NCBI GenBank assembly: GCA_030432235.1
Contig: JAUIHT010000003.1
Location: 124,001-188,000 of the forward strand
Direction of reading: 5' to 3'
DNA: 64,000 nucleotides
Origin: Verrucomicrobiia bacterium
GTDB lineage: Bacteria > Verrucomicrobiota > Verrucomicrobiia > Opitutales > Cerasicoccaceae
Both the position numbers and the translations under genes were made by a program. The notes below the pieces were generated by a model that did no database searches, was not told where the DNA came from, and saw only the letters and a list, made by a program, of their open reading frames with translations. Positions 1-64,000 of the stretch are shown piece after piece; position 1 is the first letter of the stretch, and each line of letters opens with the position of its first letter.

Positions 1-932
1 CTACCGACGTTGCGCCCCTCGGTGGGATTGGTGACAAAGCCGCCCTCGATCAGCACTGCCGGGCAGTTTACCTCCCGCAAGACCACAAAGCGCGCGCGCT
101 TCATGCCGCGATCATCGGCCCCGGTAAACTTCAGCATCTCATTCTGGATGTAGAAGGCCGCCAGCGCGTTCCAGGGATCGTTTTTGTTGCCGGGATAGTC
201 GCGCTTGTCCGCCGCGGTCAGATTGACACGATTGGAGGACGGCTGTCCCTGCGGCGTCATGGCGAAGGTCTCGATGCCGTGAACCGAGGGCGTACCGACG
301 GCGTTGAAATGCAGGCTGAGGAAGAGATCGGCCCCGATGCGATTGGCGTAAGCCGCGCGGTCCTCCAGCGGGATGAACTTGTCCGTCGTACGCGTGAGGG
401 TAACCTTGTAGCCGAGGGCTTCGAGGCGCTTCTCCAGACGCTTGGCCAGGTCGAGGGTGAGGTTCTTCTCGTAGAGGCCGAGCTTGGGATTCTGCGCGCC
501 GGGGTCCTTGCCACCGTGCCCGGGGTCGATGACGATATGGTACAGTTTCGAGGCGCTGTCTTTGTAGACCTGCGGTGCGAGGATGGGCAGGATGGTCTTG
601 TTGTAGTCCAGCTCACTGGTGAACAGCTCGCCTTTGTTCGAGGCCACCGGGTTGCCCAGCCCGATTTCGCGACCGTTGAGCGTGAAGTCCTGCTCGTGGA
701 TGGTGAAGCGCATCGTGGTCCACTCGCTGTACAGCTCCGCCGTTTTGCCCTTTTTCACCCAGCGAAAATCCTGCCCGAGACGCTTGGCCACCTCCCCGAG
801 GCTGACGTAGGCGTTGCCGTTGAGCTGGCGCGTGATAGCCGCGCAGGGCAAAGCGCCTGCGAAGAGCAGCAGTAGGGTCAACCAGACGAGTGCGAACCGC
901 TCAGGTGGAACTTTCCGGTGCAGGCTCCTCAT
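1..932 (-). CDS. N-acetylmuramoyl-L-alanine amidase (Amidase_3), 3' end beyond window
   Basis: Zinc-dependent peptidoglycan amidase that cuts the bond between MurNAc and the stem peptide. I translated it by hand because it has no stop inside the window; about 310 residues are visible. The N-terminus has a hydrophobic signal (roughly residues 13-29), so it is exported. Residues 30-125 resemble a copper-amine-oxidase-like or AMIN-type accessory domain. The Amidase_3 catalytic domain starts near residue 132. All four active-site residues are visible: His139 in VIDPGHGG, Glu155 in GLYEKN, His208 in LSLHFNA and Glu296 in VLIEGGF. The chosen ATG lies inside infC (32-nt overlap), so the two genes are probably cotranscribed and translationally coupled. 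Family assignment is firm. The precise start and the C-terminus are not. Confidence 0.9.
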
Positions 933-1506
933 CGTCCAAAGTCCACTTGAGGCGCCGTTTGTTGGCCGGCAGGGGCGACACCGTCATGGTGATGTTACGG
1001 CCGGCCAGACGCGGCTCGTTATCCGGATGAGCGATGTGGTCGAGGTCCACCACGGCGCGGCGGATAACCTCGAAGCCAAGGTCGGTGTGCTCCATTTCGC
1101 GGCCGCGGAACATCAGCGTCAGCTTGACCTTGGAGCCCTTGTCGAGGAACTCCTCGGCGTGGCGGATCTTGGTCATGTAGTCGTGCTGGTCCACACGGAC
1201 GCGGAACTTGACCTCCTTCAGCTTCTGCTGGTGATGGTCCTTATCCTTGTCCTTCTTGCTCTGCTCGTACTTGTACTTGCCGTAGTCGAGGATGCGGCAG
1301 ACCGGCGGCCGGGCGTTGGGCGAAATCTCGAGCAGATCGAGACCGGCTTCCTTGGCCAGTTGCAGGGCATCACGCGTCTGCATGACGCCCAGGTTACGGC
1401 CATCCGGTGCGATCACACGGATTTCCGGCACGCGTATGCGCTCGTTCTTTCTTGGACCGCGATCATAGTTGCGGCGACCCCTTCCTGAAAATGGATGCTT
1501 TCCCAT
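901..1506 (-). CDS. infC: Translation initiation factor IF-3
   Basis: IF-3 binds the 30S subunit, prevents premature 50S joining and proofreads initiator-tRNA/start-codon pairing. The 201-residue protein has the N-terminal domain ([34 protein letters not shown]), the lysine-rich linker ([11 protein letters not shown]) and the C-terminal domain ([15 protein letters not shown]). The acidic tail ([11 protein letters not shown]) is a short extension. It starts at ATG rather than the rare AUU/AUA of some enteric infC genes. In many bacteria infC is followed by rpmI-rplT. Here it is followed by a cell-wall amidase, so the ribosomal protein genes must be elsewhere. Confidence 0.96.
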
Positions 1507-1652
1507 TCAGGCTACGGGACGGTTTACGGCAAAGGCGCTGAGCGCCAGACTGTGAGAGCAGGATGTAATACCCATAAAAATAATCGATACCAAGTTAGGC
1601 GGAATGCCCGGGGGTTTCAACCCTTTTTCTGACTTCTCTGATTCGGCCCATT

Positions 1653-3050
1653 TTAACGCGCTCCCTGGCCTGAAAGCACCACCGGAATGGTCCGCAGGAG
1701 GATGCGCACATCCAGCCAGAGGCTCCAGCGGTCAATGTACTCCAGATCCAGACGCACCCACTCGGCGAAATCCGGTATCTCGCTGCGACCGGAAACCTGC
1801 CACAGGCCGGTCAGACCGGGCAGGACGCTCAACCGGCGGCGGTCACGGAAGCGGGCGAAACGCGCCGTCTCGTAGACCGGTAACGGGCGCGGCCCGACCA
1901 GGCTCATCTCGCCCCGCAGGACGTTCCAGAGCTGCGGCAACTCGTCCAGGCTGTAGCGGCGCAGGAAGCGCCCGACACGGGTCACGCGCGGGTCGTCCTC
2001 GGCCTTGAAGACCGGGCCGCTGTGGACGTTGCCCCCGGCCACGGACTCCCGCTGCGCCTCGGCGTCGTGCCGCATGGTGCGAAGCTTGAGCATACCGAAG
2101 GGACGCCCGCGCCAGCCGGTACGCTGCTGTCGGAAGAGCACCGGACGGCCATCTTCCAGCATGATAGCCAGGGCGCACAGGAGCAGCAAGGGCGACAGCA
2201 TCAACAACAGCATCGACGCCCCGACGACGTCGAAGAGGCGCTTGAGCAGGAACTTGCCCTCGTAATGCGGGATGGTCGAAAACACGACCACGGGACGCCC
2301 GGCGAATTCGTCGAACTGCGGACGCGCCAGCAGCGGCGTCATAAAGTCGGCGAAGTACCACACCTCCACGCCTTGCTCCTCGGCTGCCTCGATGACTGCC
2401 TGCGGCTGTGCATGACCGCCCAGGATGACGATGTCGCAGGCATTTTTCGAAAGGGTACGCGCCAGCTCCGCGGCGTCTTCACAAAAGCCCTGCAACGCGA
2501 CGCCGCTTTCGCCAGGTCGGTTAAAACGCGCCTTGATATCCGAGCGCTCATCAACCGGCGCCACCGCCACAGCTTGCAGCGGCTGGCGTTTGAGACGACG
2601 ATTGACCAGCCAGCGCCGCAGCAGCCACTCCTTGAGCGACTGCAAGACAAAGAAGCCCGCGAAGAACCCGAAGAGCAGCGAGCGGTTCACGTTGACGATG
2701 GAAAAGAAGTAAAAGAACAACGTGCTCAGACCCAGGCCCAGCAACACCGCCTTGAGCGACCCCCACAGCACCCGTCGCAGCGGCGCGAAGACATCCAGCG
2801 CGTAAAAGCGCGTCCCGGCCAGACCCAGCATCAGGCACAGCACGATGACCGGAAAGAGCCAGCCGGCCTCGCCTAAATGCTCCACGCCTTGCAGGTTGAA
2901 GGGGTAACCCGTCAGCCGACGCAACACCGGCTCGAGCTGTGGCGAGGCGAGGTCCAGCACCGCGTAAACCAGTGCCAAAGCCAACACCGCCAGGGCGACA
3001 TCCAGCGCCACGCTGGCGTTGCGGTAGTAGCGTTTACGTCGCCCAAGCAT
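1653..3050 (-). CDS. Polyprenyl-phosphate sugar-1-phosphate transferase (exopolysaccharide initiation)
   Basis: Bacterial sugar transferase of the WbaP/WcaJ type. It transfers a sugar-1-phosphate from a UDP-sugar to undecaprenyl phosphate as the first step of exopolysaccharide or O-antigen assembly at the inner membrane. The 465-residue protein has four N-terminal membrane segments (within residues 13-130), a cytosolic Rossmann-like middle (about 155-260), one further hydrophobic helix (around 275-295) and the catalytic domain. The catalytic part shows KLRTMRHDAE, RRYSLDELPQLWNVL, GEMSLVGPRPLP and LPGLTGLWQVSGRS, all diagnostic. No glycosyltransferase neighbours are seen, so the sugar and the polymer cannot be named. 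Confidence 0.92.
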   Translation of the reverse strand: MLGRRKRYYRNASVALDVALAVLALALVYAVLDLASPQLEPVLRRLTGYPFNLQGVEHLGEAGWLFPVIVLCLMLGLAGTRFYALDVFAPLRRVLWGSLKAVLLGLGLSTLFFYFFSIVNVNRSLLFGFFAGFFVLQSLKEWLLRRWLVNRRLKRQPLQAVAVAPVDERSDIKARFNRPGESGVALQGFCEDAAELARTLSKNACDIVILGGHAQPQAVIEAAEEQGVEVWYFADFMTPLLARPQFDEFAGRPVVVFSTIPHYEGKFLLKRLFDVVGASMLLLMLSPLLLLCALAIMLEDGRPVLFRQQRTGWRGRPFGMLKLRTMRHDAEAQRESVAGGNVHSGPVFKAEDDPRVTRVGRFLRRYSLDELPQLWNVLRGEMSLVGPRPLPVYETARFARFRDRRRLSVLPGLTGLWQVSGRSEIPDFAEWVRLDLEYIDRWSLWLDVRILLRTIPVVLSGQGAR

Positions 3051-3062
3051 AATGATTATTTA

Positions 3063-3139
3063 ACCACGAAGGACACGAAGAGCACGAAGGATTTCTCAAC
3101 GCTGAGTGTATGCTTCGTGCTCTTCGTGTCCTTCGTGGT
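3063..3139. repeat. Perfect 27-bp inverted repeat, intergenic (CACGAAG type)
   Basis: Left arm 3063-3089 and right arm 3113-3139 are perfectly complementary over 27 bp with a 23-nt loop. Each arm is itself made of the heptamer CACGAAG repeated at 9-nt spacing. It sits between the sugar transferase and the Fe-S carrier gene, both on the minus strand. It is the best preserved of four intergenic palindromes in the window built the same way. In transcript form it would be a very stable hairpin, without a proper U-run. Confidence 0.9.
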
Positions 3140-3150
3140 GGAGGATTCTT

Positions 3151-3525
3151 TTACACTGAAAAGCTTTCGCCGCAGGAGCAGGAGGCCTTGGCGTTGGGGT
3201 TGGAAAACTTGAAGCCACCGGCCACCAGAGCAGCCGAATAATCGACCTCGGTGCCCTTCAGGTAGAGCGCGCTCTTGGTGTCGACCAGCACGCGCGCGCC
3301 GGCGCTTTCGACCAGGATGTCACCGCGCTTGGGCTCGCCCGTGAACTTCATCTTGTAGGACAGCCCGTTGCAGCCGCCACCGGAAATACCCAACCGCAAA
3401 AACTCGCCCTTGCCCTCACGTTCAGCCAACGCATTGACCTTTACGCCGGCCTCCGGGCTCAGTCGCACCAGGCGCTCGTCCCCCACGCGGACGCCCTCGG
3501 GCAAATCGATTGCAGCTTCACTCAT
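3151..3525 (-). CDS. A-type iron-sulfur cluster carrier (HesB/IscA/ErpA family)
   Basis: Small scaffold/carrier that passes Fe-S clusters to apo-enzymes. The 124-residue protein carries the three conserved cysteines of the family: one in LGISGGGCNGLSY and two in the C-terminal CSCGESF. The start was set at the internal ATG at 3525 (protein begins MSEAAIDLP), because the 12 residues upstream do not resemble the family. It stands alone rather than in an isc or suf operon, so whether it is ErpA-, IscA- or SufA-like cannot be decided. The many radical SAM and Fe-S enzymes in this window are plausible clients. Confidence 0.9.
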   Translation of the reverse strand: MSEAAIDLPEGVRVGDERLVRLSPEAGVKVNALAEREGKGEFLRLGISGGGCNGLSYKMKFTGEPKRGDILVESAGARVLVDTKSALYLKGTEVDYSAALVAGGFKFSNPNAKASCSCGESFSV

Positions 3526-3571
3526 AAGGTACAGCCAACCACAAAGCGCCCGGAATTGCAACCACTGCCTC

Positions 3572-4255
3572 TCAGCGGGTCAGGTACGTCAGCAGCGCGT
3601 CCAGCAACTGGTGGTTGGCGGCGTAGGTTTCCTTCGGTGCGTCGAGGATGGTCTGCTCAGACTGCACCCAAGGGCCGGGGGTGAGCTCGTCGCGGCAGTT
3701 TTCGCATAAGGCGCAGGCACTGGCGGAGGTGGTTTCCAAATGAAACTGCAGGCCAATGGCACGTTCGCCTATTTGAAAAGCCTGATGTGCGCAGCCCTCA
3801 CTGCGGGCCAGCAAGACACTGCCCGCTGGCAAATCGAAAGCCTCACCATGCCAGTGAAAGACCGTCACCTCCGGCGGAAACGCGAACACGTCACCGCCAT
3901 TGGCCACGCCCTGGATGGGCAGCCAGCCGATCTCGCGTTCGGCCTGCGGGGCCACGCGCGCCCCGAGCGCGCCGGCCATCAACTGCGCGCCGAGGCAGAC
4001 ACCCAACATGGGCCGGCCCGTCGCCAGGTACGCGCGAATGAACTGCTTCTCCGTCACCAGCCAAGGGAGCGCCGCCTCGTCGTTGATGCTCATGGGGCCA
4101 CCCATCGCGATGAGAAAGTCGACTTCGTCAACCGGCGGTGGGCTTTCCCCGGCGAAAAAACGCGTGCAGAAAATCTCCCAGCCGCGTTCGGACAGCCAGT
4201 CCTCCATCGCCCCTAGCCCCTCGAAAGGCACATGCTGAAAATAATGCGCTCGCAT
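3572..4255 (-). CDS. Class I glutamine amidotransferase-like protein
   Basis: GATase1 fold enzyme resembling the stand-alone GuaA-type amidotransferase proteins. The nucleophile cysteine is in MLGVCLGAQLMAG, and the His/Glu of the triad are in GLQFHLETTSAS. The segment VDFLIAMGGPMSINDE forms the usual oxyanion-side loop. At 227 residues it has no synthetase domain, so the acceptor that would receive ammonia is unknown. Proteins of this type are often annotated as GMP synthase by mistake. Its upstream neighbour on the same strand ends 46 bp away and is functionally unrelated. Confidence 0.85.
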   Translation of the reverse strand: MRAHYFQHVPFEGLGAMEDWLSERGWEIFCTRFFAGESPPPVDEVDFLIAMGGPMSINDEAALPWLVTEKQFIRAYLATGRPMLGVCLGAQLMAGALGARVAPQAEREIGWLPIQGVANGGDVFAFPPEVTVFHWHGEAFDLPAGSVLLARSEGCAHQAFQIGERAIGLQFHLETTSASACALCENCRDELTPGPWVQSEQTILDAPKETYAANHQLLDALLTYLTR

Positions 4256-4338
4256 GGAACAACGCGAATAATCATTATCACTGATCGTTCAAGCCCCATC
4301 CCAGAATCACCGTATTCCTCTATTGAAATCATACTCAC

Positions 4339-4761
4339 ATGAAAACGAGACTGTCTCTCTTTCTGTTGCTCGGTATCCCTTTTTTCACGGGCGCGTTCCT
4401 ATACAAAGCCCTACCTGATAAGCCAAAATTTTCACAGTTCGCCGAATTCTATCAGGAGCGCTATGATGTCATTTACAACAATGCACGAACCCTCGCCATT
4501 CCCAAGGAAGACTTCGTTGCGGCCCTGAAAGCAGGTGACTTCAAGAGCAGTGACCCCGGCTTGGCCTACAAGAATATCGCCTACCCCTACGACCCGGATC
4601 TACCACGCTACAACGGCGCTTTCTCCCTAAACGACGGAACGCTCTTTATCTGGAAAATCCCGCGCGAGGGCATCATCGAAATTCAGGACAGCCAGTACCG
4701 CACTGGTTTTATATTCTATCCGAAAGAGATGCTGAAGCTGACGGAAGACAAATCCGAATAA
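4339..4761 (+). CDS. Hypothetical exported or membrane-anchored protein
   Basis: I do not recognise this 140-residue protein. It has an N-terminal hydrophobic segment (residues 4-22, RLSLFLLLGIPFFTGAFLY) that would act as a signal peptide or anchor. The rest is a soluble domain rich in Tyr, Pro and Lys with no cysteines. It is the first of three closely packed plus-strand genes: the SRPBCC gene starts 6 nt after its stop and the BASS transporter overlaps that one. Cotranscription with them is likely. No function is inferred. Confidence 0.7.
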   Translation: MKTRLSLFLLLGIPFFTGAFLYKALPDKPKFSQFAEFYQERYDVIYNNARTLAIPKEDFVAALKAGDFKSSDPGLAYKNIAYPYDPDLPRYNGAFSLNDGTLFIWKIPREGIIEIQDSQYRTGFIFYPKEMLKLTEDKSE

Positions 4762-4767
4762 GCACAC

Positions 4768-5217
4768 GTGAAGATCATCTCCAAACGTACCTTTGAGGTA
4801 CCTGCGCAGCAGCTCTGGCTGATCGTGCGTGACCCGGGCAACATGCCGGCGTGGAACCACAAGTGCGTCGAGTGCTCCAGCCTGCCCGACGCCCGTGTGG
4901 GCGACCGCTTCAACGCCACGTTTCAAATGCGCGACCACCCCCATGAGACCGAGGGAGAAGTTTTGGAGTACGTGGAGAACGAGCGTATCGCCTTCCGCCT
5001 GCAGTACAACCACGACACCCAAACCGGCTCCGTCGACGAAAGTTTTCAACTGAAGCCTCTCGGCCCCTCACGCACTGAATTGGTGCATCGCGCCGATTTC
5101 CGCAATGCGCCCCTCCCCCGTTGGGTTAAAATCTTCATTGGCTTTATCAATCTCTTCGGCAGAAAAGTGGGGCCCGGCATCATGGATAACATCGAAGACC
5201 TACTCAAGCCCCAGTGA
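4768..5217 (+). CDS. SRPBCC-fold (START/polyketide cyclase-like) protein
   Basis: The 149-residue protein looks like a small ligand-binding helix-grip protein. It opens with the typical first strand and helix (ISKRTFEVPAQQLWLIVRDPGNMPAWN). A middle of alternating strands follows (GDRFNATFQM, ERIAFRLQYN, TGSVDESFQLKPLG), then a long C-terminal helix (residues about 120-145). The family binds hydrophobic ligands, but the ligand cannot be read from sequence. It begins with GTG, 6 nt after the preceding stop. Its own stop overlaps the GTG start of the BASS transporter by 4 nt, which argues for translational coupling. Confidence 0.8.
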   Translation: MKIISKRTFEVPAQQLWLIVRDPGNMPAWNHKCVECSSLPDARVGDRFNATFQMRDHPHETEGEVLEYVENERIAFRLQYNHDTQTGSVDESFQLKPLGPSRTELVHRADFRNAPLPRWVKIFIGFINLFGRKVGPGIMDNIEDLLKPQ

Positions 5218-6152
5218 CACCACTCGCCCGCCTCGTCCGCTTCTTTTCGCTCAGCTTTCCACTGTGGGCGCTGTTGGCGGGTGTCATCGGCTTCCTGCGG
5301 CCGGAGACCTTCGCCTTCGTCCTACCGCATATCAAGCTGGCGCTCGGGCTGATCATGTTCGGCATGGGCGCCACCCTGACCACGGACGACCTGCGGCGCG
5401 TTGTGCAAAAGCCCCGCGCGGTCGGCATCGGGGTGGCAGGGCAATTCCTTATCATGCCGCTGCTGGCCTTGGGCATCGCCAAAACGTTCGGCTTCGGCCC
5501 CGGGCTGGCCATCGGCTTCATCCTGCTGGGGGCCTGCCCCGGCGGCACCTCCTCGAACGTCATTGCCTACCTGGCACGGGCGGACGTCGCACTGTCCGTC
5601 ACCATGACGACCGCCTCGACCCTGCTGGCGCCACTGCTGACCCCGGCCATCGTCTGGCTGCTGGCCGGCGCGTGGATGCAGGTCGATATCGTCGGGTTGT
5701 TCTGGTCCATCACCCAAATCGTGCTGCTGCCCGTGGCCCTTGGCGTACTGGCCCGGAAGTACGCCGGCGCTTTGCTGGACAAAGTGAATGCCGTGCTGCC
5801 GTTGTTTTCCATCGCCGTCATCGTGCTCATCGTGGGGGCGGTCATCGGCAAGTCCTCCGACACCATCGCGGCCATTGCGCTGGCGGTTGTCGGCGGCGTG
5901 GCGCTGCACAACGGTCTCGGGCTGGCACTGGGCTACGGCCTGGGCAAGGCCACTCGCCTGCCCATCACTCAACGTCGCACCTTGTCCATCGAGGTCGGCA
6001 TGCAAAACTCCGGCCTGGCCGCAGCCCTCGCCGTCGCGCACTTCTTGCCCGAGTACCCCGAGGCCGCCGTGCCCGCCGCCCTTTTCTCCGCCTGGCATAA
6101 CCTCACCGGCCCGGCATTAGCGGCATATTGGTCACGAAAAACAAAAGTATAG
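5214..6152 (+). CDS. Bile acid:sodium symporter (BASS) family transporter
   Basis: Integral membrane secondary transporter, 312 residues with about nine to ten hydrophobic helices. Family signatures are LALGLIMFGMGATLTTDDL near the N-terminus, LLGACPGGTSSNVIAYLARADVALSV in the middle (the crossed-helix Na+ site) and SIEVGMQNSGLAAALA near the C-terminus. Bacterial members take up organic anions such as pantoate, pyruvate or keto acids, and the substrate here is unknown. It starts at GTG within the stop of the SRPBCC gene (GTGA overlap). It converges on the next gene with a 1-nt gap and no visible terminator. Confidence 0.9.
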   Translation: MTPLARLVRFFSLSFPLWALLAGVIGFLRPETFAFVLPHIKLALGLIMFGMGATLTTDDLRRVVQKPRAVGIGVAGQFLIMPLLALGIAKTFGFGPGLAIGFILLGACPGGTSSNVIAYLARADVALSVTMTTASTLLAPLLTPAIVWLLAGAWMQVDIVGLFWSITQIVLLPVALGVLARKYAGALLDKVNAVLPLFSIAVIVLIVGAVIGKSSDTIAAIALAVVGGVALHNGLGLALGYGLGKATRLPITQRRTLSIEVGMQNSGLAAALAVAHFLPEYPEAAVPAALFSAWHNLTGPALAAYWSRKTKV

Positions 6153-6153
6153 G

Positions 6154-7230
6154 CTACTCCGACACCCAGGCCTTGGCAGTGTCGTCGTAGAACCAGCGCG
6201 GGTCAGACGTGCCTTCGGCGTAAAATAGCCACGGGCCGCCCTCGCGATAAAACCAGGGGTACGCCACCGACTCGCCGCCGGTGCTCGTCCACAGCCAGGA
6301 CGTCGAGGCGTAGTCGTAAAGCCAAGTGTACTCGGAACTGCTCGTATCCGGGATGAAAAACCAGCCAAAGCCGAGGAGGTAGACGCAGTCGCCGCCCACC
6401 ACAGCGGCGTCGCTCTCGCTGAAGTAATAGCCCAGGCGTTCCTGGTAGACCCAGCCTTCGGCCATCGGAGTACCCCCAAGCGCATCGACGGCTTCCGGCT
6501 CTTCTATACCGGGGTAACCGGTGACGACCATGTTCACATCGACATAGATGACCTCGGTCCGCCCCTGCAAGGATTCGACCAGGTCGAGCACACTCCAGCC
6601 GTCGTTCAACGACAGGGATATCTCGGCATATTCCTGGGGCACCAGAGGCTCCTCCGAATAATCATCCGCATAGGGGTCGCTCTCATCCGGGCCGGGATAA
6701 CCCGGAGGCAACTCATCGTTATCGTCGCCGTAGATATACTTGTACTCGATAGACTCCAAGCTCGTTACCGCATCCAGAAAGGCCTGCCGCGCGGCCTCGT
6801 CGGCCGGATAGGGGAAGCTGACCATCAGCATGGGATAGGGGCTCATGGAGCCCCCCATCGTATCCCGAAAGACCGGCGCCACGAAGCCATCCGCCTCCTC
6901 GGCCAGGGCGATCCATGCCTCCAGTTCAGCATCGGTAAAGTCCTCCGAGGATGCAATGCGGTACTCGGACCCACCCGTGTAAATATCGACCAACCACTCG
7001 ACCTCCGCATCGGTCATTTCGGCCGTCTGGTTCAGCGAGGCTTCATCGAAAGCACCGGTCAAACGCAGTTCACTCCGATCGATGGGATAGTGAAAAACTT
7101 CGTCGTAGTAAGGCTGGCGAAACTCCGTACGGGAGAGATCGCCGTGGCCGTGGAGCGACGTGCTTCCGGCCAGGAGCAACAGGGTGCCGAGCACCCCGGT
7201 AATAAGAGAAAACGAGCGATACGCATTCAT
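6154..7230 (-). CDS. Exported hypothetical protein with Trp/Tyr/Phe-rich C-terminal repeats
   Basis: This 358-residue protein begins with a clear signal peptide (MNAYRSFSLITGVLGTLLLLAG), which is why the internal ATG at 7230 is preferred over the upstream one. The centre is acidic and proline-rich. The last about 95 residues hold repeated aromatic units such as LGYYFSESD, YTWLYDYASTSWLW, YPWFYREGGPWLFY and PRWFYDDTAKAWV. Such W/Y/F-rich tails recur in secreted proteins of Verrucomicrobiota. I recognise the tail style but not a function. A role at the cell surface is an inference. Confidence 0.7.
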   Translation of the reverse strand: MNAYRSFSLITGVLGTLLLLAGSTSLHGHGDLSRTEFRQPYYDEVFHYPIDRSELRLTGAFDEASLNQTAEMTDAEVEWLVDIYTGGSEYRIASSEDFTDAELEAWIALAEEADGFVAPVFRDTMGGSMSPYPMLMVSFPYPADEAARQAFLDAVTSLESIEYKYIYGDDNDELPPGYPGPDESDPYADDYSEEPLVPQEYAEISLSLNDGWSVLDLVESLQGRTEVIYVDVNMVVTGYPGIEEPEAVDALGGTPMAEGWVYQERLGYYFSESDAAVVGGDCVYLLGFGWFFIPDTSSSEYTWLYDYASTSWLWTSTGGESVAYPWFYREGGPWLFYAEGTSDPRWFYDDTAKAWVSE

Positions 7231-7300
7231 GACGGGTGGGGATTTACTCTTTCTTAATCGGTATTCCGAGCAGGGCATTAATACCTGCTTTGCTGCAGGA

Positions 7301-7322
7301 AAAACCACCCAGGAATGGTTTT
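7301..7322 (-). terminator. Possible weak terminator after pdxA
   Basis: Just past the pdxA stop (minus strand) there is a 7-bp stem, AAAACCA/TGGTTTT, with an 8-nt loop. It is followed by a short T run in the direction of pdxA transcription. The stem is AT-rich and short, so this is a weak candidate. Confidence 0.35.
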
Positions 7323-7326
7323 CAAA

Positions 7327-8238
7327 TCAAATCCCGCTGAGGCGCTCGGCCAGCGCGACGGCGTTGCTGAAGCTGGTGGTTTTGGCGATACCCTGCCCGG
7401 CGATGTTGAACGCGGTGCCATGGTCTGGGCTGGTGCGGATGAACGGCAGGCCGAGGGTGAGGTTAACGCTGGTCTCGAAGTCCACGCTCTTGAGCGGCGC
7501 GAGGCCCTGGTCGTGATACATGGCGACGACCACGTCGAACTCGCCCTGCATGTGCCGCCAGAAGACGGTGTCGCCCGGCTGGCAGGAAGACAGCCCCGGG
7601 TGCTCCTCGCGCAGGATGTCGAGGATGGGGTCGAGCACGCCCTGCTCCTCGTAGCCGAGCAGCCCGCCCTCGCCCGCATGCGGATTGAGCCCGCACACAC
7701 CGATGCGCGGAGTGCCGCCAGGGCCGAGCTTGGTGGCCAGGAAGGCCGCGTTGGTGACGGCGCGTTGCAGGCAATCCTGTGTCAGCGCATCGGGCACCTC
7801 GCTGAGCGGGATGTGCCAGGTGGCCAGCACCACGCGCATCTTGCCGCCGGCAAAAGCCATCGAGGGCTGACCGTACCAGCGGTCGGCAAAAAACTCCGTG
7901 TGGCCCGGATAACCGAAACCGGCTTTTTCCATCCAGGCCTTGCTGATGGGGGCCGTGACCACCGCCCGGTAGCGCCCCTGACGGCAACCGTAGGCAGCCT
8001 CCTCCAGGGCCAGGCGCGCGATCTCCGCGCCCTCCGCCGTAGGCTGGCCGGGTGTGGCGCTGAAGCCGTGCTCCCCCACCGCCAGCGCATGGGTGTAGTC
8101 GCAGCCGTTCAACCACGAAGCCGGCCCCACCAGGCAAACCTCGCTCTGCCGCTGCGGATTGTCCCGCATCCAACGCGCGATGATTTCCGGGCCGACCCCG
8201 GCCGGGTCTCCGCAAGTGATGGCAATCGGCAGGCTCAT
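7327..8238 (-). CDS. pdxA: 4-hydroxythreonine-4-phosphate dehydrogenase
   Basis: NAD-dependent oxidation of 4-phosphohydroxy-L-threonine in the DXP-dependent pyridoxal phosphate pathway. The 303-residue protein shows the PdxA landmarks: ITCGDPAGVGPEI at the N-terminus, VTAPISKAWMEKAGFGYPGHTEFFA, GLNPHAGEGGLLG, AMYHDQGLAPLKS and TSPDHGTAFNIAG. The histidines in GHTEFF, MYHDQG and the PDHGTAF region form the metal and active sites. The ATG at 8238 is chosen because an AGGA Shine-Dalgarno-like element lies 8 nt upstream and the protein then begins MSLPIAITCGD. It is divergent from the esterase gene at 8339. Confidence 0.95.
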   Translation of the reverse strand: MSLPIAITCGDPAGVGPEIIARWMRDNPQRQSEVCLVGPASWLNGCDYTHALAVGEHGFSATPGQPTAEGAEIARLALEEAAYGCRQGRYRAVVTAPISKAWMEKAGFGYPGHTEFFADRWYGQPSMAFAGGKMRVVLATWHIPLSEVPDALTQDCLQRAVTNAAFLATKLGPGGTPRIGVCGLNPHAGEGGLLGYEEQGVLDPILDILREEHPGLSSCQPGDTVFWRHMQGEFDVVVAMYHDQGLAPLKSVDFETSVNLTLGLPFIRTSPDHGTAFNIAGQGIAKTTSFSNAVALAERLSGI

Positions 8239-8338
8239 ACGAAGCATCCTGACAAACTTTCCCCGCCCGCCAATCGGGAAATCGCCAGGCGACGATTCTG
8301 ATTGTGCAAGGGCGCGCCAGGCATTCTGATATATCACC

Positions 8339-9157
8339 ATGCCCAAGCCCGTGTACTTTGACCTCCTGGCCGACACCTTTGAACCGAACCGGCAAGTCGT
8401 CTATAAGGTGGTCGACGGCCACGAGCTGACGCTGCATCTGTTCGCCCCCAAAGGGCATGCACCGGGCCAGACGCGCCCCTGCATCCTGTACGCCCACGGC
8501 GGAGGCTGGGAGGGCGGCTCGCCACGCCTCGGCTACCCACACGCGGACTATTTTGCCCGGCGGGGCTGGCTCGTGGCTAGCCTGCAATACCGCCTGATCG
8601 TTCGCGGAGACAACCCCAGCGGCGAGGTCGCCGATTGCGTGCGGGATGGCCGCTCGGCCATGCGCTACATGCGCCAAAACGCCTCCGAGCTAGGCGTTGA
8701 CCCCGGCTGCATCGTGGCCGCGGGGGATTCCGCCGGGGCGCATATCATGGCGAGTACCGCGCTCTTCGATGGCGTGGATGAGGCCACGGACGACCTGACC
8801 GTCTCGCCCATCCCCCGCGCACTGGTGCTGCTCAACCCCGTCATCGATACGTCCCCGGCAGGTTACGGCCACAAGAAGTTCAACGGGGACTGGCGCGAGC
8901 TTTCGCCACTGCATCAGGTGCGGCCCGGCTTACCGCCGACGGTTGTCTTCCACGGCACAAACGATGCGACCACGCCCTACCCCGGCGCAGCCGCCTTTGC
9001 CGAGGCCATGCACGCGGCTGGCAATACCTGTGTGCTACACACGCTGGAAGGATTCGGCCATGGGTACTTCAGGGTCGATCCGGATGCCTACGCGGATACC
9101 CTCCGGCACATAGAACGCTTTTTCCGAGAACTGGCGATCACGCCTGACGTTCGTTGA
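8339..9157 (+). CDS. Alpha/beta hydrolase, esterase/lipase (HSL/BD-FAE-like)
   Basis: Cytosolic esterase-type hydrolase of 272 residues with no signal peptide. The oxyanion-hole motif HGGGWEGG, the nucleophile elbow AAGDSAGAH, the acid-bearing HGTNDATTP and the catalytic-His region FGHGYF are in the correct order for a catalytic triad. It resembles family IV/carboxylesterase-like deacetylases that act on small esters. Two further hydrolases with the same layout occur at 32109 and 48611, both with signal peptides, so this one is the intracellular member. Substrate unknown. Confidence 0.87.
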   Translation: MPKPVYFDLLADTFEPNRQVVYKVVDGHELTLHLFAPKGHAPGQTRPCILYAHGGGWEGGSPRLGYPHADYFARRGWLVASLQYRLIVRGDNPSGEVADCVRDGRSAMRYMRQNASELGVDPGCIVAAGDSAGAHIMASTALFDGVDEATDDLTVSPIPRALVLLNPVIDTSPAGYGHKKFNGDWRELSPLHQVRPGLPPTVVFHGTNDATTPYPGAAAFAEAMHAAGNTCVLHTLEGFGHGYFRVDPDAYADTLRHIERFFRELAITPDVR

Positions 9158-9878
9158 GGGAACGAATGTAGCGGCGCTTGCTGTCCTTGAAAAAAGCGAG
9201 GAATTGTCGGCCGCGCGCGGTTTTGGCCAAGCCAGCCTCGTTCGCGGCCTGGGCTTTTTTGACCGGATCCCCGGGCTGGAAATAAAGCGCCTTATAGCAG
9301 GCTTTGATATCGCTGATTTCCTCCTGACTGAACCCCCGACGCTTGAGGCCCACGAGGTTCAGGCCGCTGGCGGTATTCAATCCGCTGGCCAGCACGAACG
9401 GCGGAATATCCAGGCTCATCCGCGACCCGCCTTGCACGATAGCTCCCTCCCCGATACGGACGAACTGATGAAAAACCGCTCCGCCGCCGATAAACACATG
9501 ATTGCCCACCTGCACATGCCCGGCCAGCAGCACGCCGTTGGCCAGGATGACGCGATCGCCTAACTGCACATCGTGCCCGAGGTGCGCGTTTGCCATCAGA
9601 AAGCAATTCTTGCCGACCGTAGTGAAGCCGCTGGGTTTGGTCGCGCGATTGATCGTCACCCCCTCGCGGATGACCGTCCCTGCCCCCACCTTGACGCCGC
9701 TTTGCGTCGCGGCATCGAAATGCAAATCCTGCGGCAGCCCGCCGATGACCGCGTGGTGATCGACCGTGACGTTCTCCGCCAGTTCCACCCCGGCCTTGAT
9801 CACCGCGAAGGCCGCAACGGAACAGCCCGCACCAAAGACGGCATTCGAATCGACAAGAGCGTGGGGGGAAATCGACAT
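9138..9878 (-). CDS. lpxA: Acyl-[ACP]--UDP-N-acetylglucosamine O-acyltransferase
   Basis: First step of lipid A synthesis: transfer of a 3-hydroxyacyl chain from ACP to the 3-OH of UDP-GlcNAc. The 246-residue protein is a left-handed beta-helix of hexapeptide repeats (VDSNAVFGAGCSV, AVIKAGVELAENV, GVKVGAGTVIREG and others). It has the LpxA-specific segments IGGLPQDLHFD and TINRATKP, the catalytic-His region NAHLGHDVQ, and a C-terminal helical part (SDIKACYKALYF). Its presence implies a Gram-negative outer membrane with lipid A. The 3' end overlaps the convergent esterase gene by 20 nt. No lpxD, fabZ or lpxB is adjacent, unlike the common cluster. Confidence 0.94.
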   Translation of the reverse strand: MSISPHALVDSNAVFGAGCSVAAFAVIKAGVELAENVTVDHHAVIGGLPQDLHFDAATQSGVKVGAGTVIREGVTINRATKPSGFTTVGKNCFLMANAHLGHDVQLGDRVILANGVLLAGHVQVGNHVFIGGGAVFHQFVRIGEGAIVQGGSRMSLDIPPFVLASGLNTASGLNLVGLKRRGFSQEEISDIKACYKALYFQPGDPVKKAQAANEAGLAKTARGRQFLAFFKDSKRRYIRSLNERQA

Positions 9879-9888
9879 GAGTGAAAAT

Positions 9889-9992
9889 AAACGCTGAACG
9901 CTAAACGCTAAGTGCTGAATTCTCTACGAGTAGCATTTTGAAACGGCAACATGTGTAATTTTAGCGTTAAGCACTCAGCGTTAAGCGTTAAA
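9889..9992. repeat. Imperfect inverted repeat built of ACGCTAA/ACGCTGA heptamers
   Basis: The left block 9889-9920 consists of near-identical units (AACGCTG, AACGCTA, AACGCTA, AGTGCTG). The right block 9959-9991 is the same kind of sequence in reverse complement. The blocks flank about 40 nt and fill most of the gap between lpxA and the next minus-strand gene. A third, left-type block is at 10616-10645. The heptamer composition is clear. The function is not. Confidence 0.8.
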
Positions 9993-9994
9993 AT

Positions 9995-10603
9995 CTATCC
10001 CTTAAACAGTTCCATCTGCGGCGGCTTGATCATGTCGTAGTTTTTCAGGATGCGCATGATTTGCAGCAGATCGGACTTCTGGTAGTTGTGGTTCACCTCC
10101 AGCTTGGCCACGAGGTCCTGCAGGATGGCGCGAAAGGAAATGATGGCATCGACGCCGGCCTTCTTCAGCAGGGTCACGCTCTCGGTCTTGTGGGGCTCAT
10201 GCGTGGGCAGACCGGGCAGGACGAGTATTTTCAAAAACGCGCCCTGCATCTCCTCCTCCTGCTCGGTGGTGACATTAAAGAGCTCCTCGGCGCGCTTGAC
10301 CACATCCTTCTCCAGGAAGCGGAAGATGTCGGCGCTGCCGCGCAGGGTGCCGGGCGTGAACCGCGAGCTGTGCCAGGCCTTGATGCTGACCACCCCGCGG
10401 CGCACCAGATGCAGCTCGTTGGAAAAAAGCAGAAAGCTCGGCGGGTGCTCGGCCTTGCGCCAGGTGGGATTGAAAATCATCAGGTCCAACTCCTCCTCGG
10501 ATGTCTTGGCCCGCGCCTGCACTTGGTACTTGCGAAGCTGACGAACGAGGAACCCGTTCATCTCGAAGTACTCGCGCACTATGGTCTCATCGACGCCGGC
10601 CAT
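9995..10603 (-). CDS. Conserved-looking hypothetical protein
   Basis: A 202-residue soluble protein that I cannot assign. It starts MAGVDETIVREYFEMNGFLVRQ and has a mid-section (EEELDLMIFNPTWR, SNELHLVRRGVVSIKAWHSSRFTP) followed by a helical C-terminal half (LLKKAGVDAIISFRAILQDLV, LLQIMRILKNYDMI). The early part is reminiscent of the start of nuclease-like folds in which DxE acts with a lysine (DLM...SIKAW), but I would not claim activity. Codon use and GC match the neighbours. It is bracketed on both sides by heptamer repeat blocks (9889-9992 and 10616-10645). Confidence 0.75.
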   Translation of the reverse strand: MAGVDETIVREYFEMNGFLVRQLRKYQVQARAKTSEEELDLMIFNPTWRKAEHPPSFLLFSNELHLVRRGVVSIKAWHSSRFTPGTLRGSADIFRFLEKDVVKRAEELFNVTTEQEEEMQGAFLKILVLPGLPTHEPHKTESVTLLKKAGVDAIISFRAILQDLVAKLEVNHNYQKSDLLQIMRILKNYDMIKPPQMELFKG

Positions 10604-10615
10604 GGAGAGAAAAAT

Positions 10616-10645
10616 AAACGCTAAACGCTGAATGCTAAATGCTTA
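10616..10645. repeat. Heptamer repeat block (AACGCTA/AATGCTA)
   Basis: Four consecutive near-identical 7-nt units (AACGCTA, AACGCTG, AATGCTA, AATGCTT), the same family as the blocks at 9889-9992. It lies directly upstream of the hypothetical gene ending at 9995, so that gene is flanked by this repeat on both sides. Confidence 0.7.
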
Positions 10646-10683
10646 AGGCGAGAAAACCGTGACCTGCGCCCGCTGGCAAGCCG

Positions 10684-11655
10684 TTAGTGGGCCGCTCGCA
10701 ACTGCTCCAGGCGCCGGGTGAACTCCGCCGGCAGCGGCGCGTGGAGGTCTACGGTTTCCCCGCTGACTGGATGCGGAAAGGCCAGGTGCTCGGCGTGCAG
10801 GAGGAAACGCGACGGCGGGTCCGTTTCATCTTTGACAGGCTTATAGCCGTAGGTGGTGTCCCCCCAGATGGGGCAGCCGAGGTCGCTCAAGTGAACGCGA
10901 ATCTGATGCGTGCGCCCGGTGTGAATACGGCAATGCACATAGGCGTAGCGACCGCCCGCGAAGCGCCCGAGCACGCGCCAATCCGTATGGGCGGCTTTAC
11001 CCTTTTCGCTGACAGCCATCTTGACGCGGTTGACCGGATGCCGGTCGATGGCCTTCAGAATCGTGCCGCTGTCGAGCTTGGGCGCACCCACGGTAATGCA
11101 GCGGTATTCCTTCATCGTGCGGCGTTCTGAGAAGGCTTTGACCAGCGCGTAGTAGGCAGCGTCAGTCTTCGCAAAGACGATGGCGCCGGAGGTATCGCGG
11201 TCGAGGCGATGGACCACACCGGGGCGCTGTTCACCACCGGCCCGGGCAAGCTGCCCGCCGGTGTGATGCAACAGCCCGTGGCAAAGCGTGGGCTCGCGCA
11301 CGCCCGCACCCGGATGCACCACCACGCCGCTTTCCTTGTTGAGCACGACGACGGCCTCGTCCTCGAAGAGAACGGTCAAATCCATCGCGACGGGCTCGAC
11401 CTGCGTATCGACGGGCTCGGGCAAGACAACGCTGAGCACTTCCCCCGCGGCCACCTTGACGCGCTTCGGGATGGCCGTGCCGTCGCGCCATACCTGCCCG
11501 GCGGCGAAACACTCCTGCAGGCGCTCGCGGCTCCACTCGGCGAAGAGCCCGGCCAGGGCCTTGTCCGCCCGCTGGCCGTCGGCCTCCGGGGGAATGGTCA
11601 CGCTGACAGCCTCCTCGGGCAGGACGAAATCGTCCTCTGGTGCGTGATCAGGCAT
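10684..11655 (-). CDS. RluA-family 23S rRNA pseudouridine synthase (RluD-like)
   Basis: Isomerises specific uridines in rRNA. The 323-residue protein has an N-terminal S4 RNA-binding domain (about residues 20-85: DKALAGLFAEWSRERLQECF, GQVWRDGTAIPKRVKVAAGE). The catalytic domain follows, with the aspartate in GVVHRLDRDTSGAIVFAKTD and the later signatures CRIHTGRTHQIRVHL and GDTTYGYKP. Domain order fits RluD or RluC; the modified position cannot be read. The gene begins within the last 8 nt of the CBM-like gene upstream, so the two are coupled. Confidence 0.92.
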   Translation of the reverse strand: MPDHAPEDDFVLPEEAVSVTIPPEADGQRADKALAGLFAEWSRERLQECFAAGQVWRDGTAIPKRVKVAAGEVLSVVLPEPVDTQVEPVAMDLTVLFEDEAVVVLNKESGVVVHPGAGVREPTLCHGLLHHTGGQLARAGGEQRPGVVHRLDRDTSGAIVFAKTDAAYYALVKAFSERRTMKEYRCITVGAPKLDSGTILKAIDRHPVNRVKMAVSEKGKAAHTDWRVLGRFAGGRYAYVHCRIHTGRTHQIRVHLSDLGCPIWGDTTYGYKPVKDETDPPSRFLLHAEHLAFPHPVSGETVDLHAPLPAEFTRRLEQLRAAH

Positions 11656-12109
11656 TGAGGAGACGCAGGCGTGGATTGCGAATGCGCACCGTGGAATCGT
11701 TGCGCCCGAGAGCGAAGTCGATGCGCGCCTTGGGCTCGTCCCGCTCGACCGTCCAAGCGTGGCGGAAAAACTCCCAATTGGGCTTCAGGTAGCTTTCGCC
11801 AAAGTGCGTTTTTTCAGTCACCACGCTATCGAAGGGCTCGAAATACTGCCCCAGCCAGACGCTAAAGCGCAGCGACTGAGTGGCACAGGCGTCAAAGCCG
11901 ATAGCATAGCGCTGCCCTGCCTTCACCGGGAAGGGGCCGTAGATAAGCTCCACGTGCCAGTTGACGCCCTGGGTCCACTTCATCGGGATGGTCATCACGC
12001 CGGTGGTGACGGAGGCCTCGACGCGGATGCCCTCGTGGACTTTCAGTTGCCAAGGCGAATCCGGCTCGCCAAAGGTCTTCAAGGCCGGGTCTGCGAATTG
12101 GTTTTCCAT
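11648..12109 (-). CDS. Stand-alone carbohydrate-binding-module-like (CBM4/9 fold) protein
   Basis: A 153-residue protein resembling a CBM_4_9 jelly-roll. Strand-like segments include WQLKVHEGIRVEASVTTG, NWHVELIYGPFPVKAGQRYAIGF, SLRFSVWLGQYFEPF and the closing strand ARIDFALGRNDSTVRIRNPRLRL. These follow the usual family order: binding at the pairwise-packed strands, then the final I-x-N-P/V-x-L strand. There is no signal peptide and no catalytic domain, which is odd for a CBM. It overlaps the pseudouridine synthase start by 8 nt and lies 6 nt after the VOC gene. Fold call moderate; role unknown. Confidence 0.65.
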   Translation of the reverse strand: MENQFADPALKTFGEPDSPWQLKVHEGIRVEASVTTGVMTIPMKWTQGVNWHVELIYGPFPVKAGQRYAIGFDACATQSLRFSVWLGQYFEPFDSVVTEKTHFGESYLKPNWEFFRHAWTVERDEPKARIDFALGRNDSTVRIRNPRLRLLNA

Positions 12110-12115
12110 CGGCGG

Positions 12116-12547
12116 CTACCAATTTATCTCCACATCGCCGCCGTTGAGCTGATGGCTCGCCGGGCCGTATTGGTGAAACTCGAAGTGCACGCCGCTGGGG
12201 TCGGTGATCCAGAACTGCAGGCTCTGATCACAGCCCTCCGTGACCTCCGTGGGCTCGAAGCCGAGCCCGGCGAGCCTGGTGCGCAGGCCGCGGATGTCGG
12301 GCGTCTCCAGGCAAAAGTGAGCCAGGGCCGCATTGTCGGAGGGGGCCTCCGGCGCGTCGTTGTAAAAGACCTCGATGAACTGCCGCTCGGCTATCTTCAG
12401 GTAAAAGCCAACATCGTTGCCTTCCTTGGTGAAGCGGAAGAGCACGGGCAGGCCGAGACCTTCGACGTAAAAGCGCTCGGTCGCGCCGAGGTCGTTGGTG
12501 CGCAGGCAGACATGTGCCAGTGCGGAAATGAAGGGGGCGTTGGGCAT
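12116..12547 (-). CDS. VOC (glyoxalase/bleomycin-resistance fold) family protein
   Basis: 143-residue member of the vicinal-oxygen-chelate superfamily. Two beta-alpha-beta-beta-beta units are visible. The first begins ISALAHVCLRTNDLGATERFYVEGLGLPV and continues to FIEVFYND. The second begins ALAHFCLETPDIRGLRTRL and ends ITDPSGVHFEFHQYG. Potential metal ligands are the histidines in LAHVCL and LAHFCL and the glutamates in FIEVFY and HFEFHQ. This is the glyoxalase I layout, though substrate cannot be assigned. The ATG at 12547 (MPNAPFISAL) is preferred; the longer reading adds unrelated residues and runs into the region used by the toxin-antitoxin promoter. Confidence 0.85.
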   Translation of the reverse strand: MPNAPFISALAHVCLRTNDLGATERFYVEGLGLPVLFRFTKEGNDVGFYLKIAERQFIEVFYNDAPEAPSDNAALAHFCLETPDIRGLRTRLAGLGFEPTEVTEGCDQSLQFWITDPSGVHFEFHQYGPASHQLNGGDVEINW

Positions 12548-12632
12548 GATTGGCTCTTTGTAAGTTGCGGGTTCGGAGACGTGCTGTGATTCGAAGATTG
12601 AATTTTCGTGAGAATAAATCAACAATACATCC

Positions 12633-12818
12633 ATGAGCGTAAAGGAGAGAGCCATGCAGGTAGTCGAGCGGATGCCCGAGACCTCCAGTATGGAAGAGAT
12701 CAGTCAGGAGCTGGCGCTTCTTGCCAAAATCGAAAAAGGCTTGGCGGATGCCGAGGATGGCCGCACTCAACCCCATGAAGCCGCCGAACGCTTGGTTTAT
12801 CGATGGAGTTCAAAATAA
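12633..12818 (+). CDS. Antitoxin-like protein of a ParD/ParE-type module
   Basis: 61-residue protein with the typical short antitoxin layout. A helical N-terminus (VKERAMQVVERMPETSSMEEISQEL) is followed by LLAKIEKGLADAEDGRTQPHEAAERL, closely resembling antitoxins that precede RelE/ParE toxins. It overlaps the toxin gene by 16 nt, so translation is coupled. Two starts are possible: ATG 12633, which fits the family N-terminus, or ATG 12654, which has an ideal AAGGAGA element 6 nt upstream (12641-12648). In such modules the antitoxin binds the toxin and usually represses the shared promoter. Confidence 0.8.
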   Translation: MSVKERAMQVVERMPETSSMEEISQELALLAKIEKGLADAEDGRTQPHEAAERLVYRWSSK

Positions 12819-13099
12819 GGTGGACTGATTCCGCGTTGGCGGACTTGGACGAAATCTGCACCTATATCGCCGAGGATGATAATGAAGCCGCGTTTCGCGT
12901 AGGACAAGGCATTCTAGACAAGGTACGCCAATTGGAAAACTTCCCATTATCAGGACGTGTATACCTGGCAGATCGACAGCCACCCATTCGCGAAATCCTG
13001 TTCCACAATTACCGCATCTTTTATCGTCAATTGGATAAATCGCGCGTAGTCGAAATCCTCGCGGTCTGGCACGCGGCACGGCGTAATCCCGATCTTTGA
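12803..13099 (+). CDS. RelE/ParE-family toxin
   Basis: 98-residue toxin-like protein with the ParE/RelE fold pattern. It has an N-terminal strand (EFKIRWTDSALADLDEICTYIAEDD), two helices (FRVGQGILDKVRQLENFPLSGR) and C-terminal strands carrying basic residues (REILFHNYRIFYRQ, VVEILAVWHAARRNP). The closing HAARRNP is typical of ParE-like toxins, which poison DNA gyrase; RelE-type mRNA cleavage is the alternative. It follows and overlaps its antitoxin. It converges on the MazG-like gene whose stop is adjacent (13100). Confidence 0.85.
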   Translation: MEFKIRWTDSALADLDEICTYIAEDDNEAAFRVGQGILDKVRQLENFPLSGRVYLADRQPPIREILFHNYRIFYRQLDKSRVVEILAVWHAARRNPDL

Positions 13100-13462
13100 T
13101 TACAGTTCGGTATATTTGTCGGAACGGCCACGGGCTTTTTCGACGGGATACTTGCGGGCGTTCTGCTCCATCTTGGCCAGGATGGCATCCTGCAAGTCGA
13201 TGCCGGTAACGTTGGCAAACTCAATGGCGTAGATGATGACGTCGGCCAGTTCCTCCTCGATCTTGGCGCGCTTGTCACCCTCGGCCAGCTTCCGCGAGCC
13301 CTCCGAATCGGCCCAGAGGAAGTGTTCCATCAGCTCGGCGGACTCCGCCGCGATGGCCATGCTGAGGTTTTTGGGAGAGTGAAACTGCAACCAGTCCCGC
13401 TCCTCGGCAAACGCCAGCACGCGCGCCTTGAGGGCCTCCAATGTCGCCTCGGCATCACTCAT
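13100..13462 (-). CDS. MazG-like nucleotide pyrophosphohydrolase (dCTPase-like)
   Basis: 120-residue all-alpha NTP pyrophosphatase of the MazG/RS21-C6 type, which hydrolyses (d)NTPs, often dCTP or modified dCTP, to monophosphates. The metal-binding glutamates are in MAIAAESAELMEHF and KIEEELADVIIYAIEFAN, giving the ExxE(12-28)ExxD pattern. A basic C-terminal tail (NARKYPVEKARGRSDKYTEL) is also typical. The start at 13462 (MSDAEATLEALK) is chosen because upstream residues do not fit the family. It converges on the toxin gene and is divergent from the exported protein at 13519. Confidence 0.88.
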   Translation of the reverse strand: MSDAEATLEALKARVLAFAEERDWLQFHSPKNLSMAIAAESAELMEHFLWADSEGSRKLAEGDKRAKIEEELADVIIYAIEFANVTGIDLQDAILAKMEQNARKYPVEKARGRSDKYTEL

Positions 13463-13518
13463 GGGGCCAGAGAGTAGGTATGGTGGACACGCTTGCAAAG
13501 GGAAATGTTTTCCCCACC

Positions 13519-14118
13519 ATGGATTTCATGCATCGTTATTTCCTTATCATCTCTCTCCTCGCAAACCTGTTCGGCCTGGCGATGACCGCACAGGGCCAGG
13601 AGCTCGGCTTCAACGAAGAGAAAGTCATGGCCCTGCTCGAGCGCTACGCCGGACGCTGGGTCGGCACCTACGAGATGCGGGATATGAACGGCCAGGTGCT
13701 GCAGACCCTCGAAGCTGACGTGGTCTACCACTGGGAAACCACCGAGAACGGGCGCGTCCTCAAGGGCCGGGCCGTCTACGGGGCGGACAACGGCATGGCC
13801 ATCGCGGAGTCGGAGACCTTTATCGCCAACAAACAGCTCTTCAGCATCGTGGAAGAAGGCGGCAAGGCCCGCACGTACCGCGGCCGCCTCGACAAGACCG
13901 GCAAAACCGTCTCCTGGACCCCCATTGATACGGATCGCCCCCTCGACGAGTCCCTACGCGAAACTTTCGGGCGGGACGCTTCCGGGCAGGAGACCCTGAG
14001 CAGCCAGGCCTACGAGAACCTGACCCGCAACGGCATCACCATGCTCCTCACCATGCACGGCCTGCTCTACCGCGAGCCATTGGAGTCTGCCGTGGAAACG
14101 CCCACGCGGGAGTATTGA
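13519..14118 (+). CDS. Exported hypothetical protein (DUF1579/lipocalin-like)
   Basis: 199-residue protein with a signal peptide (MDFMHRYFLIISLLANLFGLAMTAQGQ). The mature part reads like a small calycin-type barrel. It begins LLERYAGRWVGTYEMRD and continues with alternating strands (YHWETTENGRVLKGRAVYG, IAESETFIANKQLFSI, GKTVSWTPIDT, GITMLLTMHGLLYRE). This layout is common in DUF1579-like proteins of unknown function. The start at ATG 13519 is set by the signal peptide. It converges with the lipoprotein gene, stop to stop (14118/14119). Confidence 0.7.
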   Translation: MDFMHRYFLIISLLANLFGLAMTAQGQELGFNEEKVMALLERYAGRWVGTYEMRDMNGQVLQTLEADVVYHWETTENGRVLKGRAVYGADNGMAIAESETFIANKQLFSIVEEGGKARTYRGRLDKTGKTVSWTPIDTDRPLDESLRETFGRDASGQETLSSQAYENLTRNGITMLLTMHGLLYREPLESAVETPTREY

Positions 14119-15096
14119 TTACCGCACCTTGCTCATGGTGCCGAGCTTGACCTCGTACAAATCACGCTGCTCGTTGCCGATAAGCAAAGTGTCCCTGTCG
14201 ATGAAGGCAACGGACTCGCACTGGCCGGCGTGGATGGGCCGCCACCAGATCGCGCCCGAGTAGAGCTCCGGCACGCTGCCGCCTTCGCTCAGCATGATTT
14301 TCGGCTGGAAGACCCAGACGTTATTATACGTCAGCACCGCGATGCGGCCCTCGTAGGCGTCCGCCGCCGTGACCTGCCCCTCGAGGTCGTAGGTCGTTTG
14401 CAGGCGCAGCGGCACGGGCTTATCCGAGCCACCCCGCCCCACGACATAGAGTGTGGTATTGCCGTCGGCGCGGTGCTTGGTCAGGAAGCACAAGAGGCGG
14501 TCCCAGTAAAAGACGGCCTCGTTGTCGAAGTTGTTCTGCACCGGGGGGAAGTCCTTCTGCTCCGGATAATAAACCCGCTGGCTGGCCGACACCTGAGCGG
14601 TGCGGTCCTCGTAGGGGTTGGGCTCGGGCACGAAGTAGAGGGCCAGGTCACGGCGTTTGTTGGCGTTGTTGCCCAGATCGCTGATGACCAGTTGGCCGTC
14701 GGGCAAGAGCGTTATGTCCTCCCAGTCCTTGTTGGCCGCGCCCAGCACATGAATGCCGTCGTAGGGACGATCATCGGCGGGCCGGACCAGGCTGCCGTCA
14801 GCACGAATGGCGAACAGACGGGGCACGTCGCCACTGTCGTTATGCGTCCAGAAGACGCCCGGGTACTGCCGGCTCTGCACCAGGCCGGAAGATTCGCCGA
14901 TGGGAGCAAAGTCAATGTGGCCATCCGCAACAAGACCGCGTCTGGGTACGGCGGGCAAACGCGGCCGCTGGGTGACATCGCTGGGGCCAGCGCAGCCTGT
15001 GAACAGCAGCACGAGCAGCAAAGGCACAATTAGGGTTGCACCCGTCCATTGCTTGAACGAGCCTCCACTGCCCCAAAAACCAGCCATTTTTGCCAT
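14119..15096 (-). CDS. Beta-propeller lipoprotein (SMP-30/phytase-like)
   Basis: Exported lipoprotein of about 325 residues. The N-terminus is a signal followed by a lipobox (LVLLFTGCAGPS), so Cys is predicted to be lipidated. The mature domain shows propeller-blade segments: ESSGLVQSRQYPGVFWTHND, RLFAIRADGSLV, NKDWEDITLLPDGQLVISDL, NFDNEAVFYWD and CESVAFIDRDTLLIGNEQRD. Proteins of this type resemble SMP-30 or esterase-like phytase propellers, but activity is not predictable. The start could be ATG 15096 or ATG 15087. It is divergent from the MBL gene, whose ATG at 15095 overlaps its start region. Confidence 0.75.
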   Translation of the reverse strand: MAKMAGFWGSGGSFKQWTGATLIVPLLLVLLFTGCAGPSDVTQRPRLPAVPRRGLVADGHIDFAPIGESSGLVQSRQYPGVFWTHNDSGDVPRLFAIRADGSLVRPADDRPYDGIHVLGAANKDWEDITLLPDGQLVISDLGNNANKRRDLALYFVPEPNPYEDRTAQVSASQRVYYPEQKDFPPVQNNFDNEAVFYWDRLLCFLTKHRADGNTTLYVVGRGGSDKPVPLRLQTTYDLEGQVTAADAYEGRIAVLTYNNVWVFQPKIMLSEGGSVPELYSGAIWWRPIHAGQCESVAFIDRDTLLIGNEQRDLYEVKLGTMSKVR

Positions 15097-15940
15097 GAGT
15101 ATTCGCATTGAAGACTGTTTTGAAGACGTCCTGTCCAAAGCGCAAGCCGGGCTCGAGCTCAGCGACGAAGAACTGGCTGAAAAGTCAGGTGTCTCCGCCG
15201 AAGCCATCGCCGATCTGAAGAAAGGCAATTTTCACGCCAAAAACGCCGCACCCGTGGCTGCCGCCCTCGGCGTGGACCCCACCACGCTGGAAGAACTGGC
15301 CCTGGGCTGGAAGCCGGAGGTCGAGGCCCCTGCTGGCCTCTACTGCTTCAACACACCCTTTCCGGTGCCCGGCTACGCCGAGATGACCGTCAACGCCTAC
15401 GTGGTGGCGGACCTCAAATCCCGCCAGGCCGTCGCCTTCGACAGCGGCGGAGACGTCACCGAGATGCTCACCACCATCCGCGACGAACGCCTGAGCATCG
15501 AGACCATCCTTATCACTCACGCGCACTCCGACCACGTCAAAGACCTGCTCACGCTCAAGGACGAGACCGGCGCGCCCGCCTTTACCCCGGAAAAGGAGAA
15601 GGTGGCCGGGGCCGAGCCTTTCAAGCCCGGCAAGACCTTCCAGGTCGGCAAGCTCAAGATCACCACGGTCGAGACCAGCGGGCACTCCCCTGGCGGCGTC
15701 ACCTACATCGTGCAGGGCCTGGAAAAGCCCGTCGCCATTGTCGGGGACGCCATTTTCGCCGGTTCTGCCGGCGGCGCGGCCAAGTCCTGGGAGGACGCCC
15801 TGGAGATGATCCGCGACAACATCCTCAGCCTGCCCGGGGACACCGTCCTGTGCCCCGGCCACGGTCCGCTGACCACCGTGCTCGAAGAACTCGGCCACAA
15901 CCCCTTCTTTGCCAAGTCCGCCCAAAAAGCAGAGGCCTAG
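15095..15940 (+). CDS. HTH-metallo-beta-lactamase fusion hydrolase (glyoxalase II-like)
   Basis: 281-residue protein in two parts. Residues about 10-70 look like an XRE-type helix-turn-helix (LSDEELAEKSGVSAEAIADLKKGN, AAPVAAALGVDPTTLEEL). Residues about 80-275 are an MBL-fold hydrolase with the zinc motif ITHAHSDHVKDL, a later ETSGHSPGGVTYIV, the bridging aspartate in VGDAIFAGSAGG, and LCPGHGPLTTVLEELGHNPFF. The ligands and the PGHGP motif match glyoxalase II-like thioesterases. An N-terminal DNA-binding-like domain on such an enzyme is unusual. It may instead be a helical bundle used for dimerisation. Confidence 0.85.
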   Translation: MSIRIEDCFEDVLSKAQAGLELSDEELAEKSGVSAEAIADLKKGNFHAKNAAPVAAALGVDPTTLEELALGWKPEVEAPAGLYCFNTPFPVPGYAEMTVNAYVVADLKSRQAVAFDSGGDVTEMLTTIRDERLSIETILITHAHSDHVKDLLTLKDETGAPAFTPEKEKVAGAEPFKPGKTFQVGKLKITTVETSGHSPGGVTYIVQGLEKPVAIVGDAIFAGSAGGAAKSWEDALEMIRDNILSLPGDTVLCPGHGPLTTVLEELGHNPFFAKSAQKAEA

Positions 15941-15971
15941 CCCCGGCCCACCCCTGGAGCAGAGGATAAAT

Positions 15972-16003
15972 CCGGCAGTGATTGCCCCCTCCCGGCAGTG
16001 ATT
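15972..16003. repeat. 12-bp direct repeat, 20-bp period
   Basis: CCGGCAGTGATT occurs at 15972-15983 and 15992-16003, in the gap between the convergent MBL and ccoI genes. Significance is unclear. Confidence 0.6.
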
Positions 16004-16049
16004 TCGGAAGCTTCAGGAAACGTTCCAGAGGCCCCCGGTACGTGCGGCG

Positions 16050-18434
16050 TCAGCCCTTTTTCGTACCCATGAAGCCCAGATAGACCAGCCCGAGGCTGGC
16101 CAGGGAACTGATGGGCATGAGGATGGCCGCGAGTAACGGATGCATGATGCCGCTGAGGCAGAGCGTGACCGCGCCGAGGTTGTACGTCACCGCCAGGGCG
16201 AAGACGCTCGCCACGGTAGAGCGGCGCTGACGACCGACTTGGAACAGCAACGGCAGGCCACGCAGGCTACGTCCGAAAAAGAAGAAGTCCGCCGACGACT
16301 CCAGCAGGGCGCGCTCCACCACCGGCGTACCCCGGCAGACGGCGGCGTTGAAGGCCAGGGTATCGTTGGCCCCATCACCGATCATGAGCGCGTGGCCCGG
16401 CGCGTTTTGCTCCAGCCAGGCCGCCTTGTCCTCGGGGGTGCAGCGCGCGCGGGCATCGGCCTGGGCGATGTTCAAACGCTCCGCCATGCGGGACACCCGC
16501 TCGGACGCATCCCCGCTGAGCAGCGCGAGACGCAGGCCGCCGTTGCGCAAGCTGTAGCAAGCCTCACGGGCATCGTCCCGCACATCCTCGCTGAGAAAGA
16601 AAGTCGCCATGATATCTCCGTCGCGCCGCAGAACCGCCTGGGCATCGCTGGGCCCGGCCTCGCCCGCGTCAGGCCAGTCGGGCCGACCGAGGGACCACAC
16701 CACGTCGCGGGCATCCGTCCAGGAGACACCTTGGCCCACCGTCTCGTGCAGGACTCCCGCCTCGACGGGCGTCAGGCGCGCCAAGCCCGGCATCTTGACC
16801 AGCAAAGCCTCCTGCAACGCACGCGCCACCGGATGAAGGTTCCCCGACACCAGTGCGTGCAGGGCGTTGAAAGCCTCGGCGGAGAGCATTCCCAAGACCT
16901 CGGGATTAAGTAGGCGCGGCGTCTCCAGCGTCAGCGTCCCCGTCTTGTCGAAAACCACGCAACACACCCGGCGCAGGCGCTCCCAGATGTCCGCGCCTTT
17001 GACAAAGAGCCCGGCACGACGGAGCGCGGCGGCGGCCAGCTCGTCGGCCAGGGGCAGGGCCACGCCCAGTGCACAGGGGCACGACACGACCAGCACGGAG
17101 ATGGCGACCTGCAGCCCCGCCCAGGGTTGGCCCAGGAGCCAGGTCCAGGCCAGGCCGCCACCCAGCGCGAGCAGGAGCACGACACCGAGGTAAATCCCCA
17201 ACACACGCTCCAGACGCCGGTTATGAAAACTCTCCATCGGGCGTGCCAGCAGTCGCGCCAGCAGGCTGTCGGCCCAGGCCTCCTCCGCGCACAGGCGCAG
17301 ACTGGAGAGGCCGACATTGACCGCGCCGGCGGGCAACAGGCGCTCGCGCGGCCAGGCCAGCGGTTCGGCTTCGCCGTTGATCCACTCCAGGCTGACCGTT
17401 CCGGCCTCATCCTGCAAGCGGCTGGCCACCGGCACGACTTCGCCCGGCGCCACGGCATAGTCCATGCCCTCGGCAAGAGACTCCGCCGGGATGGACTGGC
17501 CGTCGTCAACCCCGCCCACGAGGGTGATTTTGCCCGGGCCGCTCTCGCGGTTGTTGAGGAGGGCGCGGCTCTGCTCCAGGGCGAGCTCCTGCAGCCAGCG
17601 CCCGCCCAGCATAAGGAAGGTAAAGGTGGCCACGAAGTCAAAGTAGAGCAGCCCCGCCTGCCCTGCCAGCCACCCGGCCAGCGACCCAGCGTAGGCCGCC
17701 ATCAGCCCGAGCGCGATGGGCAGGTCGATGTGGAGGCGGCGGTGGCGCAAGGCGGCCCAGGCGCGCTTGAAGAAATAGCTGCCGCCCGTCACCAGGCTGA
17801 GCGTGGCGAAGAAGGCCGCCAGAATTTGAAAGAGCGGCGCGAGAAAAAACTCCTTCTCCATGCCGAGATAGCCCGGCAACGTGAACAGCATGGTGTTGAG
17901 CAGGAAAAAGCCGCACAGGCCAAGCCGTCGCGCCAACCCGTGCGAGGCGGCGATTTCCGTGGTGTGCTCCGGAGGCGTCAGGCGGTAGCCGAGCTGCGCG
18001 AGCTTCCGTGCGAAGGCCGGAGCGTCAAAGGCGCCGGGCTCCCAGCTCAGGCGCAAACGGGCGGAGTTGGTGTCCACCGCCAGATCGACCGCGCCTTTGC
18101 CCTCACGAAAGATTGCCTCGATGAGCCACACGCAGCCCACGCAGGAGATGCCCTGAATGGAAAAGTCCCCCTCCGCACAGCCGCGCGCCAAACCGTTTTC
18201 AGCGTTCGCCACCTGCGCTTCGAGCCACTCCCAGGACTCTTCATGAAAAACACGCGCACCCACCGGCGGCACCACGGTGGTACCCTTGAGCTCGTAGAAG
18301 CGTTCGAGACCGCCCTCTTCCAGAAGGCCAGCCACATAGGCGCAGCCCTGGCAACAATAGCGCTCCTCGCGCAAAGGTTGAAACGGCGTGCCGCAATGCG
18401 CGCAGGTCACGCGGGGCTGTGCCGTTTTTTTCAT
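16050..18434 (-). CDS. ccoI: cbb3 oxidase-associated copper-transporting P-type ATPase
   Basis: P1B-type ATPase that supplies copper to the cbb3 oxidase across the inner membrane. The 794-residue protein opens with a CcoI-type zinc-ribbon-like region (CAHCGTPF, YCCQGCAYV). A heavy-metal-associated domain (GISCVGCVWLIEAI) follows, then eight membrane helices including the CPC motif (VVSCPCALGVALPLADEL). Next come the phosphorylation site DKTGTLT, the HP motif (SGNLHPVARAL) and the hinge GDGANDTLAFNAA. The start at 18434 is supported by an ATGA overlap with the 51-aa gene upstream. It is the last gene of the cco operon. Confidence 0.94.
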   Translation of the reverse strand: MKKTAQPRVTCAHCGTPFQPLREERYCCQGCAYVAGLLEEGGLERFYELKGTTVVPPVGARVFHEESWEWLEAQVANAENGLARGCAEGDFSIQGISCVGCVWLIEAIFREGKGAVDLAVDTNSARLRLSWEPGAFDAPAFARKLAQLGYRLTPPEHTTEIAASHGLARRLGLCGFFLLNTMLFTLPGYLGMEKEFFLAPLFQILAAFFATLSLVTGGSYFFKRAWAALRHRRLHIDLPIALGLMAAYAGSLAGWLAGQAGLLYFDFVATFTFLMLGGRWLQELALEQSRALLNNRESGPGKITLVGGVDDGQSIPAESLAEGMDYAVAPGEVVPVASRLQDEAGTVSLEWINGEAEPLAWPRERLLPAGAVNVGLSSLRLCAEEAWADSLLARLLARPMESFHNRRLERVLGIYLGVVLLLALGGGLAWTWLLGQPWAGLQVAISVLVVSCPCALGVALPLADELAAAALRRAGLFVKGADIWERLRRVCCVVFDKTGTLTLETPRLLNPEVLGMLSAEAFNALHALVSGNLHPVARALQEALLVKMPGLARLTPVEAGVLHETVGQGVSWTDARDVVWSLGRPDWPDAGEAGPSDAQAVLRRDGDIMATFFLSEDVRDDAREACYSLRNGGLRLALLSGDASERVSRMAERLNIAQADARARCTPEDKAAWLEQNAPGHALMIGDGANDTLAFNAAVCRGTPVVERALLESSADFFFFGRSLRGLPLLFQVGRQRRSTVASVFALAVTYNLGAVTLCLSGIMHPLLAAILMPISSLASLGLVYLGFMGTKKG

Positions 18435-18586
18435 TTTTCCACGGTCGATTTTTCGACCTCGATCATTTCGACCGGGTTCTTGCTCGCTATGGTGATGAGC
18501 GTGGCCCAGGCCGCGATGACGACGACAAAGGCCAGCGTCACTGGCAGCCACAGCGTGAGCAGGCGACGACGCGTTTCCGGCTTCAT
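18431..18586 (-). CDS. 51-aa single-span membrane protein in FixH position
   Basis: Small gene found by hand translation. The product begins MKPETRRRLLTLWLPVTLA and has one membrane span (about residues 11-33) after a positively charged N-terminus. A short charged tail ends VEKSTVEK. It sits between ccoG and ccoI, where FixH/CcoH is encoded in other bacteria, and overlaps both with ATGA junctions, so it is almost certainly translated. FixH is usually about 150-170 residues; this would correspond only to its membrane anchor. The name FixH-like is a positional inference, not homology I can prove. Confidence 0.75.
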   Translation of the reverse strand: MKPETRRRLLTLWLPVTLAFVVVIAAWATLITIASKNPVEMIEVEKSTVEK

Positions 18587-20040
18587 GGCTGGGTCGCCTC
18601 CCCGGCCTTTTCGGCTAACTTGTTGAAATGACGTTCGAGGTTGGCCGGTGTCGGCCCGATGAACTCCGCCTCGCGCTCGATCAGCACCTTGTCGTTGCTA
18701 TCAAGCAGACGCACCTCGAGCGGGAATTTCCCGGTGTAGTTTTCCTTGGTCACACTGACGACCAGCGGGCGCACTTCCTCGCCCATGGGCGGGACCGTGA
18801 CGGGCTCGGTGAAGCCCTGCATGTCGACAGTCTGCCCCGGTGCACCGGCTTCGACGCGGTAGGTCTCGGGCTCGTTGGTCTTGTTGATGAGCCGCACCAT
18901 GTACTGGTTGCGCAGCCCGGTATCGGTGATGACGTAGGGCACGCCGGCCATACGCACGACGTTCATGTTGGCCGGGCGGAGCTGGCTGATGGCGTAAGTC
19001 ATCGCGCACGCGCCCAGCAGTAGCAGCACGCCGTAGAGCGCCAGGCGCGGACGCAGAATGCGGCGCTTCTTCGCAGCCAGGCCATTGAGCGAGTCATAAC
19101 GCACGAGACCGCGCGGACGCCCGACCTTGTCCATGATGGCGTCACAGGCATCGATGCAGTTGGCGCAGCCGATGCACTCGATTTGCAGGCCCTGGCGGAT
19201 GTCGATGCCGGTGGGGCAAACCTGCACGCAGCGCTGACAGTCGATGCAGTCGCCGATGCCTTCCTGCTTGGCCGGGCCACGCGGTTCGCCGCGATTTTCG
19301 TCGTAGCCGATGACGAGCGAGTCGTCGTCGATGAGCGCGGACTGCAAGCGCCCGTAGGGGCAGATGACGAGGCAGAGCTGCTCGCGGAACCACGAGAAGT
19401 TAAAGTACAGTATGGCCGTCGCGGCGATGACGAAGACGAAGGCACCCCAGTGCTCCAGCGGCCCGGAGAGCATCCACTGGTAAAGCTGCGGAATGGAGAT
19501 GAAATACGCCAGGAAGAGGTGTGCGATAGCGAGCGACACCAGGAGAAAAATGACGTGCTTGAAGACACGCCGGGCCGCCTTGGCCTCGGTCCACTCCTGG
19601 GCATCGAGTCTTTTGCGGGCGGGCGCGTCGCCGTCGATCCAGCGTTCAATGCGGCGGTAAACATGCTCCAGGAACACCGTCTGCGGGCAGGCCCAGCCGC
19701 ACCAGAGCCGCCCGAAGAGCGCGGTGATGAAGAACAGCGAAAAGCCCAGTCCGGTGATGAAGAAGAACGCCAGCCAGAGGTCCTGCGCGGCGAAGGTCAG
19801 CCCGAAAATATGGAAGCGGCGCTCGAGCACATCGAGGAAGATGGCCGGATAGCCGTTGATGGGAATCCACGGCAGCAGCGCGTAAACCGCAATGAGCAGC
19901 ACCGCCACCACGCGACGCCAAATGGTATAGCGACCGCGCACATCCGCCGGGTGCAAGAAGAAGCGTGACCCGTCATCGTTGATGGTCGTGACGGTCTCGC
20001 GCGTAGGCCGACGTTTGCGCGACTGTGCGGATGTGCTCAC
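18583..20040 (-). CDS. ccoG: cbb3 oxidase accessory ferredoxin-like protein CcoG (FixG/RdxA)
   Basis: Membrane-bound 4Fe-4S protein involved in copper reduction and delivery during cbb3 assembly. The 485-residue protein has membrane helices around residues 40-60, 85-110, 160-180, 200-220 and 340-360. Between the fourth and fifth are two clusters of ferredoxin cysteines: CIDCQRCVQVCPTG and CIGCANCIDACD. The membrane motif GRLWCGWACPQTVFLEHVYR is diagnostic for CcoG. The C-terminal periplasmic domain (about 380-485) is Ig-like. Its start overlaps the ccoP stop by 4 nt and its stop overlaps the next start. Confidence 0.95.
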   Translation of the reverse strand: MSTSAQSRKRRPTRETVTTINDDGSRFFLHPADVRGRYTIWRRVVAVLLIAVYALLPWIPINGYPAIFLDVLERRFHIFGLTFAAQDLWLAFFFITGLGFSLFFITALFGRLWCGWACPQTVFLEHVYRRIERWIDGDAPARKRLDAQEWTEAKAARRVFKHVIFLLVSLAIAHLFLAYFISIPQLYQWMLSGPLEHWGAFVFVIAATAILYFNFSWFREQLCLVICPYGRLQSALIDDDSLVIGYDENRGEPRGPAKQEGIGDCIDCQRCVQVCPTGIDIRQGLQIECIGCANCIDACDAIMDKVGRPRGLVRYDSLNGLAAKKRRILRPRLALYGVLLLLGACAMTYAISQLRPANMNVVRMAGVPYVITDTGLRNQYMVRLINKTNEPETYRVEAGAPGQTVDMQGFTEPVTVPPMGEEVRPLVVSVTKENYTGKFPLEVRLLDSNDKVLIEREAEFIGPTPANLERHFNKLAEKAGEATQP

Positions 20041-20624
20041 GGATTGGTCTCCGCGGCCGCTTCCATGACGGAGCGGTCATTCTTGCTCAGGACGTAGGCG
20101 ACGACTTCGGTGATGCGCTTCTGGCCCAACTGACTGCCCCAGGCCTGCATACCGGTGTTGGGGACGCCGTTGTAAACCGTGTTGTAGATACTCGATGGCT
20201 GCGCGCCGTGGACCCATTCGCCGTCGACCAGGTTGAAGCCGATGCCGCCTTCGAGGTTGGCCCCGTGGCAGGTGATGCAGATGCTCTTGTAAGTCGCTTC
20301 CCCGGCACTGACGAACTGCGGGCTTTCGCTCATCTCCCAGAACAGCGCGTTGTCGGTGACGTCGATGGAGTTGGCCAGACGAATGGCCGCGATCTCCGCC
20401 AGGCGGTCGTCGACGCGCTCGGTGGGCGTCTTGGAGCCTTCATAATGGTACGTGACCATCCAGTAGAGCCCGGAGAAAATAATGGCGCCATAGAGTGTCA
20501 GCAGCCACCAGCGCGGCAGCTTCTGGTCGTACTCGTGGATGCCGTCGTAGCTGTGCTCCTTGAGTACGACGCCCTCGGGCAGCTTCTCCTTGTGAAAGTC
20601 AGATTGCTCGTGTTCCTCACTCAT
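20037..20624 (-). CDS. ccoP: cbb3-type cytochrome c oxidase subunit III, mono-haem
   Basis: Membrane-anchored cytochrome c that brings electrons to the cbb3 oxidase. The 195-residue protein shows the CcoP N-terminus (HSYDGIHEYDQKLPRWWLLTLY), one membrane helix (about residues 38-58) and a single c-type haem site (CITCHGANLEGG) with a likely distal Met in NTGMQAWGSQL. Canonical CcoP has about 300 residues and two CxxCH motifs. Here only one is present and the chain is correspondingly short. It overlaps ccoQ by 8 nt and ccoG by 4 nt. Confidence 0.92.
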   Translation of the reverse strand: MSEEHEQSDFHKEKLPEGVVLKEHSYDGIHEYDQKLPRWWLLTLYGAIIFSGLYWMVTYHYEGSKTPTERVDDRLAEIAAIRLANSIDVTDNALFWEMSESPQFVSAGEATYKSICITCHGANLEGGIGFNLVDGEWVHGAQPSSIYNTVYNGVPNTGMQAWGSQLGQKRITEVVAYVLSKNDRSVMEAAAETNP

Positions 20625-20802
20625 GGTTGGTGGCTTTCGGTTGTTCGTCGTCTTCGAGCGGCATATTACCCATGCGCTTGACGAAGTCCTTTTTGAAGAA
20701 GATGGCGCGCACGCTGATGGCGATGAAGACGCCGAAGGTCAGGCAAAAGGACGCAATCGGCACCATGCCGGTCCAGTTCTCGTATAGGATTCTTTTAAAC
20801 AT
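20617..20802 (-). CDS. ccoQ: CcoQ-like small subunit of cbb3 oxidase
   Basis: 61-residue single-span protein (membrane segment about residues 10-30, VPIASFCLTFGVFIAISVRAIFF shortened) with a basic stretch and an acidic tail (PLEDDEQPKATNHE). Position between the catalytic subunit and ccoP, size and topology match CcoQ/FixQ, which stabilises the complex. The internal ATG at 20802 (MFKRILYENWTG) is preferred because the 16 residues upstream come from repeat-derived sequence. Sequence identity to classical CcoQ is weak, so the name rests mainly on context. Confidence 0.75.
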   Translation of the reverse strand: MFKRILYENWTGMVPIASFCLTFGVFIAISVRAIFFKKDFVKRMGNMPLEDDEQPKATNHE

Positions 20803-20818
20803 AACTGGAGTTGTTTTT

Positions 20819-20892
20819 GAACAGAAGCTCGCTAAGAGCGCGAAGGCCAAGCAACTGGAGGTATGCTTTGCGTTCTTTGCGGCCTCCTGTTC
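20819..20892. repeat. Imperfect 27-bp inverted repeat, intergenic
   Basis: Arms 20819-20845 and 20866-20892 are complementary with several mismatches (shared GAACAG at the ends, AAGAnCGC-like cores). They flank 20 nt between ccoNO and ccoQ within the operon. A hairpin here could adjust the expression ratio of the catalytic and small subunits, but that is inference. Confidence 0.65.
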
Positions 20893-20930
20893 ATATTTAA
20901 TTTTTTAAGGTTTTGGTTGAATCGTCTGTA

Positions 20931-23312
20931 TTAGTTAGCTGATACAGGTTTGGTTTCCGCGGGAAGAGCGGAGAAAAGCTCGCTCTGCTCCTCGGCGGCC
21001 TTTTCCTCTTCCTTCTTGGTGGTGTCCTCGTAGGTGCCTAGCTTCTGCAGGTAGGCGATGAGCGCCACGATCTGCTTGTCGGGCTCGGTATAAGCGCCCT
21101 TTTCGGCCAGGCGGTCGACGATGTCGACGGCCTGCGCGTCGTACTCGGCCTGGATTTCCTCGGGGGAGAGGTTCATGTCGTAGGGCACCCCGAGCATGCG
21201 CATGGCGTCGATCTTGGAGGGCAGGGCCTTGAAGTCGGCTTGCTTCTCAAAGAGCCACGGGTAGCTCGGCATGTTGGAGCCGGGCGAAATGTCCCGCGGG
21301 TTGAGCATGTGATAGAAATGCCAGTCGTCGGAACGCTTGCCGCCCTCGCGAGCGAGGTCCGGCCCAGTACGCTTGGAACCCCACTGGAAGGGATGGTCGT
21401 AGATGGACTCGCCCAGGCGCGAGTAATCGCCATAGCGCATGACCTCGGGCACCATCGTGCGAATCATCTGCGAGTGGCAGTTGTAACAGCCCTCGGAGAC
21501 GTAGATGTCGCGCCCGGCCAGCTCCAGCGGCGTGTAGGGGATTTGCAAATGGCCCTCGATGTTGCTGGCGCGCTGCACGGTGACGGTCGGAATAATCTGA
21601 ATGGCGCCGCCGATGGCCGCCGCGATAATCGTCAGGATGGTAAAGCCGAAGCCGTGCTTGAGAAGCTGGTCGTACCAGTCGCTCCACTTGGCGCCGCTGA
21701 CCTCGAAGTGCGCGATGGCCACAAGGGTAAAAACCGCGGTGATGAAAATCCCGGCGAGGAAGGACGCGCCCGAACCAAAAATCATGATGAAGCAGCCTCC
21801 CAGGATAAGGAAGGAGTAGACGATGGGCGCATTGACGAAGGTGTGGAAGCCGTTGCGGTCCTTGCCTGCCAGTTCGTCCATGGCCGAAGTGACCTGCACG
21901 GTGCCGTTGACCGGCTCACCGGCGCGGGCGGTCTTGTACAGGTTGAAGGCCATCATGAAGAAACCAATCAAGTAGAGGCCGCCCCCAACCACACGCGTGA
22001 GCATCATCGGGCGGATGGCCTGCAGGGTGTCGAGGAAGACCGGGTACTGCAGGACGGTGCCGCCCTCGGCGGTGGCGTTGAGCATGAGCCCCTGCATGAT
22101 GCCGGAAACCCACATCGAGGCCACGTACAGAAGGATGCCGACCATCCCCAGCCAGAAGTGCATGTTGGCCATGTTCTGCGAATACAGCTTGGTGTTCCAC
22201 AGGCGTGGCGCCAGCCAGTAGAACATCCCCGCGGCCATGAAGCCGTTCCAGCCCAGCGTGCCGCCATGGACGTGGCCGATGGTCCAGTCCGTATAGTGCG
22301 ACAGGGCGTTGACCGACTTGATGGACAACAACGGCCCCTCGAAAGTGGCCATGCCGTAAAACGTGACCCCGGCGGCGAAGAACTTGATCACCGGGTCGGT
22401 CCGAAGCTTGTCCCAGGCCCCGCGTAGGGTCAGCAGGCCGTTGAGCATGCCGCCCCAGGAAGGCGCCCAGAGCATCAAGCTGAAGAGCATGCCCAGGGAC
22501 TGCAGCCAGGGAGGCAGTGCGGTGTTCAGCAGGTGGTGCGGACCGGCCCAGATGTAGATGAAGACCAGCGACCAGAAGTGGATGACCGACAGCCGGTAGG
22601 AGTAGACCGGGCGGTTGGCCGCCTTCGGTATAAAGTAATACATGATACCGAGGATCGGCGTCGTCAGGAAGAAGGCCACGGCGTTGTGCCCGTACCACCA
22701 CTGCACGAGGGCGTCCTGCACCCCACCGAAGATCGGATAGCTGTGCAGGAAGCTGGTCGGCAGCGACAGGTGGTTGACCACATAAAGCATGGTCACGGTC
22801 ACGATGGTCGCGATGTAGAACCAGATGGCGACGTAGAGGCTCTTCTCGTTGCGCTTGGCCAGGGTCCAGAAGAAGTTGGCCGCGAAGACCAGCCAGATGA
22901 CGGCCACCATGATGTTGATGGGCCAGATCAGCTCGGCGTACTCCTTGCCGCGACTGTAGCCCAGCGGCAGCGTGATGGCGGCGCAGACGATGATGAACTG
23001 CCAGCCCCAGAAGTGAATCCAGGTCAGCAGATTCGAGGCGGTGCGGCAGCGGCACAGGCGCTGGGTGGAGTAATAAATCCCCGCGAACATCATGTTGCCC
23101 ACGAAGGCGAAGATGGCCGCGTTGGTATGTAGCGGGCGCAGCCGCCCGAAGGTCAGCCACGGCATGTCGAAATTCATCCGCCAGAAGTTCAACTGCGAGG
23201 CGATGAGCACACCCGCGCCCAGTCCGACCAGCGACCAGATCACGGACGCCACCATGAACCAGCGTACGCTCTTGTCATCGTATTCGATGGTCTGTTGCTT
23301 GACTCCGCTCAT
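20931..23312 (-). CDS. ccoNO: Fused cbb3-type cytochrome c oxidase subunits I and II (CcoNO)
   Basis: The catalytic haem-copper subunit fused to its mono-haem cytochrome c partner, 793 residues. Residues 1 to about 480 are CcoN with about twelve helices. They hold the metal-ligand histidines (RPLHTNAAIFAF for low-spin haem, VQWWYGHNAVAFFLTTP for CuB, AGPHHLLNTALP for the CuB His pair, and the IGHVHGGTLGWNG region for haem axial ligands). Residues about 560-793 are CcoO with one anchor helix and the haem c motif EGCYNCHSQMIR, plus GPDLAREGGKRSDDWHFYHM. Such fusions are known in Verrucomicrobiota and some other phyla. The start overlaps the ccoS stop (ATGA). Confidence 0.96.
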   Translation of the reverse strand: MSGVKQQTIEYDDKSVRWFMVASVIWSLVGLGAGVLIASQLNFWRMNFDMPWLTFGRLRPLHTNAAIFAFVGNMMFAGIYYSTQRLCRCRTASNLLTWIHFWGWQFIIVCAAITLPLGYSRGKEYAELIWPINIMVAVIWLVFAANFFWTLAKRNEKSLYVAIWFYIATIVTVTMLYVVNHLSLPTSFLHSYPIFGGVQDALVQWWYGHNAVAFFLTTPILGIMYYFIPKAANRPVYSYRLSVIHFWSLVFIYIWAGPHHLLNTALPPWLQSLGMLFSLMLWAPSWGGMLNGLLTLRGAWDKLRTDPVIKFFAAGVTFYGMATFEGPLLSIKSVNALSHYTDWTIGHVHGGTLGWNGFMAAGMFYWLAPRLWNTKLYSQNMANMHFWLGMVGILLYVASMWVSGIMQGLMLNATAEGGTVLQYPVFLDTLQAIRPMMLTRVVGGGLYLIGFFMMAFNLYKTARAGEPVNGTVQVTSAMDELAGKDRNGFHTFVNAPIVYSFLILGGCFIMIFGSGASFLAGIFITAVFTLVAIAHFEVSGAKWSDWYDQLLKHGFGFTILTIIAAAIGGAIQIIPTVTVQRASNIEGHLQIPYTPLELAGRDIYVSEGCYNCHSQMIRTMVPEVMRYGDYSRLGESIYDHPFQWGSKRTGPDLAREGGKRSDDWHFYHMLNPRDISPGSNMPSYPWLFEKQADFKALPSKIDAMRMLGVPYDMNLSPEEIQAEYDAQAVDIVDRLAEKGAYTEPDKQIVALIAYLQKLGTYEDTTKKEEEKAAEEQSELFSALPAETKPVSAN

Positions 23313-23470
23313 GACTTGTTGGCCTTTCGGGGTTCTTCAGGTTGGAAGGGGCGCAGGGAATCCTGCTCCAGGCTGCGCAGCCCACGATCCAGCTTGTCCC
23401 TGAGGAACAGCAGCAGGAACAGCGACGCCAGCAGCAAGCTCAGGAATACGGTTAAAAGAAGTATCTCCAT
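23309..23470 (-). CDS. ccoS: cbb3 oxidase assembly protein CcoS
   Basis: 53-residue protein found by hand translation. It begins with a membrane segment (MEILLLTVFLSLLLASLFLL), followed by a short charged tail containing LRDKLDRGLRSLEQDSLRPF. Size, topology and the tail fit CcoS, a small membrane protein needed for haem and copper insertion into cbb3 oxidase. Here it precedes the catalytic subunit rather than following ccoI. Its TGA overlaps the ATG of ccoNO (ATGA). Confidence 0.85.
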   Translation of the reverse strand: MEILLLTVFLSLLLASLFLLLFLRDKLDRGLRSLEQDSLRPFQPEEPRKANKS

Positions 23471-23490
23471 AATGTACTTTGAAAGGGGAC

Positions 23491-24045
23491 CTAGTTAATG
23501 GCAAAGGGGCAGTCCGGCCGGGCGTGGCGGTGCTCACAGGCCTGAACCTCGTCGCCGAAGACGCTCGACAACGCGTGATGGATGAGCTCGTTGCACCGGG
23601 CGCGTTCAAAATCGTTAAAATCCTCGCTGGCGTCCCAGCCGTCCACGAAAACGCTCTGGAAAGCACGCAAGCCGGCCAGATGCAGCTCGATGCAGACACG
23701 CCCGCCAACGCGACGGATACGGCAGGCACAGGTGACGTTGAGAAAATTGTCCAGATGCAGGTGGCCGTTGCATCCGTGGCTGCCGTTGTGCCCGTTACAG
23801 CTTTGGGAGCCGTTTTTGCCGTTGGTCGAGGCCTGCCCGTTCTCCCGATGGCAAGTACACGGTTTGCCCTCGAGACGCTCGAGCACACGGTCAAAGGCGC
23901 CCTCCAGGAAGGCCAGCGGCACCGTGCCCTGGCAACCGTTGAGCGCACTGTCGAGATCCGGCAGGGGCAAATCCACCTCCGTCAGCCAGTTCTCGAGGAT
24001 TTGGTCGCGGTTGTCCCGCAAGTAGCTGACTAGTCGTTGATGCAT
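23491..24045 (-). CDS. Cys/His-rich hypothetical protein, first gene of the cbb3 operon
   Basis: 184-residue protein that I do not recognise as a whole. The N-terminus (VSYLRDNRDQILENWLTEV) resembles the start of the RsbRD/sensor-type helical domain. The centre is a low-complexity Asn/Gly/Ser segment rich in Cys and His (PCTCHREN, QSCNGHNGSHGCNGHLH). Later segments hold CACRIRRVGGRVCIELHLAG and, near the C-terminus, CEHRHARPDCPF. At least ten cysteines suggest metal binding or redox sensing. It ends 20 nt before ccoS, so it is probably the first gene of the cco operon. It is divergent from the PocR-AraC regulator. Confidence 0.75.
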   Translation of the reverse strand: MHQRLVSYLRDNRDQILENWLTEVDLPLPDLDSALNGCQGTVPLAFLEGAFDRVLERLEGKPCTCHRENGQASTNGKNGSQSCNGHNGSHGCNGHLHLDNFLNVTCACRIRRVGGRVCIELHLAGLRAFQSVFVDGWDASEDFNDFERARCNELIHHALSSVFGDEVQACEHRHARPDCPFAIN

Positions 24046-24100
24046 GGCTTGATTCTGCCAGAAATTACCCTAGGGTGTCTCCGCATAGACTGACCAACCC

Positions 24101-24115
24101 TGCGCATTTTGCGCA
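24101..24115. promoter_or_regulatory. Candidate operator TGCGCA-N3-TGCGCA
   Basis: The sequence TGCGCATTTTGCGCA is both palindromic and directly repeated. It lies in the 90-bp divergent gap between the Cys-rich gene heading the cbb3 operon (start 24045) and the AraC-type regulator (ATG 24136). A site for the regulator or another oxygen- or redox-responsive protein is plausible but unproven. Confidence 0.4.
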
Positions 24116-24135
24116 AAACTGACGACTTACACGGA

Positions 24136-25056
24136 ATGCCCAACCACCTGCAGGAAGCACCCGCGCCCCCCGAGGCGCAGGAGCCCCACCCCGAAGCCGA
24201 AATTGCCCAGCGCCTGAGCGAGACCGCGCTTTTCCGCGATTACCAGGAGGCCTTCCACAGAGCCACCGGGCTGCCGCTGGCCCTCCGCCCTGTCGCCGCC
24301 TACGAAAAGGCGCAGGAGGTTCCCGGCGAGAATCCATTCTGCGCCATCCTGGCCAAAACCAACGCTGGCTGCGCCAACTGTCTGCGTATGCAGGCCGAGC
24401 TGGAGAAGAAAGCCGGGCTCGAGCCGCAAACCCTGCACTGCTTCGCCGGGCTCTGCGATACCGCCGTGCCCATCCGCGTGGGTGACCGCCTCATCGCCTT
24501 TTTGCAGACCGGGCAGATTTTGCTCCATCAACCCAACCGCGAGGAGTTCAGTCGGGCCACCCGCCAGCTCCTAGCCTGGGGCGCGCAGGTCAATCTAAAG
24601 TCTCTCGAGGAGGCCTATTTCCAAACCCGTGTGCTGGACCGCCAGCAGTACGAAGGCATGGTCGCGCTGCTCTCCACCTTCGCCGAACACCTCGCCACTA
24701 TCAGCAACAGCATCACCGTGGAGGAGTCCGCCGGAGACCCCGCGCTGGTGGCCAACGCCAAGAAATACATCCAGAGTCGCTACCGCGATGCGCTTTCCCT
24801 CGACGCCGCCGCACGGGCGGTCAACGCCAGCACGCGGCACTTCTGCAAGGTTTTTAAACAGGCCACCGGGATTACTTTTACCGATTACCTCGCGCGCGTG
24901 CGCGTGGAAAAAGCCAAGCACCTCCTGCGCAACCCCCATCTGCGCGTCAGCGAAATCGCCTTCGAGACCGGCTTCGAATCCATCTCGCAGTTCAACCGCT
25001 CCTTCAAGCGCATCTCCGGCCAAAGCCCCAGCCAGTTCCGCGCCCAAGCGGTGTGA
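24136..25056 (+). CDS. PocR-sensor AraC-family transcriptional regulator
   Basis: 306-residue regulator with an N-terminal PocR-type ligand domain (about residues 30-190) and a C-terminal AraC DNA-binding domain (about 205-303). The PocR part carries the cysteines FCAILAKTNAGCANC and LHCFAGLCDTAVPI. The AraC part shows two HTHs (LSLDAAARAVNASTRHFCKVF and LRVSEIAFETGFESISQFNRSF) and the closing ISGQSPSQFR. ATG 24136 is preferred to a TTG at 24109, which lies in the putative operator. Divergent orientation suggests control of the cbb3 operon. The conserved cysteines would suit redox or metal sensing, though PocR domains in other bacteria sense small organic molecules. Confidence 0.88.
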   Translation: MPNHLQEAPAPPEAQEPHPEAEIAQRLSETALFRDYQEAFHRATGLPLALRPVAAYEKAQEVPGENPFCAILAKTNAGCANCLRMQAELEKKAGLEPQTLHCFAGLCDTAVPIRVGDRLIAFLQTGQILLHQPNREEFSRATRQLLAWGAQVNLKSLEEAYFQTRVLDRQQYEGMVALLSTFAEHLATISNSITVEESAGDPALVANAKKYIQSRYRDALSLDAAARAVNASTRHFCKVFKQATGITFTDYLARVRVEKAKHLLRNPHLRVSEIAFETGFESISQFNRSFKRISGQSPSQFRAQAV

Positions 25057-25090
25057 TACCTGCTCTGAACTTGTTTGAGATGCCTATTTT

Positions 25091-25151
25091 AACCACGGAT
25101 AACGCGGATTCAACAGGTCAACATCCGTGCCCATCCGTGTAATCCGTGGTT
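25091..25151. repeat. Imperfect 19-bp inverted repeat, intergenic (ACCACGGAT type)
   Basis: Arms 25091-25109 and 25133-25151 match at 17 of 19 positions around a 23-nt loop, with GGAT/ATCC sub-units repeated inside. It lies between the convergent AraC regulator and malonyl-CoA decarboxylase genes, where it could also act in bidirectional termination. Same architecture as the repeat at 3063-3139. Confidence 0.8.
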
Positions 25152-25158
25152 TACTTTA

Positions 25159-26598
25159 TCAGGCCTTTGGTGATGTGGACTTTGACGCGGCTAGCGGCTT
25201 CCGCTTGAGGCGCAGGGCGCGCACGGCTTTGGAGACGTACACCGTGCCTTGATGGACGTAGTCCTCGTGGTGCCGCTCGATGCGCTCGAGCTTGTACCGG
25301 TAGTTGACCATCAGCCCGTAGGACTCCTTCAGCCCGCGCCCGGAGAGGTTCCCGCCCCAGTTGATTTGCTCAATGCGTGCGCCGTTGCTGAGGTGGAAAT
25401 GCGCCACCGGATCGAAGGCGGTGTCCCGCCCCGGACGCTTGGCCCCGGCCAGATAATGCATGGCCAGGCCCTTCAACAACGATTGAAAACCCTCGGTGGC
25501 CTCGCCGGCCGTCGCAGTATCGAGCGCCTTGAGTTTTTCCGTAAACACTTCGGGACCGGCGCACCCGGCGCTTTGCCAGACCTTCGGGTCTAGCGAGGCC
25601 AGCAGCGCGGCGCCCTCCTCGCCTTCCAGCCAGGCGCGAAAACGCGGCATGGGCGAGAGTGTGACGAACCGCTTGACCTTGGGCACGTCTCGCTGGAGCC
25701 GGCCAACGACCTGCTTGATGAGGAAGTCGCCGAACGGAATACCCGTCAGGCCCTTCTGCGTATTGGAAATGGAATAAAACACCGCCGTGTCCGCCGCGTC
25801 CGTGCTGAGGGCGGTCGCGCCCGTGTCGAGCAACGCCTGCACGTTGTCCGCCACCCCCTTGACCAGGGCCACCTCGACGAAAATCAGGGGCTCGTCGGGC
25901 ATGTTCGGATGGAAAAAGGCGAAGCAGCGCCGGTCGGAATCGAGCCGGTTCTTGAGGTCGTTCCAACTCTGGATTTCATGCACGGCCTCGTAGCGGATAA
26001 GCTTCTCCAGCAAGGACGCCGACGAATCCCACCGGATGGACTGCAGTTGCAGCATACCAACGTTAAAGAGGGACTCCAACAGCTCCATCAGATCCGCATC
26101 CAAGGGCTTTAGCGGCAGGCCGTCCTTGATGGCTGCCAGGACATCCACGCGCAGGTCGACCAGGAATTTCACCCCGGACGGCATGAGGGTCCACTGCCGC
26201 AGCAACTCCGTCCGCGAGGCCACCAGGGCGCGTCGCAGGGGCACCGAAGCCTGGCTCAGCTCCTTGTCCGACACCTTGACGGCAGCCTGTAGCGCCTCAA
26301 CGGCACGGGCCTGATCGATGTCGAACTCGTCCTGCAGCAACTGGAGAAAGCGCCGTTTCTGGGCGGCGTCCCAGGCCGTGTATTCCCGGGCCAGCTTCGC
26401 CGCCTCCTGCGAGGAGGTCGTCTGCCCACCGCGCCGGGCAACACAGGCCGCAATCCGCGTGCGGAGGCCGCCGATTTCCCGATGGCTCAGCGGCTGACCG
26501 TCGGCCTTGGTCGACCGACGCCGCGAAATGCCCATCACCCGAGGCAGCTTCGACCACGTGCGTTTACTTCCCGTGAGAACTTTTTCAGCCATTTTCAT
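25159..26598 (-). CDS. Malonyl-CoA decarboxylase
   Basis: Decarboxylates malonyl-CoA to acetyl-CoA. The 479-residue protein has the family architecture: an N-terminal helical domain (about 70-170) and a C-terminal GNAT-like catalytic domain. The catalytic domain shows FYSISNTQKGLTGIPFGDFLIKQVV, VTLSPMPRFRAWL, DPVAHFHLSNGARI and NWGGNLSGRGLKESYGLMVNY. The Ser/His pair used in catalysis falls in TLSPMPRF and PVAHFHLSNGA. ATG 26598 has an AGGAGA element about 9 nt upstream. No malonate transporter or malonyl-CoA synthetase adjoins it, so it may act in control of fatty acid metabolism rather than malonate catabolism. A palindrome lies 29-52 bp upstream of the start. Confidence 0.93.
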   Translation of the reverse strand: MKMAEKVLTGSKRTWSKLPRVMGISRRRSTKADGQPLSHREIGGLRTRIAACVARRGGQTTSSQEAAKLAREYTAWDAAQKRRFLQLLQDEFDIDQARAVEALQAAVKVSDKELSQASVPLRRALVASRTELLRQWTLMPSGVKFLVDLRVDVLAAIKDGLPLKPLDADLMELLESLFNVGMLQLQSIRWDSSASLLEKLIRYEAVHEIQSWNDLKNRLDSDRRCFAFFHPNMPDEPLIFVEVALVKGVADNVQALLDTGATALSTDAADTAVFYSISNTQKGLTGIPFGDFLIKQVVGRLQRDVPKVKRFVTLSPMPRFRAWLEGEEGAALLASLDPKVWQSAGCAGPEVFTEKLKALDTATAGEATEGFQSLLKGLAMHYLAGAKRPGRDTAFDPVAHFHLSNGARIEQINWGGNLSGRGLKESYGLMVNYRYKLERIERHHEDYVHQGTVYVSKAVRALRLKRKPLAASKSTSPKA

Positions 26599-26626
26599 AC
26601 CCCAATCTCCTCTTGAGCAGAAATTC

Positions 26627-26650
26627 TAATATTGTGATTTCACAAAATTA
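26627..26650. promoter_or_regulatory. Candidate operator upstream of malonyl-CoA decarboxylase
   Basis: A 24-bp palindrome with the perfect core TTGTGA-TT-TCACAA (26632-26645) and outer arms TAAT/ATTA, 10 of 12 pairs matching overall. Its position 29-52 bp upstream of the start codon suits a repressor site. The 2-bp spacer rules out a standard CRP/FNR site (6-bp or 4-bp spacer) and is closer to GntR-type operators. Confidence 0.5.
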
Positions 26651-26726
26651 GACAAGATGCGACGGGGAATGTGCGCACAAATAAGCCGGTCTTACCGCTT
26701 CTACTAGCGATACTAAGAAGAACCGG

Positions 26727-27683
26727 CTAAAATATCCGGGCCACGGGCTTGCCACGGCCCTTGCGCCAGGCCCGGTACATCGTGCGCGCGTTGAAGTGCG
26801 TCGACAAGCTACCGTCGGCCCCCACGGCGATGAGTCCCCCCACCCCGCCCAGTGGCGGCAACTCCTTGTAGATAACCTCGCAGACGGCATCCTCCAGGCT
26901 TTGCCCGGCCAGTCTCACCCGGGCGGCAATTTCGTGGGCCACGACTTTCCTGATGAAAACCTCGCCGACGCCCGTGCAGGAAACCGCGCAGACACCGTCC
27001 TGGGCAAAGGTGCCCGCGCCGATGACCGGTGTGTCGCCGATGCGCCCGACCAGCTTGTTGCTCATGCCGCCGGTGGACGTAGCGGCGGCCAGATGGCCCT
27101 CCTTGTCCCGCGCTACCGCGCCGACAGTGCCAAACTTGATGCTATCCAGTGCCACCTTGCTGCCCGAGCGGGCGTCGTCCAGCTCGGCCCGGCGCTGCGC
27201 GGTGATAAAGTAGTCCTCTTCGACCAAAGGCAACGCATGGTCCCGCGCGAAACGCTCCGCGCCCTCCCCCGCGAGGAAAACCGCGCGGCCCTCGTCGAGC
27301 AACTTACGCGCGAGCAGCACCGGGTTACGCACCGTGCGGATGCCCGCCGCCGCGCCCGCGCGACCGTCCCCGGCCATCATGGCGGCATCGCACTCTATGC
27401 GGCCATCCTCGTTCAGCACGGAACCCTTGCCGGCGTTGAACAGCGGGCAGTCCTCCAGTGCGACAATCGCAGCCTGCACCGCATCCAGCGAGCTCCCCCC
27501 AGCACTGAGGACCTGCCAGCCGACATCGAGACAGTCGTGCAGCGCCTTGGTGTAACGCGCCTTGAGGCTGTCGGAAAACTGCTTACGCGGAAAAATCCCC
27601 GCGCCGCCGTGAATCGCTATGGAGGCCGTCTTTACCACGCCTGCCAAGAGCAACATCCGTACCCCGGCAACGCAACCCCTCAC
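26727..27683 (-). CDS. Isoaspartyl peptidase/L-asparaginase (Ntn hydrolase)
   Basis: Plant-type asparaginase precursor, 318 residues, which cleaves itself to alpha and beta subunits and hydrolyses isoaspartyl dipeptides or asparagine. Signatures are SIAIHGGAGIF near the N-terminus and the processing site FGTVGAVARDKEGHLAAATSTGG, where the Thr after Gly becomes the nucleophile. The later VGRIGDTPVIGAGTFA and AVSCTGVGEVFIR motifs bind substrate. The start is uncertain: GTG 27683 gives a leader-like hydrophobic N-terminus and a 4-nt overlap with the preceding gene; ATG 27656 is the alternative. No partner gene suggests the substrate. Confidence 0.92.
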   Translation of the reverse strand: MRGCVAGVRMLLLAGVVKTASIAIHGGAGIFPRKQFSDSLKARYTKALHDCLDVGWQVLSAGGSSLDAVQAAIVALEDCPLFNAGKGSVLNEDGRIECDAAMMAGDGRAGAAAGIRTVRNPVLLARKLLDEGRAVFLAGEGAERFARDHALPLVEEDYFITAQRRAELDDARSGSKVALDSIKFGTVGAVARDKEGHLAAATSTGGMSNKLVGRIGDTPVIGAGTFAQDGVCAVSCTGVGEVFIRKVVAHEIAARVRLAGQSLEDAVCEVIYKELPPLGGVGGLIAVGADGSLSTHFNARTMYRAWRKGRGKPVARIF

Positions 27684-28117
27684 TTACCGCCCTGCCAGCC
27701 GCCGCCTCCTTGACCACCGCCGCCCTGGCCGCCGTTTTGCCAGCCCGTGCCTTGCCCGGTACCCGGCCCCTCGCCCACGCCGCCTTCGCCTTGGGTAATG
27801 GGACCGAAGATGAGCGCCGCAGCCAGGGCAATCCCCGCCACCAAGCCACCCACCACCGGCCAGAGGTGACGCTTGGCCGCGGCATTCTTCAGCCACGGCC
27901 AGGCCATGACGAGGTGCGCGACCACCAGCACGGCAAAGACGATGCCCGCCCAGGCGTGGACCTCGCCCCAGTCGTGCTTCGACAGCCCCCAGAGGCTCAG
28001 GCCACGCCCTTGCGGTCCGTGCGGCATGCGGGTGAACAGAGCCAGGCCGCTTCCGGCGAGGAAGCAGACATTCAGCCACAAGAGGAGATTTAAGACGCGA
28101 CGGATCCAGAGTTTCAT
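27680..28117 (-). CDS. Membrane protein with DUF4405-like core and Gly-rich tail
   Basis: 145-residue protein with three membrane helices (about residues 8-28, 55-77, 87-110). Histidines typical of small cytochrome b561-like or DUF4405 proteins are present (HDWGEVHAWAGIVFAVLVVAHLV). The last 35 residues are a Gly/Gln low-complexity tail (QGTGWQNGGQGGGGQGGGG). A role in binding haem in the membrane is possible from the paired histidines but unproven. Its stop overlaps the start of the asparaginase gene by 4 nt. Confidence 0.75.
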   Translation of the reverse strand: MKLWIRRVLNLLLWLNVCFLAGSGLALFTRMPHGPQGRGLSLWGLSKHDWGEVHAWAGIVFAVLVVAHLVMAWPWLKNAAAKRHLWPVVGGLVAGIALAAALIFGPITQGEGGVGEGPGTGQGTGWQNGGQGGGGQGGGGWQGGK

Positions 28118-28203
28118 GACCCGTTAAAACACGCGCACGCGCAAAGAAGATGCAGCCTGGCCACACATAAAAGCCGGCGTAATCGCGGCTAGTCCCAGCG
28201 CTT

Positions 28204-28899
28204 CTAGCGGAAGCGACCCGTCCGCAGGTACTTGAGCGCCAGTTCGTGCACCGGGCGGCGACGATGGATAAAATAATGGCTGTGCGGCACCGCAATAAAG
28301 TCACGCATGCCCTCCAGCCGGGCACTTGCCACGCTGACCTTGCCGTCGTGCGGGCTGTCGAAGAGCGGGTCAAACCACGGGTCGACGGAGACGTTGCCCG
28401 CGATGACGCCCACGTCGAAATCCGCCGGCGGCAGGTTGAGCGGGACGGAATCCGCCCCGGTGCCAAGCTGCTGTCCGGCGGGGCCGAAGTACCAGCGGTA
28501 GGCCGCGATGTCGCGCAGGAAATCGGCCACCGGGCTGCCGTGGTTGGGCGGCGCAATCTGCACGGCGCGTCCCAGGCGAGGCAGCGGCTTCTCCGCCAGC
28601 ATGCGTCGCAGCACGATGCCACCCATGGAGTGCGTCACGAAGTGAATGGGCCGCCCGTCCTCCGGGATGAACTTGCGCATGCGCATCGGAACGTACTCCG
28701 TGGCCAGCCGCTCGATGGGGTGCCGGGTCGAGGGATAGCCGATGGCGACCACGCGAAACCCTTGCCCGCTCAGAAAGTTGCCCAGCGCCCGCATGTCGCG
28801 CCCGTCATGCGCGATGCCGTCCAGCAGGACGACGTGATCGCCGTCGCCCTCGAAGACTTCTTCGGCCAGGCTGGATACTCCCGGAATGTATACTCCCAT
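28204..28899 (-). CDS. Alpha/beta hydrolase, lipase-like
   Basis: 231-residue protein resembling bacterial triacylglycerol lipase-type or PGAP1-like hydrolases. The N-terminal strand-loop HVVLLDGIAHDGRDM holds the oxyanion loop, the nucleophile elbow is HFVTHSMGGIVLRRM, the acidic residue is likely in DGKVSVASARL, and the catalytic His in VPHSHYFIHRRRP. QIAPPNHGSPVADFL is characteristic of this lipase subgroup. No signal peptide is evident. It is divergent from the radical SAM gene at 29042, and its substrate is unknown. Confidence 0.85.
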   Translation of the reverse strand: MGVYIPGVSSLAEEVFEGDGDHVVLLDGIAHDGRDMRALGNFLSGQGFRVVAIGYPSTRHPIERLATEYVPMRMRKFIPEDGRPIHFVTHSMGGIVLRRMLAEKPLPRLGRAVQIAPPNHGSPVADFLRDIAAYRWYFGPAGQQLGTGADSVPLNLPPADFDVGVIAGNVSVDPWFDPLFDSPHDGKVSVASARLEGMRDFIAVPHSHYFIHRRRPVHELALKYLRTGRFR

Positions 28900-29041
28900 A
28901 GTTGCAGTAAGGCTAATACAGTTGGATGCCTGAACTACTGATTGGTTCCGAGCCTTTTATTTATATTGGCTCTTCCGGAACCTTGGCATTGAGGATGGTT
29001 CTCAAATAGATGTACCATACCGGTACGCCTGAACGCCAGCT

Positions 29042-30535
29042 ATGAACGTCCTTTTGGTTTATCCGAAGTTCCCGGCCACGTACTGGAGCTTTCATCATGC
29101 GTTGAAGTTTCTCGGCAAGAAGGCGGCGCTGCCGCCGCTCGGCCTGGTCACCGTCGCCTCGCTGCTGCCCGAGCAATGGCAGCTCAAGCTCGTGGACATG
29201 AATGTGCGCCGCCTGAGCAAGAAAGACCTGGCCTGGGCCGACGCTGTCATGATCAGTGGCATGGTCGTGCAGCAGACCTCCGCCAAGGAAGTCATTGCGC
29301 GGGCCAAAGCCATGGGCAAGAAAGTCATCGCCGGGGGCCCGCTCTTTACCTGCGAGCCGGAAAAGTTCCCCGAGGTCGACCACCTCGTGCTCGGCGAGGC
29401 CGAACGCTCCCTGCCCCCCTTCCTGCAGGATCTGGAAAACGGCTGCGCCAAACCCCGTTACGACGCCGACCGCTTCCCGACGATGGCAGAGGTGCCCACA
29501 CCACGCTGGGACCTTTTGGAGGCAAAGCGCTACGCATCGATGTCGCTGCAGTTCTCACGCGGGTGTCCCTTCAACTGCGACTTCTGCAACGTCACGGCGC
29601 TCTTCGGGCACCGCCCGCGCATCAAGAGCAGCGCGCAGATCATCGAAGAGCTCAACGGCCTCTGGGCGCGCGGCTGGCGCAGCAGCGTGTTCTTCGTCGA
29701 CGACAACTTTATCGGCAACAAACGCTTTTTGAAGAAAGACCTCCTGCCAGCCCTGATCACGTGGCAGCAAACCCACGGGCGCGGCATCCCGCTCTACACC
29801 GAGGCTTCCATCAACCTGGCTGATGACGACGAGCTGATGGACATGATGTCACGCGCCGGCTTCGACACCGTTTTCATCGGGCTGGAAACGCCCTCCGCCG
29901 ACGCCCTGCGCGACTGCAACAAAAAGCAGAACCAGGACCGCGATCTGGTCGGTGACATCCAAAAAATCCAGCGCGCCGGATTCCAGGTGCAGGGCGGGTT
30001 TATCGTCGGCTTCGACAGCGACAACGAAAGCATCTTCCAGCGCCAAATCGACTTCATCCAGCGCAGCGGGGTGGTCACCGCCATGGTCGGTATCCTGCAG
30101 GCACCCATCGGCACCGCCCTGTATGAGCGCATGAAGAACGAAGGCCGCCTCCAGGGCGAGTCCACCGGCGAAAACACATCGGTCGCCACCAATATCATCC
30201 CGAAGATGAACCTCGACGTGCTGGTCGAAGGCTACCGCGACCTCATCGGCCACCTTTACTCGCCCAAGGTCTACTACGCGCGCGTAAAGACGTTCCTGAG
30301 CGAGTTCAAGGGACCGCACATCCAGGGCGCCATCGACAAACATCGCATCCGCGCCTTCTTCGCCTCCACCGTGCGCCTCGGCATCCTCGGCCGCGAACGC
30401 GTCGAGTACTGGAAGCTCCTGCTCTGGTGCGCGCTAAAACGGAAACACCTGCTGCCCACCGCCGTTAGTTTAGCAGTGATAGGCTTCCACTTTAGAAAAG
30501 TCTCCGAACGCATCGCAGTGGAGCAAACGGCGTAA
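29042..30535 (+). CDS. B12-binding domain radical SAM protein (DUF4070 type)
   Basis: 497-residue enzyme with an N-terminal cobalamin-binding Rossmann-like domain (about residues 1-150, MNVLLVYPKFP, PLGLVTVASLLP, VIAGGPLFT). A radical SAM core follows with the cluster motif FSRGCPFNCDFCNV and the downstream FVDDNFIGNKRF and YTEASINLADDDELMDMM. A C-terminal helical DUF4070-like part (about 370-497) completes it. Members include methyltransferases such as HpnP-like and unassigned B12-dependent enzymes. The substrate cannot be deduced. It stands alone; a hairpin lies 15 bp after the stop. Confidence 0.9.
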   Translation: MNVLLVYPKFPATYWSFHHALKFLGKKAALPPLGLVTVASLLPEQWQLKLVDMNVRRLSKKDLAWADAVMISGMVVQQTSAKEVIARAKAMGKKVIAGGPLFTCEPEKFPEVDHLVLGEAERSLPPFLQDLENGCAKPRYDADRFPTMAEVPTPRWDLLEAKRYASMSLQFSRGCPFNCDFCNVTALFGHRPRIKSSAQIIEELNGLWARGWRSSVFFVDDNFIGNKRFLKKDLLPALITWQQTHGRGIPLYTEASINLADDDELMDMMSRAGFDTVFIGLETPSADALRDCNKKQNQDRDLVGDIQKIQRAGFQVQGGFIVGFDSDNESIFQRQIDFIQRSGVVTAMVGILQAPIGTALYERMKNEGRLQGESTGENTSVATNIIPKMNLDVLVEGYRDLIGHLYSPKVYYARVKTFLSEFKGPHIQGAIDKHRIRAFFASTVRLGILGRERVEYWKLLLWCALKRKHLLPTAVSLAVIGFHFRKVSERIAVEQTA

Positions 30536-30549
30536 CCTCAAAAGGTAGT

Positions 30550-30568
30550 GTCCGTCGTCCCGACGGAC
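30550..30568. terminator. Stem-loop after the radical SAM gene
   Basis: Perfect 8-bp stem GTCCGTCG/CGACGGAC with a 3-nt loop, 15 nt past the stop at 30535 and 20 nt before the stop of the convergent small gene at 30588. The GC-rich hairpin could end transcripts from both sides, but no T-run follows, so intrinsic termination is only possible. Confidence 0.45.
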
Positions 30569-30587
30569 AGATTCAGAGTGATGACAG

Positions 30588-30881
30588 TCATTGGGCTTCA
30601 TTTAGCGTTTTGTCATAGGGCGGTTGCCACTCTGCCCCGCGCGCAGAGAGAGTAAGAACATATACCGCCTTTGGAAGTGCTTCTTGCGGTACGGAGTCAT
30701 CTTCAGCGTATACGATGTAGTCTGCATGGCAGGTCCGCCAACTTTGACAGGGGGCTACATGGTCCCCGTCTCCCCAAGGGAGCTTTGCCCATCTCCTCAG
30801 TTCGTTCAATGCGTCTTCGAAGCTAGCATAGCGACCACAAATGTTGCAATGGAACTCATCCTCGATGATATACGTCCTCAT
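30588..30881 (-). CDS. Small hypothetical protein with Cys motif
   Basis: 97-residue protein. It begins MRTYIIEDEFHCNICGRYAS and contains APCQSWRTCHADYIV. Short proteins with a C.SWRTC.R.Y-like motif occur in several Gram-negative phyla with no known function, and I think this is one of them. The CxxC plus CxxxxxC pattern could bind zinc. GC is lower than in the neighbours, and it opens a lower-GC stretch (30.6-34 kb). The start is not well defined. Confidence 0.6.
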   Translation of the reverse strand: MRTYIIEDEFHCNICGRYASFEDALNELRRWAKLPWGDGDHVAPCQSWRTCHADYIVYAEDDSVPQEALPKAVYVLTLSARGAEWQPPYDKTLNEAQ

Positions 30882-31077
30882 CTGTTTTCTTTCGCAAAAC
30901 TAATGATAGAGTAGATTCCAAATAATCTTAATAAGAATACGACATTAAACTGAAATTGGCTATGTTGGTATTCGTTTCTAAAACATATATTATTGCCTCT
31001 CAGCTGAGGCCACTGATGCTGGCTTTGCTCTAAGGTGACACTGGCGGCGTAGGCGCTCCGGGACACAACAGCGGTGA

Positions 31078-31413
31078 TTCTCCAGCTTTCGAGAACCATT
31101 CCAGAGTACTCCGTACTGATTGCCGAGGCTCCCGCAACGATTCCCGAGGCTTCTGCGATGGTATACTTACTTCCCCGAAGGGATGCAGGAAGGGCGGGAA
31201 CGATTCAGTTCCAGGCCGGAATGATTCTCTAAGCTTCGGGAACCGATTATTAAGCTCCCGCAGTCATTCATTAAGCTTCTGGAAGGACTCATTCCCTTTC
31301 AGGAATCATTTATTAAACCTTTGGAACAATTCCCTAAGCATAATAAATCGTTCCAGAAGACTCGCCATGTACTTCAGGAAAAGGGCTTTCCATTTGAAGG
31401 GAAAAGTCATTAA
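31078..31413. repeat. Strictly phased degenerate 21-bp tandem array
   Basis: About sixteen 21-nt units follow one another without a single insertion or deletion, starting at 31078, 31099, 31120 and so on to 31393. The approximate consensus is TTCNNTAAGCTTCNGGAANGA. Best-matching units start at 31225, 31246, 31267 and 31309. In the plus frame the units encode a heptad like F-x-K-L-x-E-x, but stops at the units starting 31099 and 31204 rule out one intact gene. The array fills most of the 547-bp gap 30882-31428, which holds no gene I can support. Confidence 0.75.
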
Positions 31414-31428
31414 TCTCGGGTAAACGCC

Positions 31429-31992
31429 ATGATTTACGCGCTGATAGTCTTTGCCATTGGGTTGCCGCTGGTGCTGGGCGTGCAGATGACGCTCGCGCCG
31501 AAGCTGCAAAGGCGGGGCGAGGCTCGGCCTTCTGGTGACCTAGCGCAGGCACTGGCACGACGCCAGGGGACGCCCCTGATTAAAACCTGTCTGGTGGCCT
31601 TCGGGCTTTTTGCCGTCGCTTACATCGGCTACCTCGTGGGCTGTTATGCATATCCCGGGCGGGACACGCCTGAAATCCCGGCGATGCTCTTGAGCGCCTT
31701 AATCTGTGCCGTGCCCGCCGCGCTGATCGTCTGGTTTATGCCGCGCCGGGGCTGGCTGTTTGTGCTGCCATACCTGTATGGCTTCCACTACGGCTATTTG
31801 TTTTTTTCCCGGTTGGCGCAGGGAATCCATAATCTGGGCCTGATTGTCCTCTCCGCTCTTTTCCGGCAACCGGTCACTATGTCTCCGGGGCCCTCACATC
31901 CGGAGTTAATCGGGTTCTACCTGCTGGCGCTGGGGTTTGCCGGTTGGGCTTACCTGCTGCGCCGCCAGCATATCGCCACGGAGAGCTGCTGA
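31429..31992 (+). CDS. Hypothetical multi-span membrane protein
   Basis: 187-residue protein with about five hydrophobic segments (residues about 2-22, 50-72, 85-105, 113-135, 160-178). It has no recognisable motif; charged loops include PKLQRRGEARPSGD and the C-terminal RRQHIATES. Its start lies only 16 nt past the end of the 21-bp array, whose last units would form its 5' untranslated region. Function unknown. Confidence 0.65.
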   Translation: MIYALIVFAIGLPLVLGVQMTLAPKLQRRGEARPSGDLAQALARRQGTPLIKTCLVAFGLFAVAYIGYLVGCYAYPGRDTPEIPAMLLSALICAVPAALIVWFMPRRGWLFVLPYLYGFHYGYLFFSRLAQGIHNLGLIVLSALFRQPVTMSPGPSHPELIGFYLLALGFAGWAYLLRRQHIATESC

Positions 31993-32108
31993 TTTGTGTC
32001 GCGACCAAAGTCGCCAGAAGGACGCATCGGCCATCGCAAGGACTTCAGGCGATGAAGCTCGGTTCATCGCAAACGACGGAAATAGAGTCGACGCGATGGA
32101 TGGACCTG

Positions 32109-33095
32109 TCAGCTTTTACTTTGTGAGGAGGCCACCAGGGCTTGGACGATCTGTGCCGTCTGTTCCTTGGAAACTTCGTCCTGTAAATATCCCAGCGACT
32201 CGAGAAAACGATCCGTTCGCCAAGTCACATCGATAAAATTTTCGGGAGTGCCGGTCACGCCATGTTTGACTCCTTCGTACTTCACGAGCTCGCATTGATT
32301 GCCGGCTGCCAGCATACGCTCCTGAAAGGCCTCAAGGGCTCTCATAGGAGAGGAACCATCCCGCGTGCCGCTCATGATGATAACAGGCGGGGCATCCGGC
32401 GTGACGTGTTGAGCCGGCGATAGCTCCAGGTAACGCTCCCCCAAGACATTGTGGCCGTTGCGATAGCCGCTCTCCGTCACATCGATTACCGGGCAGTAGA
32501 GCACCAAAGCATCCGGAATGATGCTGACCGCATCGCCGCCGGCGTCATCTCCGGTATCAAGAAGGAAAGCCAGGCAACCGGCCAAATGTCCCCCGGCCGA
32601 AGAACCAATGGCAACGATTTTGTCCGGATTGATGTGCAAGGAATCCGCATGGCGCCGCACCCAACGCATGGCGGCGCGCACATCGTCCGCGCATTCGAAG
32701 GGGGTGACTTTATGGGCGCGGGTCAGGCGATATTGTACGCTGATGGCGACCATCCCACGGCTCGCCAAATATTCGCAGAGCAAAGCCCCTTTGCTCGGAT
32801 GGCCGGTCCGCCACGCACCCCCATGAATAAACAGCGCGGCAGGTCTCCGGTCACCGGCTTGCAGGTCATCGGGCTCGAAGACATACAGCCTCAGGTCCAC
32901 CTGAGTCTCTGCATCGCGATACCATTGCTTCTCGATTGTCCGATAAACAGAGGTTTTTGCATTGCCGATGAGCGCCCTGCCCACCTCTTCGTTATGCCAC
33001 TCTGAATCCTCGCCGTAGAGCGCGGGAAGGCTGGCCACTGCCATATAAAGCATGGCGATTCGGATTCCGTGTAAAAGGGATGAGAGGTGTTTCAT
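32109..33095 (-). CDS. Secreted alpha/beta hydrolase (acetyl esterase-like)
   Basis: 328-residue esterase of the HSL/BD-FAE type with a signal peptide (LHGIRIAMLYMAVASLPALYG). The start is therefore set at ATG 33095 (MKHLSSLLHG), discarding 53 upstream residues. Catalytic landmarks in order: oxyanion motif FIHGGAWRTGHPSKG, nucleophile elbow AIGSSAGGHLAG, acid region MSGTRDGSSPM and histidine in GVKHGVTG. The layout matches secreted carbohydrate esterases that remove acetyl groups from polysaccharides, an inference supported by similar genes in the 42-60 kb glycan locus. It stands alone here. Confidence 0.85.
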   Translation of the reverse strand: MKHLSSLLHGIRIAMLYMAVASLPALYGEDSEWHNEEVGRALIGNAKTSVYRTIEKQWYRDAETQVDLRLYVFEPDDLQAGDRRPAALFIHGGAWRTGHPSKGALLCEYLASRGMVAISVQYRLTRAHKVTPFECADDVRAAMRWVRRHADSLHINPDKIVAIGSSAGGHLAGCLAFLLDTGDDAGGDAVSIIPDALVLYCPVIDVTESGYRNGHNVLGERYLELSPAQHVTPDAPPVIIMSGTRDGSSPMRALEAFQERMLAAGNQCELVKYEGVKHGVTGTPENFIDVTWRTDRFLESLGYLQDEVSKEQTAQIVQALVASSQSKS

Positions 33096-33343
33096 GGATT
33101 TGTTAGGCTGCACATAACTTTTAGCCGACGATTTATATAGCATGCCCCCAGACAACCAGCTCAAGCAATTAAATCCTTCGCAACGACAATCCCGGAAAGC
33201 CCCATGGGTTCCTGTGCTTATTACAGGACCTGGGTCTTCTAAAAGTTCCGTCAAGTGTGCTTGACTTAATCGGCTCTCACGATACTCGATTCAAATCGCT
33301 TTAATAAGCTATAAACAATTAATTTTCAATATAGCAGCTAACT

Positions 33344-33970
33344 ATGAATTACCAACCTGATACACGTGCATGGAACAAGAAGAAAGCCGACATGGAAGAA
33401 ATGATATCCTCCATAGAGGAAATCGACCAGAATGCAGATAAGGATTCTTTGAAAGATTCGATTAAATCATGCTTTGAATTTACCCCTCCGTACATATCTG
33501 CCCCTGAGCCACAGGTGCCCAGGCCCATGATGGAGATGATGTCCATGCCCCCTCTGGGAAAAGGCGGCGGAGTGTCAAGGAAAGCGGGGAATATTACCAT
33601 TAGCTGGAAAAAAATGTGGGATGTTACTTCCGAAACGGCGTTAAATGGAGCTACTACTTACGCCGTACCGTGGCTAATCCCTTTCACGGTAATGAACGTG
33701 GTCAATAAGGTAAAAAGGGCGGCAGAGGAGAAAATTTCCGAGCGCCATGCACTGGTAGTCTACGTACTATGGAAAAATCGGAATGAGAAAGAGCAGATAA
33801 ACGAAGAAGAGGGCTACACGAAGGTCACCGCATGTATAGCAGAAAACTCGTTTGAGCCGATGAGCAAAGGAGAGTACGCAAAGATTATTAATGAACTTGA
33901 ATATATAGAATGCATTGAGCTGCTAGATGGCATCGTCCATTTCCGTGAGGAAGTTCAGATTAAATATTAA
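33344..33970 (+). CDS. Low-GC hypothetical protein, probably acquired
   Basis: 208-residue protein I cannot assign. Its base composition is clearly more AT-rich than the rest of the window, with AAA, AAT and ATA codons common. The N-terminus is charged and helical (KKADMEEMISSIEEIDQNADKDSLKD). A proline/methionine-rich linker follows (PQVPRPMMEMMSMPPLGKGGG), then a hydrophobic stretch (ALNGATTYAVPWLIPFTVMNVV) and a C-terminal part like a small alpha/beta domain (RHALVVYVLWKNRNEKEQIN, GEYAKIINELEYIECIELLDG). The C-terminal part could be a winged-helix-like fold. Recent transfer is likely. Confidence 0.6.
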   Translation: MNYQPDTRAWNKKKADMEEMISSIEEIDQNADKDSLKDSIKSCFEFTPPYISAPEPQVPRPMMEMMSMPPLGKGGGVSRKAGNITISWKKMWDVTSETALNGATTYAVPWLIPFTVMNVVNKVKRAAEEKISERHALVVYVLWKNRNEKEQINEEEGYTKVTACIAENSFEPMSKGEYAKIINELEYIECIELLDGIVHFREEVQIKY

Positions 33971-33982
33971 TCCGAATCCAAA

Positions 33983-34669
33983 TCATCCCCGCATTTCCAC
34001 AGGCAGCCACTTGTCCGCCTGTTCCTTGCAGGCCTGCATAAAGGACGGCGTGGGCTCGGGGGTTTTGCGTAGCTGGGGCGTGAGAGCGTTGTCCGGCTTG
34101 AAGGCCTGCAGGATAAGGCGTCGGCCACCACGCAAGGACAGGCCCATGTCGTGAAAATCCTCCGGCTGGTGCAGGGCGGGCACCACCGTAGTGCGGAACT
34201 CGTAGTCCGTCTCCCCGGCGCGCAGGACGTCGATGCTCCCGGCCACGGCGTCGGCGAAGCCTTTCACGCCGCAGAACTCGTGGTAGCGATCGAGCGGGCC
34301 CTTGACATCCATGGCCACATACTCGACTAGGCCCGCCACCAGAATGGCACGCAGCACATGCGGACGCGCACCGTTGGTATCCAGCTTGACGCGAATACCC
34401 CGCTCGCGGGCCTCTTCCAGGAAGTGAAAAAGGCCCTCCTGCTTGGTCGGCTCCCCTCCGCTGATTACCAGATTACGCGCCTCCGGCGGGCGGCTTTCAA
34501 GAATGGAAAACACCGCCTTGCCGACAAAGGGCGAGCAGGTATGCACGCCTCGAAGTTTACCATTGTGACAATACGGACAACACCAGCCGCAGCCCTGAGT
34601 GAACACCACCGCCGCAGGACGACCGGGGAAGTCGATCAAGGAGCTTTTCTGGATGCCGCCGATATTCAT
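33983..34669 (-). CDS. nrdG: Anaerobic ribonucleotide reductase activating protein (radical SAM)
   Basis: Activase that installs the glycyl radical on NrdD using SAM and a 4Fe-4S cluster. The 228-residue protein starts MNIGGIQKSSLIDFPGRP and has the cluster motif CGWCCPYCHNGKL, arranged CxxxCxxC. Other landmarks are NLVISGGEPTKQ (GGE motif), KLDTNGARPHVL and EYVAMDVKGPLDRY. This is the longer NrdG2-type activase typical of bacteria other than enterics. ATG 34669 is chosen for the family N-terminus. It lies 100 bp downstream of nrdD, probably in one transcript. Confidence 0.93.
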   Translation of the reverse strand: MNIGGIQKSSLIDFPGRPAAVVFTQGCGWCCPYCHNGKLRGVHTCSPFVGKAVFSILESRPPEARNLVISGGEPTKQEGLFHFLEEARERGIRVKLDTNGARPHVLRAILVAGLVEYVAMDVKGPLDRYHEFCGVKGFADAVAGSIDVLRAGETDYEFRTTVVPALHQPEDFHDMGLSLRGGRRLILQAFKPDNALTPQLRKTPEPTPSFMQACKEQADKWLPVEMRG

Positions 34670-34768
34670 GGATAAAGGTTTAATAAGACAGAATATTACA
34701 ATAGGGACACAAAAATAGACCCAACCCCATAACAATGAAGAATAGACTCAATCAGCGATAATCCCTGC

Positions 34769-37003
34769 TTATGAGAAAAGGTTCGCTTGTTCGGAGTGAA
34801 TATCGGCGCCGGGCTTGGCCGGGCGGGCATCGAAGCGGAGGGTGCGACGGCGCTGGAACTCGGCCTGCTTGCCGTCGTTCCACTGGGAGACGGGCCGCAG
34901 GTAGCCAACGATGCGCGAGTAGACCTCGGTCTCGGCCTGGCAATGCGGGCAGGTCGGCTGCTCGCCGCTCAGGTAGCCATGCTCGGGGCAGATGCTGAAG
35001 GTCGGCGTGAGTGAAAAGTACGGCAGGCGGTAGTTTTCCGCCACCACCTTGACGAACTCCTGCACCGCCTTGGGGTCGTTGACACGCTCGCCAAGAAAGA
35101 GGTGGATGACGGTGCCACCGGTGTAGAGGCACTGCGTTTCCTCCTGCAAATAGAGCACCTCGAAGGGGTCGTCGGTGTAGTTGACGGGCAGATGCGTGCT
35201 GTTGGTGTAGTACGGCGTCGCGCCGCGCAAGGTATCCGCGGGGTTGGCCGGAACGATACCCGGGCAGCACTCGCGGTCCTTGAGGGCCAATCGCATGGAG
35301 GTGCCTTCGGCGGGCGAAGCCTCAAGGTTGTAGAGGTTGCCGGTAGCCTTCTGGTAGTCGACCAGGCGCTCACGCATGAAGGACAAGGTTTGCGCGGCAA
35401 AGTCACGGCCTTCCTCCGAGGCGATATTTTTGCCAAAGAGGTTGATGCAGGCTTCATTCATGCCGACGAGCCCGATGGTGGAGAAGTGGTTCTTCCAGTA
35501 GCGCCCGTCCCGCGAATGCATCTCGCGCAGGTAGTACTGTGTGTACGGGTAAAGCCCGGCTGCGGTCAGCTCCTCCAGCCACTTACGTTTGGTTTCGAGG
35601 CTGTCGCGGGCCAGGTCCATGATCTTGCCAAGCTGCTTGAAGAAGCCCCCCGGGCTCCTCGCCTGAAAGCCCAGACGCGGCAGGTTGATCGTCACCACGC
35701 CGATGCTACCGGTGAGCGGGTGCGCGCCGAAGAGGCCGCCGCCGCGACGTTCAAGCTGGGTGTTGTCGATGCGCAGGCGGCAGCACATGCTGCGCGCGTC
35801 GTCGGGGCTCATGTCGGAATTGATGAAGTTGGAGAAGTACGGGATGCCGAACTTGCCCGTCATTTCCCAAAGGCCCTTCAGGTTGGGGTTTTCCCAATCG
35901 AAGTCCCGTGTCAGGTTGATGGTCGGTATCGGAAAGGAAAAGAGGCGGCCACCGGCGTCGCCCTCGGTCATGACATCGAAGAAGGCGCGGTTAAAAAGGT
36001 CCATCTCGGCCTGGAACTCGCCGTACTTTTCCGCCATGAACTCGCCGCCCAGCAGGACGGGCTGCTCGCGGTAATGGCCGGGGCAGACGAGGTCCAGCGT
36101 GACGTTGGTAAAGGGGCTTTGGAAACCGACGCGCGTGGGCACGTTGACGTTGAAGAGGAACTCCTGCAGGATTTGCCGCACCTCGTCGTACGTGAGACCA
36201 TCGTAGCGGATAAAGGGCGCCAGCAGGGTATCGAAGCTGGAGAAGGCCTGCGCCCCGGCGGCCTCGCCCTGCAAGGTGTAGAAGAAGTTTACCACCTGCC
36301 CGAGCGCGCTGCGCAGGTGCTTGGCGGGCCCACTCTCCACCTTGCCCGGTACGCCCCGGAAGCCCTCGGCGAGGAGTTGGTAAAGATCCCAGCCGACGCA
36401 ATAGACGCTGAGCTGGTTGGTGTCGTGGATATGAAAGTCGCCGTTCTCATGCGCCGCGCCGATCTGCGGCGTGTAGACCTCGCTCATCCAGAAGCTCTGG
36501 CTCACGCCCGAGGCGATGTAATTGTTAAGCCCCTGCAACGAGTAGGCCATGTTGCTGTTTTCGCGCACCTGCCAGTCCAGCTTGCCCAGGTACTGCCGCA
36601 CGATGTCGGTCTTGGTCAGTTGCTGGATTTCACGACGGCGGGCATGCTGTTCGCGGTAGAGGATGAACGCCTTGGCTGTCTTACGAAACGGCGAACGCAG
36701 CAGGACATCCTCGGCGACATCCTGGATGTCCTCCACTCCGGGAGTCGAAACACTGAGCTCTGCCTTGCAGAGTTCGATTACGCGCAGGGCCAGGCGCAGG
36801 GCTTCCTCACGGTCAAACTCCTCCGTTGCCAGACCCGCTCGCTCAATGGCGGAGACGATGCGCTGTGGGTCAAAGCGCACCCGTTTGCCGTCCCGCTTGA
36901 GCACATGCCGGAAAGGCGGGGTGTTGGCGCTCAGGTAGGCTTCAATGGTGGAGGCTTCGTCGGTCGGTTGAAAAAGGCTGATCTCTTCTCGGGGGGCAAT
37001 CAT
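34769..37003 (-). CDS. nrdD: Anaerobic ribonucleoside-triphosphate reductase
   Basis: Glycyl-radical class III enzyme that reduces ribonucleotides to deoxyribonucleotides without oxygen. The 744-residue protein has an N-terminal ATP-cone (about residues 36-125: VLKRDGKRVRFDPQRIVSAI), which gives allosteric control. The catalytic barrel follows, then the C-terminal zinc site (CPEHGYLSGEQPTCPHC). The radical glycine is in the RIVGYLRP segment near residue 700. The product is activated by the neighbouring NrdG. Two NrdR-like boxes lie 53-100 bp upstream of the start, so repression by NrdR is expected. Confidence 0.96.
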   Translation of the reverse strand: MIAPREEISLFQPTDEASTIEAYLSANTPPFRHVLKRDGKRVRFDPQRIVSAIERAGLATEEFDREEALRLALRVIELCKAELSVSTPGVEDIQDVAEDVLLRSPFRKTAKAFILYREQHARRREIQQLTKTDIVRQYLGKLDWQVRENSNMAYSLQGLNNYIASGVSQSFWMSEVYTPQIGAAHENGDFHIHDTNQLSVYCVGWDLYQLLAEGFRGVPGKVESGPAKHLRSALGQVVNFFYTLQGEAAGAQAFSSFDTLLAPFIRYDGLTYDEVRQILQEFLFNVNVPTRVGFQSPFTNVTLDLVCPGHYREQPVLLGGEFMAEKYGEFQAEMDLFNRAFFDVMTEGDAGGRLFSFPIPTINLTRDFDWENPNLKGLWEMTGKFGIPYFSNFINSDMSPDDARSMCCRLRIDNTQLERRGGGLFGAHPLTGSIGVVTINLPRLGFQARSPGGFFKQLGKIMDLARDSLETKRKWLEELTAAGLYPYTQYYLREMHSRDGRYWKNHFSTIGLVGMNEACINLFGKNIASEEGRDFAAQTLSFMRERLVDYQKATGNLYNLEASPAEGTSMRLALKDRECCPGIVPANPADTLRGATPYYTNSTHLPVNYTDDPFEVLYLQEETQCLYTGGTVIHLFLGERVNDPKAVQEFVKVVAENYRLPYFSLTPTFSICPEHGYLSGEQPTCPHCQAETEVYSRIVGYLRPVSQWNDGKQAEFQRRRTLRFDARPAKPGADIHSEQANLFS

Positions 37004-37055
37004 GACACATTGAGGTTGGCGTTAACAAATTCTAATGCGAGATTACCGCATCATA

Positions 37056-37071
37056 AGCCTATATTTAGTCA
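37056..37071. promoter_or_regulatory. NrdR-like box, proximal to nrdD
   Basis: AGCCTATATTTAGTCA resembles the NrdR box (about ACACTATATATAGTGT), with the CTATATnTAGT core intact. It starts 32 bp from the second box, about three helical turns, which is the usual spacing of paired NrdR boxes. Confidence 0.7.
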
Positions 37072-37087
37072 ATTTACGCCCGTGTCG

Positions 37088-37103
37088 CCACTAGATATAG
37101 CGA
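37088..37103. promoter_or_regulatory. NrdR-like box, distal to nrdD
   Basis: CCACTAGATATAGCGA, on the complementary strand TCGCTATATCTAGTGG, keeps the CTATATnTAGTG core of the NrdR box. With the site at 37056 it forms a pair at 32-bp spacing between nrdD and the divergent radical SAM maturase gene, so it could influence both. Confidence 0.7.
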
Positions 37104-37212
37104 AAAAAGGGTTTAGAAGCAGGGGTAAAAACCGCTTGAACGCGAACTAATGAATCCCGCTCCAGGGCTCATTAGCATTGCGCTGGAGAACGATAAGCGC
37201 TTGTGTTTGAGC

Positions 37213-38442
37213 ATGCCCGCGCACGCACCTTTCCACGTCATGACCAAGCCCATGGGGCCCCTGTGCAATCTCGATTGCCAGTATTGCTTCTATTTGGAAA
37301 AGGTGAAGCTGTTTCCCAAAAACGAGCGCTTCAAGATGAGCGACGAGCTACTGGAAGCGTACGTTAAAGGCTATATCGAAGCGCAGCCCGGCGGCCTGGT
37401 CAGCTTTGCCTGGCAGGGTGGCGAACCCACTCTGGCGGGGGTGAGCTTCTTCCGCAAAGCCGTGGCCCTGCAAAAGAAATACGCCAATGGCAAAACCGTC
37501 GAGAACGCCTTCCAGACCAACGGCACACTACTCGACGACGAGTGGTGCCAGTTTCTCCACGACGAACAGTTCCTCGTCGGCATCAGCGTGGACGGCCCCG
37601 AGCGCCTGCACGACGCCTATCGGGTCGACCGTGGCGGCCAGCCCACCTGGGCGAAGGTCATGCGCGGCATCGAGTTTTGCCAAAAGCACCAGGTGGAGTT
37701 CAACACCCTCACGGTCGTCAACCGCCTCAATTCGCAATACCCGCTGGAGGTCTACGACGCGCTCAAGGACGCCGGCTCGACCTACCTGCAATTCATCCCG
37801 CTGGTCGAGCGCGAGGCCGACGACGAAAGCGCCGGCGAAGGCCTCGATCTCGCCCACCCTCCCCGTGCCGACGATCCTTTGCCGCGCCGTGCGGACCCGA
37901 AGGTCACGCGCTGGAGCGTGGAGGCCAAAGCCCTGGGCAACTTCTACTGCCGCATCTTTGACCGCTGGGTCCGCGAGGATGTCGGACAAGTTTACGTGAA
38001 CCTCTTCGACGCCACGCTGGGCAAGTGGGTCGGCGCACCGGGCGGCCCCTGCACCATGGCCGAGACCTGCGGGCGCGGCCTCGCCCTGGAGCACAACGGC
38101 GACCTCTTCGCCTGCGACCACTACGTCTACCCGCGCTACCGTCTCGGCAATATTCTGGAAAAAACCATCACCGAGATGGCCGACAGCGACACCATGCGGA
38201 CCTTCGGCGACAACAAGCGGGACACCCTCCCCCGCCAGTGCCGCGAGTGCGAGTACCGCTTTGCCTGCGGCGGGGATTGCCCCAAGCATCGCTTCGCCTA
38301 CACCAAGGACGGCGAATTCGGGCTCAGCTACCACTGCGGCGCCTACTACCGGTTCTTCAAACACAGCGCCACCGCCATGAAAAAGATGGCCACCCTCTAC
38401 CGCTCCGGCCAGCCCCCCGCCGCCATCATGGGGAAGAACTGA
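37213..38442 (+). CDS. Anaerobic sulfatase-maturating enzyme-like radical SAM/SPASM protein
   Basis: Oxidises the active-site Cys or Ser of sulfatases to formylglycine. About 409 residues with the N-terminal signature FHVMTKPMGPLCNLDCQYCFYLEK (CxxxCxxC cluster). GGEPTLAG, FQTNGTLLDDEW and VGISVDGPERLHD follow. SPASM cysteines in the C-terminal half include CTMAETCGRGLALEHNGDLFACDHYVYP and the QCRECEYRFACGGDCPKHRF segment for two more clusters. A longer form from ATG 37150 is possible; 37213 gives the usual short leader. No sulfatase lies in this window, so its clients are elsewhere. Confidence 0.9.
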   Translation: MPAHAPFHVMTKPMGPLCNLDCQYCFYLEKVKLFPKNERFKMSDELLEAYVKGYIEAQPGGLVSFAWQGGEPTLAGVSFFRKAVALQKKYANGKTVENAFQTNGTLLDDEWCQFLHDEQFLVGISVDGPERLHDAYRVDRGGQPTWAKVMRGIEFCQKHQVEFNTLTVVNRLNSQYPLEVYDALKDAGSTYLQFIPLVEREADDESAGEGLDLAHPPRADDPLPRRADPKVTRWSVEAKALGNFYCRIFDRWVREDVGQVYVNLFDATLGKWVGAPGGPCTMAETCGRGLALEHNGDLFACDHYVYPRYRLGNILEKTITEMADSDTMRTFGDNKRDTLPRQCRECEYRFACGGDCPKHRFAYTKDGEFGLSYHCGAYYRFFKHSATAMKKMATLYRSGQPPAAIMGKN

Positions 38443-38496
38443 GGCAGGAAAAGAATCTTGGCCTGTCCTTGCTACCGTTTAGTATACGCCCCTTGC

Positions 38497-39861
38497 ATGA
38501 GACTGACCCGCGAAGACATCGCGCTGATTGAGAAGTACAACCGGCCAGGGCCGCGCTATACCAGCTACCCGCCGGCTAACCACTTCGCGCCCGTAGAAGA
38601 CGCCGACGCACTGTGGGCTTCCACCCGCACATCGACGGACCCGCTTTCGCTCTACGTCCACCTGCCCTTCTGCGAAACCCTCTGCTGGTTCTGCGGCTGC
38701 CACACCCTCACCACCACCGACCGGGGCCGCGCCGGGGACTACCTCGACTGGCTCGCCAGGGAAATCGAAATCACCGCCAGGGAGCTCCGCCCTGGCCGCA
38801 TGGTCGAGCAACTGCACTTCGGCGGCGGTACACCCAACTTTCTCACGCCGGAGCAGCTCGACCGCCTCGGCGACTTGTTGAAAACGCACTTCACCTTCGC
38901 GCCGGATGCCGAGTGCTCCGTAGAGCTGGATCCCCGCCGACTCAGCCCGGAGCATGTCGAAGCCTTTGCCCGCATGGGCGTTAGCCGCGCCTCCTTCGGC
39001 GTGCAGGACTGCGACCCGGCGGTGCAGGAGGCCATCCACCGCGTCCAGCCACCCGAGCAAAACACCGCCGCCATGCGCCTGCTGCGCGAGAACGGCTTCG
39101 GCTCGGTCAACATCGACCTCATCTACGGCCTGCCGCGCCAGTCGCCGGAGAGCTTCGCGCGCACGCTGGACGAAGTCCTCGCGCTGGTGCCGGATCGCTT
39201 CGCTATCTTCAACTACGCGCACGTGCCCTGGATGAAGCCCGCGCAAAAGATTCTGGAGCGTCACGGCCTGCCCTCCCCCGAGACGAAGCTCGCGCTGCTG
39301 CAGCTCTGCATCGAGACCCTCACCGCCGCCGGCTACGTCTACATCGGCATGGACCACTTCGCCCGGCCCGACGACGAACTCGTCCGCGCCCAAAACGAAA
39401 AAACGCTGCAGCGCAACTTTCAGGGCTATAGCACCCGCGCCGGGCTGGAAATCTGCGGCCTCGGCATCTCAGCCATCTCCCAGAGCGCTGACGCCTACCG
39501 GCAAAACGAAAAGGACCTGACCGTTTACAAAAGCGCCCTTGAGGCCGCCCGCCCGCCCGTGGCACGCGGCTACGTTTTAACGGACGAGGACCAGTTGCGC
39601 CGCGACGTCATCATGCGGCTGATGTGCGACCTGGAATTGGACTTCGACACCTTCGGGGCGCGCTGGGGCATCGACTTCCGCACGCATTTCGCCCCCGCCC
39701 TGGAGCAGCTCCAGGAGCCTGCCGACGACGGCCTTATCACCTTTACAAACAGCGGCTTACAAGTGACCGAGCGCGGGCGGCTTTTCCTGCGCAACCTCGC
39801 CCTGTGCTTCGACGCCTACCTCGAGCCAGCCACCACCGGGCGCTACTCACGCACCGTGTAA
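38497..39861 (+). CDS. hemN: Oxygen-independent coproporphyrinogen III oxidase
   Basis: Radical SAM decarboxylase that turns coproporphyrinogen III into protoporphyrinogen IX without oxygen in haem synthesis. The 454-residue protein has the HemN N-terminus (LIEKYNRPGPRYTSYPPAN) and cluster motif PFCETLCWFCGCHT (CxxxCxxC with the following C). QLHFGGGTPNFL, VNIDLIYGLPRQSPESF and the C-terminal HemN domain (about residues 370-450) are also present. The start at 38497 is set by this N-terminus. The neighbouring cbb3 oxidase at 21 kb is a major haem consumer. It lies 54 bp after the maturase gene and may be cotranscribed with it. Confidence 0.95.
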   Translation: MRLTREDIALIEKYNRPGPRYTSYPPANHFAPVEDADALWASTRTSTDPLSLYVHLPFCETLCWFCGCHTLTTTDRGRAGDYLDWLAREIEITARELRPGRMVEQLHFGGGTPNFLTPEQLDRLGDLLKTHFTFAPDAECSVELDPRRLSPEHVEAFARMGVSRASFGVQDCDPAVQEAIHRVQPPEQNTAAMRLLRENGFGSVNIDLIYGLPRQSPESFARTLDEVLALVPDRFAIFNYAHVPWMKPAQKILERHGLPSPETKLALLQLCIETLTAAGYVYIGMDHFARPDDELVRAQNEKTLQRNFQGYSTRAGLEICGLGISAISQSADAYRQNEKDLTVYKSALEAARPPVARGYVLTDEDQLRRDVIMRLMCDLELDFDTFGARWGIDFRTHFAPALEQLQEPADDGLITFTNSGLQVTERGRLFLRNLALCFDAYLEPATTGRYSRTV

Positions 39862-39903
39862 GGGGCTTTCCCGGCGGGAATTTAGCTTTTGCCATGGAGC
39901 CCC
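39862..39903 (+). terminator. Possible stem-loop after hemN
   Basis: GGGGCT (39862-39867) can pair with AGCCCC (39898-39903) around a 30-nt loop directly after the hemN stop. The short stem and long loop make termination doubtful. Confidence 0.3.
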
Positions 39904-39912
39904 GGCTCGTTT

Positions 39913-39925
39913 AAGCAGTCTGCTT
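39913..39925. promoter_or_regulatory. Short palindrome upstream of glmS
   Basis: AAGCAG-T-CTGCTT, perfect 6-bp arms around one base, 23 bp upstream of the glmS start. It could be a repressor site or part of the transcript leader. Confidence 0.35.
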
Positions 39926-39947
39926 ACAATAAACATCACCCAAGCTT

Positions 39948-41801
<1,854 letters not shown>

Positions 41802-41816
41802 GTTCTCTGTAACCAA

Positions 41817-44030
41817 TCAGCGCGTCGGCTGCCCGTAGGCAAAACCGGAGCCTGAGAAAGCGATGTAGACCACTCCGAAGACATCCTTGTCTCCGTCGAT
41901 GGCGTCAATCCAGTCGAAGATTCCCAGTGGATAGCTGCCGATTTTATCCCACGTCTTGCCTTCGTCGATGGAACGCCACATGCCGGTTTGCCCCTCGGCC
42001 ACACCCGCAGCGAATAGCGTCGGGTAGCCACCCGGCTCTTTGGATTTGCCAAAGCCGAAGTTGAAAGCCTGCTCGATTCCCGGCACGGCCACCCAGGACT
42101 CCCCGCCATCGGTGGAACGCCAAAGCCCGCCGACCGGAGTACCCTGGCTGCCTTCAGCGAACCACAGGTGGCCAGCGTGTCCCGGGGCAGCCTTGAGGGT
42201 GGCGTTGTAGCGCTCGGAAATCGGGTTACCGACTCGCAAAAAATGTGCCCCTCCATCGGTGGAGCGAAAGACGCCATGCTGATGCAGATAGAGGTAAAAG
42301 GTCGCGGGCAGAACACGATCGGCGCATAGGGCCTTAAGCGGCGAATAGTGATTGTTAAATCCGGTCTCTTGCACGTCCGTCACCACTGCCTGCTGCCAGT
42401 GTTCACCTCGGTCGGTCGTGAAATACGGGGGGTGGTTGTTAGCCGGAAGCCAGACAATGTTTTCGGTGCTCTCCGCCGAGACCGCAACGACCCCGTAGTC
42501 CAAAGCCTTGGGGGCAGTCCCATTCTCGATGGCGGGAAAGATAGTCCAATTAAGACCGCCGTCGGTCGAGTAACCGGACTCCTGAACATGCGGCGGGAAG
42601 CCGTTATGGTTACGGAAAACGCCCGCGATAAAATCGGGATCCGCCGGACACCAATCCAGCGACCAGGCAGACATGAAATAGGGAAACCCCCGCTCGGCAT
42701 TGTATTCTTCAGGCTGCGGAAAACGAAACACGCCGACATCCCACATGGCAGCGACTGGCTCGCCTCCGGGAGGCGCGATGACATCATTGCCACACGTTTC
42801 CTCGATGCCTTTGCTCGCGGCGTGCCATTCGATGTCACTGCCGGAAAGATCATTCGCCCACCAGACGCCAAAGCCTTCGGCAAACCAGAGCTTGCCCGCC
42901 GGATCAAAAACGCACTCGCCCACGCTCAGCCAATAGTTCTCTTGCTGACCGAGCCACAGGACATCATCGCTCGTCAGTGTGAAGCCTCGATGCGACCAGG
43001 ACTTACCCTGATCCCTGGAAACAAAGCCCTGACCGCCGGAGCACAGTACGACTAATAACTCCGGGTCTTTCGGATGCACCGCGATGCCCCAATAAGCCTG
43101 ACTGCCGCCCTGCTGATGCTTCGGCGTGATATTGACCCAGTCACCTTGGGCATATTTCCACACGGCCCCAGGGCTCGTTTCCGTCTTATTGGTAGCGACA
43201 TAATAAGTCCCGTCCGGGCCGAGGGTTGCTTCACGAATGTCCGCCGTGGACAACGGCGTATCCTCCGAGAGGGATTCCCAAGTCCTGCCCGCATCATCCG
43301 ACCTGAAAACGCCAACGCCGTTACTGGTCACATAAATATCCTGGGTGCGCAAAGCTCCCTCGTCCGATTTGCTCACGTCCGAACCGGGATTGAACACGAT
43401 GGTGTTGACGCCATGGGGTGCACTGCCTGCAGGGATGGCGGATACCTGTGTCCAGTGCCCTCCCGCATCAGCGGTATGCCACAAACCATCGTGGACGGAT
43501 CCGTAGTATACGATATCGCTGTTGTAAGGATCGACGGCCAGCCGCTCACCTTCCTGGCGCCCCTCGCCGTTCGGCTCCATCGCGACATCGTTTGAGGCGA
43601 AGTTGGTTACGCGCCAATGCTCGCCCCGATCCGAGCTGCGAAAGATTTCTCCCTGATAAGCCATGTAGGCAACGTCCGGGTCGGACGGCGCAGCGACCAG
43701 ACTGTCCACGCCGCGATAGCCACCATAATAAACGAATTCCTCCGGCAGGCTGGAAGCCGTCACGATCTGGCGCCATTTCTCTTCGGACGGAATCCAGCGG
43801 TAGGCTCCGGCAACATCGGTTCGGACATACATCAACCCCTTTTCGGTGGGATGGATATCCATGCCCACAACCCAGCCGCCACCGCCAATTTTCATCGGCT
43901 TCCAATCGTAAGCCTCACTGAGGTCCGCCGCCGAAGCCACCGTAAGCACACCAAGCAAAAGCCATAGAAGCATGCTTCCGGCATAAGACGTTTTCACGGT
44001 TTCACGGAGGGGACGATAGCAAGGAGTCAT
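41817..44030 (-). CDS. GH74-like secreted glycoside hydrolase (xyloglucanase type)
   Basis: About 737-residue exported enzyme made of two seven-bladed propellers. A signal peptide (MLLWLLLGVLTVASA) follows a short charged leader. The mature start YDWKPMKIGGGGWVVGMDIHP and VRTDVAGAYRWIP are hallmark GH74 sequences; the Asp in RTDVAGAYRW matches the first catalytic residue of the family. Asp-box or BNR-like turns recur (SSDRGEHWRV, SDDAGRTWESL, SRDQGKSWSH, STDGGLNWTI, STDGGAHFLRV, STDGGESWVAV). GH74 enzymes cleave xyloglucan; related beta-glucans are the alternative. It is divergent from the prepilin-like gene across a 375-bp gap. Confidence 0.88.
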   Translation of the reverse strand: MTPCYRPLRETVKTSYAGSMLLWLLLGVLTVASAADLSEAYDWKPMKIGGGGWVVGMDIHPTEKGLMYVRTDVAGAYRWIPSEEKWRQIVTASSLPEEFVYYGGYRGVDSLVAAPSDPDVAYMAYQGEIFRSSDRGEHWRVTNFASNDVAMEPNGEGRQEGERLAVDPYNSDIVYYGSVHDGLWHTADAGGHWTQVSAIPAGSAPHGVNTIVFNPGSDVSKSDEGALRTQDIYVTSNGVGVFRSDDAGRTWESLSEDTPLSTADIREATLGPDGTYYVATNKTETSPGAVWKYAQGDWVNITPKHQQGGSQAYWGIAVHPKDPELLVVLCSGGQGFVSRDQGKSWSHRGFTLTSDDVLWLGQQENYWLSVGECVFDPAGKLWFAEGFGVWWANDLSGSDIEWHAASKGIEETCGNDVIAPPGGEPVAAMWDVGVFRFPQPEEYNAERGFPYFMSAWSLDWCPADPDFIAGVFRNHNGFPPHVQESGYSTDGGLNWTIFPAIENGTAPKALDYGVVAVSAESTENIVWLPANNHPPYFTTDRGEHWQQAVVTDVQETGFNNHYSPLKALCADRVLPATFYLYLHQHGVFRSTDGGAHFLRVGNPISERYNATLKAAPGHAGHLWFAEGSQGTPVGGLWRSTDGGESWVAVPGIEQAFNFGFGKSKEPGGYPTLFAAGVAEGQTGMWRSIDEGKTWDKIGSYPLGIFDWIDAIDGDKDVFGVVYIAFSGSGFAYGQPTR

Positions 44031-44230
44031 CATGAGTTGAATGGCCGCATCTTGTCGGGCCAGCATACTCTCGTACTGAATATAGCCGCCAAGCAATGCT
44101 CAAGAGGCTTTCAGGCGGCTCTGTCCTGTTCCGCCGACGTACGCTCCCGGGACGTGATGTGATATTTGAGCTCAGGTGATTGAAATTTCAGCCGATCGGA
44201 CTAGGTATGGTTCTTTCACCACGCGCAAAT

Positions 44231-44244
44231 TACAAATGTTTGAA
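44231..44244. promoter_or_regulatory. Candidate LacI-type operator, copy 1
   Basis: Plus strand TACAAATGTTTGAA, complement TTCAAACATTTGTA, matching the sites at 56025 and 57119. It sits in the 375-bp gap 44031-44405 between the divergent GH74-like and prepilin-like genes, so it could serve both. Apart from this site and the TATAAT at 44285 I see nothing else in that gap. Confidence 0.6.
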
Positions 44245-44284
44245 TAGATGCCGGTTTGAAAACAAAATGCCAAAACGCACAATG

Positions 44285-44290
44285 TATAAT
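44285..44290 (+). promoter_or_regulatory. Possible -10 element of the prepilin-like gene
   Basis: A perfect TATAAT in an AT-rich stretch, 116 nt upstream of the ATG at 44406 and about 49 bp downstream of the centre of the operator-like palindrome. No good -35 is seen at 16-18 bp, so activation by a bound factor or a different -35 is possible. Confidence 0.35.
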
Positions 44291-44405
44291 AGAATTCAAA
44301 CAAAGCACTCCAAGCCGACTGCGTGCGGGCTTAGACACCGGAACGCAAAAGGCACTTGTTGATTCCCCAACGGGAATTCAGCATAGCGGATTGATACCCC
44401 AGCCC

Positions 44406-47400
44406 ATGTTACCCAACAGTCGCCATATATCGAGGCAAGCGCGTAGCCAAAACCCGTTGCGCGGGGGCTTCGCTCTGATTGTGGCGCTGGGCCTCATGGC
44501 CTTCGTCATGCTGCTCCTCTTGAGCCTGGGCACTCTGGTGCAAATGGAAGCGGCCACGGCAAGCCAGAACCAGAATCAAATCGCGGCCCGGCAGAATGCG
44601 CTCCTGGGGCTGGAGCTGGCCTTGGGGCAACTGCAGAAACTGGCCGGGCCGGACCAGCGCATCACCGCTCCGGCCGGCATCGACAACAGCACCACCGAGG
44701 GTAAACAACACTGGACCGGTGCCTGGGCAGCAGGCCGCGAGGGCGGCACGGCCCCGGAGGACTTCAAAGGCTGGCTGGTCTCCCTGCCGGACGGTGTTAC
44801 CAACGCTCTGGATGAACGCGAAAACGACAATGTTGACTGGACGGCAGACAACCCGAACTGGGTGGAGCTCATCGGCTCGGGCACCGTTACCGACGGACAG
44901 TTGGCCGACTATGCGGCAGCGGGCAAAGTCTCCGTTGATGATGAGGGCACCTATGCTTTCTGGGTCGGCGAAGAGAACACCAAGGCACGCGTCAACCTGA
45001 CTGTGCCTGATAATATCCTCGCGGAGCATCCCGATCTGACGGCGCCGCGGCATACCGGTTTCGTCAGCCTCGATACCGCCTTTGACTCCATGTCGCCGGA
45101 CGACGCCAGTCTGGCCAAGCTCTCTTCCCTCAATGACCTGACCTCACTCACTGCCAGTGATTCTCTGGACAAGCAGTATTTCCATGATCTTTCCGTTTAC
45201 GGTCAGGGCGTCCAGGCAGACGCCAAGAACGGTGGGCTCAAAAAGGACCTCAGCCACCTCCTGGAAAGCGACACGGCTTTTCAGCGTTATTTTGGCGTCA
45301 GCCCCACCGGCTCGCCGGTCGGCAACTGGCCCGAGCCTTACGCTTTCCGGGCGACAGACAGCAACTACAGCTTCCCCTACGGTTCTCCCAACTGGGGCAT
45401 CCTCGCCTCCTACTATCGCCTGCACGACGAGGTCAGTAACGGCGCCTTGACCGTCATTCCGCCCCAGCCGAACGGCACTGGAGCAGCCATCGGCTCGGTC
45501 AGCTATTACGACCCGAGGGAAATCTATCAATACAACCAACCCGTCCATGCCGTGACCGCGACACTGGGCTTGGGGGTCGCACTGGAATTCAACTCCACGA
45601 CCGAACCGGACACCAGCGGAGGAACCACCACGACCTACCGTCCGGTTATTCATTTCAAGCCGATCATCGCTCTCTACAACCCCTACGACGTCAAACTGAA
45701 CACGGCAAAGTACGACTACAACTGGGAGTTCAAACCGACTATTCGCATCACCGTGGGGGACAACCCCACCGTGGCCTTCAACATGCAGGAAGTCCTGCCC
45801 GAGTCCAGCGGTTACGGCTCGTCGTTCCGTTGGCGTATTGAAAATGACACCAACCTGCTACCCGGCGAAACGCGCTACTATTCCCTCAATCAACCTTATG
45901 AGATGGAAGGCTCTACTTCTTTCCAAGACTATGCGCAGATGGAGGCCGACTGGAACGAAGACGGAGCCTACTACGTGGACCTGACTCAAAATGATTTTAT
46001 CAATGCCGCCACTATCGAGGGCAACACCGCCTCGCCCTACTCCAGTAATTCAACCAAGGATATCCCTGCTGAGCAGAAAAGTGCGCGCTTTGGCTTCACC
46101 GCCAATGAAATCGAGAACCTTCAAATCACTCTGCAAAGCGGCGAATCACCGAGTGCCGTTAACGTGCAAGTAGAGATAAGCTACGCACCAGTTAAAAATG
46201 GAGAGCATTACGAATCCCCAATGCGGGGCTATTACATGCGCACCGGTCCCAGCGGAAATGACAACCAGGCCTCCCAACTCGGCGACAGTTACTTCCAGGA
46301 GTACGAAGACGACATGCGTCCAGAGGATGTCGACTGGAGTGCCAATCTGGCCAATCTCTCAGTCGGCCCAATTGTGATTACCACCATCGAATTCAGCCTG
46401 CGCACGACCGAAGACACGGATGAGTCACACCGGCAGCTTATCGATGCGAACCCGCGCCCCATCATGCTCTCCGGCAAGGAAGAAGGTTATCGCGGCGGCA
46501 ACGGACTGTCGACCTACTCCGGGTGGACGATAAGAGAGTACGACATAACGCCAGAGCCCTCCATCGCGAATTTGGACCGCTTCTCCATGTATTGGGGAAA
46601 TACCCGCGACATCGACGTAGGTAGCGCCCCTGGTGCCGACTCCGTAGTTCTTTTTCATGTACCGCGCGAGCCACTAATTTCCCTGGGCAGCTTTCAGCAC
46701 GCCAACCTCGGGCGCTACAGCCGGGACCCCGCCTATATTTTTGGTAGCAGCTATGCCATCTCCAAGATACCGTCGAACCAAACGGAAACGACTTACACGG
46801 AAGGCAGCAACACCCGCCATGCCTACGACTGGTCGTACGCTATCAACAACGCCGTCTGGGACAGCTATTACTTTTCCACCCTGCCCCAGCCCGCCAGCGA
46901 TGCACTGGAAGCGGTGAACGAGCTGAGCACCGGTAGCGGCGTGTTGCCCAACCCGCGCCTTTCACTCCACGCGCCCCAAGGTTTCGAATTGGAGAACGAA
47001 GAACTCGCAACGCTCCTGACCGACGAATCGGCCAGCGACACGGCCGAGCTGAGTGCCGCCTTCTTGATGGCCAACGGAGCCTTCAACGTAAACTCCACCT
47101 CGGTCGAGGCCTGGAAAGCCTTTCTCGCCAGCAACTCCAACCTGGAGGTTCCCGTCTACAGCCCGCAGACCAGCGCGCTGTCCACCTACGAACAGGAGCA
47201 GGAAGCGATCTTCTTCCGCTCACCCATTTCCTACGACAGCGGATTCTCAGGCGACGAAGACGGTCAGAACTTTTGGAAAGCCTATCGCAAGCTCGACGAA
47301 GGCGAACTGAACGATCTGGCCCAGGCCATCGTCAATGAAGTCAAAGTCCGCGGCCCGTTCTCATCCCTCGGTGATTTCATCAATCGCCGCCCCGGTTCAA

Positions 47401-47846
47401 GTGACCCCGAGCAGCGTCGTCGCGGCCCCCTGCAGGCCGCCCTCGACAAGACCGTCAACCAGCCTTTGAATCAGAACCTCATCGGCACGACCCGCGGCAA
47501 CGCCTTGACCATTCCCAATTTCGCCACGGATGTGTTCAACGACGAGGACGCCGCCGGCACGGGCATGCCCGGGTGGGTGCTACAAGGCGATGTCCTCCAG
47601 CCACTCGGTCCACTGATGACGGTGCGCTCGGACACCTTCCGCATACGTGCCTACGGTGACCACATCAACCCCCTGTCCAATAAGATCGAGGCCAAGGCGT
47701 GGTGCGAAGCCATCGTCCAGCGCATACCGGATCCGGTCATTTCAACTCAAACCCCCACACGCTCCGAACTGGTGGATGCGCCGACCGTTCTTGGCCGACA
47801 GTTTCGCATCGTGGCTTTCCGCTGGCTCAACAAAGAAGATGTCTAA
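44406..47846 (+). CDS. Giant prepilin-like protein (type IV pilin-like N-terminus)
   Basis: 1146-residue protein with a type-IV-prepilin-like start. A basic leader ends RG/G, followed by FALIVALGLMAFVMLLLLSL (residues 22-41), so cleavage is predicted between Gly21 and Phe22. Next comes an amphipathic helix (QNQIAARQNALLGLELALGQL) and about 1050 residues of extracellular sequence rich in Ser, Thr, Asn and Tyr. No catalytic motif is recognised. The N-terminus resembles the large PilX-like or Verru_Chthon-type proteins of Verrucomicrobiota. ATG 44406 is chosen from the leader. It overlaps the next gene by 8 nt and shares the glycan locus. Confidence 0.82.
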   Translation: MLPNSRHISRQARSQNPLRGGFALIVALGLMAFVMLLLLSLGTLVQMEAATASQNQNQIAARQNALLGLELALGQLQKLAGPDQRITAPAGIDNSTTEGKQHWTGAWAAGREGGTAPEDFKGWLVSLPDGVTNALDERENDNVDWTADNPNWVELIGSGTVTDGQLADYAAAGKVSVDDEGTYAFWVGEENTKARVNLTVPDNILAEHPDLTAPRHTGFVSLDTAFDSMSPDDASLAKLSSLNDLTSLTASDSLDKQYFHDLSVYGQGVQADAKNGGLKKDLSHLLESDTAFQRYFGVSPTGSPVGNWPEPYAFRATDSNYSFPYGSPNWGILASYYRLHDEVSNGALTVIPPQPNGTGAAIGSVSYYDPREIYQYNQPVHAVTATLGLGVALEFNSTTEPDTSGGTTTTYRPVIHFKPIIALYNPYDVKLNTAKYDYNWEFKPTIRITVGDNPTVAFNMQEVLPESSGYGSSFRWRIENDTNLLPGETRYYSLNQPYEMEGSTSFQDYAQMEADWNEDGAYYVDLTQNDFINAATIEGNTASPYSSNSTKDIPAEQKSARFGFTANEIENLQITLQSGESPSAVNVQVEISYAPVKNGEHYESPMRGYYMRTGPSGNDNQASQLGDSYFQEYEDDMRPEDVDWSANLANLSVGPIVITTIEFSLRTTEDTDESHRQLIDANPRPIMLSGKEEGYRGGNGLSTYSGWTIREYDITPEPSIANLDRFSMYWGNTRDIDVGSAPGADSVVLFHVPREPLISLGSFQHANLGRYSRDPAYIFGSSYAISKIPSNQTETTYTEGSNTRHAYDWSYAINNAVWDSYYFSTLPQPASDALEAVNELSTGSGVLPNPRLSLHAPQGFELENEELATLLTDESASDTAELSAAFLMANGAFNVNSTSVEAWKAFLASNSNLEVPVYSPQTSALSTYEQEQEAIFFRSPISYDSGFSGDEDGQNFWKAYRKLDEGELNDLAQAIVNEVKVRGPFSSLGDFINRRPGSSDPEQRRRGPLQAALDKTVNQPLNQNLIGTTRGNALTIPNFATDVFNDEDAAGTGMPGWVLQGDVLQPLGPLMTVRSDTFRIRAYGDHINPLSNKIEAKAWCEAIVQRIPDPVISTQTPTRSELVDAPTVLGRQFRIVAFRWLNKEDV

Positions 47847-48579
47847 GGCAAAGCACAACCACCCGGCATTTCCCGGCGCGCTTCCCCTGTTTGCAGCAGC
47901 CATCTGTCTGCTCTTTTCCGCTCCCACCTCTCAGGCGCAAGAGCCCGAGACCATCTCGATTCGCTTCCAGACATTGTCGTGGCAGGACTCCATTAACGAC
48001 CTGTACTACTTCGACGCAGGCAACCCCGTTTCCTTGTTCATTCCCAACGGCGCGCCCGGCGCTAAATTGTCCTACAGCGGTCCTCCGGTGATGGGCTTCT
48101 ACAAGCAGCGCACTGGCCCCGAAGGAGAAGTACTCTACGACCGCATCGCGTCCGTAAACCTGTCGCCGGGACAAAGGCAGTGCCTGTTGCTCTTCATCCC
48201 CGTGTCCGGGGAGAGCGGCGAAAAACAACCGTACCGAATCCTGCCACTGACGGACACCAACCGCGACTTTGGCCCCAACGCCTTTAACATCTACAACCTC
48301 ACCCGTTCGACCATGGCGATTCGCCTGGGAGAGGAACAATTCAGAATAAGCCCCGGCGGAAATCATGTCGTCCAGCCTGCTGAACTGGGGACCAAAAATG
48401 TCGATGTCCAAATGGCCGCGAATGCCCAGGACACTAACTGGACGCTGATTTATCAATCGAGATGGGCGACCCCCGGGAAGCGGCGCGCCTGGGTATTCAT
48501 CTACCAGGATGCGGACTCCAAACCGAGCATCCGCAAGTACTATCAAATCGCTCAAACGACTCCCACGCCCGAGCTCTGA
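47839..48579 (+). CDS. Secreted partner of the giant prepilin-like protein
   Basis: 246-residue exported protein, unrecognised. A signal peptide (ALPLFAAAICLLFSAPTSQAQ) precedes a beta-rich domain (SIRFQTLSWQDSINDLYYFD, NPVSLFIPNGAPGAKLSYSG, YRILPLTDTNRDF, WTLIYQSRWATPGKRRAWVFIYQD). The gene starts inside the last 8 nt of the prepilin-like gene, so the two are translated together. The overlap suggests that the two proteins form a surface complex. That is inference from linkage. Confidence 0.75.
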   Translation: MSKAKHNHPAFPGALPLFAAAICLLFSAPTSQAQEPETISIRFQTLSWQDSINDLYYFDAGNPVSLFIPNGAPGAKLSYSGPPVMGFYKQRTGPEGEVLYDRIASVNLSPGQRQCLLLFIPVSGESGEKQPYRILPLTDTNRDFGPNAFNIYNLTRSTMAIRLGEEQFRISPGGNHVVQPAELGTKNVDVQMAANAQDTNWTLIYQSRWATPGKRRAWVFIYQDADSKPSIRKYYQIAQTTPTPEL

Positions 48580-48610
48580 TTCGCCGGGGCGATTGAGCAC
48601 GACCAAGCAC

Positions 48611-49486
48611 ATGAGAACATGCATTTTCATTCTCGCAGGCATCGCGCTGCTCGGCACACACATGCGCCTCAATGCCGTGACTGTTGAGCAGGATGTGGCT
48701 TATCTGGGCCCCGACCGCGAAGAAAAGCTGGATGTGTACCTGCCGGACCCGCTGCCCGCGGATCCCATACCAGCCATGGTAATCATCCATGGCGGCGGCT
48801 GGGCTCACGGCGACAAGGCAAAGCCCCGCATGCAAGCCATCGCCCAAACGCTGGCCGAGGAAAGCTACGCCGTATTTTCCATCAACTATAAGCTCAACAT
48901 CGGCACCCGGGATCCCGAAACCAACAAATACACGCTGAGCTTTCTGGCATGGCCGCAAAACTTCCTCGATTGCAAATCGGCCCTGCGATACGTGCGCGCC
49001 CATGCGGAGCAATACGGTGTCGACCCGGACCGAATCGGACTGCTGGGTGCATCGGCAGGCGGGCACCTGGCCATGCTGGTAGCGGCGACCGCCAACGATG
49101 CCGGGATGAACCAACAAGGGCTTTATCCGGAGCAATCGAACGACGTTTCCTGCATCGTCAACATGTATGGAGTCTACGACACCGAAGGTAAACCGCTCTC
49201 ACCACTGATGGGCGCTACCTGGGAACAAAAGAAAGCCATGGGCAAGGAATCATCCCCCAAGACTTATTTCGACGAAGAGTTGCCACCGATGCTCATCCTG
49301 CACGGCACAAAGGATAAAACGGTGTCCGTGGAGGAGTCCCGCTCACTGACTGCATACCTCGACACCCTTGGCACGCCTTATCACTACGAGGAGATTGTCG
49401 ATGCGCCGCACAGCTTCGACCTTCAGCCGGAACAAAAGGACCTGCGACCCGTGGTTCTTGAGTTCCTGCAAAGCAACTTGAAGTAA
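48611..49486 (+). CDS. Secreted acetyl esterase-like alpha/beta hydrolase
   Basis: 291-residue esterase with a signal peptide (MRTCIFILAGIALLGTHMRLNA), which sets the start at ATG 48611. The oxyanion motif VIIHGGGWAHGDK, nucleophile elbow LGASAGGHLAML, acid region LHGTKDKTVSVEES and catalytic His in APHSFDLQ complete the triad. Enzymes of this kind deacetylate or deferuloylate plant or algal polysaccharides. Its place 31 nt after the partner gene in the glycan locus supports such a role. The exact ester is unknown. Confidence 0.87.
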   Translation: MRTCIFILAGIALLGTHMRLNAVTVEQDVAYLGPDREEKLDVYLPDPLPADPIPAMVIIHGGGWAHGDKAKPRMQAIAQTLAEESYAVFSINYKLNIGTRDPETNKYTLSFLAWPQNFLDCKSALRYVRAHAEQYGVDPDRIGLLGASAGGHLAMLVAATANDAGMNQQGLYPEQSNDVSCIVNMYGVYDTEGKPLSPLMGATWEQKKAMGKESSPKTYFDEELPPMLILHGTKDKTVSVEESRSLTAYLDTLGTPYHYEEIVDAPHSFDLQPEQKDLRPVVLEFLQSNLK

Positions 49487-49488
49487 GG

Positions 49489-51606
49489 TCAACGCGCTGC
49501 TTGTTCGAGCCGCACCGAAACGCTGCTTCTGGCCTGGATGCCGACGCAGACGTTACGCCCGTTTGTTTCACAGAGGTTGCACTGGTCGGGGTTTGCGATG
49601 GTGGTGTTTTTGGGCAGGGCGAGGCGGACGCGATCTTCGTCGGGGCTGAAGTTGGTGATGCCGATGTGCCAGGGGCGTCCATCGGGTAGGAGCAGGACGG
49701 AAACGTCGGTGCGGGGGCCTTTTTCGATTAGCGAAACTGTTGGCGTCAGTCGCGGACGCAGCAGCTGCATGAGCACGTCGCAATAGGCCAGGGTCGCCTC
49801 CCGGGATGCGGCTTGCTCCATTTTATGTCCGAGCACGAATGGGATGTGCAGGTAGTCGCCTTCGCCCAGTTTGCGTTTTGCCAGAGCCGGCAAGCCATCG
49901 TCGGTACGCAGGGGAATCTCCACTTCGTCAGCGCAGCGCAGGGTTTGAAAGTAATCGTTGTGCAGTGGCAGCTCGTGACCGGGCAGTGAAATCGTGCGCG
50001 ACCCGCGACAGGAAAAGTTAGCTTCCTCAATGCCAGTCAACTCATGCAACCCGAAGCCCGGAGCATAGTGCTGAAGATTCCCGTCGTTATCCAAAAGCCC
50101 GAAGCGGGCATCCGTAACGAGCGTGCCGCCGCGCTTCATGAAAGCGGCCAGAGACTCGGCAAACGCAGGCGTCAGCGCGGGCAGGCAGGGGGCGATCAAC
50201 ACGCGGATGTCGTCGGGGATGCCTACGTCCTTTAGGCGTTGCGGCGCGAGGTAACGCGGGCTGATGCCGCTTCGCCAGAGGGCTTGAAACCAGCCGCGGT
50301 GCGCGTCGGTGTAAAAGGTTCCGGGCGGCGTGGTGGCCTCCCCTTCGCCGATGGCGGTCAGGAGCCGCTCCATATCCGGGTCGAAAACGATGGCGCAGCC
50401 GCTGTCATCGGGACGGGAGCAGGTCAGCGCGGACGCGTGCTCCTGGACAAAGCGCGCCACTTCCGAAGCCTGCCGGGCGAAGTCGTTCGGCGTGCCGTCG
50501 AAGTCGGTCAACCCGCGCCCGGCCACCTGACGCCCGCGGCGGAACGGGCGGTACTTCCAATAAATCAACCCCTGGATGCCGTGGAAAACAGCCTGGTAAC
50601 TCCACAGCGCAATCTCGTCGCTCATCGATGAATGCTCGGTCGGAAACAAGCAGCGGTTCTGCGTCATCAGCTCGGAGATGATCGTCTGCTTGCCGTCGGC
50701 CACGCTCAGGGCATGCCGCCAGAACTGCGGCCAGAGCCAGGCGTCCGACTTCCACCAGATTTTCCCCAGCATGTTGGCGTAGCACGAGAGGCCGAGCACG
50801 TCGCTGGCCTCAACCACATCCCAGTCGCTCGCGCCGAAGTAGCTGCCGGTGCGGTTGTGCAACACATCGCTGCCGAGCACATCGGCGAACAAGGGCGTGT
50901 CCGGATCAACCTCGCGAATGACGGAACGCCACCAGTGCATCTGCGCCGTGAAGTCGGCCGAACGAAAGCGCTGCCAGTCGCGCTCCGCCACGACCGACGA
51001 CCATGACCAGACGCGGAAGTTGGGCGGTACTTTGGTGATGGCATCGAAAGCGGTGAAGTAAGTGGCCCAGGCATCGTTGAGCGCCTGGATGCCGCCTCCG
51101 TACTGCTTTTGCAAATAGGCCGTGAATGCCAGGATGGTTTCCGGCGAGCGTGAGCAGTTGCCAATCTCGTTAAAAATATCGTAGGCCAACAAAGCCGGGT
51201 GCCCCTTGAAATGCGTCGCCACCTCGCGCAGGTATTGCTCAAGCAACGCCTCTTTGTGCGGCTGGTGAAAACCGTTCTCACGGTAGCTCTCCGCCTGCGC
51301 ATAGCCAAAACACTCCGGCGCGTCGGCGTCCTGCATGACCTGCCCCTGCAGCTCCAGCACGACCTTGAGCCCCAGCCCTGCGCAGCAGTCCATAAGCGCG
51401 TCGATGGTAGCAAAAGCCGTGTCTCCCGGCCTCGGAGCATCCCACCGGCTCACGCTCGGGTAAAGCACCACCGTGTTGAAGCCCAACTCAGCCATGTTCT
51501 GCAAATCCCGCCGCATCTCCTCAAGCGGCACACCACGCTCAGCCAACAACACCGCACCAAAAGGAAGGCTCTTCAGCGGCAGCGAATCAAGAGGAGGAGT
51601 TGACAT
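49489..51606 (-). CDS. GH42-like beta-galactosidase
   Basis: 705-residue glycoside hydrolase with a TIM barrel of the GH42 kind. Strand-end motifs are FNTVVLYPSVSRWD, LLAYDIFNEIGN (acid/base Glu147) and KQTIISELMTQN (nucleophile Glu312). A trimerisation-like alpha/beta domain follows at about residues 400-600 (IRVLIAPCLPALTPAFAESLAAFMKRGGTLV). There is no signal peptide, so it acts in the cytosol on imported oligosaccharides. This fits the adjacent sugar symporter, which is encoded just upstream on the same strand. Beta-galactosidase is the likeliest activity; other beta-glycosides are possible. Confidence 0.87.
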   Translation of the reverse strand: MSTPPLDSLPLKSLPFGAVLLAERGVPLEEMRRDLQNMAELGFNTVVLYPSVSRWDAPRPGDTAFATIDALMDCCAGLGLKVVLELQGQVMQDADAPECFGYAQAESYRENGFHQPHKEALLEQYLREVATHFKGHPALLAYDIFNEIGNCSRSPETILAFTAYLQKQYGGGIQALNDAWATYFTAFDAITKVPPNFRVWSWSSVVAERDWQRFRSADFTAQMHWWRSVIREVDPDTPLFADVLGSDVLHNRTGSYFGASDWDVVEASDVLGLSCYANMLGKIWWKSDAWLWPQFWRHALSVADGKQTIISELMTQNRCLFPTEHSSMSDEIALWSYQAVFHGIQGLIYWKYRPFRRGRQVAGRGLTDFDGTPNDFARQASEVARFVQEHASALTCSRPDDSGCAIVFDPDMERLLTAIGEGEATTPPGTFYTDAHRGWFQALWRSGISPRYLAPQRLKDVGIPDDIRVLIAPCLPALTPAFAESLAAFMKRGGTLVTDARFGLLDNDGNLQHYAPGFGLHELTGIEEANFSCRGSRTISLPGHELPLHNDYFQTLRCADEVEIPLRTDDGLPALAKRKLGEGDYLHIPFVLGHKMEQAASREATLAYCDVLMQLLRPRLTPTVSLIEKGPRTDVSVLLLPDGRPWHIGITNFSPDEDRVRLALPKNTTIANPDQCNLCETNGRNVCVGIQARSSVSVRLEQAAR

Positions 51607-51624
51607 GATAGATATTTTGTCGAC

Positions 51625-53049
51625 TTAGAGTTTGCCCCGCCGTTCCTCGAGCAGGCCACGAATGTCAGACAGCTTGTCGCGATTGAGCGGATAAAATAGA
51701 ATGAGCAGGAGCGAGAACAACCATATGACCACCGGCATCAGGAGGAAGAGCCATTTCATGCGCTCCAGCACTTCCGGTGGCTGTTCAGCCAACAGGACAT
51801 CAAAGCCCGAGATTTCCAGCATCAGCCCGCCGAGTCCCATGGCCAGCGTGTTGGCGGCTTTGAGAAACCAGGAGTAGAACGCATTCAGGGCGCCTTCCCG
51901 GCGGCGGGTCGTGTCCATCTCGTCATAGTCGGCCACGTCGGCTTTCATCGAAGGGAGGAAAAGCCAGAAGGCCGAGAACCCACCCGCCTGCATGGCTGCG
52001 GGAATGAGCTGCAGGTAAGGCATGCCCGGTATGAGGCAGAAATAGTAAAGCAGATGCCCAACCATCGCAATGATGAGCACCGCGGCAACCAGCGACTTCT
52101 TGTCGTACTTCTCGCTGAGCCAGGTCAGCAAAGGCAGCGACAATATCCCGACGGCCACCATGGTGGTGTAACGCCAGCCATCGACGACCGAGGCCTCGGC
52201 CAACTGACCGCCGTTGATCAGGTAAATATTCACGTACTGCCCCAGGCTGGCCACTGATGCGTTACCCAGGGAGAGAAAGAACGACGCCCCGATAAGAATC
52301 CACAGCGGCCTGCAGCGAAAGGTTTCCCGGATGCTTTGCCAAAAGGGATCCTTGGGCTGCTTCTTCGCCTCTTTCTCATAATAACGTTCCTTGACGAAAA
52401 GCGCCGGCAGAAGGCCCACCACAACGATGAGCGCCGCCATCACCCAGCTGCAGCTGCGCACGCCATTGACGATGTCAGGCTCGCCGGTCTCGGGATTCGC
52501 AAACCACGGCCCCGTGACAATAGCCATGATCCAGCCACCGGCAAGCGCGGTCAGCTTGCCAAAGAAAGACATCCAGGCGGTCAGTCGGGTGCGCTCGTCA
52601 TAGTTGGGAGTCAGCTCCAACTGCATGCCATAGTAAGGCATGGACCAACACGTGAACGAGGTGAAGAAAAGCCACCCGATAACGAGCAGGTAAAAGAACA
52701 TTCCCATCTCGCTCCATCCCTCCGGCGGACGCCAAAGGAACGGATAAAGGCATGCCGTGACGATCGCCCCGACGAACATGAAGGGGCGGCGACGGCCCCA
52801 GCGCGTGCGGGCATTATCGGAGATGTTGCCCATCAGCGGATCGGATATCGCATCCCAGGCCCGCAGGATCATCAAACACAAGCCCAGCAGCATGGGGCTT
52901 ATCTTCAAACCGATGTTGAAGTACGGCATCCACAGCATGCTGACCGTTACCGTGGTGGCGAAATAATCCATCTTCCCACCGATGGAGAAAGCTATCTTTT
53001 GCCCGAATGGTATCCGGTCAGACTCCGGGATATGGGCTTTGCGGGACAT
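51625..53049 (-). CDS. GPH-family sugar:cation symporter (MFS)
   Basis: 474-residue transporter with twelve predicted helices, of the glycoside-pentoside-hexuronide (MelB-like) family. The diagnostic loop is LRAWDAISDPLMGNISDNARTRWGRRRPFM. Others are MELLELTP-like QLELTPNYDERTRL and SFFGKLTALAGGW. It would bring oligosaccharides into the cell for the GH42-like enzyme encoded 18 bp downstream. Its own start lies 67 bp after the FAD oxidoreductase gene, so the three minus-strand genes form an apparent operon controlled from the divergent promoter at 56 kb. Confidence 0.92.
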   Translation of the reverse strand: MSRKAHIPESDRIPFGQKIAFSIGGKMDYFATTVTVSMLWMPYFNIGLKISPMLLGLCLMILRAWDAISDPLMGNISDNARTRWGRRRPFMFVGAIVTACLYPFLWRPPEGWSEMGMFFYLLVIGWLFFTSFTCWSMPYYGMQLELTPNYDERTRLTAWMSFFGKLTALAGGWIMAIVTGPWFANPETGEPDIVNGVRSCSWVMAALIVVVGLLPALFVKERYYEKEAKKQPKDPFWQSIRETFRCRPLWILIGASFFLSLGNASVASLGQYVNIYLINGGQLAEASVVDGWRYTTMVAVGILSLPLLTWLSEKYDKKSLVAAVLIIAMVGHLLYYFCLIPGMPYLQLIPAAMQAGGFSAFWLFLPSMKADVADYDEMDTTRRREGALNAFYSWFLKAANTLAMGLGGLMLEISGFDVLLAEQPPEVLERMKWLFLLMPVVIWLFSLLLILFYPLNRDKLSDIRGLLEERRGKL

Positions 53050-53116
53050 GGCGATCTAAAGCAAAATCATCGAAAATGGGTAACCGGCACGATTCGGTCG
53101 CTCGACCACACGTGCC

Positions 53117-55972
53117 TCAAAGACCGATCCCGGCGAAAGCCTGACGAACGAAGTTACGCTCATCCTGCTGATAGGCCAAAGCCTCCTCATGCGGCGTCAG
53201 CCCCAACTTGAGGCGTATGCGGCAAAGCACCAGATGCAGTTGCCAGGCATGGTCTTCGCGCACCGGGGGCAGGTAGTGATTCGTCAACTGCTTCTGCTCC
53301 TGCTTGCGCAAAGTCCGCGCGATGGAGTGCGATGGCGACAGCGTCCTGTCAGCCATGGGCCCGGCCAAGCGTTCAATCATCTGTTCCGCATCGGCAGGCG
53401 AAATCACCTGCCGGTCCACCAGACGCTCAAGGGTCAAGGCCAGCGAGCTGCGCACATTGAGAATGTTATCCGGCTCCTTCGCCAATTGCTGCAAGGCCGG
53501 CACGCACTGGGCCGTCCCACAGCAACGCAACAGGATAACCGCCAGCAACCAGAAGGGGATATCGATCTCCTGGCCGTAGGCGCCCATATTCTCGGAAGGG
53601 TCCGTTTCGCCTTCCTCGCGTTGCTGAATAGCCGCGACGAGACGCGCTTCCGCCAAGGGCTCTTCCCACATCGCCAAAATGCAGGCGGCGTAGAAGGACG
53701 CATTGGGCAAAGGCGAATCCAGCAGCCCAACGACGGCCTCGCGGTACTGCGCCCGATTACGATAGACAAGCCAGAGCGGCACTCCGGACTCCCCTTTCGC
53801 CAAATGTGCAAGCGGCTCTTCTATTTTTGCCCGCTCCAACGCATCCACTGGAGCAGTAGGAAAAGCGGCCATAGCCGCACGCAGCATCTCAATCGACACC
53901 GCCCGGGACTGACCGCCCCCACCATTCCGGGACGCCAAAGCCGCAGCCGCCCCGGCCGCTTCGCCCAGGCGCTGCATGTCTCGCTGCATGCGGATACCAT
54001 AAAAGACATTGGCGCTCATGCCGGCGGCGCGACAGGCAATCCACACATTCTTCAAGCCCCTGGGCAGGAGCATGCGGTACGGTAACTGAGCCCTGAGCGG
54101 GTAACGGAAGAGCCGGCACACCCAGTAAAAGAACACAGTCTCGTCATCCTCGAATTCGAAATCGACGGAATGGGTATCGGCATGCGCTCCCGCCCGGCCG
54201 ATGGCATCTTCGAAATGCCTCTCCGAAATCAAATCGTCCATCCTGAGCGTGTAATCGGTCACGATATGGCGTGACTCGCGAATGCCCAGAAGGGGCGCAA
54301 AGAGCAGGGGCAGCATCGTCTCGTCACGCTCATCCTGATAGTACTGGGCAATGCCCGTCAGGCGTGCGCGGGAGAGGTCCAGCGCATCGGTCGCATTCAC
54401 CCAGCCGGCATCGAAGTTTCGCGGGCGTACTGTTATCTCGGGCCTGTCCCGGTTGAGCGTGAACGCCGCCTGTGAGAAAGCCAGCGTCCGGGAATCCCCC
54501 ATCCGCCCCGAGGTGAAATCCGCCCCCGCATAAGAGCACAGATCCCCGTCCCCGGTGCTATCGACAAAGGCCTGTGCGCTGACCCGGGTAAGTGCGCCTT
54601 TGACCATGGCGAGAACGGATTGTACCGTCCCGCCGTCAAGCTCTGCACCGCAAAGCAAGGACTCCCCGAAAAAGCGAACGCCCAGGGAATCGAACTCAGT
54701 GAGTATGGCGACCTTCTTGGCCTCATGATGCCAGGACCTTTCGTCCACCTCGTAACTACTGCCCAGGAAAAGCTCTGTGAGCTCGGCAGTCAGGCGGCCG
54801 AGCGCTTCCTGGCGGCCGCCGGGCAAGCCGTAAAAGTAGCCCGTAATACCGCCTCCGGTGCCAATCCCTCCGGGGAACGGCGCAAACTCCAGGGCAACCG
54901 TATCCGCACCCTGCGACGCCGCAGCCAATATCGCCAGCGAACCCGCCGTACCGGAACCTGCAACCATCACATCGCAATCCAGCTCCTGCCGAACGAGCAG
55001 TGAATCCGCACCCAGGTCCGGCAGGACCTCAAGGTTCATCCTGCCGCTGGCAAATCTGAATGACTCGACGGCATCGGCTCCCCGTTGATAGCGCTCAGGG
55101 ATACTACGCAAGCCCTCCCCTGCCAGCGCAGGGCTCAGCACAAGCAGATTCGGCGGCAAGTTGGCAGGCAGCGCTGGCTGCGCCGCGCCGTACACCGGAA
55201 ACGCCATCTGGGAAGTATGGCTGACAAGCGGGCGGCCCTTTACCCCCACGGATTCGCGTACATGGCGAAGTCGTTTCAGCACTGCCTGGTGCCAGGGCTC
55301 GCCCTCGTCCTCCCAAACCAAGTGCCGCTCCGTCGCGCGCACCGCTTTGCGCCACTGCATTCCCCGAGCCTCGGCATACTCGGCGAAAAACTTATCTATC
55401 GGCTGCCAGTCTGCGGATTGAAATACGATGCGGCAGCGCTTTGATTCCGGCTCCAGCGCCGGAGCGGCCTGTCCCAAAATGCAATTCACCAAGGCGCCGT
55501 TTTCCGTAGCATCGACCCAGTTACGTGCGCGTACACGCCGGAATCCTTCTTTCGTGGCAAATACGATAGCGGCAAGTGAATCATCCTGGTGCTGCGCGGA
55601 AACAGGAACGGCATACAGCAGGGTGCGTATCGCATCACTCTGCGCAAGCTCACGAGCCGCCGTCATCTCGGCGACGACAGAATCGAATACCCCATCACTC
55701 GTCGCGGATTGCGCCTCCAGGGTTTTCAGCCAGAGAGTCCAATCCGCACCTGAAGCGTTACCGGTGAGGCCGTTCTCCAAAGCCGCGGACGACTCCCAAA
55801 GCAATTGCCCGCCCGCATCACTCAGCAGAACGCGCTGGCCGCGCAGGGCCAGTTTTTTGGCGGCAGCATACCCGGTAAAACCCGCGCCGTGCACCACAAC
55901 ATCGAAAGCTTCCGGAAAGAGATCCTGCACACGCGAGGTGCTTTTTACTGGAGGGTAGTTTAGCGAAATCAT
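53117..55972 (-). CDS. FAD-dependent oxidoreductase with two Rossmann motifs and HEAT-like tail
   Basis: 951-residue protein. An N-terminal dinucleotide-binding motif (DVVVHGAGFTGYAAAKKL, about residue 24 onwards) is followed by about 300 residues. A second motif (CDVMVAGSGTAGSLAILAAA, about residue 333 onwards) then starts a complete FAD_oxidored-type domain, with PGGIGTGGGITGYFYGLPGG and FVDSTGDGDLCSYAGADFTSG. The C-terminal 230 residues look helical and repeat-like. The arrangement suggests duplication with partial decay of the first copy. ATG 55972 is preferred to GTG 55987. Similar oxidoreductases occur in sugar-degradation loci, and the substrate here is unknown. Confidence 0.85.
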   Translation of the reverse strand: MISLNYPPVKSTSRVQDLFPEAFDVVVHGAGFTGYAAAKKLALRGQRVLLSDAGGQLLWESSAALENGLTGNASGADWTLWLKTLEAQSATSDGVFDSVVAEMTAARELAQSDAIRTLLYAVPVSAQHQDDSLAAIVFATKEGFRRVRARNWVDATENGALVNCILGQAAPALEPESKRCRIVFQSADWQPIDKFFAEYAEARGMQWRKAVRATERHLVWEDEGEPWHQAVLKRLRHVRESVGVKGRPLVSHTSQMAFPVYGAAQPALPANLPPNLLVLSPALAGEGLRSIPERYQRGADAVESFRFASGRMNLEVLPDLGADSLLVRQELDCDVMVAGSGTAGSLAILAAASQGADTVALEFAPFPGGIGTGGGITGYFYGLPGGRQEALGRLTAELTELFLGSSYEVDERSWHHEAKKVAILTEFDSLGVRFFGESLLCGAELDGGTVQSVLAMVKGALTRVSAQAFVDSTGDGDLCSYAGADFTSGRMGDSRTLAFSQAAFTLNRDRPEITVRPRNFDAGWVNATDALDLSRARLTGIAQYYQDERDETMLPLLFAPLLGIRESRHIVTDYTLRMDDLISERHFEDAIGRAGAHADTHSVDFEFEDDETVFFYWVCRLFRYPLRAQLPYRMLLPRGLKNVWIACRAAGMSANVFYGIRMQRDMQRLGEAAGAAAALASRNGGGGQSRAVSIEMLRAAMAAFPTAPVDALERAKIEEPLAHLAKGESGVPLWLVYRNRAQYREAVVGLLDSPLPNASFYAACILAMWEEPLAEARLVAAIQQREEGETDPSENMGAYGQEIDIPFWLLAVILLRCCGTAQCVPALQQLAKEPDNILNVRSSLALTLERLVDRQVISPADAEQMIERLAGPMADRTLSPSHSIARTLRKQEQKQLTNHYLPPVREDHAWQLHLVLCRIRLKLGLTPHEEALAYQQDERNFVRQAFAGIGL

Positions 55973-56024
55973 GTCTACTGATTTCACTTTAGCATTTGTT
56001 GACTTGACGTCAGTCCGGCATCAG

Positions 56025-56038
56025 TTCAAACATTCGAA
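56025..56038. promoter_or_regulatory. Candidate LacI-type operator, copy 2
   Basis: TTCAAACATTCGAA, nearly a perfect palindrome, directly abutting the ATG of the LacI-type gene and within the 66-bp divergent gap to the FAD oxidoreductase gene. A repressor here would block its own translation-start region and could control the minus-strand operon. Same motif as at 44231 and 57119. Confidence 0.65.
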
Positions 56039-57052
56039 ATGGCCGCTAATGTCACCATCAAGGACATCGCAAAACGGGCAGGCGTCCACTTTTCGACCGT
56101 ATCGCTGGCCTTGCGAAACGACCCCAGGCTGGCGGAGGCAACCCGCCAACGAATCCGGCTCTTGGCGGACGAGATGGGCTACGTCCCGGACGCGACCCTG
56201 AAGGCGCTATGCGCGTATCGTGAGTCCAATCGCCCGCATCCCGTTCGCAGCGGTCTGGCCTATCTTTCCGACAAACGCCTCGGCGATCCCTTTGGCAGTA
56301 TGGTCTTCCGCTATGCGCAGAAGCAAGCGGCTCAGCTGGGTTATAATCTGCAGTATTTCAGCCTGAAAGAGGAAGGCATCACCCTCAATCGCCTGCGCTC
56401 CATCTGGTGGAACAGCGGCCTGAAAGGGGTCCTCATCGGCACCTTCGAAAACCCCGGAACCGTACTTGATGATGACTGGGAGCAATGGATTTGCGTAGCC
56501 TACGGCTACTCAGTCGAAAGTCCCAACTTCAATCGGGCCGTACAGGATCTATTCACGAACATGACCAAGCACCTGGCCACGCTGCGACAGCGCGGCTATC
56601 GCCGTATCGGCCTGCACCTGCCCAGCAACCTTAGCCAGCGGACGCACGGGCTGCTGCATGGTGCCTATCTCTTTGATCAAACAAAGCACAAGTCGGCCCG
56701 CATACCGGTATTAAGCAAGGACCTCTACACGCCCGAGGATGTGCTCGACTGGATAAAAAAACATAAACTCGATTTGGTTATGGCCGATCCGGTGGTGTAC
56801 CAACTCCTTCAACAAACGCGCTTGAGCATCCCCGAGGATGTCGGTTTCTCGCTGCTCTCCTGGAAGAATTATGACCCCGACAACCCCAAGCATTGCGCCG
56901 GGTACGACATGAAAGCGGAAACCCTGGCCGCCAATTCCATTTCCTTTCTCGTCTCGCAAATACACGAAAACAATTACGGTCTTTCCGACACTCCGAAATG
57001 CTTGATGGTTACAGGACAGTTTCACGACGGAGAGACCATTCGCCCTGCTTAA
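56039..57052 (+). CDS. LacI-family transcriptional regulator
   Basis: 337-residue sugar-responsive DNA-binding protein. The N-terminal HTH (VTIKDIAKRAGVHFSTVSLALRNDPRLAEATRQRI) is typical of the family; the hinge helix follows about residue 50. Residues about 65-335 form the periplasmic-binding-like effector domain (RSGLAYLSDKR, IGLHLPSNLSQRTHG, VMADPVVYQLLQQ, DVGFSLLSWKNYD). The last part ends CLMVTGQFHDGETIRP. No Shine-Dalgarno sequence is visible because the palindrome occupies that place, so translation may be weak or start from a leaderless transcript. It probably controls the surrounding glycan locus. Confidence 0.93.
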   Translation: MAANVTIKDIAKRAGVHFSTVSLALRNDPRLAEATRQRIRLLADEMGYVPDATLKALCAYRESNRPHPVRSGLAYLSDKRLGDPFGSMVFRYAQKQAAQLGYNLQYFSLKEEGITLNRLRSIWWNSGLKGVLIGTFENPGTVLDDDWEQWICVAYGYSVESPNFNRAVQDLFTNMTKHLATLRQRGYRRIGLHLPSNLSQRTHGLLHGAYLFDQTKHKSARIPVLSKDLYTPEDVLDWIKKHKLDLVMADPVVYQLLQQTRLSIPEDVGFSLLSWKNYDPDNPKHCAGYDMKAETLAANSISFLVSQIHENNYGLSDTPKCLMVTGQFHDGETIRPA

Positions 57053-57118
57053 AAGCTCTCATTCCCCAGTCAAAGAGCACCGAAAATCGCCACCCTTGAG
57101 TGCATTTGGCGCCCCAAT

Positions 57119-57132
57119 TGCAAATGTTTGAA
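57119..57132. promoter_or_regulatory. Candidate LacI-type operator, copy 3
   Basis: Plus strand TGCAAATGTTTGAA, complement TTCAAACATTTGCA, matching the sites at 44231 and 56025. It lies 92 bp upstream of the PEP-CTERM gene start and 67 bp after the LacI gene stop. Confidence 0.6.
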
Positions 57133-57224
57133 TGAACCATACCTTGAGCGGAAGTTACCTTAAGCTCATAAACGAAAAATCAAAAAACCCCGATAAACAT
57201 CCAACCCTACAGAATAAGATTACT

Positions 57225-58118
57225 ATGAAAAACTCAATCATCCCCATGAGTGCGTTGTTCGTTACCGGACTCGTTCTTCCCCTACACGCCGGCATTCTGG
57301 TCGATTACGATGGCACAGATGACTACGTCAGCAGTGATACGGACTTTGCTCGTAAAGCGAGCCAATCAGGCAGTGGTCCTTATGTCTCGGACAATCCCTT
57401 CAGCGACAGCTCGCAATTGAGCCCGTCCTCGGGCTACACCGGGCCGACCTTTTACGGCGGGTACAATTATACCAGTTCTACGGTTAACGGTTATCTCTCC
57501 CGTCAGCAGATTCGCGATTATACGCCGAACGCCGATCAAATCTTTCTCCAAGCCTACAAAGGGACCGGCTGGAGCGGCTCTACCCTGACCCTCCATGGCA
57601 TCTACATCTTCAATCAGGCCGACTTCAATCCGGGCTTTGAAACCGGCTCGGTATCTTTGGACGGCGTTTCCATAACTTGGACAGGCTATATCACCTCAGT
57701 GGACTCGTCGAGCTTTGACGGCCGCCTGGCAGTGGAAAAAAGCGGCACCTACTACCTGTCCCAAACCGTTATCGACCTGGCAAACAACAGCGGCAGCTTC
57801 TCCCTGTCAGGGACCTCCATGCAGAATGAGCTGTGGGCCGAGTTCAATCCCTCTTCCAGCCTGAACTTTGACGCAGGCTCCGCGAACTTTAACAGCCTGG
57901 ATCTCGAATCCATCACTGCAGTCGGGCTCTATTTCGAAGAAGACGGCTGGGCTGGCTCGAGCAGCCAAACCACTTCGTTCGGCCTGGGCATAAAAACCTT
58001 TGAGGCCACCGGCACCGCCATCCCTGAAAAATCTCACATGAGCGTGCTCTTCGGCATGACGGTTCTGGCGGTTGCCGGAATCTGGAGGCGCGTTCGCCGC
58101 CAAAAGGCTGTCGCCTAA
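57225..58118 (+). CDS. PEP-CTERM sorting-domain protein
   Basis: 297-residue exported protein. A signal peptide (MKNSIIPMSALFVTGLVLPLHA) opens it, and a long Ser/Gly/Asp/Tyr-rich beta domain follows (SGYTGPTFYGGYNYTSSTVNG, VDSSSFDGRLAVEKSGTYYL). At the C-terminus a PEP-like motif (AIPEKSHMS) precedes a membrane helix (VLFGMTVLAVAGIWRRVRR) and basic residues. That tripartite end is recognised by the EPS-dependent exosortase system. No exosortase gene is in the window. The motif reads PEKS rather than the common PEPS/PEPA. The ligand or role is unknown; it probably binds or structures glycans. Confidence 0.8.
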   Translation: MKNSIIPMSALFVTGLVLPLHAGILVDYDGTDDYVSSDTDFARKASQSGSGPYVSDNPFSDSSQLSPSSGYTGPTFYGGYNYTSSTVNGYLSRQQIRDYTPNADQIFLQAYKGTGWSGSTLTLHGIYIFNQADFNPGFETGSVSLDGVSITWTGYITSVDSSSFDGRLAVEKSGTYYLSQTVIDLANNSGSFSLSGTSMQNELWAEFNPSSSLNFDAGSANFNSLDLESITAVGLYFEEDGWAGSSSQTTSFGLGIKTFEATGTAIPEKSHMSVLFGMTVLAVAGIWRRVRRQKAVA

Positions 58119-58175
58119 AAAACAGATTCCGCCACACTCAGGGAATCAGAACCGCCAGTTCTAAAGTGAAAAATT

Positions 58176-58193
58176 TTCCAGATATCACTGGAA
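58176..58193. promoter_or_regulatory. Inverted repeat before the pectate-lyase-fold gene
   Basis: TTCCAG-ATATCA-CTGGAA, perfect 6-bp arms, ends 7 bp upstream of the ATG at 58201. A second small repeat AGAAC-CGCCA-GTTCT is at 58148-58162. Either could be an operator or a leader hairpin. Confidence 0.35.
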
Positions 58194-58200
58194 GGCAGGT

Positions 58201-60039
58201 ATGACATACCCCATGAACAGCTTGACTCAGAAAAAAAGCGGCAAGAAAGGCTTAGTACTAATGATGGTTGCGGGTGCCCTAGGGCTTTCCTCCACAGGCA
58301 GAGCGGATACCGGTCTCGGGGATGAGCCGGCATCCGCCCCGCCGGAGGAAACAAGCACATGGCGGAGCGAATTGTACGGGGAAGGTTGGACTCCGCCCGA
58401 AGATCACATTTACGGGCAGGATAAGCTGATTCAGGATTTCTCCTATGCCGGTTACGCCAACGGGGAGAAGCCCATTCCGGAGTTGAAGGATGCCCGCACG
58501 CTCAACGTGCTCGACTACGGCGCCGACCCAAGCGGCGAAACCGACAGCACGGCTGCCATCCAAAAGGCAATCGATAGTGCCTCGGCCATCAAAGGCCCTG
58601 TCGTGGTCACCTTGCCCGCCGGCACCTATCATGTCGCACCACCAGAAGGAAGTAGCAGCGCCTTGCGCATCGCCGCCAGTAATGTCGTGCTGCGCGGGGA
58701 GGGCCCGGGCAAAACGTTCCTGCTCAATACCTCCACGGAAATGCGCGCCAAACAAATCATCATGGTGACCTCGCATTCTGAAACCAGTTGGAAAGACGAA
58801 GAGGCACTGGTTACGCCCATCCGTGAGGATTTGCTCTCACCCACCACACGCATCCCGGTGGAAAGCACGAATGGTTTTCTGGTTGGACAAACCATCATCT
58901 TAAGAGGCGATCCGACCCCGGAATGGGTTAAAGAGCATAAGGAGGAAGAGAGCTGGCTCGGCTATGAACATAAGATTGGCAACATTCTCTATTTGCGCCG
59001 CATCGTCTCTGTCGATGAAGACAAGCGCGAGCTGATCATCGACGTTCCCACCCGTTACGCACTCAAGGTGCGCGACCATGCCCGCGTCTATCCCAAGACA
59101 GGACTCCTGCACGACGTCGGCCTGGAGGGATTCTCCATCGGCAATGTCGAACATCCCGGCCAGGATGGCTGGGGCACCCTGGACTTTGCCGCTCCCGATG
59201 GCGCCTATACCAAGCGCCTGGTCGAGGGCTACGGTCTCGACCCGGATTTCGCCAAGAAAAAGAAGAGTGCCTACGACGTGCATTTCTCCTTTGCCATCGC
59301 CTTTGTCGGCGTGATTGACGGCTGGATCGTCGACGTCGAAAGCTATCAGGCCGAAGGCAACGAGCGCGGCAGCCACATCCTTTCCAATGGCATCCGCCTG
59401 AAGGAGTGCCGTAACGTGTCCGTCATCGGCTGCTCCATGGGCCATACGCTATACGGCGGCGGAGGCGGCAACGGATACATGTTCCGCGTGGACCACAGCA
59501 ACGAATGCCTCTTGCAGGATTGCCACGCCGAGTCCGCGCGCCATGGCTTCTCGCTGTCCGGCATGGCCACCTCGGGCAATGTCCTCTTCCGCTGTTCGGA
59601 CAAGGATACCGCCACACAAGCCGGAGGCGATGGGACAACGACTGGCCGCAGCAGCGACAACCATATGTACTTCAGCCATTCCAATCTCTATGACAACTGC
59701 GTTGCCGACAACAGTTGGTTCGAAGCGCGCGACCGCTATTACGAGAAGATGTCCAAGCCCACCCACAATACCACCTCCGCACAGACGGTATTCTGGAACA
59801 CGACCGGCCTTTCCAATTCCTATCACGATTATGTCATTTCGTCAGTCCAAGGGGACTACGGCTACGTCATCGGCACCCAAGGAGCCGTCAACGCGGTCAA
59901 TACGGAGCCGAACTATGCGAAGCGCAAAGTGGTAAGCGACCCCGTGGACCACGTCGAAGGCGTTGGCAAAGGCGCAACCCTGGAACCCGCTTCACTCTAC
60001 CTCGACCAGCGCGCACGACGCCTCGGCGAGGGCGGTTGA
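58201..60039 (+). CDS. Secreted pectate-lyase-fold (Pectate_lyase_3/GH28-like) protein
   Basis: 612-residue exported protein with a right-handed beta-helix. A signal region (KKGLVLMMVAGALGLSSTGRA) is followed by a linker, then the Pectate_lyase_3 start (LNVLDYGADPSGETDSTAAIQKAID, about residues 99-125) and PVVVTLPAGTYHVAPP. Helical coils of the repeat type run to residue 600 (ASNVVLRGEGPGKTFLLN, VSVIGCSMGHTLYGGGG, FRCSDKDTATQAGG). The family covers pectinases and other polysaccharide lyases or hydrolases, so the exact activity is open. It is the last gene of the glycan locus and could share a transcript with the PEP-CTERM gene, 82 bp upstream. Confidence 0.85.
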   Translation: MTYPMNSLTQKKSGKKGLVLMMVAGALGLSSTGRADTGLGDEPASAPPEETSTWRSELYGEGWTPPEDHIYGQDKLIQDFSYAGYANGEKPIPELKDARTLNVLDYGADPSGETDSTAAIQKAIDSASAIKGPVVVTLPAGTYHVAPPEGSSSALRIAASNVVLRGEGPGKTFLLNTSTEMRAKQIIMVTSHSETSWKDEEALVTPIREDLLSPTTRIPVESTNGFLVGQTIILRGDPTPEWVKEHKEEESWLGYEHKIGNILYLRRIVSVDEDKRELIIDVPTRYALKVRDHARVYPKTGLLHDVGLEGFSIGNVEHPGQDGWGTLDFAAPDGAYTKRLVEGYGLDPDFAKKKKSAYDVHFSFAIAFVGVIDGWIVDVESYQAEGNERGSHILSNGIRLKECRNVSVIGCSMGHTLYGGGGGNGYMFRVDHSNECLLQDCHAESARHGFSLSGMATSGNVLFRCSDKDTATQAGGDGTTTGRSSDNHMYFSHSNLYDNCVADNSWFEARDRYYEKMSKPTHNTTSAQTVFWNTTGLSNSYHDYVISSVQGDYGYVIGTQGAVNAVNTEPNYAKRKVVSDPVDHVEGVGKGATLEPASLYLDQRARRLGEGG

Positions 60040-60241
60040 TAGATTCCTCTCTATGCGGCACACAGGTCGGAGTGCCATGATCACCAAGGGCCAGGTAGAG
60101 CTGTCCTTCAGCCTCTGTTTCAAAATTTAGTTGGTCGATCCATTCTGTACGCAGGGCGGGTAGTGCGGAGAGCTGTGAAATCAGCTTCCCATCACCCGCC
60201 CTTAGCGTGTACAAGCTGACCGTGGCATACTCCGTCGACAT
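60040..60241 (-). pseudogene. Possible gene remnant opposite the MOSC gene start
   Basis: On the minus strand, ATG 60241 opens about 68 residues of ordinary-looking protein (STEYATVSLYTLRAGDGKL, LPALRTEWIDQLNFETEAEG, LYLALGDHGTPTCVPHREE). It then runs into Arg-rich sequence antisense to the pectate-lyase-fold gene. This could be the N-terminal piece of a gene cut off when the flanking segments were joined, or a chance reading. I cannot assign a family. Confidence 0.25.
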
Positions 60242-60716
60242 AGTTAAGATATGGCTGTCTCCCGGCCACGACTTCAAGGGACGCTACGGGCAGGGCCGAC
60301 TCGAAAACGGCGTCCTGTCACTGCCGGAAGTGGAATGCCACGCCGGACGCGGCTTGGCAGGTGACCGCTACTATGACTTCAAGCCGGATTATAAAGGACA
60401 GGTGACTTTCTTCGACGTGAATGTGCTCGAAGAGCTTGCGGACGCGTTGAATCTGTCGGAGGTTGATGGTTCCCTGCTGCGCAGGAATATCCTTATGTCC
60501 GGCATCGACCTGAATACCCTCATCGGGCAACGCTTCCGCCTTGGTGAAGTGGAGTTGTCAGGTAGCGAAGAGTGCGCGCCCTGCTTTTGGATGGATGAAG
60601 CCGTTGCGCCCGGTGCCTTCGAGTGGCTCAAAGGCCGCGGCGGTCTGCGCTGCCGCATTCATACCGATGGCTTGCTGAGATGCGGCGGGCAAACCCTCGA
60701 ACTTTTACCCCAATAA
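60207..60716 (+). CDS. MOSC domain protein
   Basis: 169-residue member of the MOSC family, related to the molybdenum-cofactor-binding domain of sulfurases. The beta-barrel core includes the SPGHDFKGRYGQGRLE opening, VECHAGRGLAGDRYYDF, and LLRRNILMSGIDLNTLIGQRFRLGEVEL. The conserved cysteine is in EECAPCFWMDEAVAPG. It starts at GTG 60207 with GTG 60222 as an alternative; no strong ribosome site is seen. It precedes moeA by 2 bp and is the first gene of the Moco operon, suggesting a role in cofactor handling or sulfuration. Confidence 0.85.
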   Translation: MYKLTVAYSVDIVKIWLSPGHDFKGRYGQGRLENGVLSLPEVECHAGRGLAGDRYYDFKPDYKGQVTFFDVNVLEELADALNLSEVDGSLLRRNILMSGIDLNTLIGQRFRLGEVELSGSEECAPCFWMDEAVAPGAFEWLKGRGGLRCRIHTDGLLRCGGQTLELLPQ

Positions 60717-60718
60717 TC

Positions 60719-61921
60719 ATGAGCGAGCTCATCAGCGTCCAGGAAGCCGACAAGCTCCTGCGGACAAACGTCAGCCTGACCCCATCGGTGCGGTGTCCCC
60801 TGGGCAAAGCCGCGGGTCGTGTCTTGCGCGAAGACATCCTGGCAGATCGGGACTTGCCGCCTTTTGACCGCTGCATGCTGGACGGCTATGCGTTGCGCGC
60901 GAGCGAAGCCAAGCCGGGAGCCACTTTCAAAGTACACGCACGGGTCCATGCCGGCGAGCCCACGCAGCCCCTGCCCGACGAGCCCTTCGCTGCCATCGAG
61001 GTGATGACCGGCTCCGTCCTGCCACCCGGCGCGGATGCGGTCGTCGGCTATGAGGACACGGAGGCCTTGGCCGATGGGAGCTTTCGGTACCATACCGAAG
61101 AACCACTATCGGCCGGTGATGCAGTCCACCGACAAGGCAGCGACTATCCCAAAGATTCCCCCCTCTTAAAAGCAGGCGCCGTGCTCGGACCGGTGGAGGC
61201 CGGCATTGTCGCTTCGTGCGGCTATGCGGAGCCGCTTTACAGCCAGCAGCCCCGTATCGCCATTTTCGGCACAGGCGACGAACTGGTGCCCGTAGAGACC
61301 AAGCCGGAACCGCATCAATTGCGGGAATCGAATCTGCACGCCATCGAAAACGCCCTGGCAGGCGCGGGCTTTTCCGCGGGCCTGGTCACACGCCTGGGCG
61401 ACGATGTCAAAAGCGAGAAGGAAAAGCTGGTCCAGGCCTTGGAAGCCAACGATGTGATTGTCATTTCGGGCGCGGTATCGAAAGGCCGCCGTGACTGGAT
61501 TCCCAGTGCTCTTGATGCTTTATCCTCGAAAGTTTTCCACGGTGTCGCTCAAAGACCGGGCAAGCCGATGGGCTTTTGGAAAAAAGAAAACGGTCCGGCT
61601 ATCTTTGGTCTGCCGGGCAATCCAGTCTCCACACTCGTGGCCACGCATCGCTACGTGCTGCCCTATCTGCGCGCCTGCACCGGGATGGCGGCGAATCGCC
61701 CACGGATGGTCGAGCTGGCCGCACCGTTCTCTTTCCCACGGAACATGACCCTCTTCCTGCCCTTTTCCTTCGATGAGGAAGGCCGGGCGCAACCCCGCCC
61801 GCTCAACAACTCCGGAGACTATGCACGTCTGGCCGGTACCGCGGGCTTCCTTGAGTTAGCCGCCGACGAGTCCGACTGGACACAAGGCTGCCTCCTTCCT
61901 TATACACTCTGGCAACAATGA
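60719..61921 (+). CDS. moeA: Molybdopterin molybdotransferase
   Basis: Inserts molybdate into adenylylated molybdopterin. The 400-residue protein has the MoeA order: N-terminal domain (VQEADKLLRTNVSLTPS), then PPFDRCMLDGYALRA. After these comes the MoCF/MogA-like domain with IFGTGDELVP and RESNLHAIENALAGAG, then VIVISGAVSKGRRDWIPSAL and the PGKPMGFW, GLPGNPVSTLV motifs. In many MoeA proteins the SGG in the last domain reads SGGVSxGxxD; here SGAVSKGRRD replaces the second Gly. It overlaps moaC by 4 nt (ATGA). Confidence 0.94.
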   Translation: MSELISVQEADKLLRTNVSLTPSVRCPLGKAAGRVLREDILADRDLPPFDRCMLDGYALRASEAKPGATFKVHARVHAGEPTQPLPDEPFAAIEVMTGSVLPPGADAVVGYEDTEALADGSFRYHTEEPLSAGDAVHRQGSDYPKDSPLLKAGAVLGPVEAGIVASCGYAEPLYSQQPRIAIFGTGDELVPVETKPEPHQLRESNLHAIENALAGAGFSAGLVTRLGDDVKSEKEKLVQALEANDVIVISGAVSKGRRDWIPSALDALSSKVFHGVAQRPGKPMGFWKKENGPAIFGLPGNPVSTLVATHRYVLPYLRACTGMAANRPRMVELAAPFSFPRNMTLFLPFSFDEEGRAQPRPLNNSGDYARLAGTAGFLELAADESDWTQGCLLPYTLWQQ

Positions 61922-62400
61922 CGCAGAGTTTGACACATCTCGACCCCGAGGGCCGGCCCAGCATGGTAGACGTCTCCGACAAAGCCGTGACGCGACGCGA
62001 AGCCGTGGCCGAGGCCATCGTGAGCTTCCCCGCAGAGGCATGGGCCACGCTGAGCGAGAACGACTTCAAAACCAAAAAAGGAACGGTGACGGATGTGGCC
62101 CGCATCGCCGGAGTCATGGCCGCCAAGCGCACGGCCGAGTGGATTCCCTTTTGCCACACACTGCCTTTGGAACGCTGCAAGCTGGAGGTGGAGCCCCTGC
62201 CCGACTCCTGCCGCCTGCGCGTGCGATGCTCCGTTGCCACCGAGGCCAAAACCGGCGTGGAAATGGAGGCCCTCACCGGCGCTTCCGCCGCTGCGTTGAC
62301 CCTTTACGACATGACCAAAAGCCTGAGCCACGGCATTGTCATCGAACAAGTACGCCTGGTTACAAAGACCGGCGGCAAAAGCGACTTTCAGGCAAAATGA
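61918..62400 (+). CDS. moaC: Cyclic pyranopterin monophosphate synthase
   Basis: Works with MoaA to convert GTP into cyclic pyranopterin monophosphate, the first step in molybdenum cofactor synthesis. The 160-residue protein carries the complete MoaC signature: MVDVSDKAVTRREAVAEA, KKGTVTDVARIAGVMAAKRTAEWIPFCH, TLPLERCKLEV and EMEALTGASAAALTLYDMTKS. The active-site Lys and His are in the KGTVTDVARIAG, IPFCHTLP and YDMTKS regions. ATG 61918 lies within the moeA stop, and the stop overlaps the next start (ATGA). Confidence 0.96.
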   Translation: MTQSLTHLDPEGRPSMVDVSDKAVTRREAVAEAIVSFPAEAWATLSENDFKTKKGTVTDVARIAGVMAAKRTAEWIPFCHTLPLERCKLEVEPLPDSCRLRVRCSVATEAKTGVEMEALTGASAAALTLYDMTKSLSHGIVIEQVRLVTKTGGKSDFQAK

Positions 62401-63017
62401 CTTCCACGCAGACAGCTCCCGCATTGGCCGGTCTGCTCGTAGCGGGCGGCAAAAGCCGGCGCATGGGCCGGGATAAAGCGGGTCTGGAAACCGCCGAGGG
62501 TCCGCTCTGGCGAAGGACATGGGAATTACTGCGAGTGGCCTGTCCGCAGGCCCACATATCGCTTCGCCCGGGGCAGGACCTCCCTGGTTTCCAAGAAGGA
62601 GAAGCTTCCTTGCTTGAAGACACGATAGCTGACGCCGGGCCGCTTGTCGGCATCCTCACGGCCTTCGATGCCAAACCGGAATGCGCATGGCTGGTCGTCG
62701 CCTGTGATTTGCCGCTGCTTGATTTGCAGACACTGACGCAGCTCGTCGAGGCACGACAGCCACAGATGCTGGCCACCGCCTACCGCAGCAACTTCGACGG
62801 CAAGCCGGAACCTCTCTGTGCCATCTACGAGCCGGCAGCCGCTCCATTGCTCAAAGCGCGCCTGTCAGGCGACCATCCCTGCCCACGACGTTTTCTGATG
62901 AACGAATCGGCACGCGTTTCGCTCATAGACCTGGCGAAGCCATCTGCACTTGAAAACGCCAATACACCGGAAGACCTTGAACGCATCCAAACCCTTTCGC
63001 TTCAGACGCACCCATGA
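62397..63017 (+). CDS. mobA: Molybdenum cofactor guanylyltransferase
   Basis: Nucleotidyltransferase that attaches GMP to Mo-molybdopterin, giving the bis-MGD cofactor of the DMSO-reductase family. The 206-residue protein starts with the nucleotide-binding signature GLLVAGGKSRRMGRDKAGLE. The metal-binding aspartate is in LVVACDLPLLDL, with PEPLCAIYEPAAAPLL and DLAKPSALENANTPEDLERI typical for MobA. It overlaps moaC and moaD by 4 nt each. Its presence suggests that a molybdenum enzyme of the bis-MGD type is encoded elsewhere. Confidence 0.9.
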   Translation: MTSTQTAPALAGLLVAGGKSRRMGRDKAGLETAEGPLWRRTWELLRVACPQAHISLRPGQDLPGFQEGEASLLEDTIADAGPLVGILTAFDAKPECAWLVVACDLPLLDLQTLTQLVEARQPQMLATAYRSNFDGKPEPLCAIYEPAAAPLLKARLSGDHPCPRRFLMNESARVSLIDLAKPSALENANTPEDLERIQTLSLQTHP

Positions 63018-63256
63018 TCAATGTGACCATACTTTACTTCGGCCAGTTGCGCCAGGCCGCGGCCACCGGTGAAGAGCAGGTGCAAACGCTGTCACGCACA
63101 CCCAGCGCCCTGATCGAGGAGCGCTCCAGGCAACTGGGCTTTGCCTACCAGCCCTCAACCCTGCGGTTCGCCCGTAACGAATCCTTTTGCGCGGCGGACG
63201 AGCCCCTCGCCGACGGCGACACTATCGCGTTCATGCCTCCGATGGCAGGCGGTTGA
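63014..63256 (+). CDS. moaD: Molybdopterin synthase small subunit
   Basis: 80-residue ubiquitin-like sulfur carrier that donates sulfur to precursor Z when thiocarboxylated at its C-terminus. It begins VTILYFGQLRQAAATGEEQ and ends DGDTIAFMPPMAGG; the terminal Gly-Gly is diagnostic. It overlaps mobA by 4 nt and moaE starts 2 nt after its stop. Confidence 0.92.
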   Translation: MINVTILYFGQLRQAAATGEEQVQTLSRTPSALIEERSRQLGFAYQPSTLRFARNESFCAADEPLADGDTIAFMPPMAGG

Positions 63257-63258
63257 TT

Positions 63259-63717
63259 ATGAAATTCACCCTCGCACACCAATCGATTGATGTCTCCTCG
63301 CTTCGCAACTCAATGAAGCGCGTGGATGCCGGTGGCTTTTGTGTTTTTGAGGGATGGGTGCGGGATCATCATCTGGGTAAAGGCGTTGAACGCCTGGATT
63401 ACGAGGCGTACGAAAAGCTCGCCCTCAAACAAGGCACTGCGGTTCTTACGCAGGCCTTGGCACGCTACGATATTCTGGATGTCCGGGCGGAACACCGAAT
63501 CGGCACCCTTCCTCCCGGCGATCTGGCCATCTGGCTGGGCGTTTCGGCAGTCCATCGCGATGAGGCGTTTGCCGCCTGCCGCTGGACCATCGACGAAATC
63601 AAGGCCACCGTCCCCATCTGGAAGCACGAGTTTTACACCGACGGCAGCGACGAATGGGTCGACCCGACTGCCTGCCAGTGCAGCCATCGACATGAGCACC
63701 GGGAGGCGACGGCATGA
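63259..63717 (+). CDS. moaE: Molybdopterin synthase catalytic subunit
   Basis: Large subunit of molybdopterin synthase, 152 residues. Motifs include [60 protein letters not shown] (shortened here) and [18 protein letters not shown]. The lysine of PIWKHE and the arginine in GWVRDH lie at the active site. It works with the product of moaD immediately upstream. Its stop overlaps the start of moaA by 4 nt. The C-terminus is Cys/His-rich ([11 protein letters not shown]). Confidence 0.95.
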
Positions 63718-64000
63718 TCGCAGCCGCCCCTTCCTCAAAGCGCGAGGCCGTAGCGCAAGGCGAAGGCTTGGCCGACTCACGCGGGCGTTGGCTGCGTGAC
63801 CTGCGCCTGTCCGTCATCGACCGCTGCAACCTGCGCTGCCAGTACTGCATGCCCGCCGATGTCTTTGGGGAGGACTTCCGCTTCCGTCCCTTGTCCGAGC
63901 TGCTGACTTTCGATCAGCTCACTGCCATTGCGGCGGCGTTTATCGAGCTGGGCGTTTCCAAGATACGCCTGACCGGCGGCGAGCCACTGCTGCGCCCGGA
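63714..64000 (+). CDS. moaA: GTP 3',8-cyclase MoaA, 3' end beyond window
   Basis: Radical SAM enzyme that with MoaC makes cyclic pyranopterin monophosphate from GTP. Ninety-five residues are visible. They include [19 protein letters not shown] (cluster cysteines CxxxCxxC) and [13 protein letters not shown]. The N-terminal 25 residues ([22 protein letters not shown]) are a short extension ahead of the family start. ATG 63714 overlaps the moaE stop. The gene is cut by the right edge, so the C-terminal cluster cysteines and the terminal GG are not seen. Confidence 0.94.

Follow-up and report, generated by a model that had tools for sequence, protein, structure and literature searches.

Organisation of the locus

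The window, the whole 64-kb stretch of DNA analysed, contains at positions 44406–47846 (+) an open reading frame (ORF) for a giant prepilin of 1146 amino acids, with ATG at 44406 and the stop codon at 47844–47846 in both the sequence and the ORF list. It is assigned to the GspK type from its ORF, its 35 copies in the genome and its predicted fold. An in-frame TTG at 44256 is an alternative start, giving 1196 amino acids. The first 21 residues (44406–44468, +) form a class III leader, where Gly21 precedes Phe in the cleavage context MLPNSRHISRQARSQNPLRGG / FALIVALGLMAF. Located by a pattern permitting Phe or Ala after Gly, leaders of 6–38 residues with Gly before Phe occur in all 35 copies, which are 1010–1375 residues long at the chosen starts. 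At mature position 5 every copy has V, I, A, L or T, and none has Glu; the lack of Glu5 is a GspK trait. An earlier note on this DNA had described a 1146-residue prepilin with a leader cleaved after Gly21 and no known domain. The sequence bears out the leader with its putative cleavage site, and Pfam yielded no match to the window giant or its partner at E up to 1; the mass that the note gave, ‘1.1-kDa-scale’, was wrong, the length indicating ~125 kDa.

The gene for the secreted partner (47839–48579, +; 246 amino acids) starts in another frame within the last 8 nt of the giant gene, its ATG lying at 47839–47841 as previously described. The earlier description of a beta-rich secreted protein is likewise upheld by a signal-peptide-like N-terminus and by a structure model (pLDDT 89) with two β-sandwich domains; homologues further support the gene. 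This model aligns with PepT2 (Z 12.8, 176 residues, 4.2 Å) and with AlgF domains (Z 8.4–8.6). The partner may share the fold of the PepT extracellular domain or an AlgF-like tandem β-sandwich, a common fold from which no functional claim is drawn.

Pfam assigns the next genes to a BD-FAE family esterase (48509–49486, +; start perhaps further downstream), a GH42 β-galactosidase family enzyme (49489–51606, −), an MFS_2 sugar transporter (51625–53049, −) and an FAD-dependent oxidoreductase (53117–55987, −), which are syntenic in Cerasicoccus frondis at 62%, 72%, 90% and 67% identity, respectively. A LacI-family regulator (56039–57052, +; Pfam), a 45% homologue of which adjoins the JB024 orthologue of the giant, and a pectate-lyase-like protein (58201–60039, +; PF12708) lie beyond. 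Upstream of the giant is a β-propeller protein of uncertain start (41817–44096, −) with a Sortilin-Vps10/BNR match and a match below cut-off to the NCBIfam F510_1955 glycosylhydrolase. Of the glycan neighbours named earlier, GH42, the esterase and the pectate-lyase-like protein are confirmed by Pfam, and the GH74 identity of the β-propeller protein is plausible, not proven.

A candidate operator, ATTNCAAATGTTTGAAT, occurs exactly at 44229–44245 (+), upstream of the giant, and at 57117–57133 (+), at the start of ORF 57132–58118; a copy with two mismatches lies at 56024–56040 (−), between the divergent oxidoreductase and LacI genes. The shared candidate operator noted earlier is borne out by three window sites, against an expectation of 0.15 in 64 kb and 0 of 100 shuffles with at least three, a count that is partly circular because the pattern was derived from two of the three sites (repeat D18). 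Independent support is provided by the third window site together with a one-mismatch site upstream of the giant orthologue in C. frondis (L200:7794–7810). A search near the JB024 orthologue revealed no copy of the operator beside it; one poor match occurred elsewhere.

Predicted fold and relationship to GspK

In the structure model of the giant (pTM 0.82, pLDDT 74), pLDDT falls below 50 in several stretches of an insert. When 1000 Foldseek candidates were re-aligned to this model, three GspK/XcpX chains alone exceeded Z 8 (11.5, 11.3 and 11.0), with 258, 220 and 242 aligned residues superposed at 3.0–3.4 Å; the next-best structural row reached Z 5.2. Foldseek by its own ranking also placed 3ci0_K at the top, weakly (E 0.053). 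The matched chains, with the GspK fold of a pilin core and an inserted α-domain, are mostly covered by the predicted model. Like GspK/XcpX/PulK, the minor pseudopilin of the type II secretion system (T2SS), the giant has a class III leader, a long N-terminal helix (residues 22–80 by DSSP of the model; 44469–44645, +), putatively the filament-forming α1, and the predicted fold. Unlike GspK, with 259–295 residues in solved chains, the giants carry a large insert, occur in 35 copies outside the T2SS operon, have a translationally coupled secreted partner and fall below the curated cut-off (15.2 bits for the window giant against NF037980, for which it is 130 bits). On the model, the giant reads as a GspK enlarged by a ~700-residue insert.

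Because the giants gave no hhalign match to the one GspK of the same genome, a reference alignment of 30 canonical GspK members was built, and its profile matched the giant N-terminus with 92% probability (E 6.5e-7). The C-terminal and insert pieces gave nothing significant against GspK. The sequence-level signal is thus confined to the hydrophobic helix at the N-terminus, a region that readily gives matches. The motif FNVNSTSVEAW (residues 893–903; 47082–47114, +) is a proposed counterpart of the GspK ‘VNxNTA’; hhalign places it on VNINTA as the top placement, short of significance. Residues 893, 894, 896, 902 and 903, or their listed neighbours, are invariant across the 35 copies. The C-terminal core (residues 961–1146; 47286–47843, +) comprises a helical region and the final strands. 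Pfam T2SSK (PF03934) had no match above its 24.2-bit cut-off anywhere in the genome, and PDB sequence searches with the giant and partner alignments found nothing convincing. A T2SSK match at C7:337099 was considered as an extra giant and rejected, the long ORF there being DNA polymerase III alpha by eye.

The insert spans approximately residues 200–885, as judged from the GspK superposition and the motif placements. Its centre (residues 361–720; 45486–46565, +), modelled with β-strands, is the proposed specificity head: seven of nine 40-residue blocks show 13–25% identity, the highest 38%, with gaps of up to 60%, compared with 45–61% in 9 of 11 core blocks. The insert is variable only in part, because blocks 241–280 and 761–840 are conserved at 42–46%. 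When the giant model was compared with known structures, no carbohydrate-binding family stood out. The matches to residues 381–656 at Z ~4–5 include CsgC, GH2 side domains, Ig-like domains, pore-forming toxins and a Big_2-CBM56 protein, which were not counted as evidence.

Copy number, spread and glycan setting

The 5.7-Mb genome holds 35 giant homologues, each with a partner homologue at its locus, directly downstream in 32. Giant and partner occur in all 10 genomes examined for the bacterium's family, in similar numbers that correlate between genomes (r 0.985). Across the phylum, the giant was found in 96 of 387 sampled genomes, and among the 80 best-matching loci with record titles 74 carry the partner directly downstream, in line with the earlier suggestion that similar large proteins recur in Verrucomicrobiota. 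The partner was also present in 33 of 33 further loci having downstream sequence, L129 being left out as it is cut off there; in genus g69, the giants of all four loci lack a recognisable partner. The 35 homologues in one genome and this recurrence argue that the pair is not a product of chance.

Among 140 genes flanking the 35 pairs, at least 14 carry LacI-type sensor domains, and GH1, 2, 4, 10, 16, 38, 42 and 94 each have at least two members; among the matches listed for 132 control genes, no GH family or LacI domain has two. These tallies are lower bounds, since in each scan they cover the 25 most frequent families out of 62, 62 and 155, and some called neighbour genes may be spurious ORFs. 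A LacI-type gene lies within 5 kb of 14 of the 35 giants, compared with a mean of 4.7 under random placement (1 of 2000 placements as high).

The expectation in the earlier note that the pair lies beside glycan genes in other genomes too is supported by synteny with C. frondis and JB024. The window operon is kept in C. frondis, three loci of which retain the pair and flanking genes, including GH42 and the esterase at the window locus; JB024 retains the pair and the LacI gene. Giant similarity did not track shared neighbours across 593 locus pairs in a Mantel-type test from which two pairs of physically overlapping loci had been removed (Spearman 0.02; 727 of 2000 permutations as high). More shared neighbours were seen only in the eight locus pairs with giant identity above 45%, and two titled loci whose giants have their best match in L035 (45–47%) have no neighbour in common with it.

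Proposed mechanism and alternatives

A T2SS operon, G-H-I-J-K-L-M, lies elsewhere in the genome, and the GspK place after GspH, I and J is taken by an ordinary GspK of 381 amino acids. A GspK-like fold is that of a pseudopilus tip subunit, so the giant should need shared machinery encoded elsewhere. The pilin-type surface device envisaged in the earlier note is thus upheld as to pilin-type membership, by leader and predicted fold, and not as a free-standing device.

Exchangeable, locus-specific pseudopilus tips are proposed. The giant would be a tip subunit of GspK type in a pseudopilus of the type II secretion/type IV filament kind, copy-specific in the centre of its insert, and one shared assembly machine would build this pseudopilus. 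Every polysaccharide locus would contribute its own tip, induced by the local regulator along with the locus enzymes. The two-domain partner, presumably exported by Sec and produced in step with the giant through coupled translation, may bind the head of the giant, either folding together with it or serving as an adaptor. At or just below the secretin, the tip would recognise the locus-specific polysaccharide and pass it to secreted enzymes, or pull it in on retraction. We infer tip assembly, partner binding, the polysaccharide as ligand and regulation by the LacI protein. The model as a whole, a GspK-type tip with its partner recognising a locus-specific polysaccharide, is put forward with modest confidence. 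A more specific version, in which Verrucomicrobiota live on many polysaccharides because one retractable pseudopilus with tens of swapped giant tips, each with its partner and regulator, captures a particular polysaccharide at the secretin and draws it towards the periplasm, SusD-like and without a TonB transporter per glycan, is speculative and distinctly unlikely.

The giant may instead select cargo for secretion, which would fit almost as well as polysaccharide binding or transfer: variable head and partner would recognise the locus enzymes (secreted GHs, esterases and sulfatases) and load them on the pseudopilus for export, and polysaccharide would never be bound. The T2SS operon and the signal peptides seen by eye on the GH74-like protein and the esterase are consistent with such tips; the GH42 enzyme, however, has none by eye. 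In ordinary T2SS, one GspK normally serves the export of many substrates, which argues against cargo-specific tips, as does the 381-residue GspK of this genome. In the accessible portions of the papers concerned, T2SS substrates are reported to interact with a tip capped by GspK (PMC4471445) and T2SS export of alginate lyases is suggested (PMC13274419), but secretion persisted in a Pseudomonas xcpX (GspK) transposon mutant (PMC6211770). Cargo-specific tips are considered somewhat unlikely.

It is improbable that the giant only borrows a class III leader, never enters a filament and binds glycans while anchored in the inner membrane. A scan of the 3 kb around each of the 35 giants revealed no N_methyl pilin gene, as this would allow, and the core of GspK type might be a relic; however, the core motifs are among the best-conserved parts of the giant, in the 35 paralogues and phylum-wide, which makes a relic unlikely, and the genome has a T2SS operon. 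That the giant is instead a tip with which another type IV filament carries out DNA uptake, adhesion or gliding, near glycan loci merely because these are frequent, is very improbable: 10 T2SSE ATPase family matches in the genome imply that several filament machines may exist, but LacI-type genes are nearer the giants than under random placement, GH families are better represented beside the giants than among control genes, and the window orthologue retains its glycan neighbours.

Comparison with known systems

Verru_Chthon cassette protein A (TIGR02600) is another Verrucomicrobiota giant, of 1296 positions with a GspK-like start, and belongs to a cassette that also encodes proteins B, C and D. 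The TIGR02600 profile matches that of the giants at 97% (E 8.8e-11) over 67 residues, and a DDE-[ST]-x-K-[IV]-N-[IV]-N motif in five of six cassette loci resembles the motif of the giants. The window giant scores 17.7 bits, over the first 59 positions only, against a cut-off of 332.3 bits; 17 of the 35 giants of the genome reach E 0.1 or lower, the best of them 1.8e-7, and the best E among 24 phylum-wide giants is 8.2e-10. Protein A is present in 2 of 115 genomes, in which the giant family had no match at E 1e-20 (two candidates scored per genome).

SusC/SusD glycan capture in Bacteroidota combines a locus-specific glycan-binding component, co-regulated with locus enzymes, and a TonB-driven transporter. 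By analogy, the giants may likewise be locus-specific alongside locus enzymes, whereas SusC/SusD is TonB-driven; the TonB-dependent receptor barrel family has five matches in this genome at E 1e-4. A study of mucin use by Akkermansia reportedly names pilus-like genes.

Modular glycan-binding minor pilins are already known in Streptococcus. On the model, the giant resembles modular pilins in its extra module on a pilin core and its variable centre. According to the accessible text of PMC9934059, Streptococcus sanguinis PilC, with PilA, is a modular glycan-binding minor pilin of a type 4 pilus, sharing with the giant pair an extra module on a minor pilin and, for the giant putatively, a stabilising partner, a tip position (modelled for PilC) and glycan binding. 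Unlike the giant pair, PilC belongs to a host-associated bacterium, its partner is itself a pilin and its lectin module serves adhesion; that text reports no GspK core. In Verruconatronum alginivorum, a PulG-like pseudopilin lies in an alginate-induced gene cluster, with 67 homologues in one genome (PMC13274419, accessible text). Unlike the giants, these are PulG-like and probably of the small N_methyl class, which has 73 matches in the present genome, separate from the giants. The giant pair was not found described in that text, nor anywhere in literature searches.

Implications

Verrucomicrobiota are major polysaccharide degraders, and to our knowledge it is an open question how they capture glycans when they have no large sets of SusC/SusD. 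The 35 giant/partner pairs, many beside genes for sugar-polymer breakdown, hint at an undescribed handling of polysaccharides in Verrucomicrobia. A giant tip and partner in near one-to-one number, in tens of copies of which many are placed in glycan loci that have regulators of their own, make this question of glycan capture testable. If the proposed model is true, a secretion-system tip can diversify into a family of exchangeable heads.

The gene pair and its copies in the genome

The giant prepilin gene (44406–47846, forward strand) encodes 1146 aa, beginning with a basic 21-residue leader that ends in Gly; then come Phe and a long hydrophobic stretch. The gene for its small secreted partner (246 aa) starts at 47839, within the final 8 nt of the giant gene. 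For both proteins, a Pfam search up to E 1 gave no match. The top NCBIfam matches of the giant, both confined to the N-terminus, fall far below their cut-offs: 17.7 bits (cut-off 332.3) for Verru_Chthon cassette protein A (TIGR02600) and 15.2 bits (cut-off 130) for GspK of type II secretion systems (T2SS).

The genome (5.72 Mb, 42 contigs) contains 35 giant copies, a count based on 91 pieces from a sequence search and 36 profile matches, with one gene split in two; the remaining 34 copies were retrieved with their flanks for comparison. The mature protein begins with Phe after Gly in every copy and never has Glu at position 5, and leader length ranges from 6 to 38 aa at the start codons chosen here. 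At E up to 0.1, TIGR02600 matches 17 of the 35 copies (best 1.8e-7) and T2SS GspK matches 16 (best 2.4e-6). Iterated profiles revealed a partner homologue at all 35 loci, starting −24 to +27 nt from the giant stop codon in 32; the partner precedes the giant by ~7 kb in locus L026, and lies upstream on the opposite strand in L036 and just upstream in L035. By a simple rule, every one of the 35 partners has an AxA-like site after a hydrophobic stretch, and a lipobox is absent throughout.

A predicted GspK core with a large insertion

The structural model of the giant, built from 35 sequences (mean pLDDT 74.3, pTM 0.82), comprises a helix at residues 22–80 followed by mixed alpha/beta structure, with several stretches of the insert below pLDDT 50. 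The top Foldseek match was GspK of enterotoxigenic E. coli, at a weak E-value of 0.053. When VIA-align was applied to the 1000 best Foldseek candidates, three XcpX/GspK chains stood out: 9a1f_T (Z 11.5, 258 aligned residues), 5vtm_X (Z 11.3, 220 residues) and 3ci0_K (Z 11.0, 242 residues), with rmsd of 3.0–3.4 Å; the next Z score was 5.2.

Profile comparison with 30 canonical GspK proteins matched 80 N-terminal residues of a phylum-wide alignment of 24 giants (92%, E 6.5e-7) and gave 63% (E 6.9e-5) for the 35 copies of this genome. As hydrophobic helices match easily, this is modest support. The C-terminal pieces gave no significant profile match to GspK; the best placement, itself non-significant, set FNVNSTSVEAW of the giants onto VNINTA of GspK, and a non-significant placement of the own-copy alignment set a DE-x-x-K motif onto DETGR/DESGK.

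Identity among the giants is 45–61% in nine of eleven 40-residue blocks of the core (1–120, 161–200, 881–1146) and 13–38%, with many gaps, across residues 361–720; some insert blocks (241–280, 761–840) are conserved at 42–46%. From the model and these sequence comparisons, the giant is read as a GspK core that accommodates an insert spanning roughly residues 200 to 885.

The partner model (pLDDT 89.1) consists of two beta-sandwich domains. Its nearest folds are the PepT2 extracellular domains (Z 12.8; 176 residues, 4.2 Å) and AlgF domains (Z 8.4–8.6); because the fold is common, no function is drawn from these matches.

Distribution and known relatives

All ten genomes of the family examined encode both giants (4–36 matches each) and partners (2–36), and the two counts correlate at 0.985. 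A giant match at E 1e-20 was found in 96 of 387 sampled genomes of the phylum, where at most two candidates were scored per genome, giving presence and not copy number. Among titled public genomes, the best 80 of at least 545 relatives were examined, a sample that leans toward closer, intact copies: the partner was directly downstream (−220 to +300 nt) in 74, elsewhere in three and not found in three. These 80 include Cerasicoccus, Coraliomargarita, Luteolibacter, Haloferula, Persicirhabdus, Rariglobus and a Kiritimatiellota chromosome.

A partner also occurs in 33 of 34 further loci (27 from other family genomes, seven from outside the family), the remaining one, L129, ending inside the giant. 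Among 20 deliberately chosen distant loci, scanned with a partner profile widened with its own hits, 16 have a partner (L171 has one for two giants), and the four where none was found are the four loci of a single genus, g69. Genomes of g69 measure 2.2–3.5 Mb; its loci (L167–L170) carry giants without a recognisable partner, and in three of the four, two giants lie side by side, in tandem or divergent, with L168 showing one.

Literature searches found no description of the giant family with its partner. Verru_Chthon protein A is a cousin, with an N-terminal profile match of 97% (E 8.8e-11) and a similar motif in five of six fetched loci; the giants score below the TIGR02600 membership cut-off, and the two genomes in which TIGR02600 was found had no match to the giant family at E 1e-20 among at most two candidates scored per genome. 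The motif in these five loci (L267–L271) reads AFWTDDE-x-x-K-[IV]-N-[IV]-NTA, and a consensus of four proteins contains a LTTKSNTFTV stretch, similar by eye to the C-terminal RSDTF motif of the giants. From these sequence features, Verru_Chthon protein A appears to be a further giant GspK.

Glycan genes and regulators around the pairs

The flanks of the 35 pairs, two called genes per side (140 in all, scanned in two halves), were compared with 132 genes from 33 random regions, tallying the 25 commonest families per scan, so that counts on both sides are lower bounds. The neighbours include at least 14 LacI-type sensor-domain hits, at least six sulfatases in one half, and at least two members each of glycoside hydrolase families 1, 2, 4, 10, 16, 38, 42 and 94. 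No glycoside hydrolase family or LacI domain appeared among the listed control families with two or more members; sulfatases did (at least two). Using 58 of 59 LacI-type hits, 14 of the 35 giants have a LacI-type gene within 5 kb (random mean 4.7, with such a count reached in 1 of 2000 placements) and 19 have one within 10 kb (random mean 7.4, reached in 0 of 2000). Similarity between giants did not predict shared neighbours over 593 locus pairs (Spearman 0.02), which counts against tight coupling; the eight pairs with giants above 45% identity have a mean of 1.9 neighbours in common. In the window, MoeA and MobA-like molybdenum cofactor genes (60623–63017) adjoin the glycan locus, and 37150–38442 encodes a Radical-SAM-like protein, which from its motif we take to resemble anaerobic sulfatase-maturating enzymes.

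Outside this genome, the glycan setting was judged by synteny only. The window's block is conserved in Cerasicoccus frondis: giant (67% identity), partner (55%), esterase (62%), GH42 (72%), sugar transporter (90%) and oxidoreductase (67%). The giants of loci L031 and L032 (46–47%) likewise retain neighbours there, and JB024, a relative with an orthologue of the window giant, retains the giant, the partner and a LacI gene. Syntenic relatives have two to six genes at 45% identity or more in common with the best locus of this genome, counting the partner where it passes that threshold, against a mean of 0–0.18 for the remaining 34. L035 has no neighbours in common with two titled loci that match it at 45–47%.

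A 17-nt candidate operator has three sites in the window: one precedes the giant, one separates the LacI gene from a divergent operon, and one is at ORF 57132; three sites against 0.15 expected is a partly circular comparison, as the pattern was defined from two of them. A copy with one mismatch precedes the giant of C. frondis, where a search allowing up to three mismatches gave three matches in 19 kb, a number reached in 1 of 200 shuffles. Its core was not found beside the JB024 orthologue, and the full pattern had one match there, with three mismatches and not upstream of the giant.

Secretion machinery and small pilins

One operon of this genome encodes, as named by sequence reading, GspG (155 aa), H, I, J, an ordinary 381-aa GspK, L and M, with a GspE-type ATPase nearby; the giants thus supplement an ordinary GspK and are not a substitute for it. 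Another GspK-like gene is present at C37:18303, and L089:7096–9293 encodes a second pseudopilin set (164, 171 and 212 aa) that has a GspK-like gene and an ATPase close by (C37:16–28 kb).

The small-pilin motif N_methyl has 73 matches, none within 3 kb of a giant (0 of 35; random mean 3.7); for 22 of the 73, a LacI-type gene is found in that distance. A second type of module places a small pilin beside a secreted ~290-aa protein (L099:6215–7893, L100:7272–9154, L102:2437–4449); the pilin has an N_methyl match in L099 and L100 and a pilin-like start by eye in L102, and the secreted protein has a PEP-CTERM motif in L099. Both L099 and L100 contain LacI genes, accompanied in L099 by an SSF transporter and in L100 by a sulfatase.

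In Verruconatronum alginivorum, a PulG-like pseudopilin is reported to have at least 67 homologues; its gene cluster increased on alginate (one proteome per treatment) and was traced in part to Cerasicoccaceae by the authors (PMC13274419). These PulG-like proteins probably belong to the small pilin class found here.

Proposed exchangeable pseudopilus tips

The tip of the pseudopilus is capped by GspK, which may also prime assembly, and one T2SS substrate reportedly interacts with that tip (PMC4471445); a Pseudomonas xcpX (GspK) transposon mutant still secreted (PMC6211770), which weakens the view of GspK itself as cargo selector; and glycan-binding minor pilins with added modules are known, such as PilC of Streptococcus sanguinis, which PilA stabilises (PMC9934059). 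The simplest reading is therefore that the giants would serve as exchangeable tips, with every polysaccharide locus supplying its own together with a partner. The head, proposed to be the variable centre of the insert, may bind enzymes of its locus, a close rival to the preferred reading, in which it may bind polysaccharide. With five matches to the TonB-dependent receptor barrel, the genome has too few such transporters for every one of its many glycan loci; this shortage favours, without proving, a capture role for the giants.
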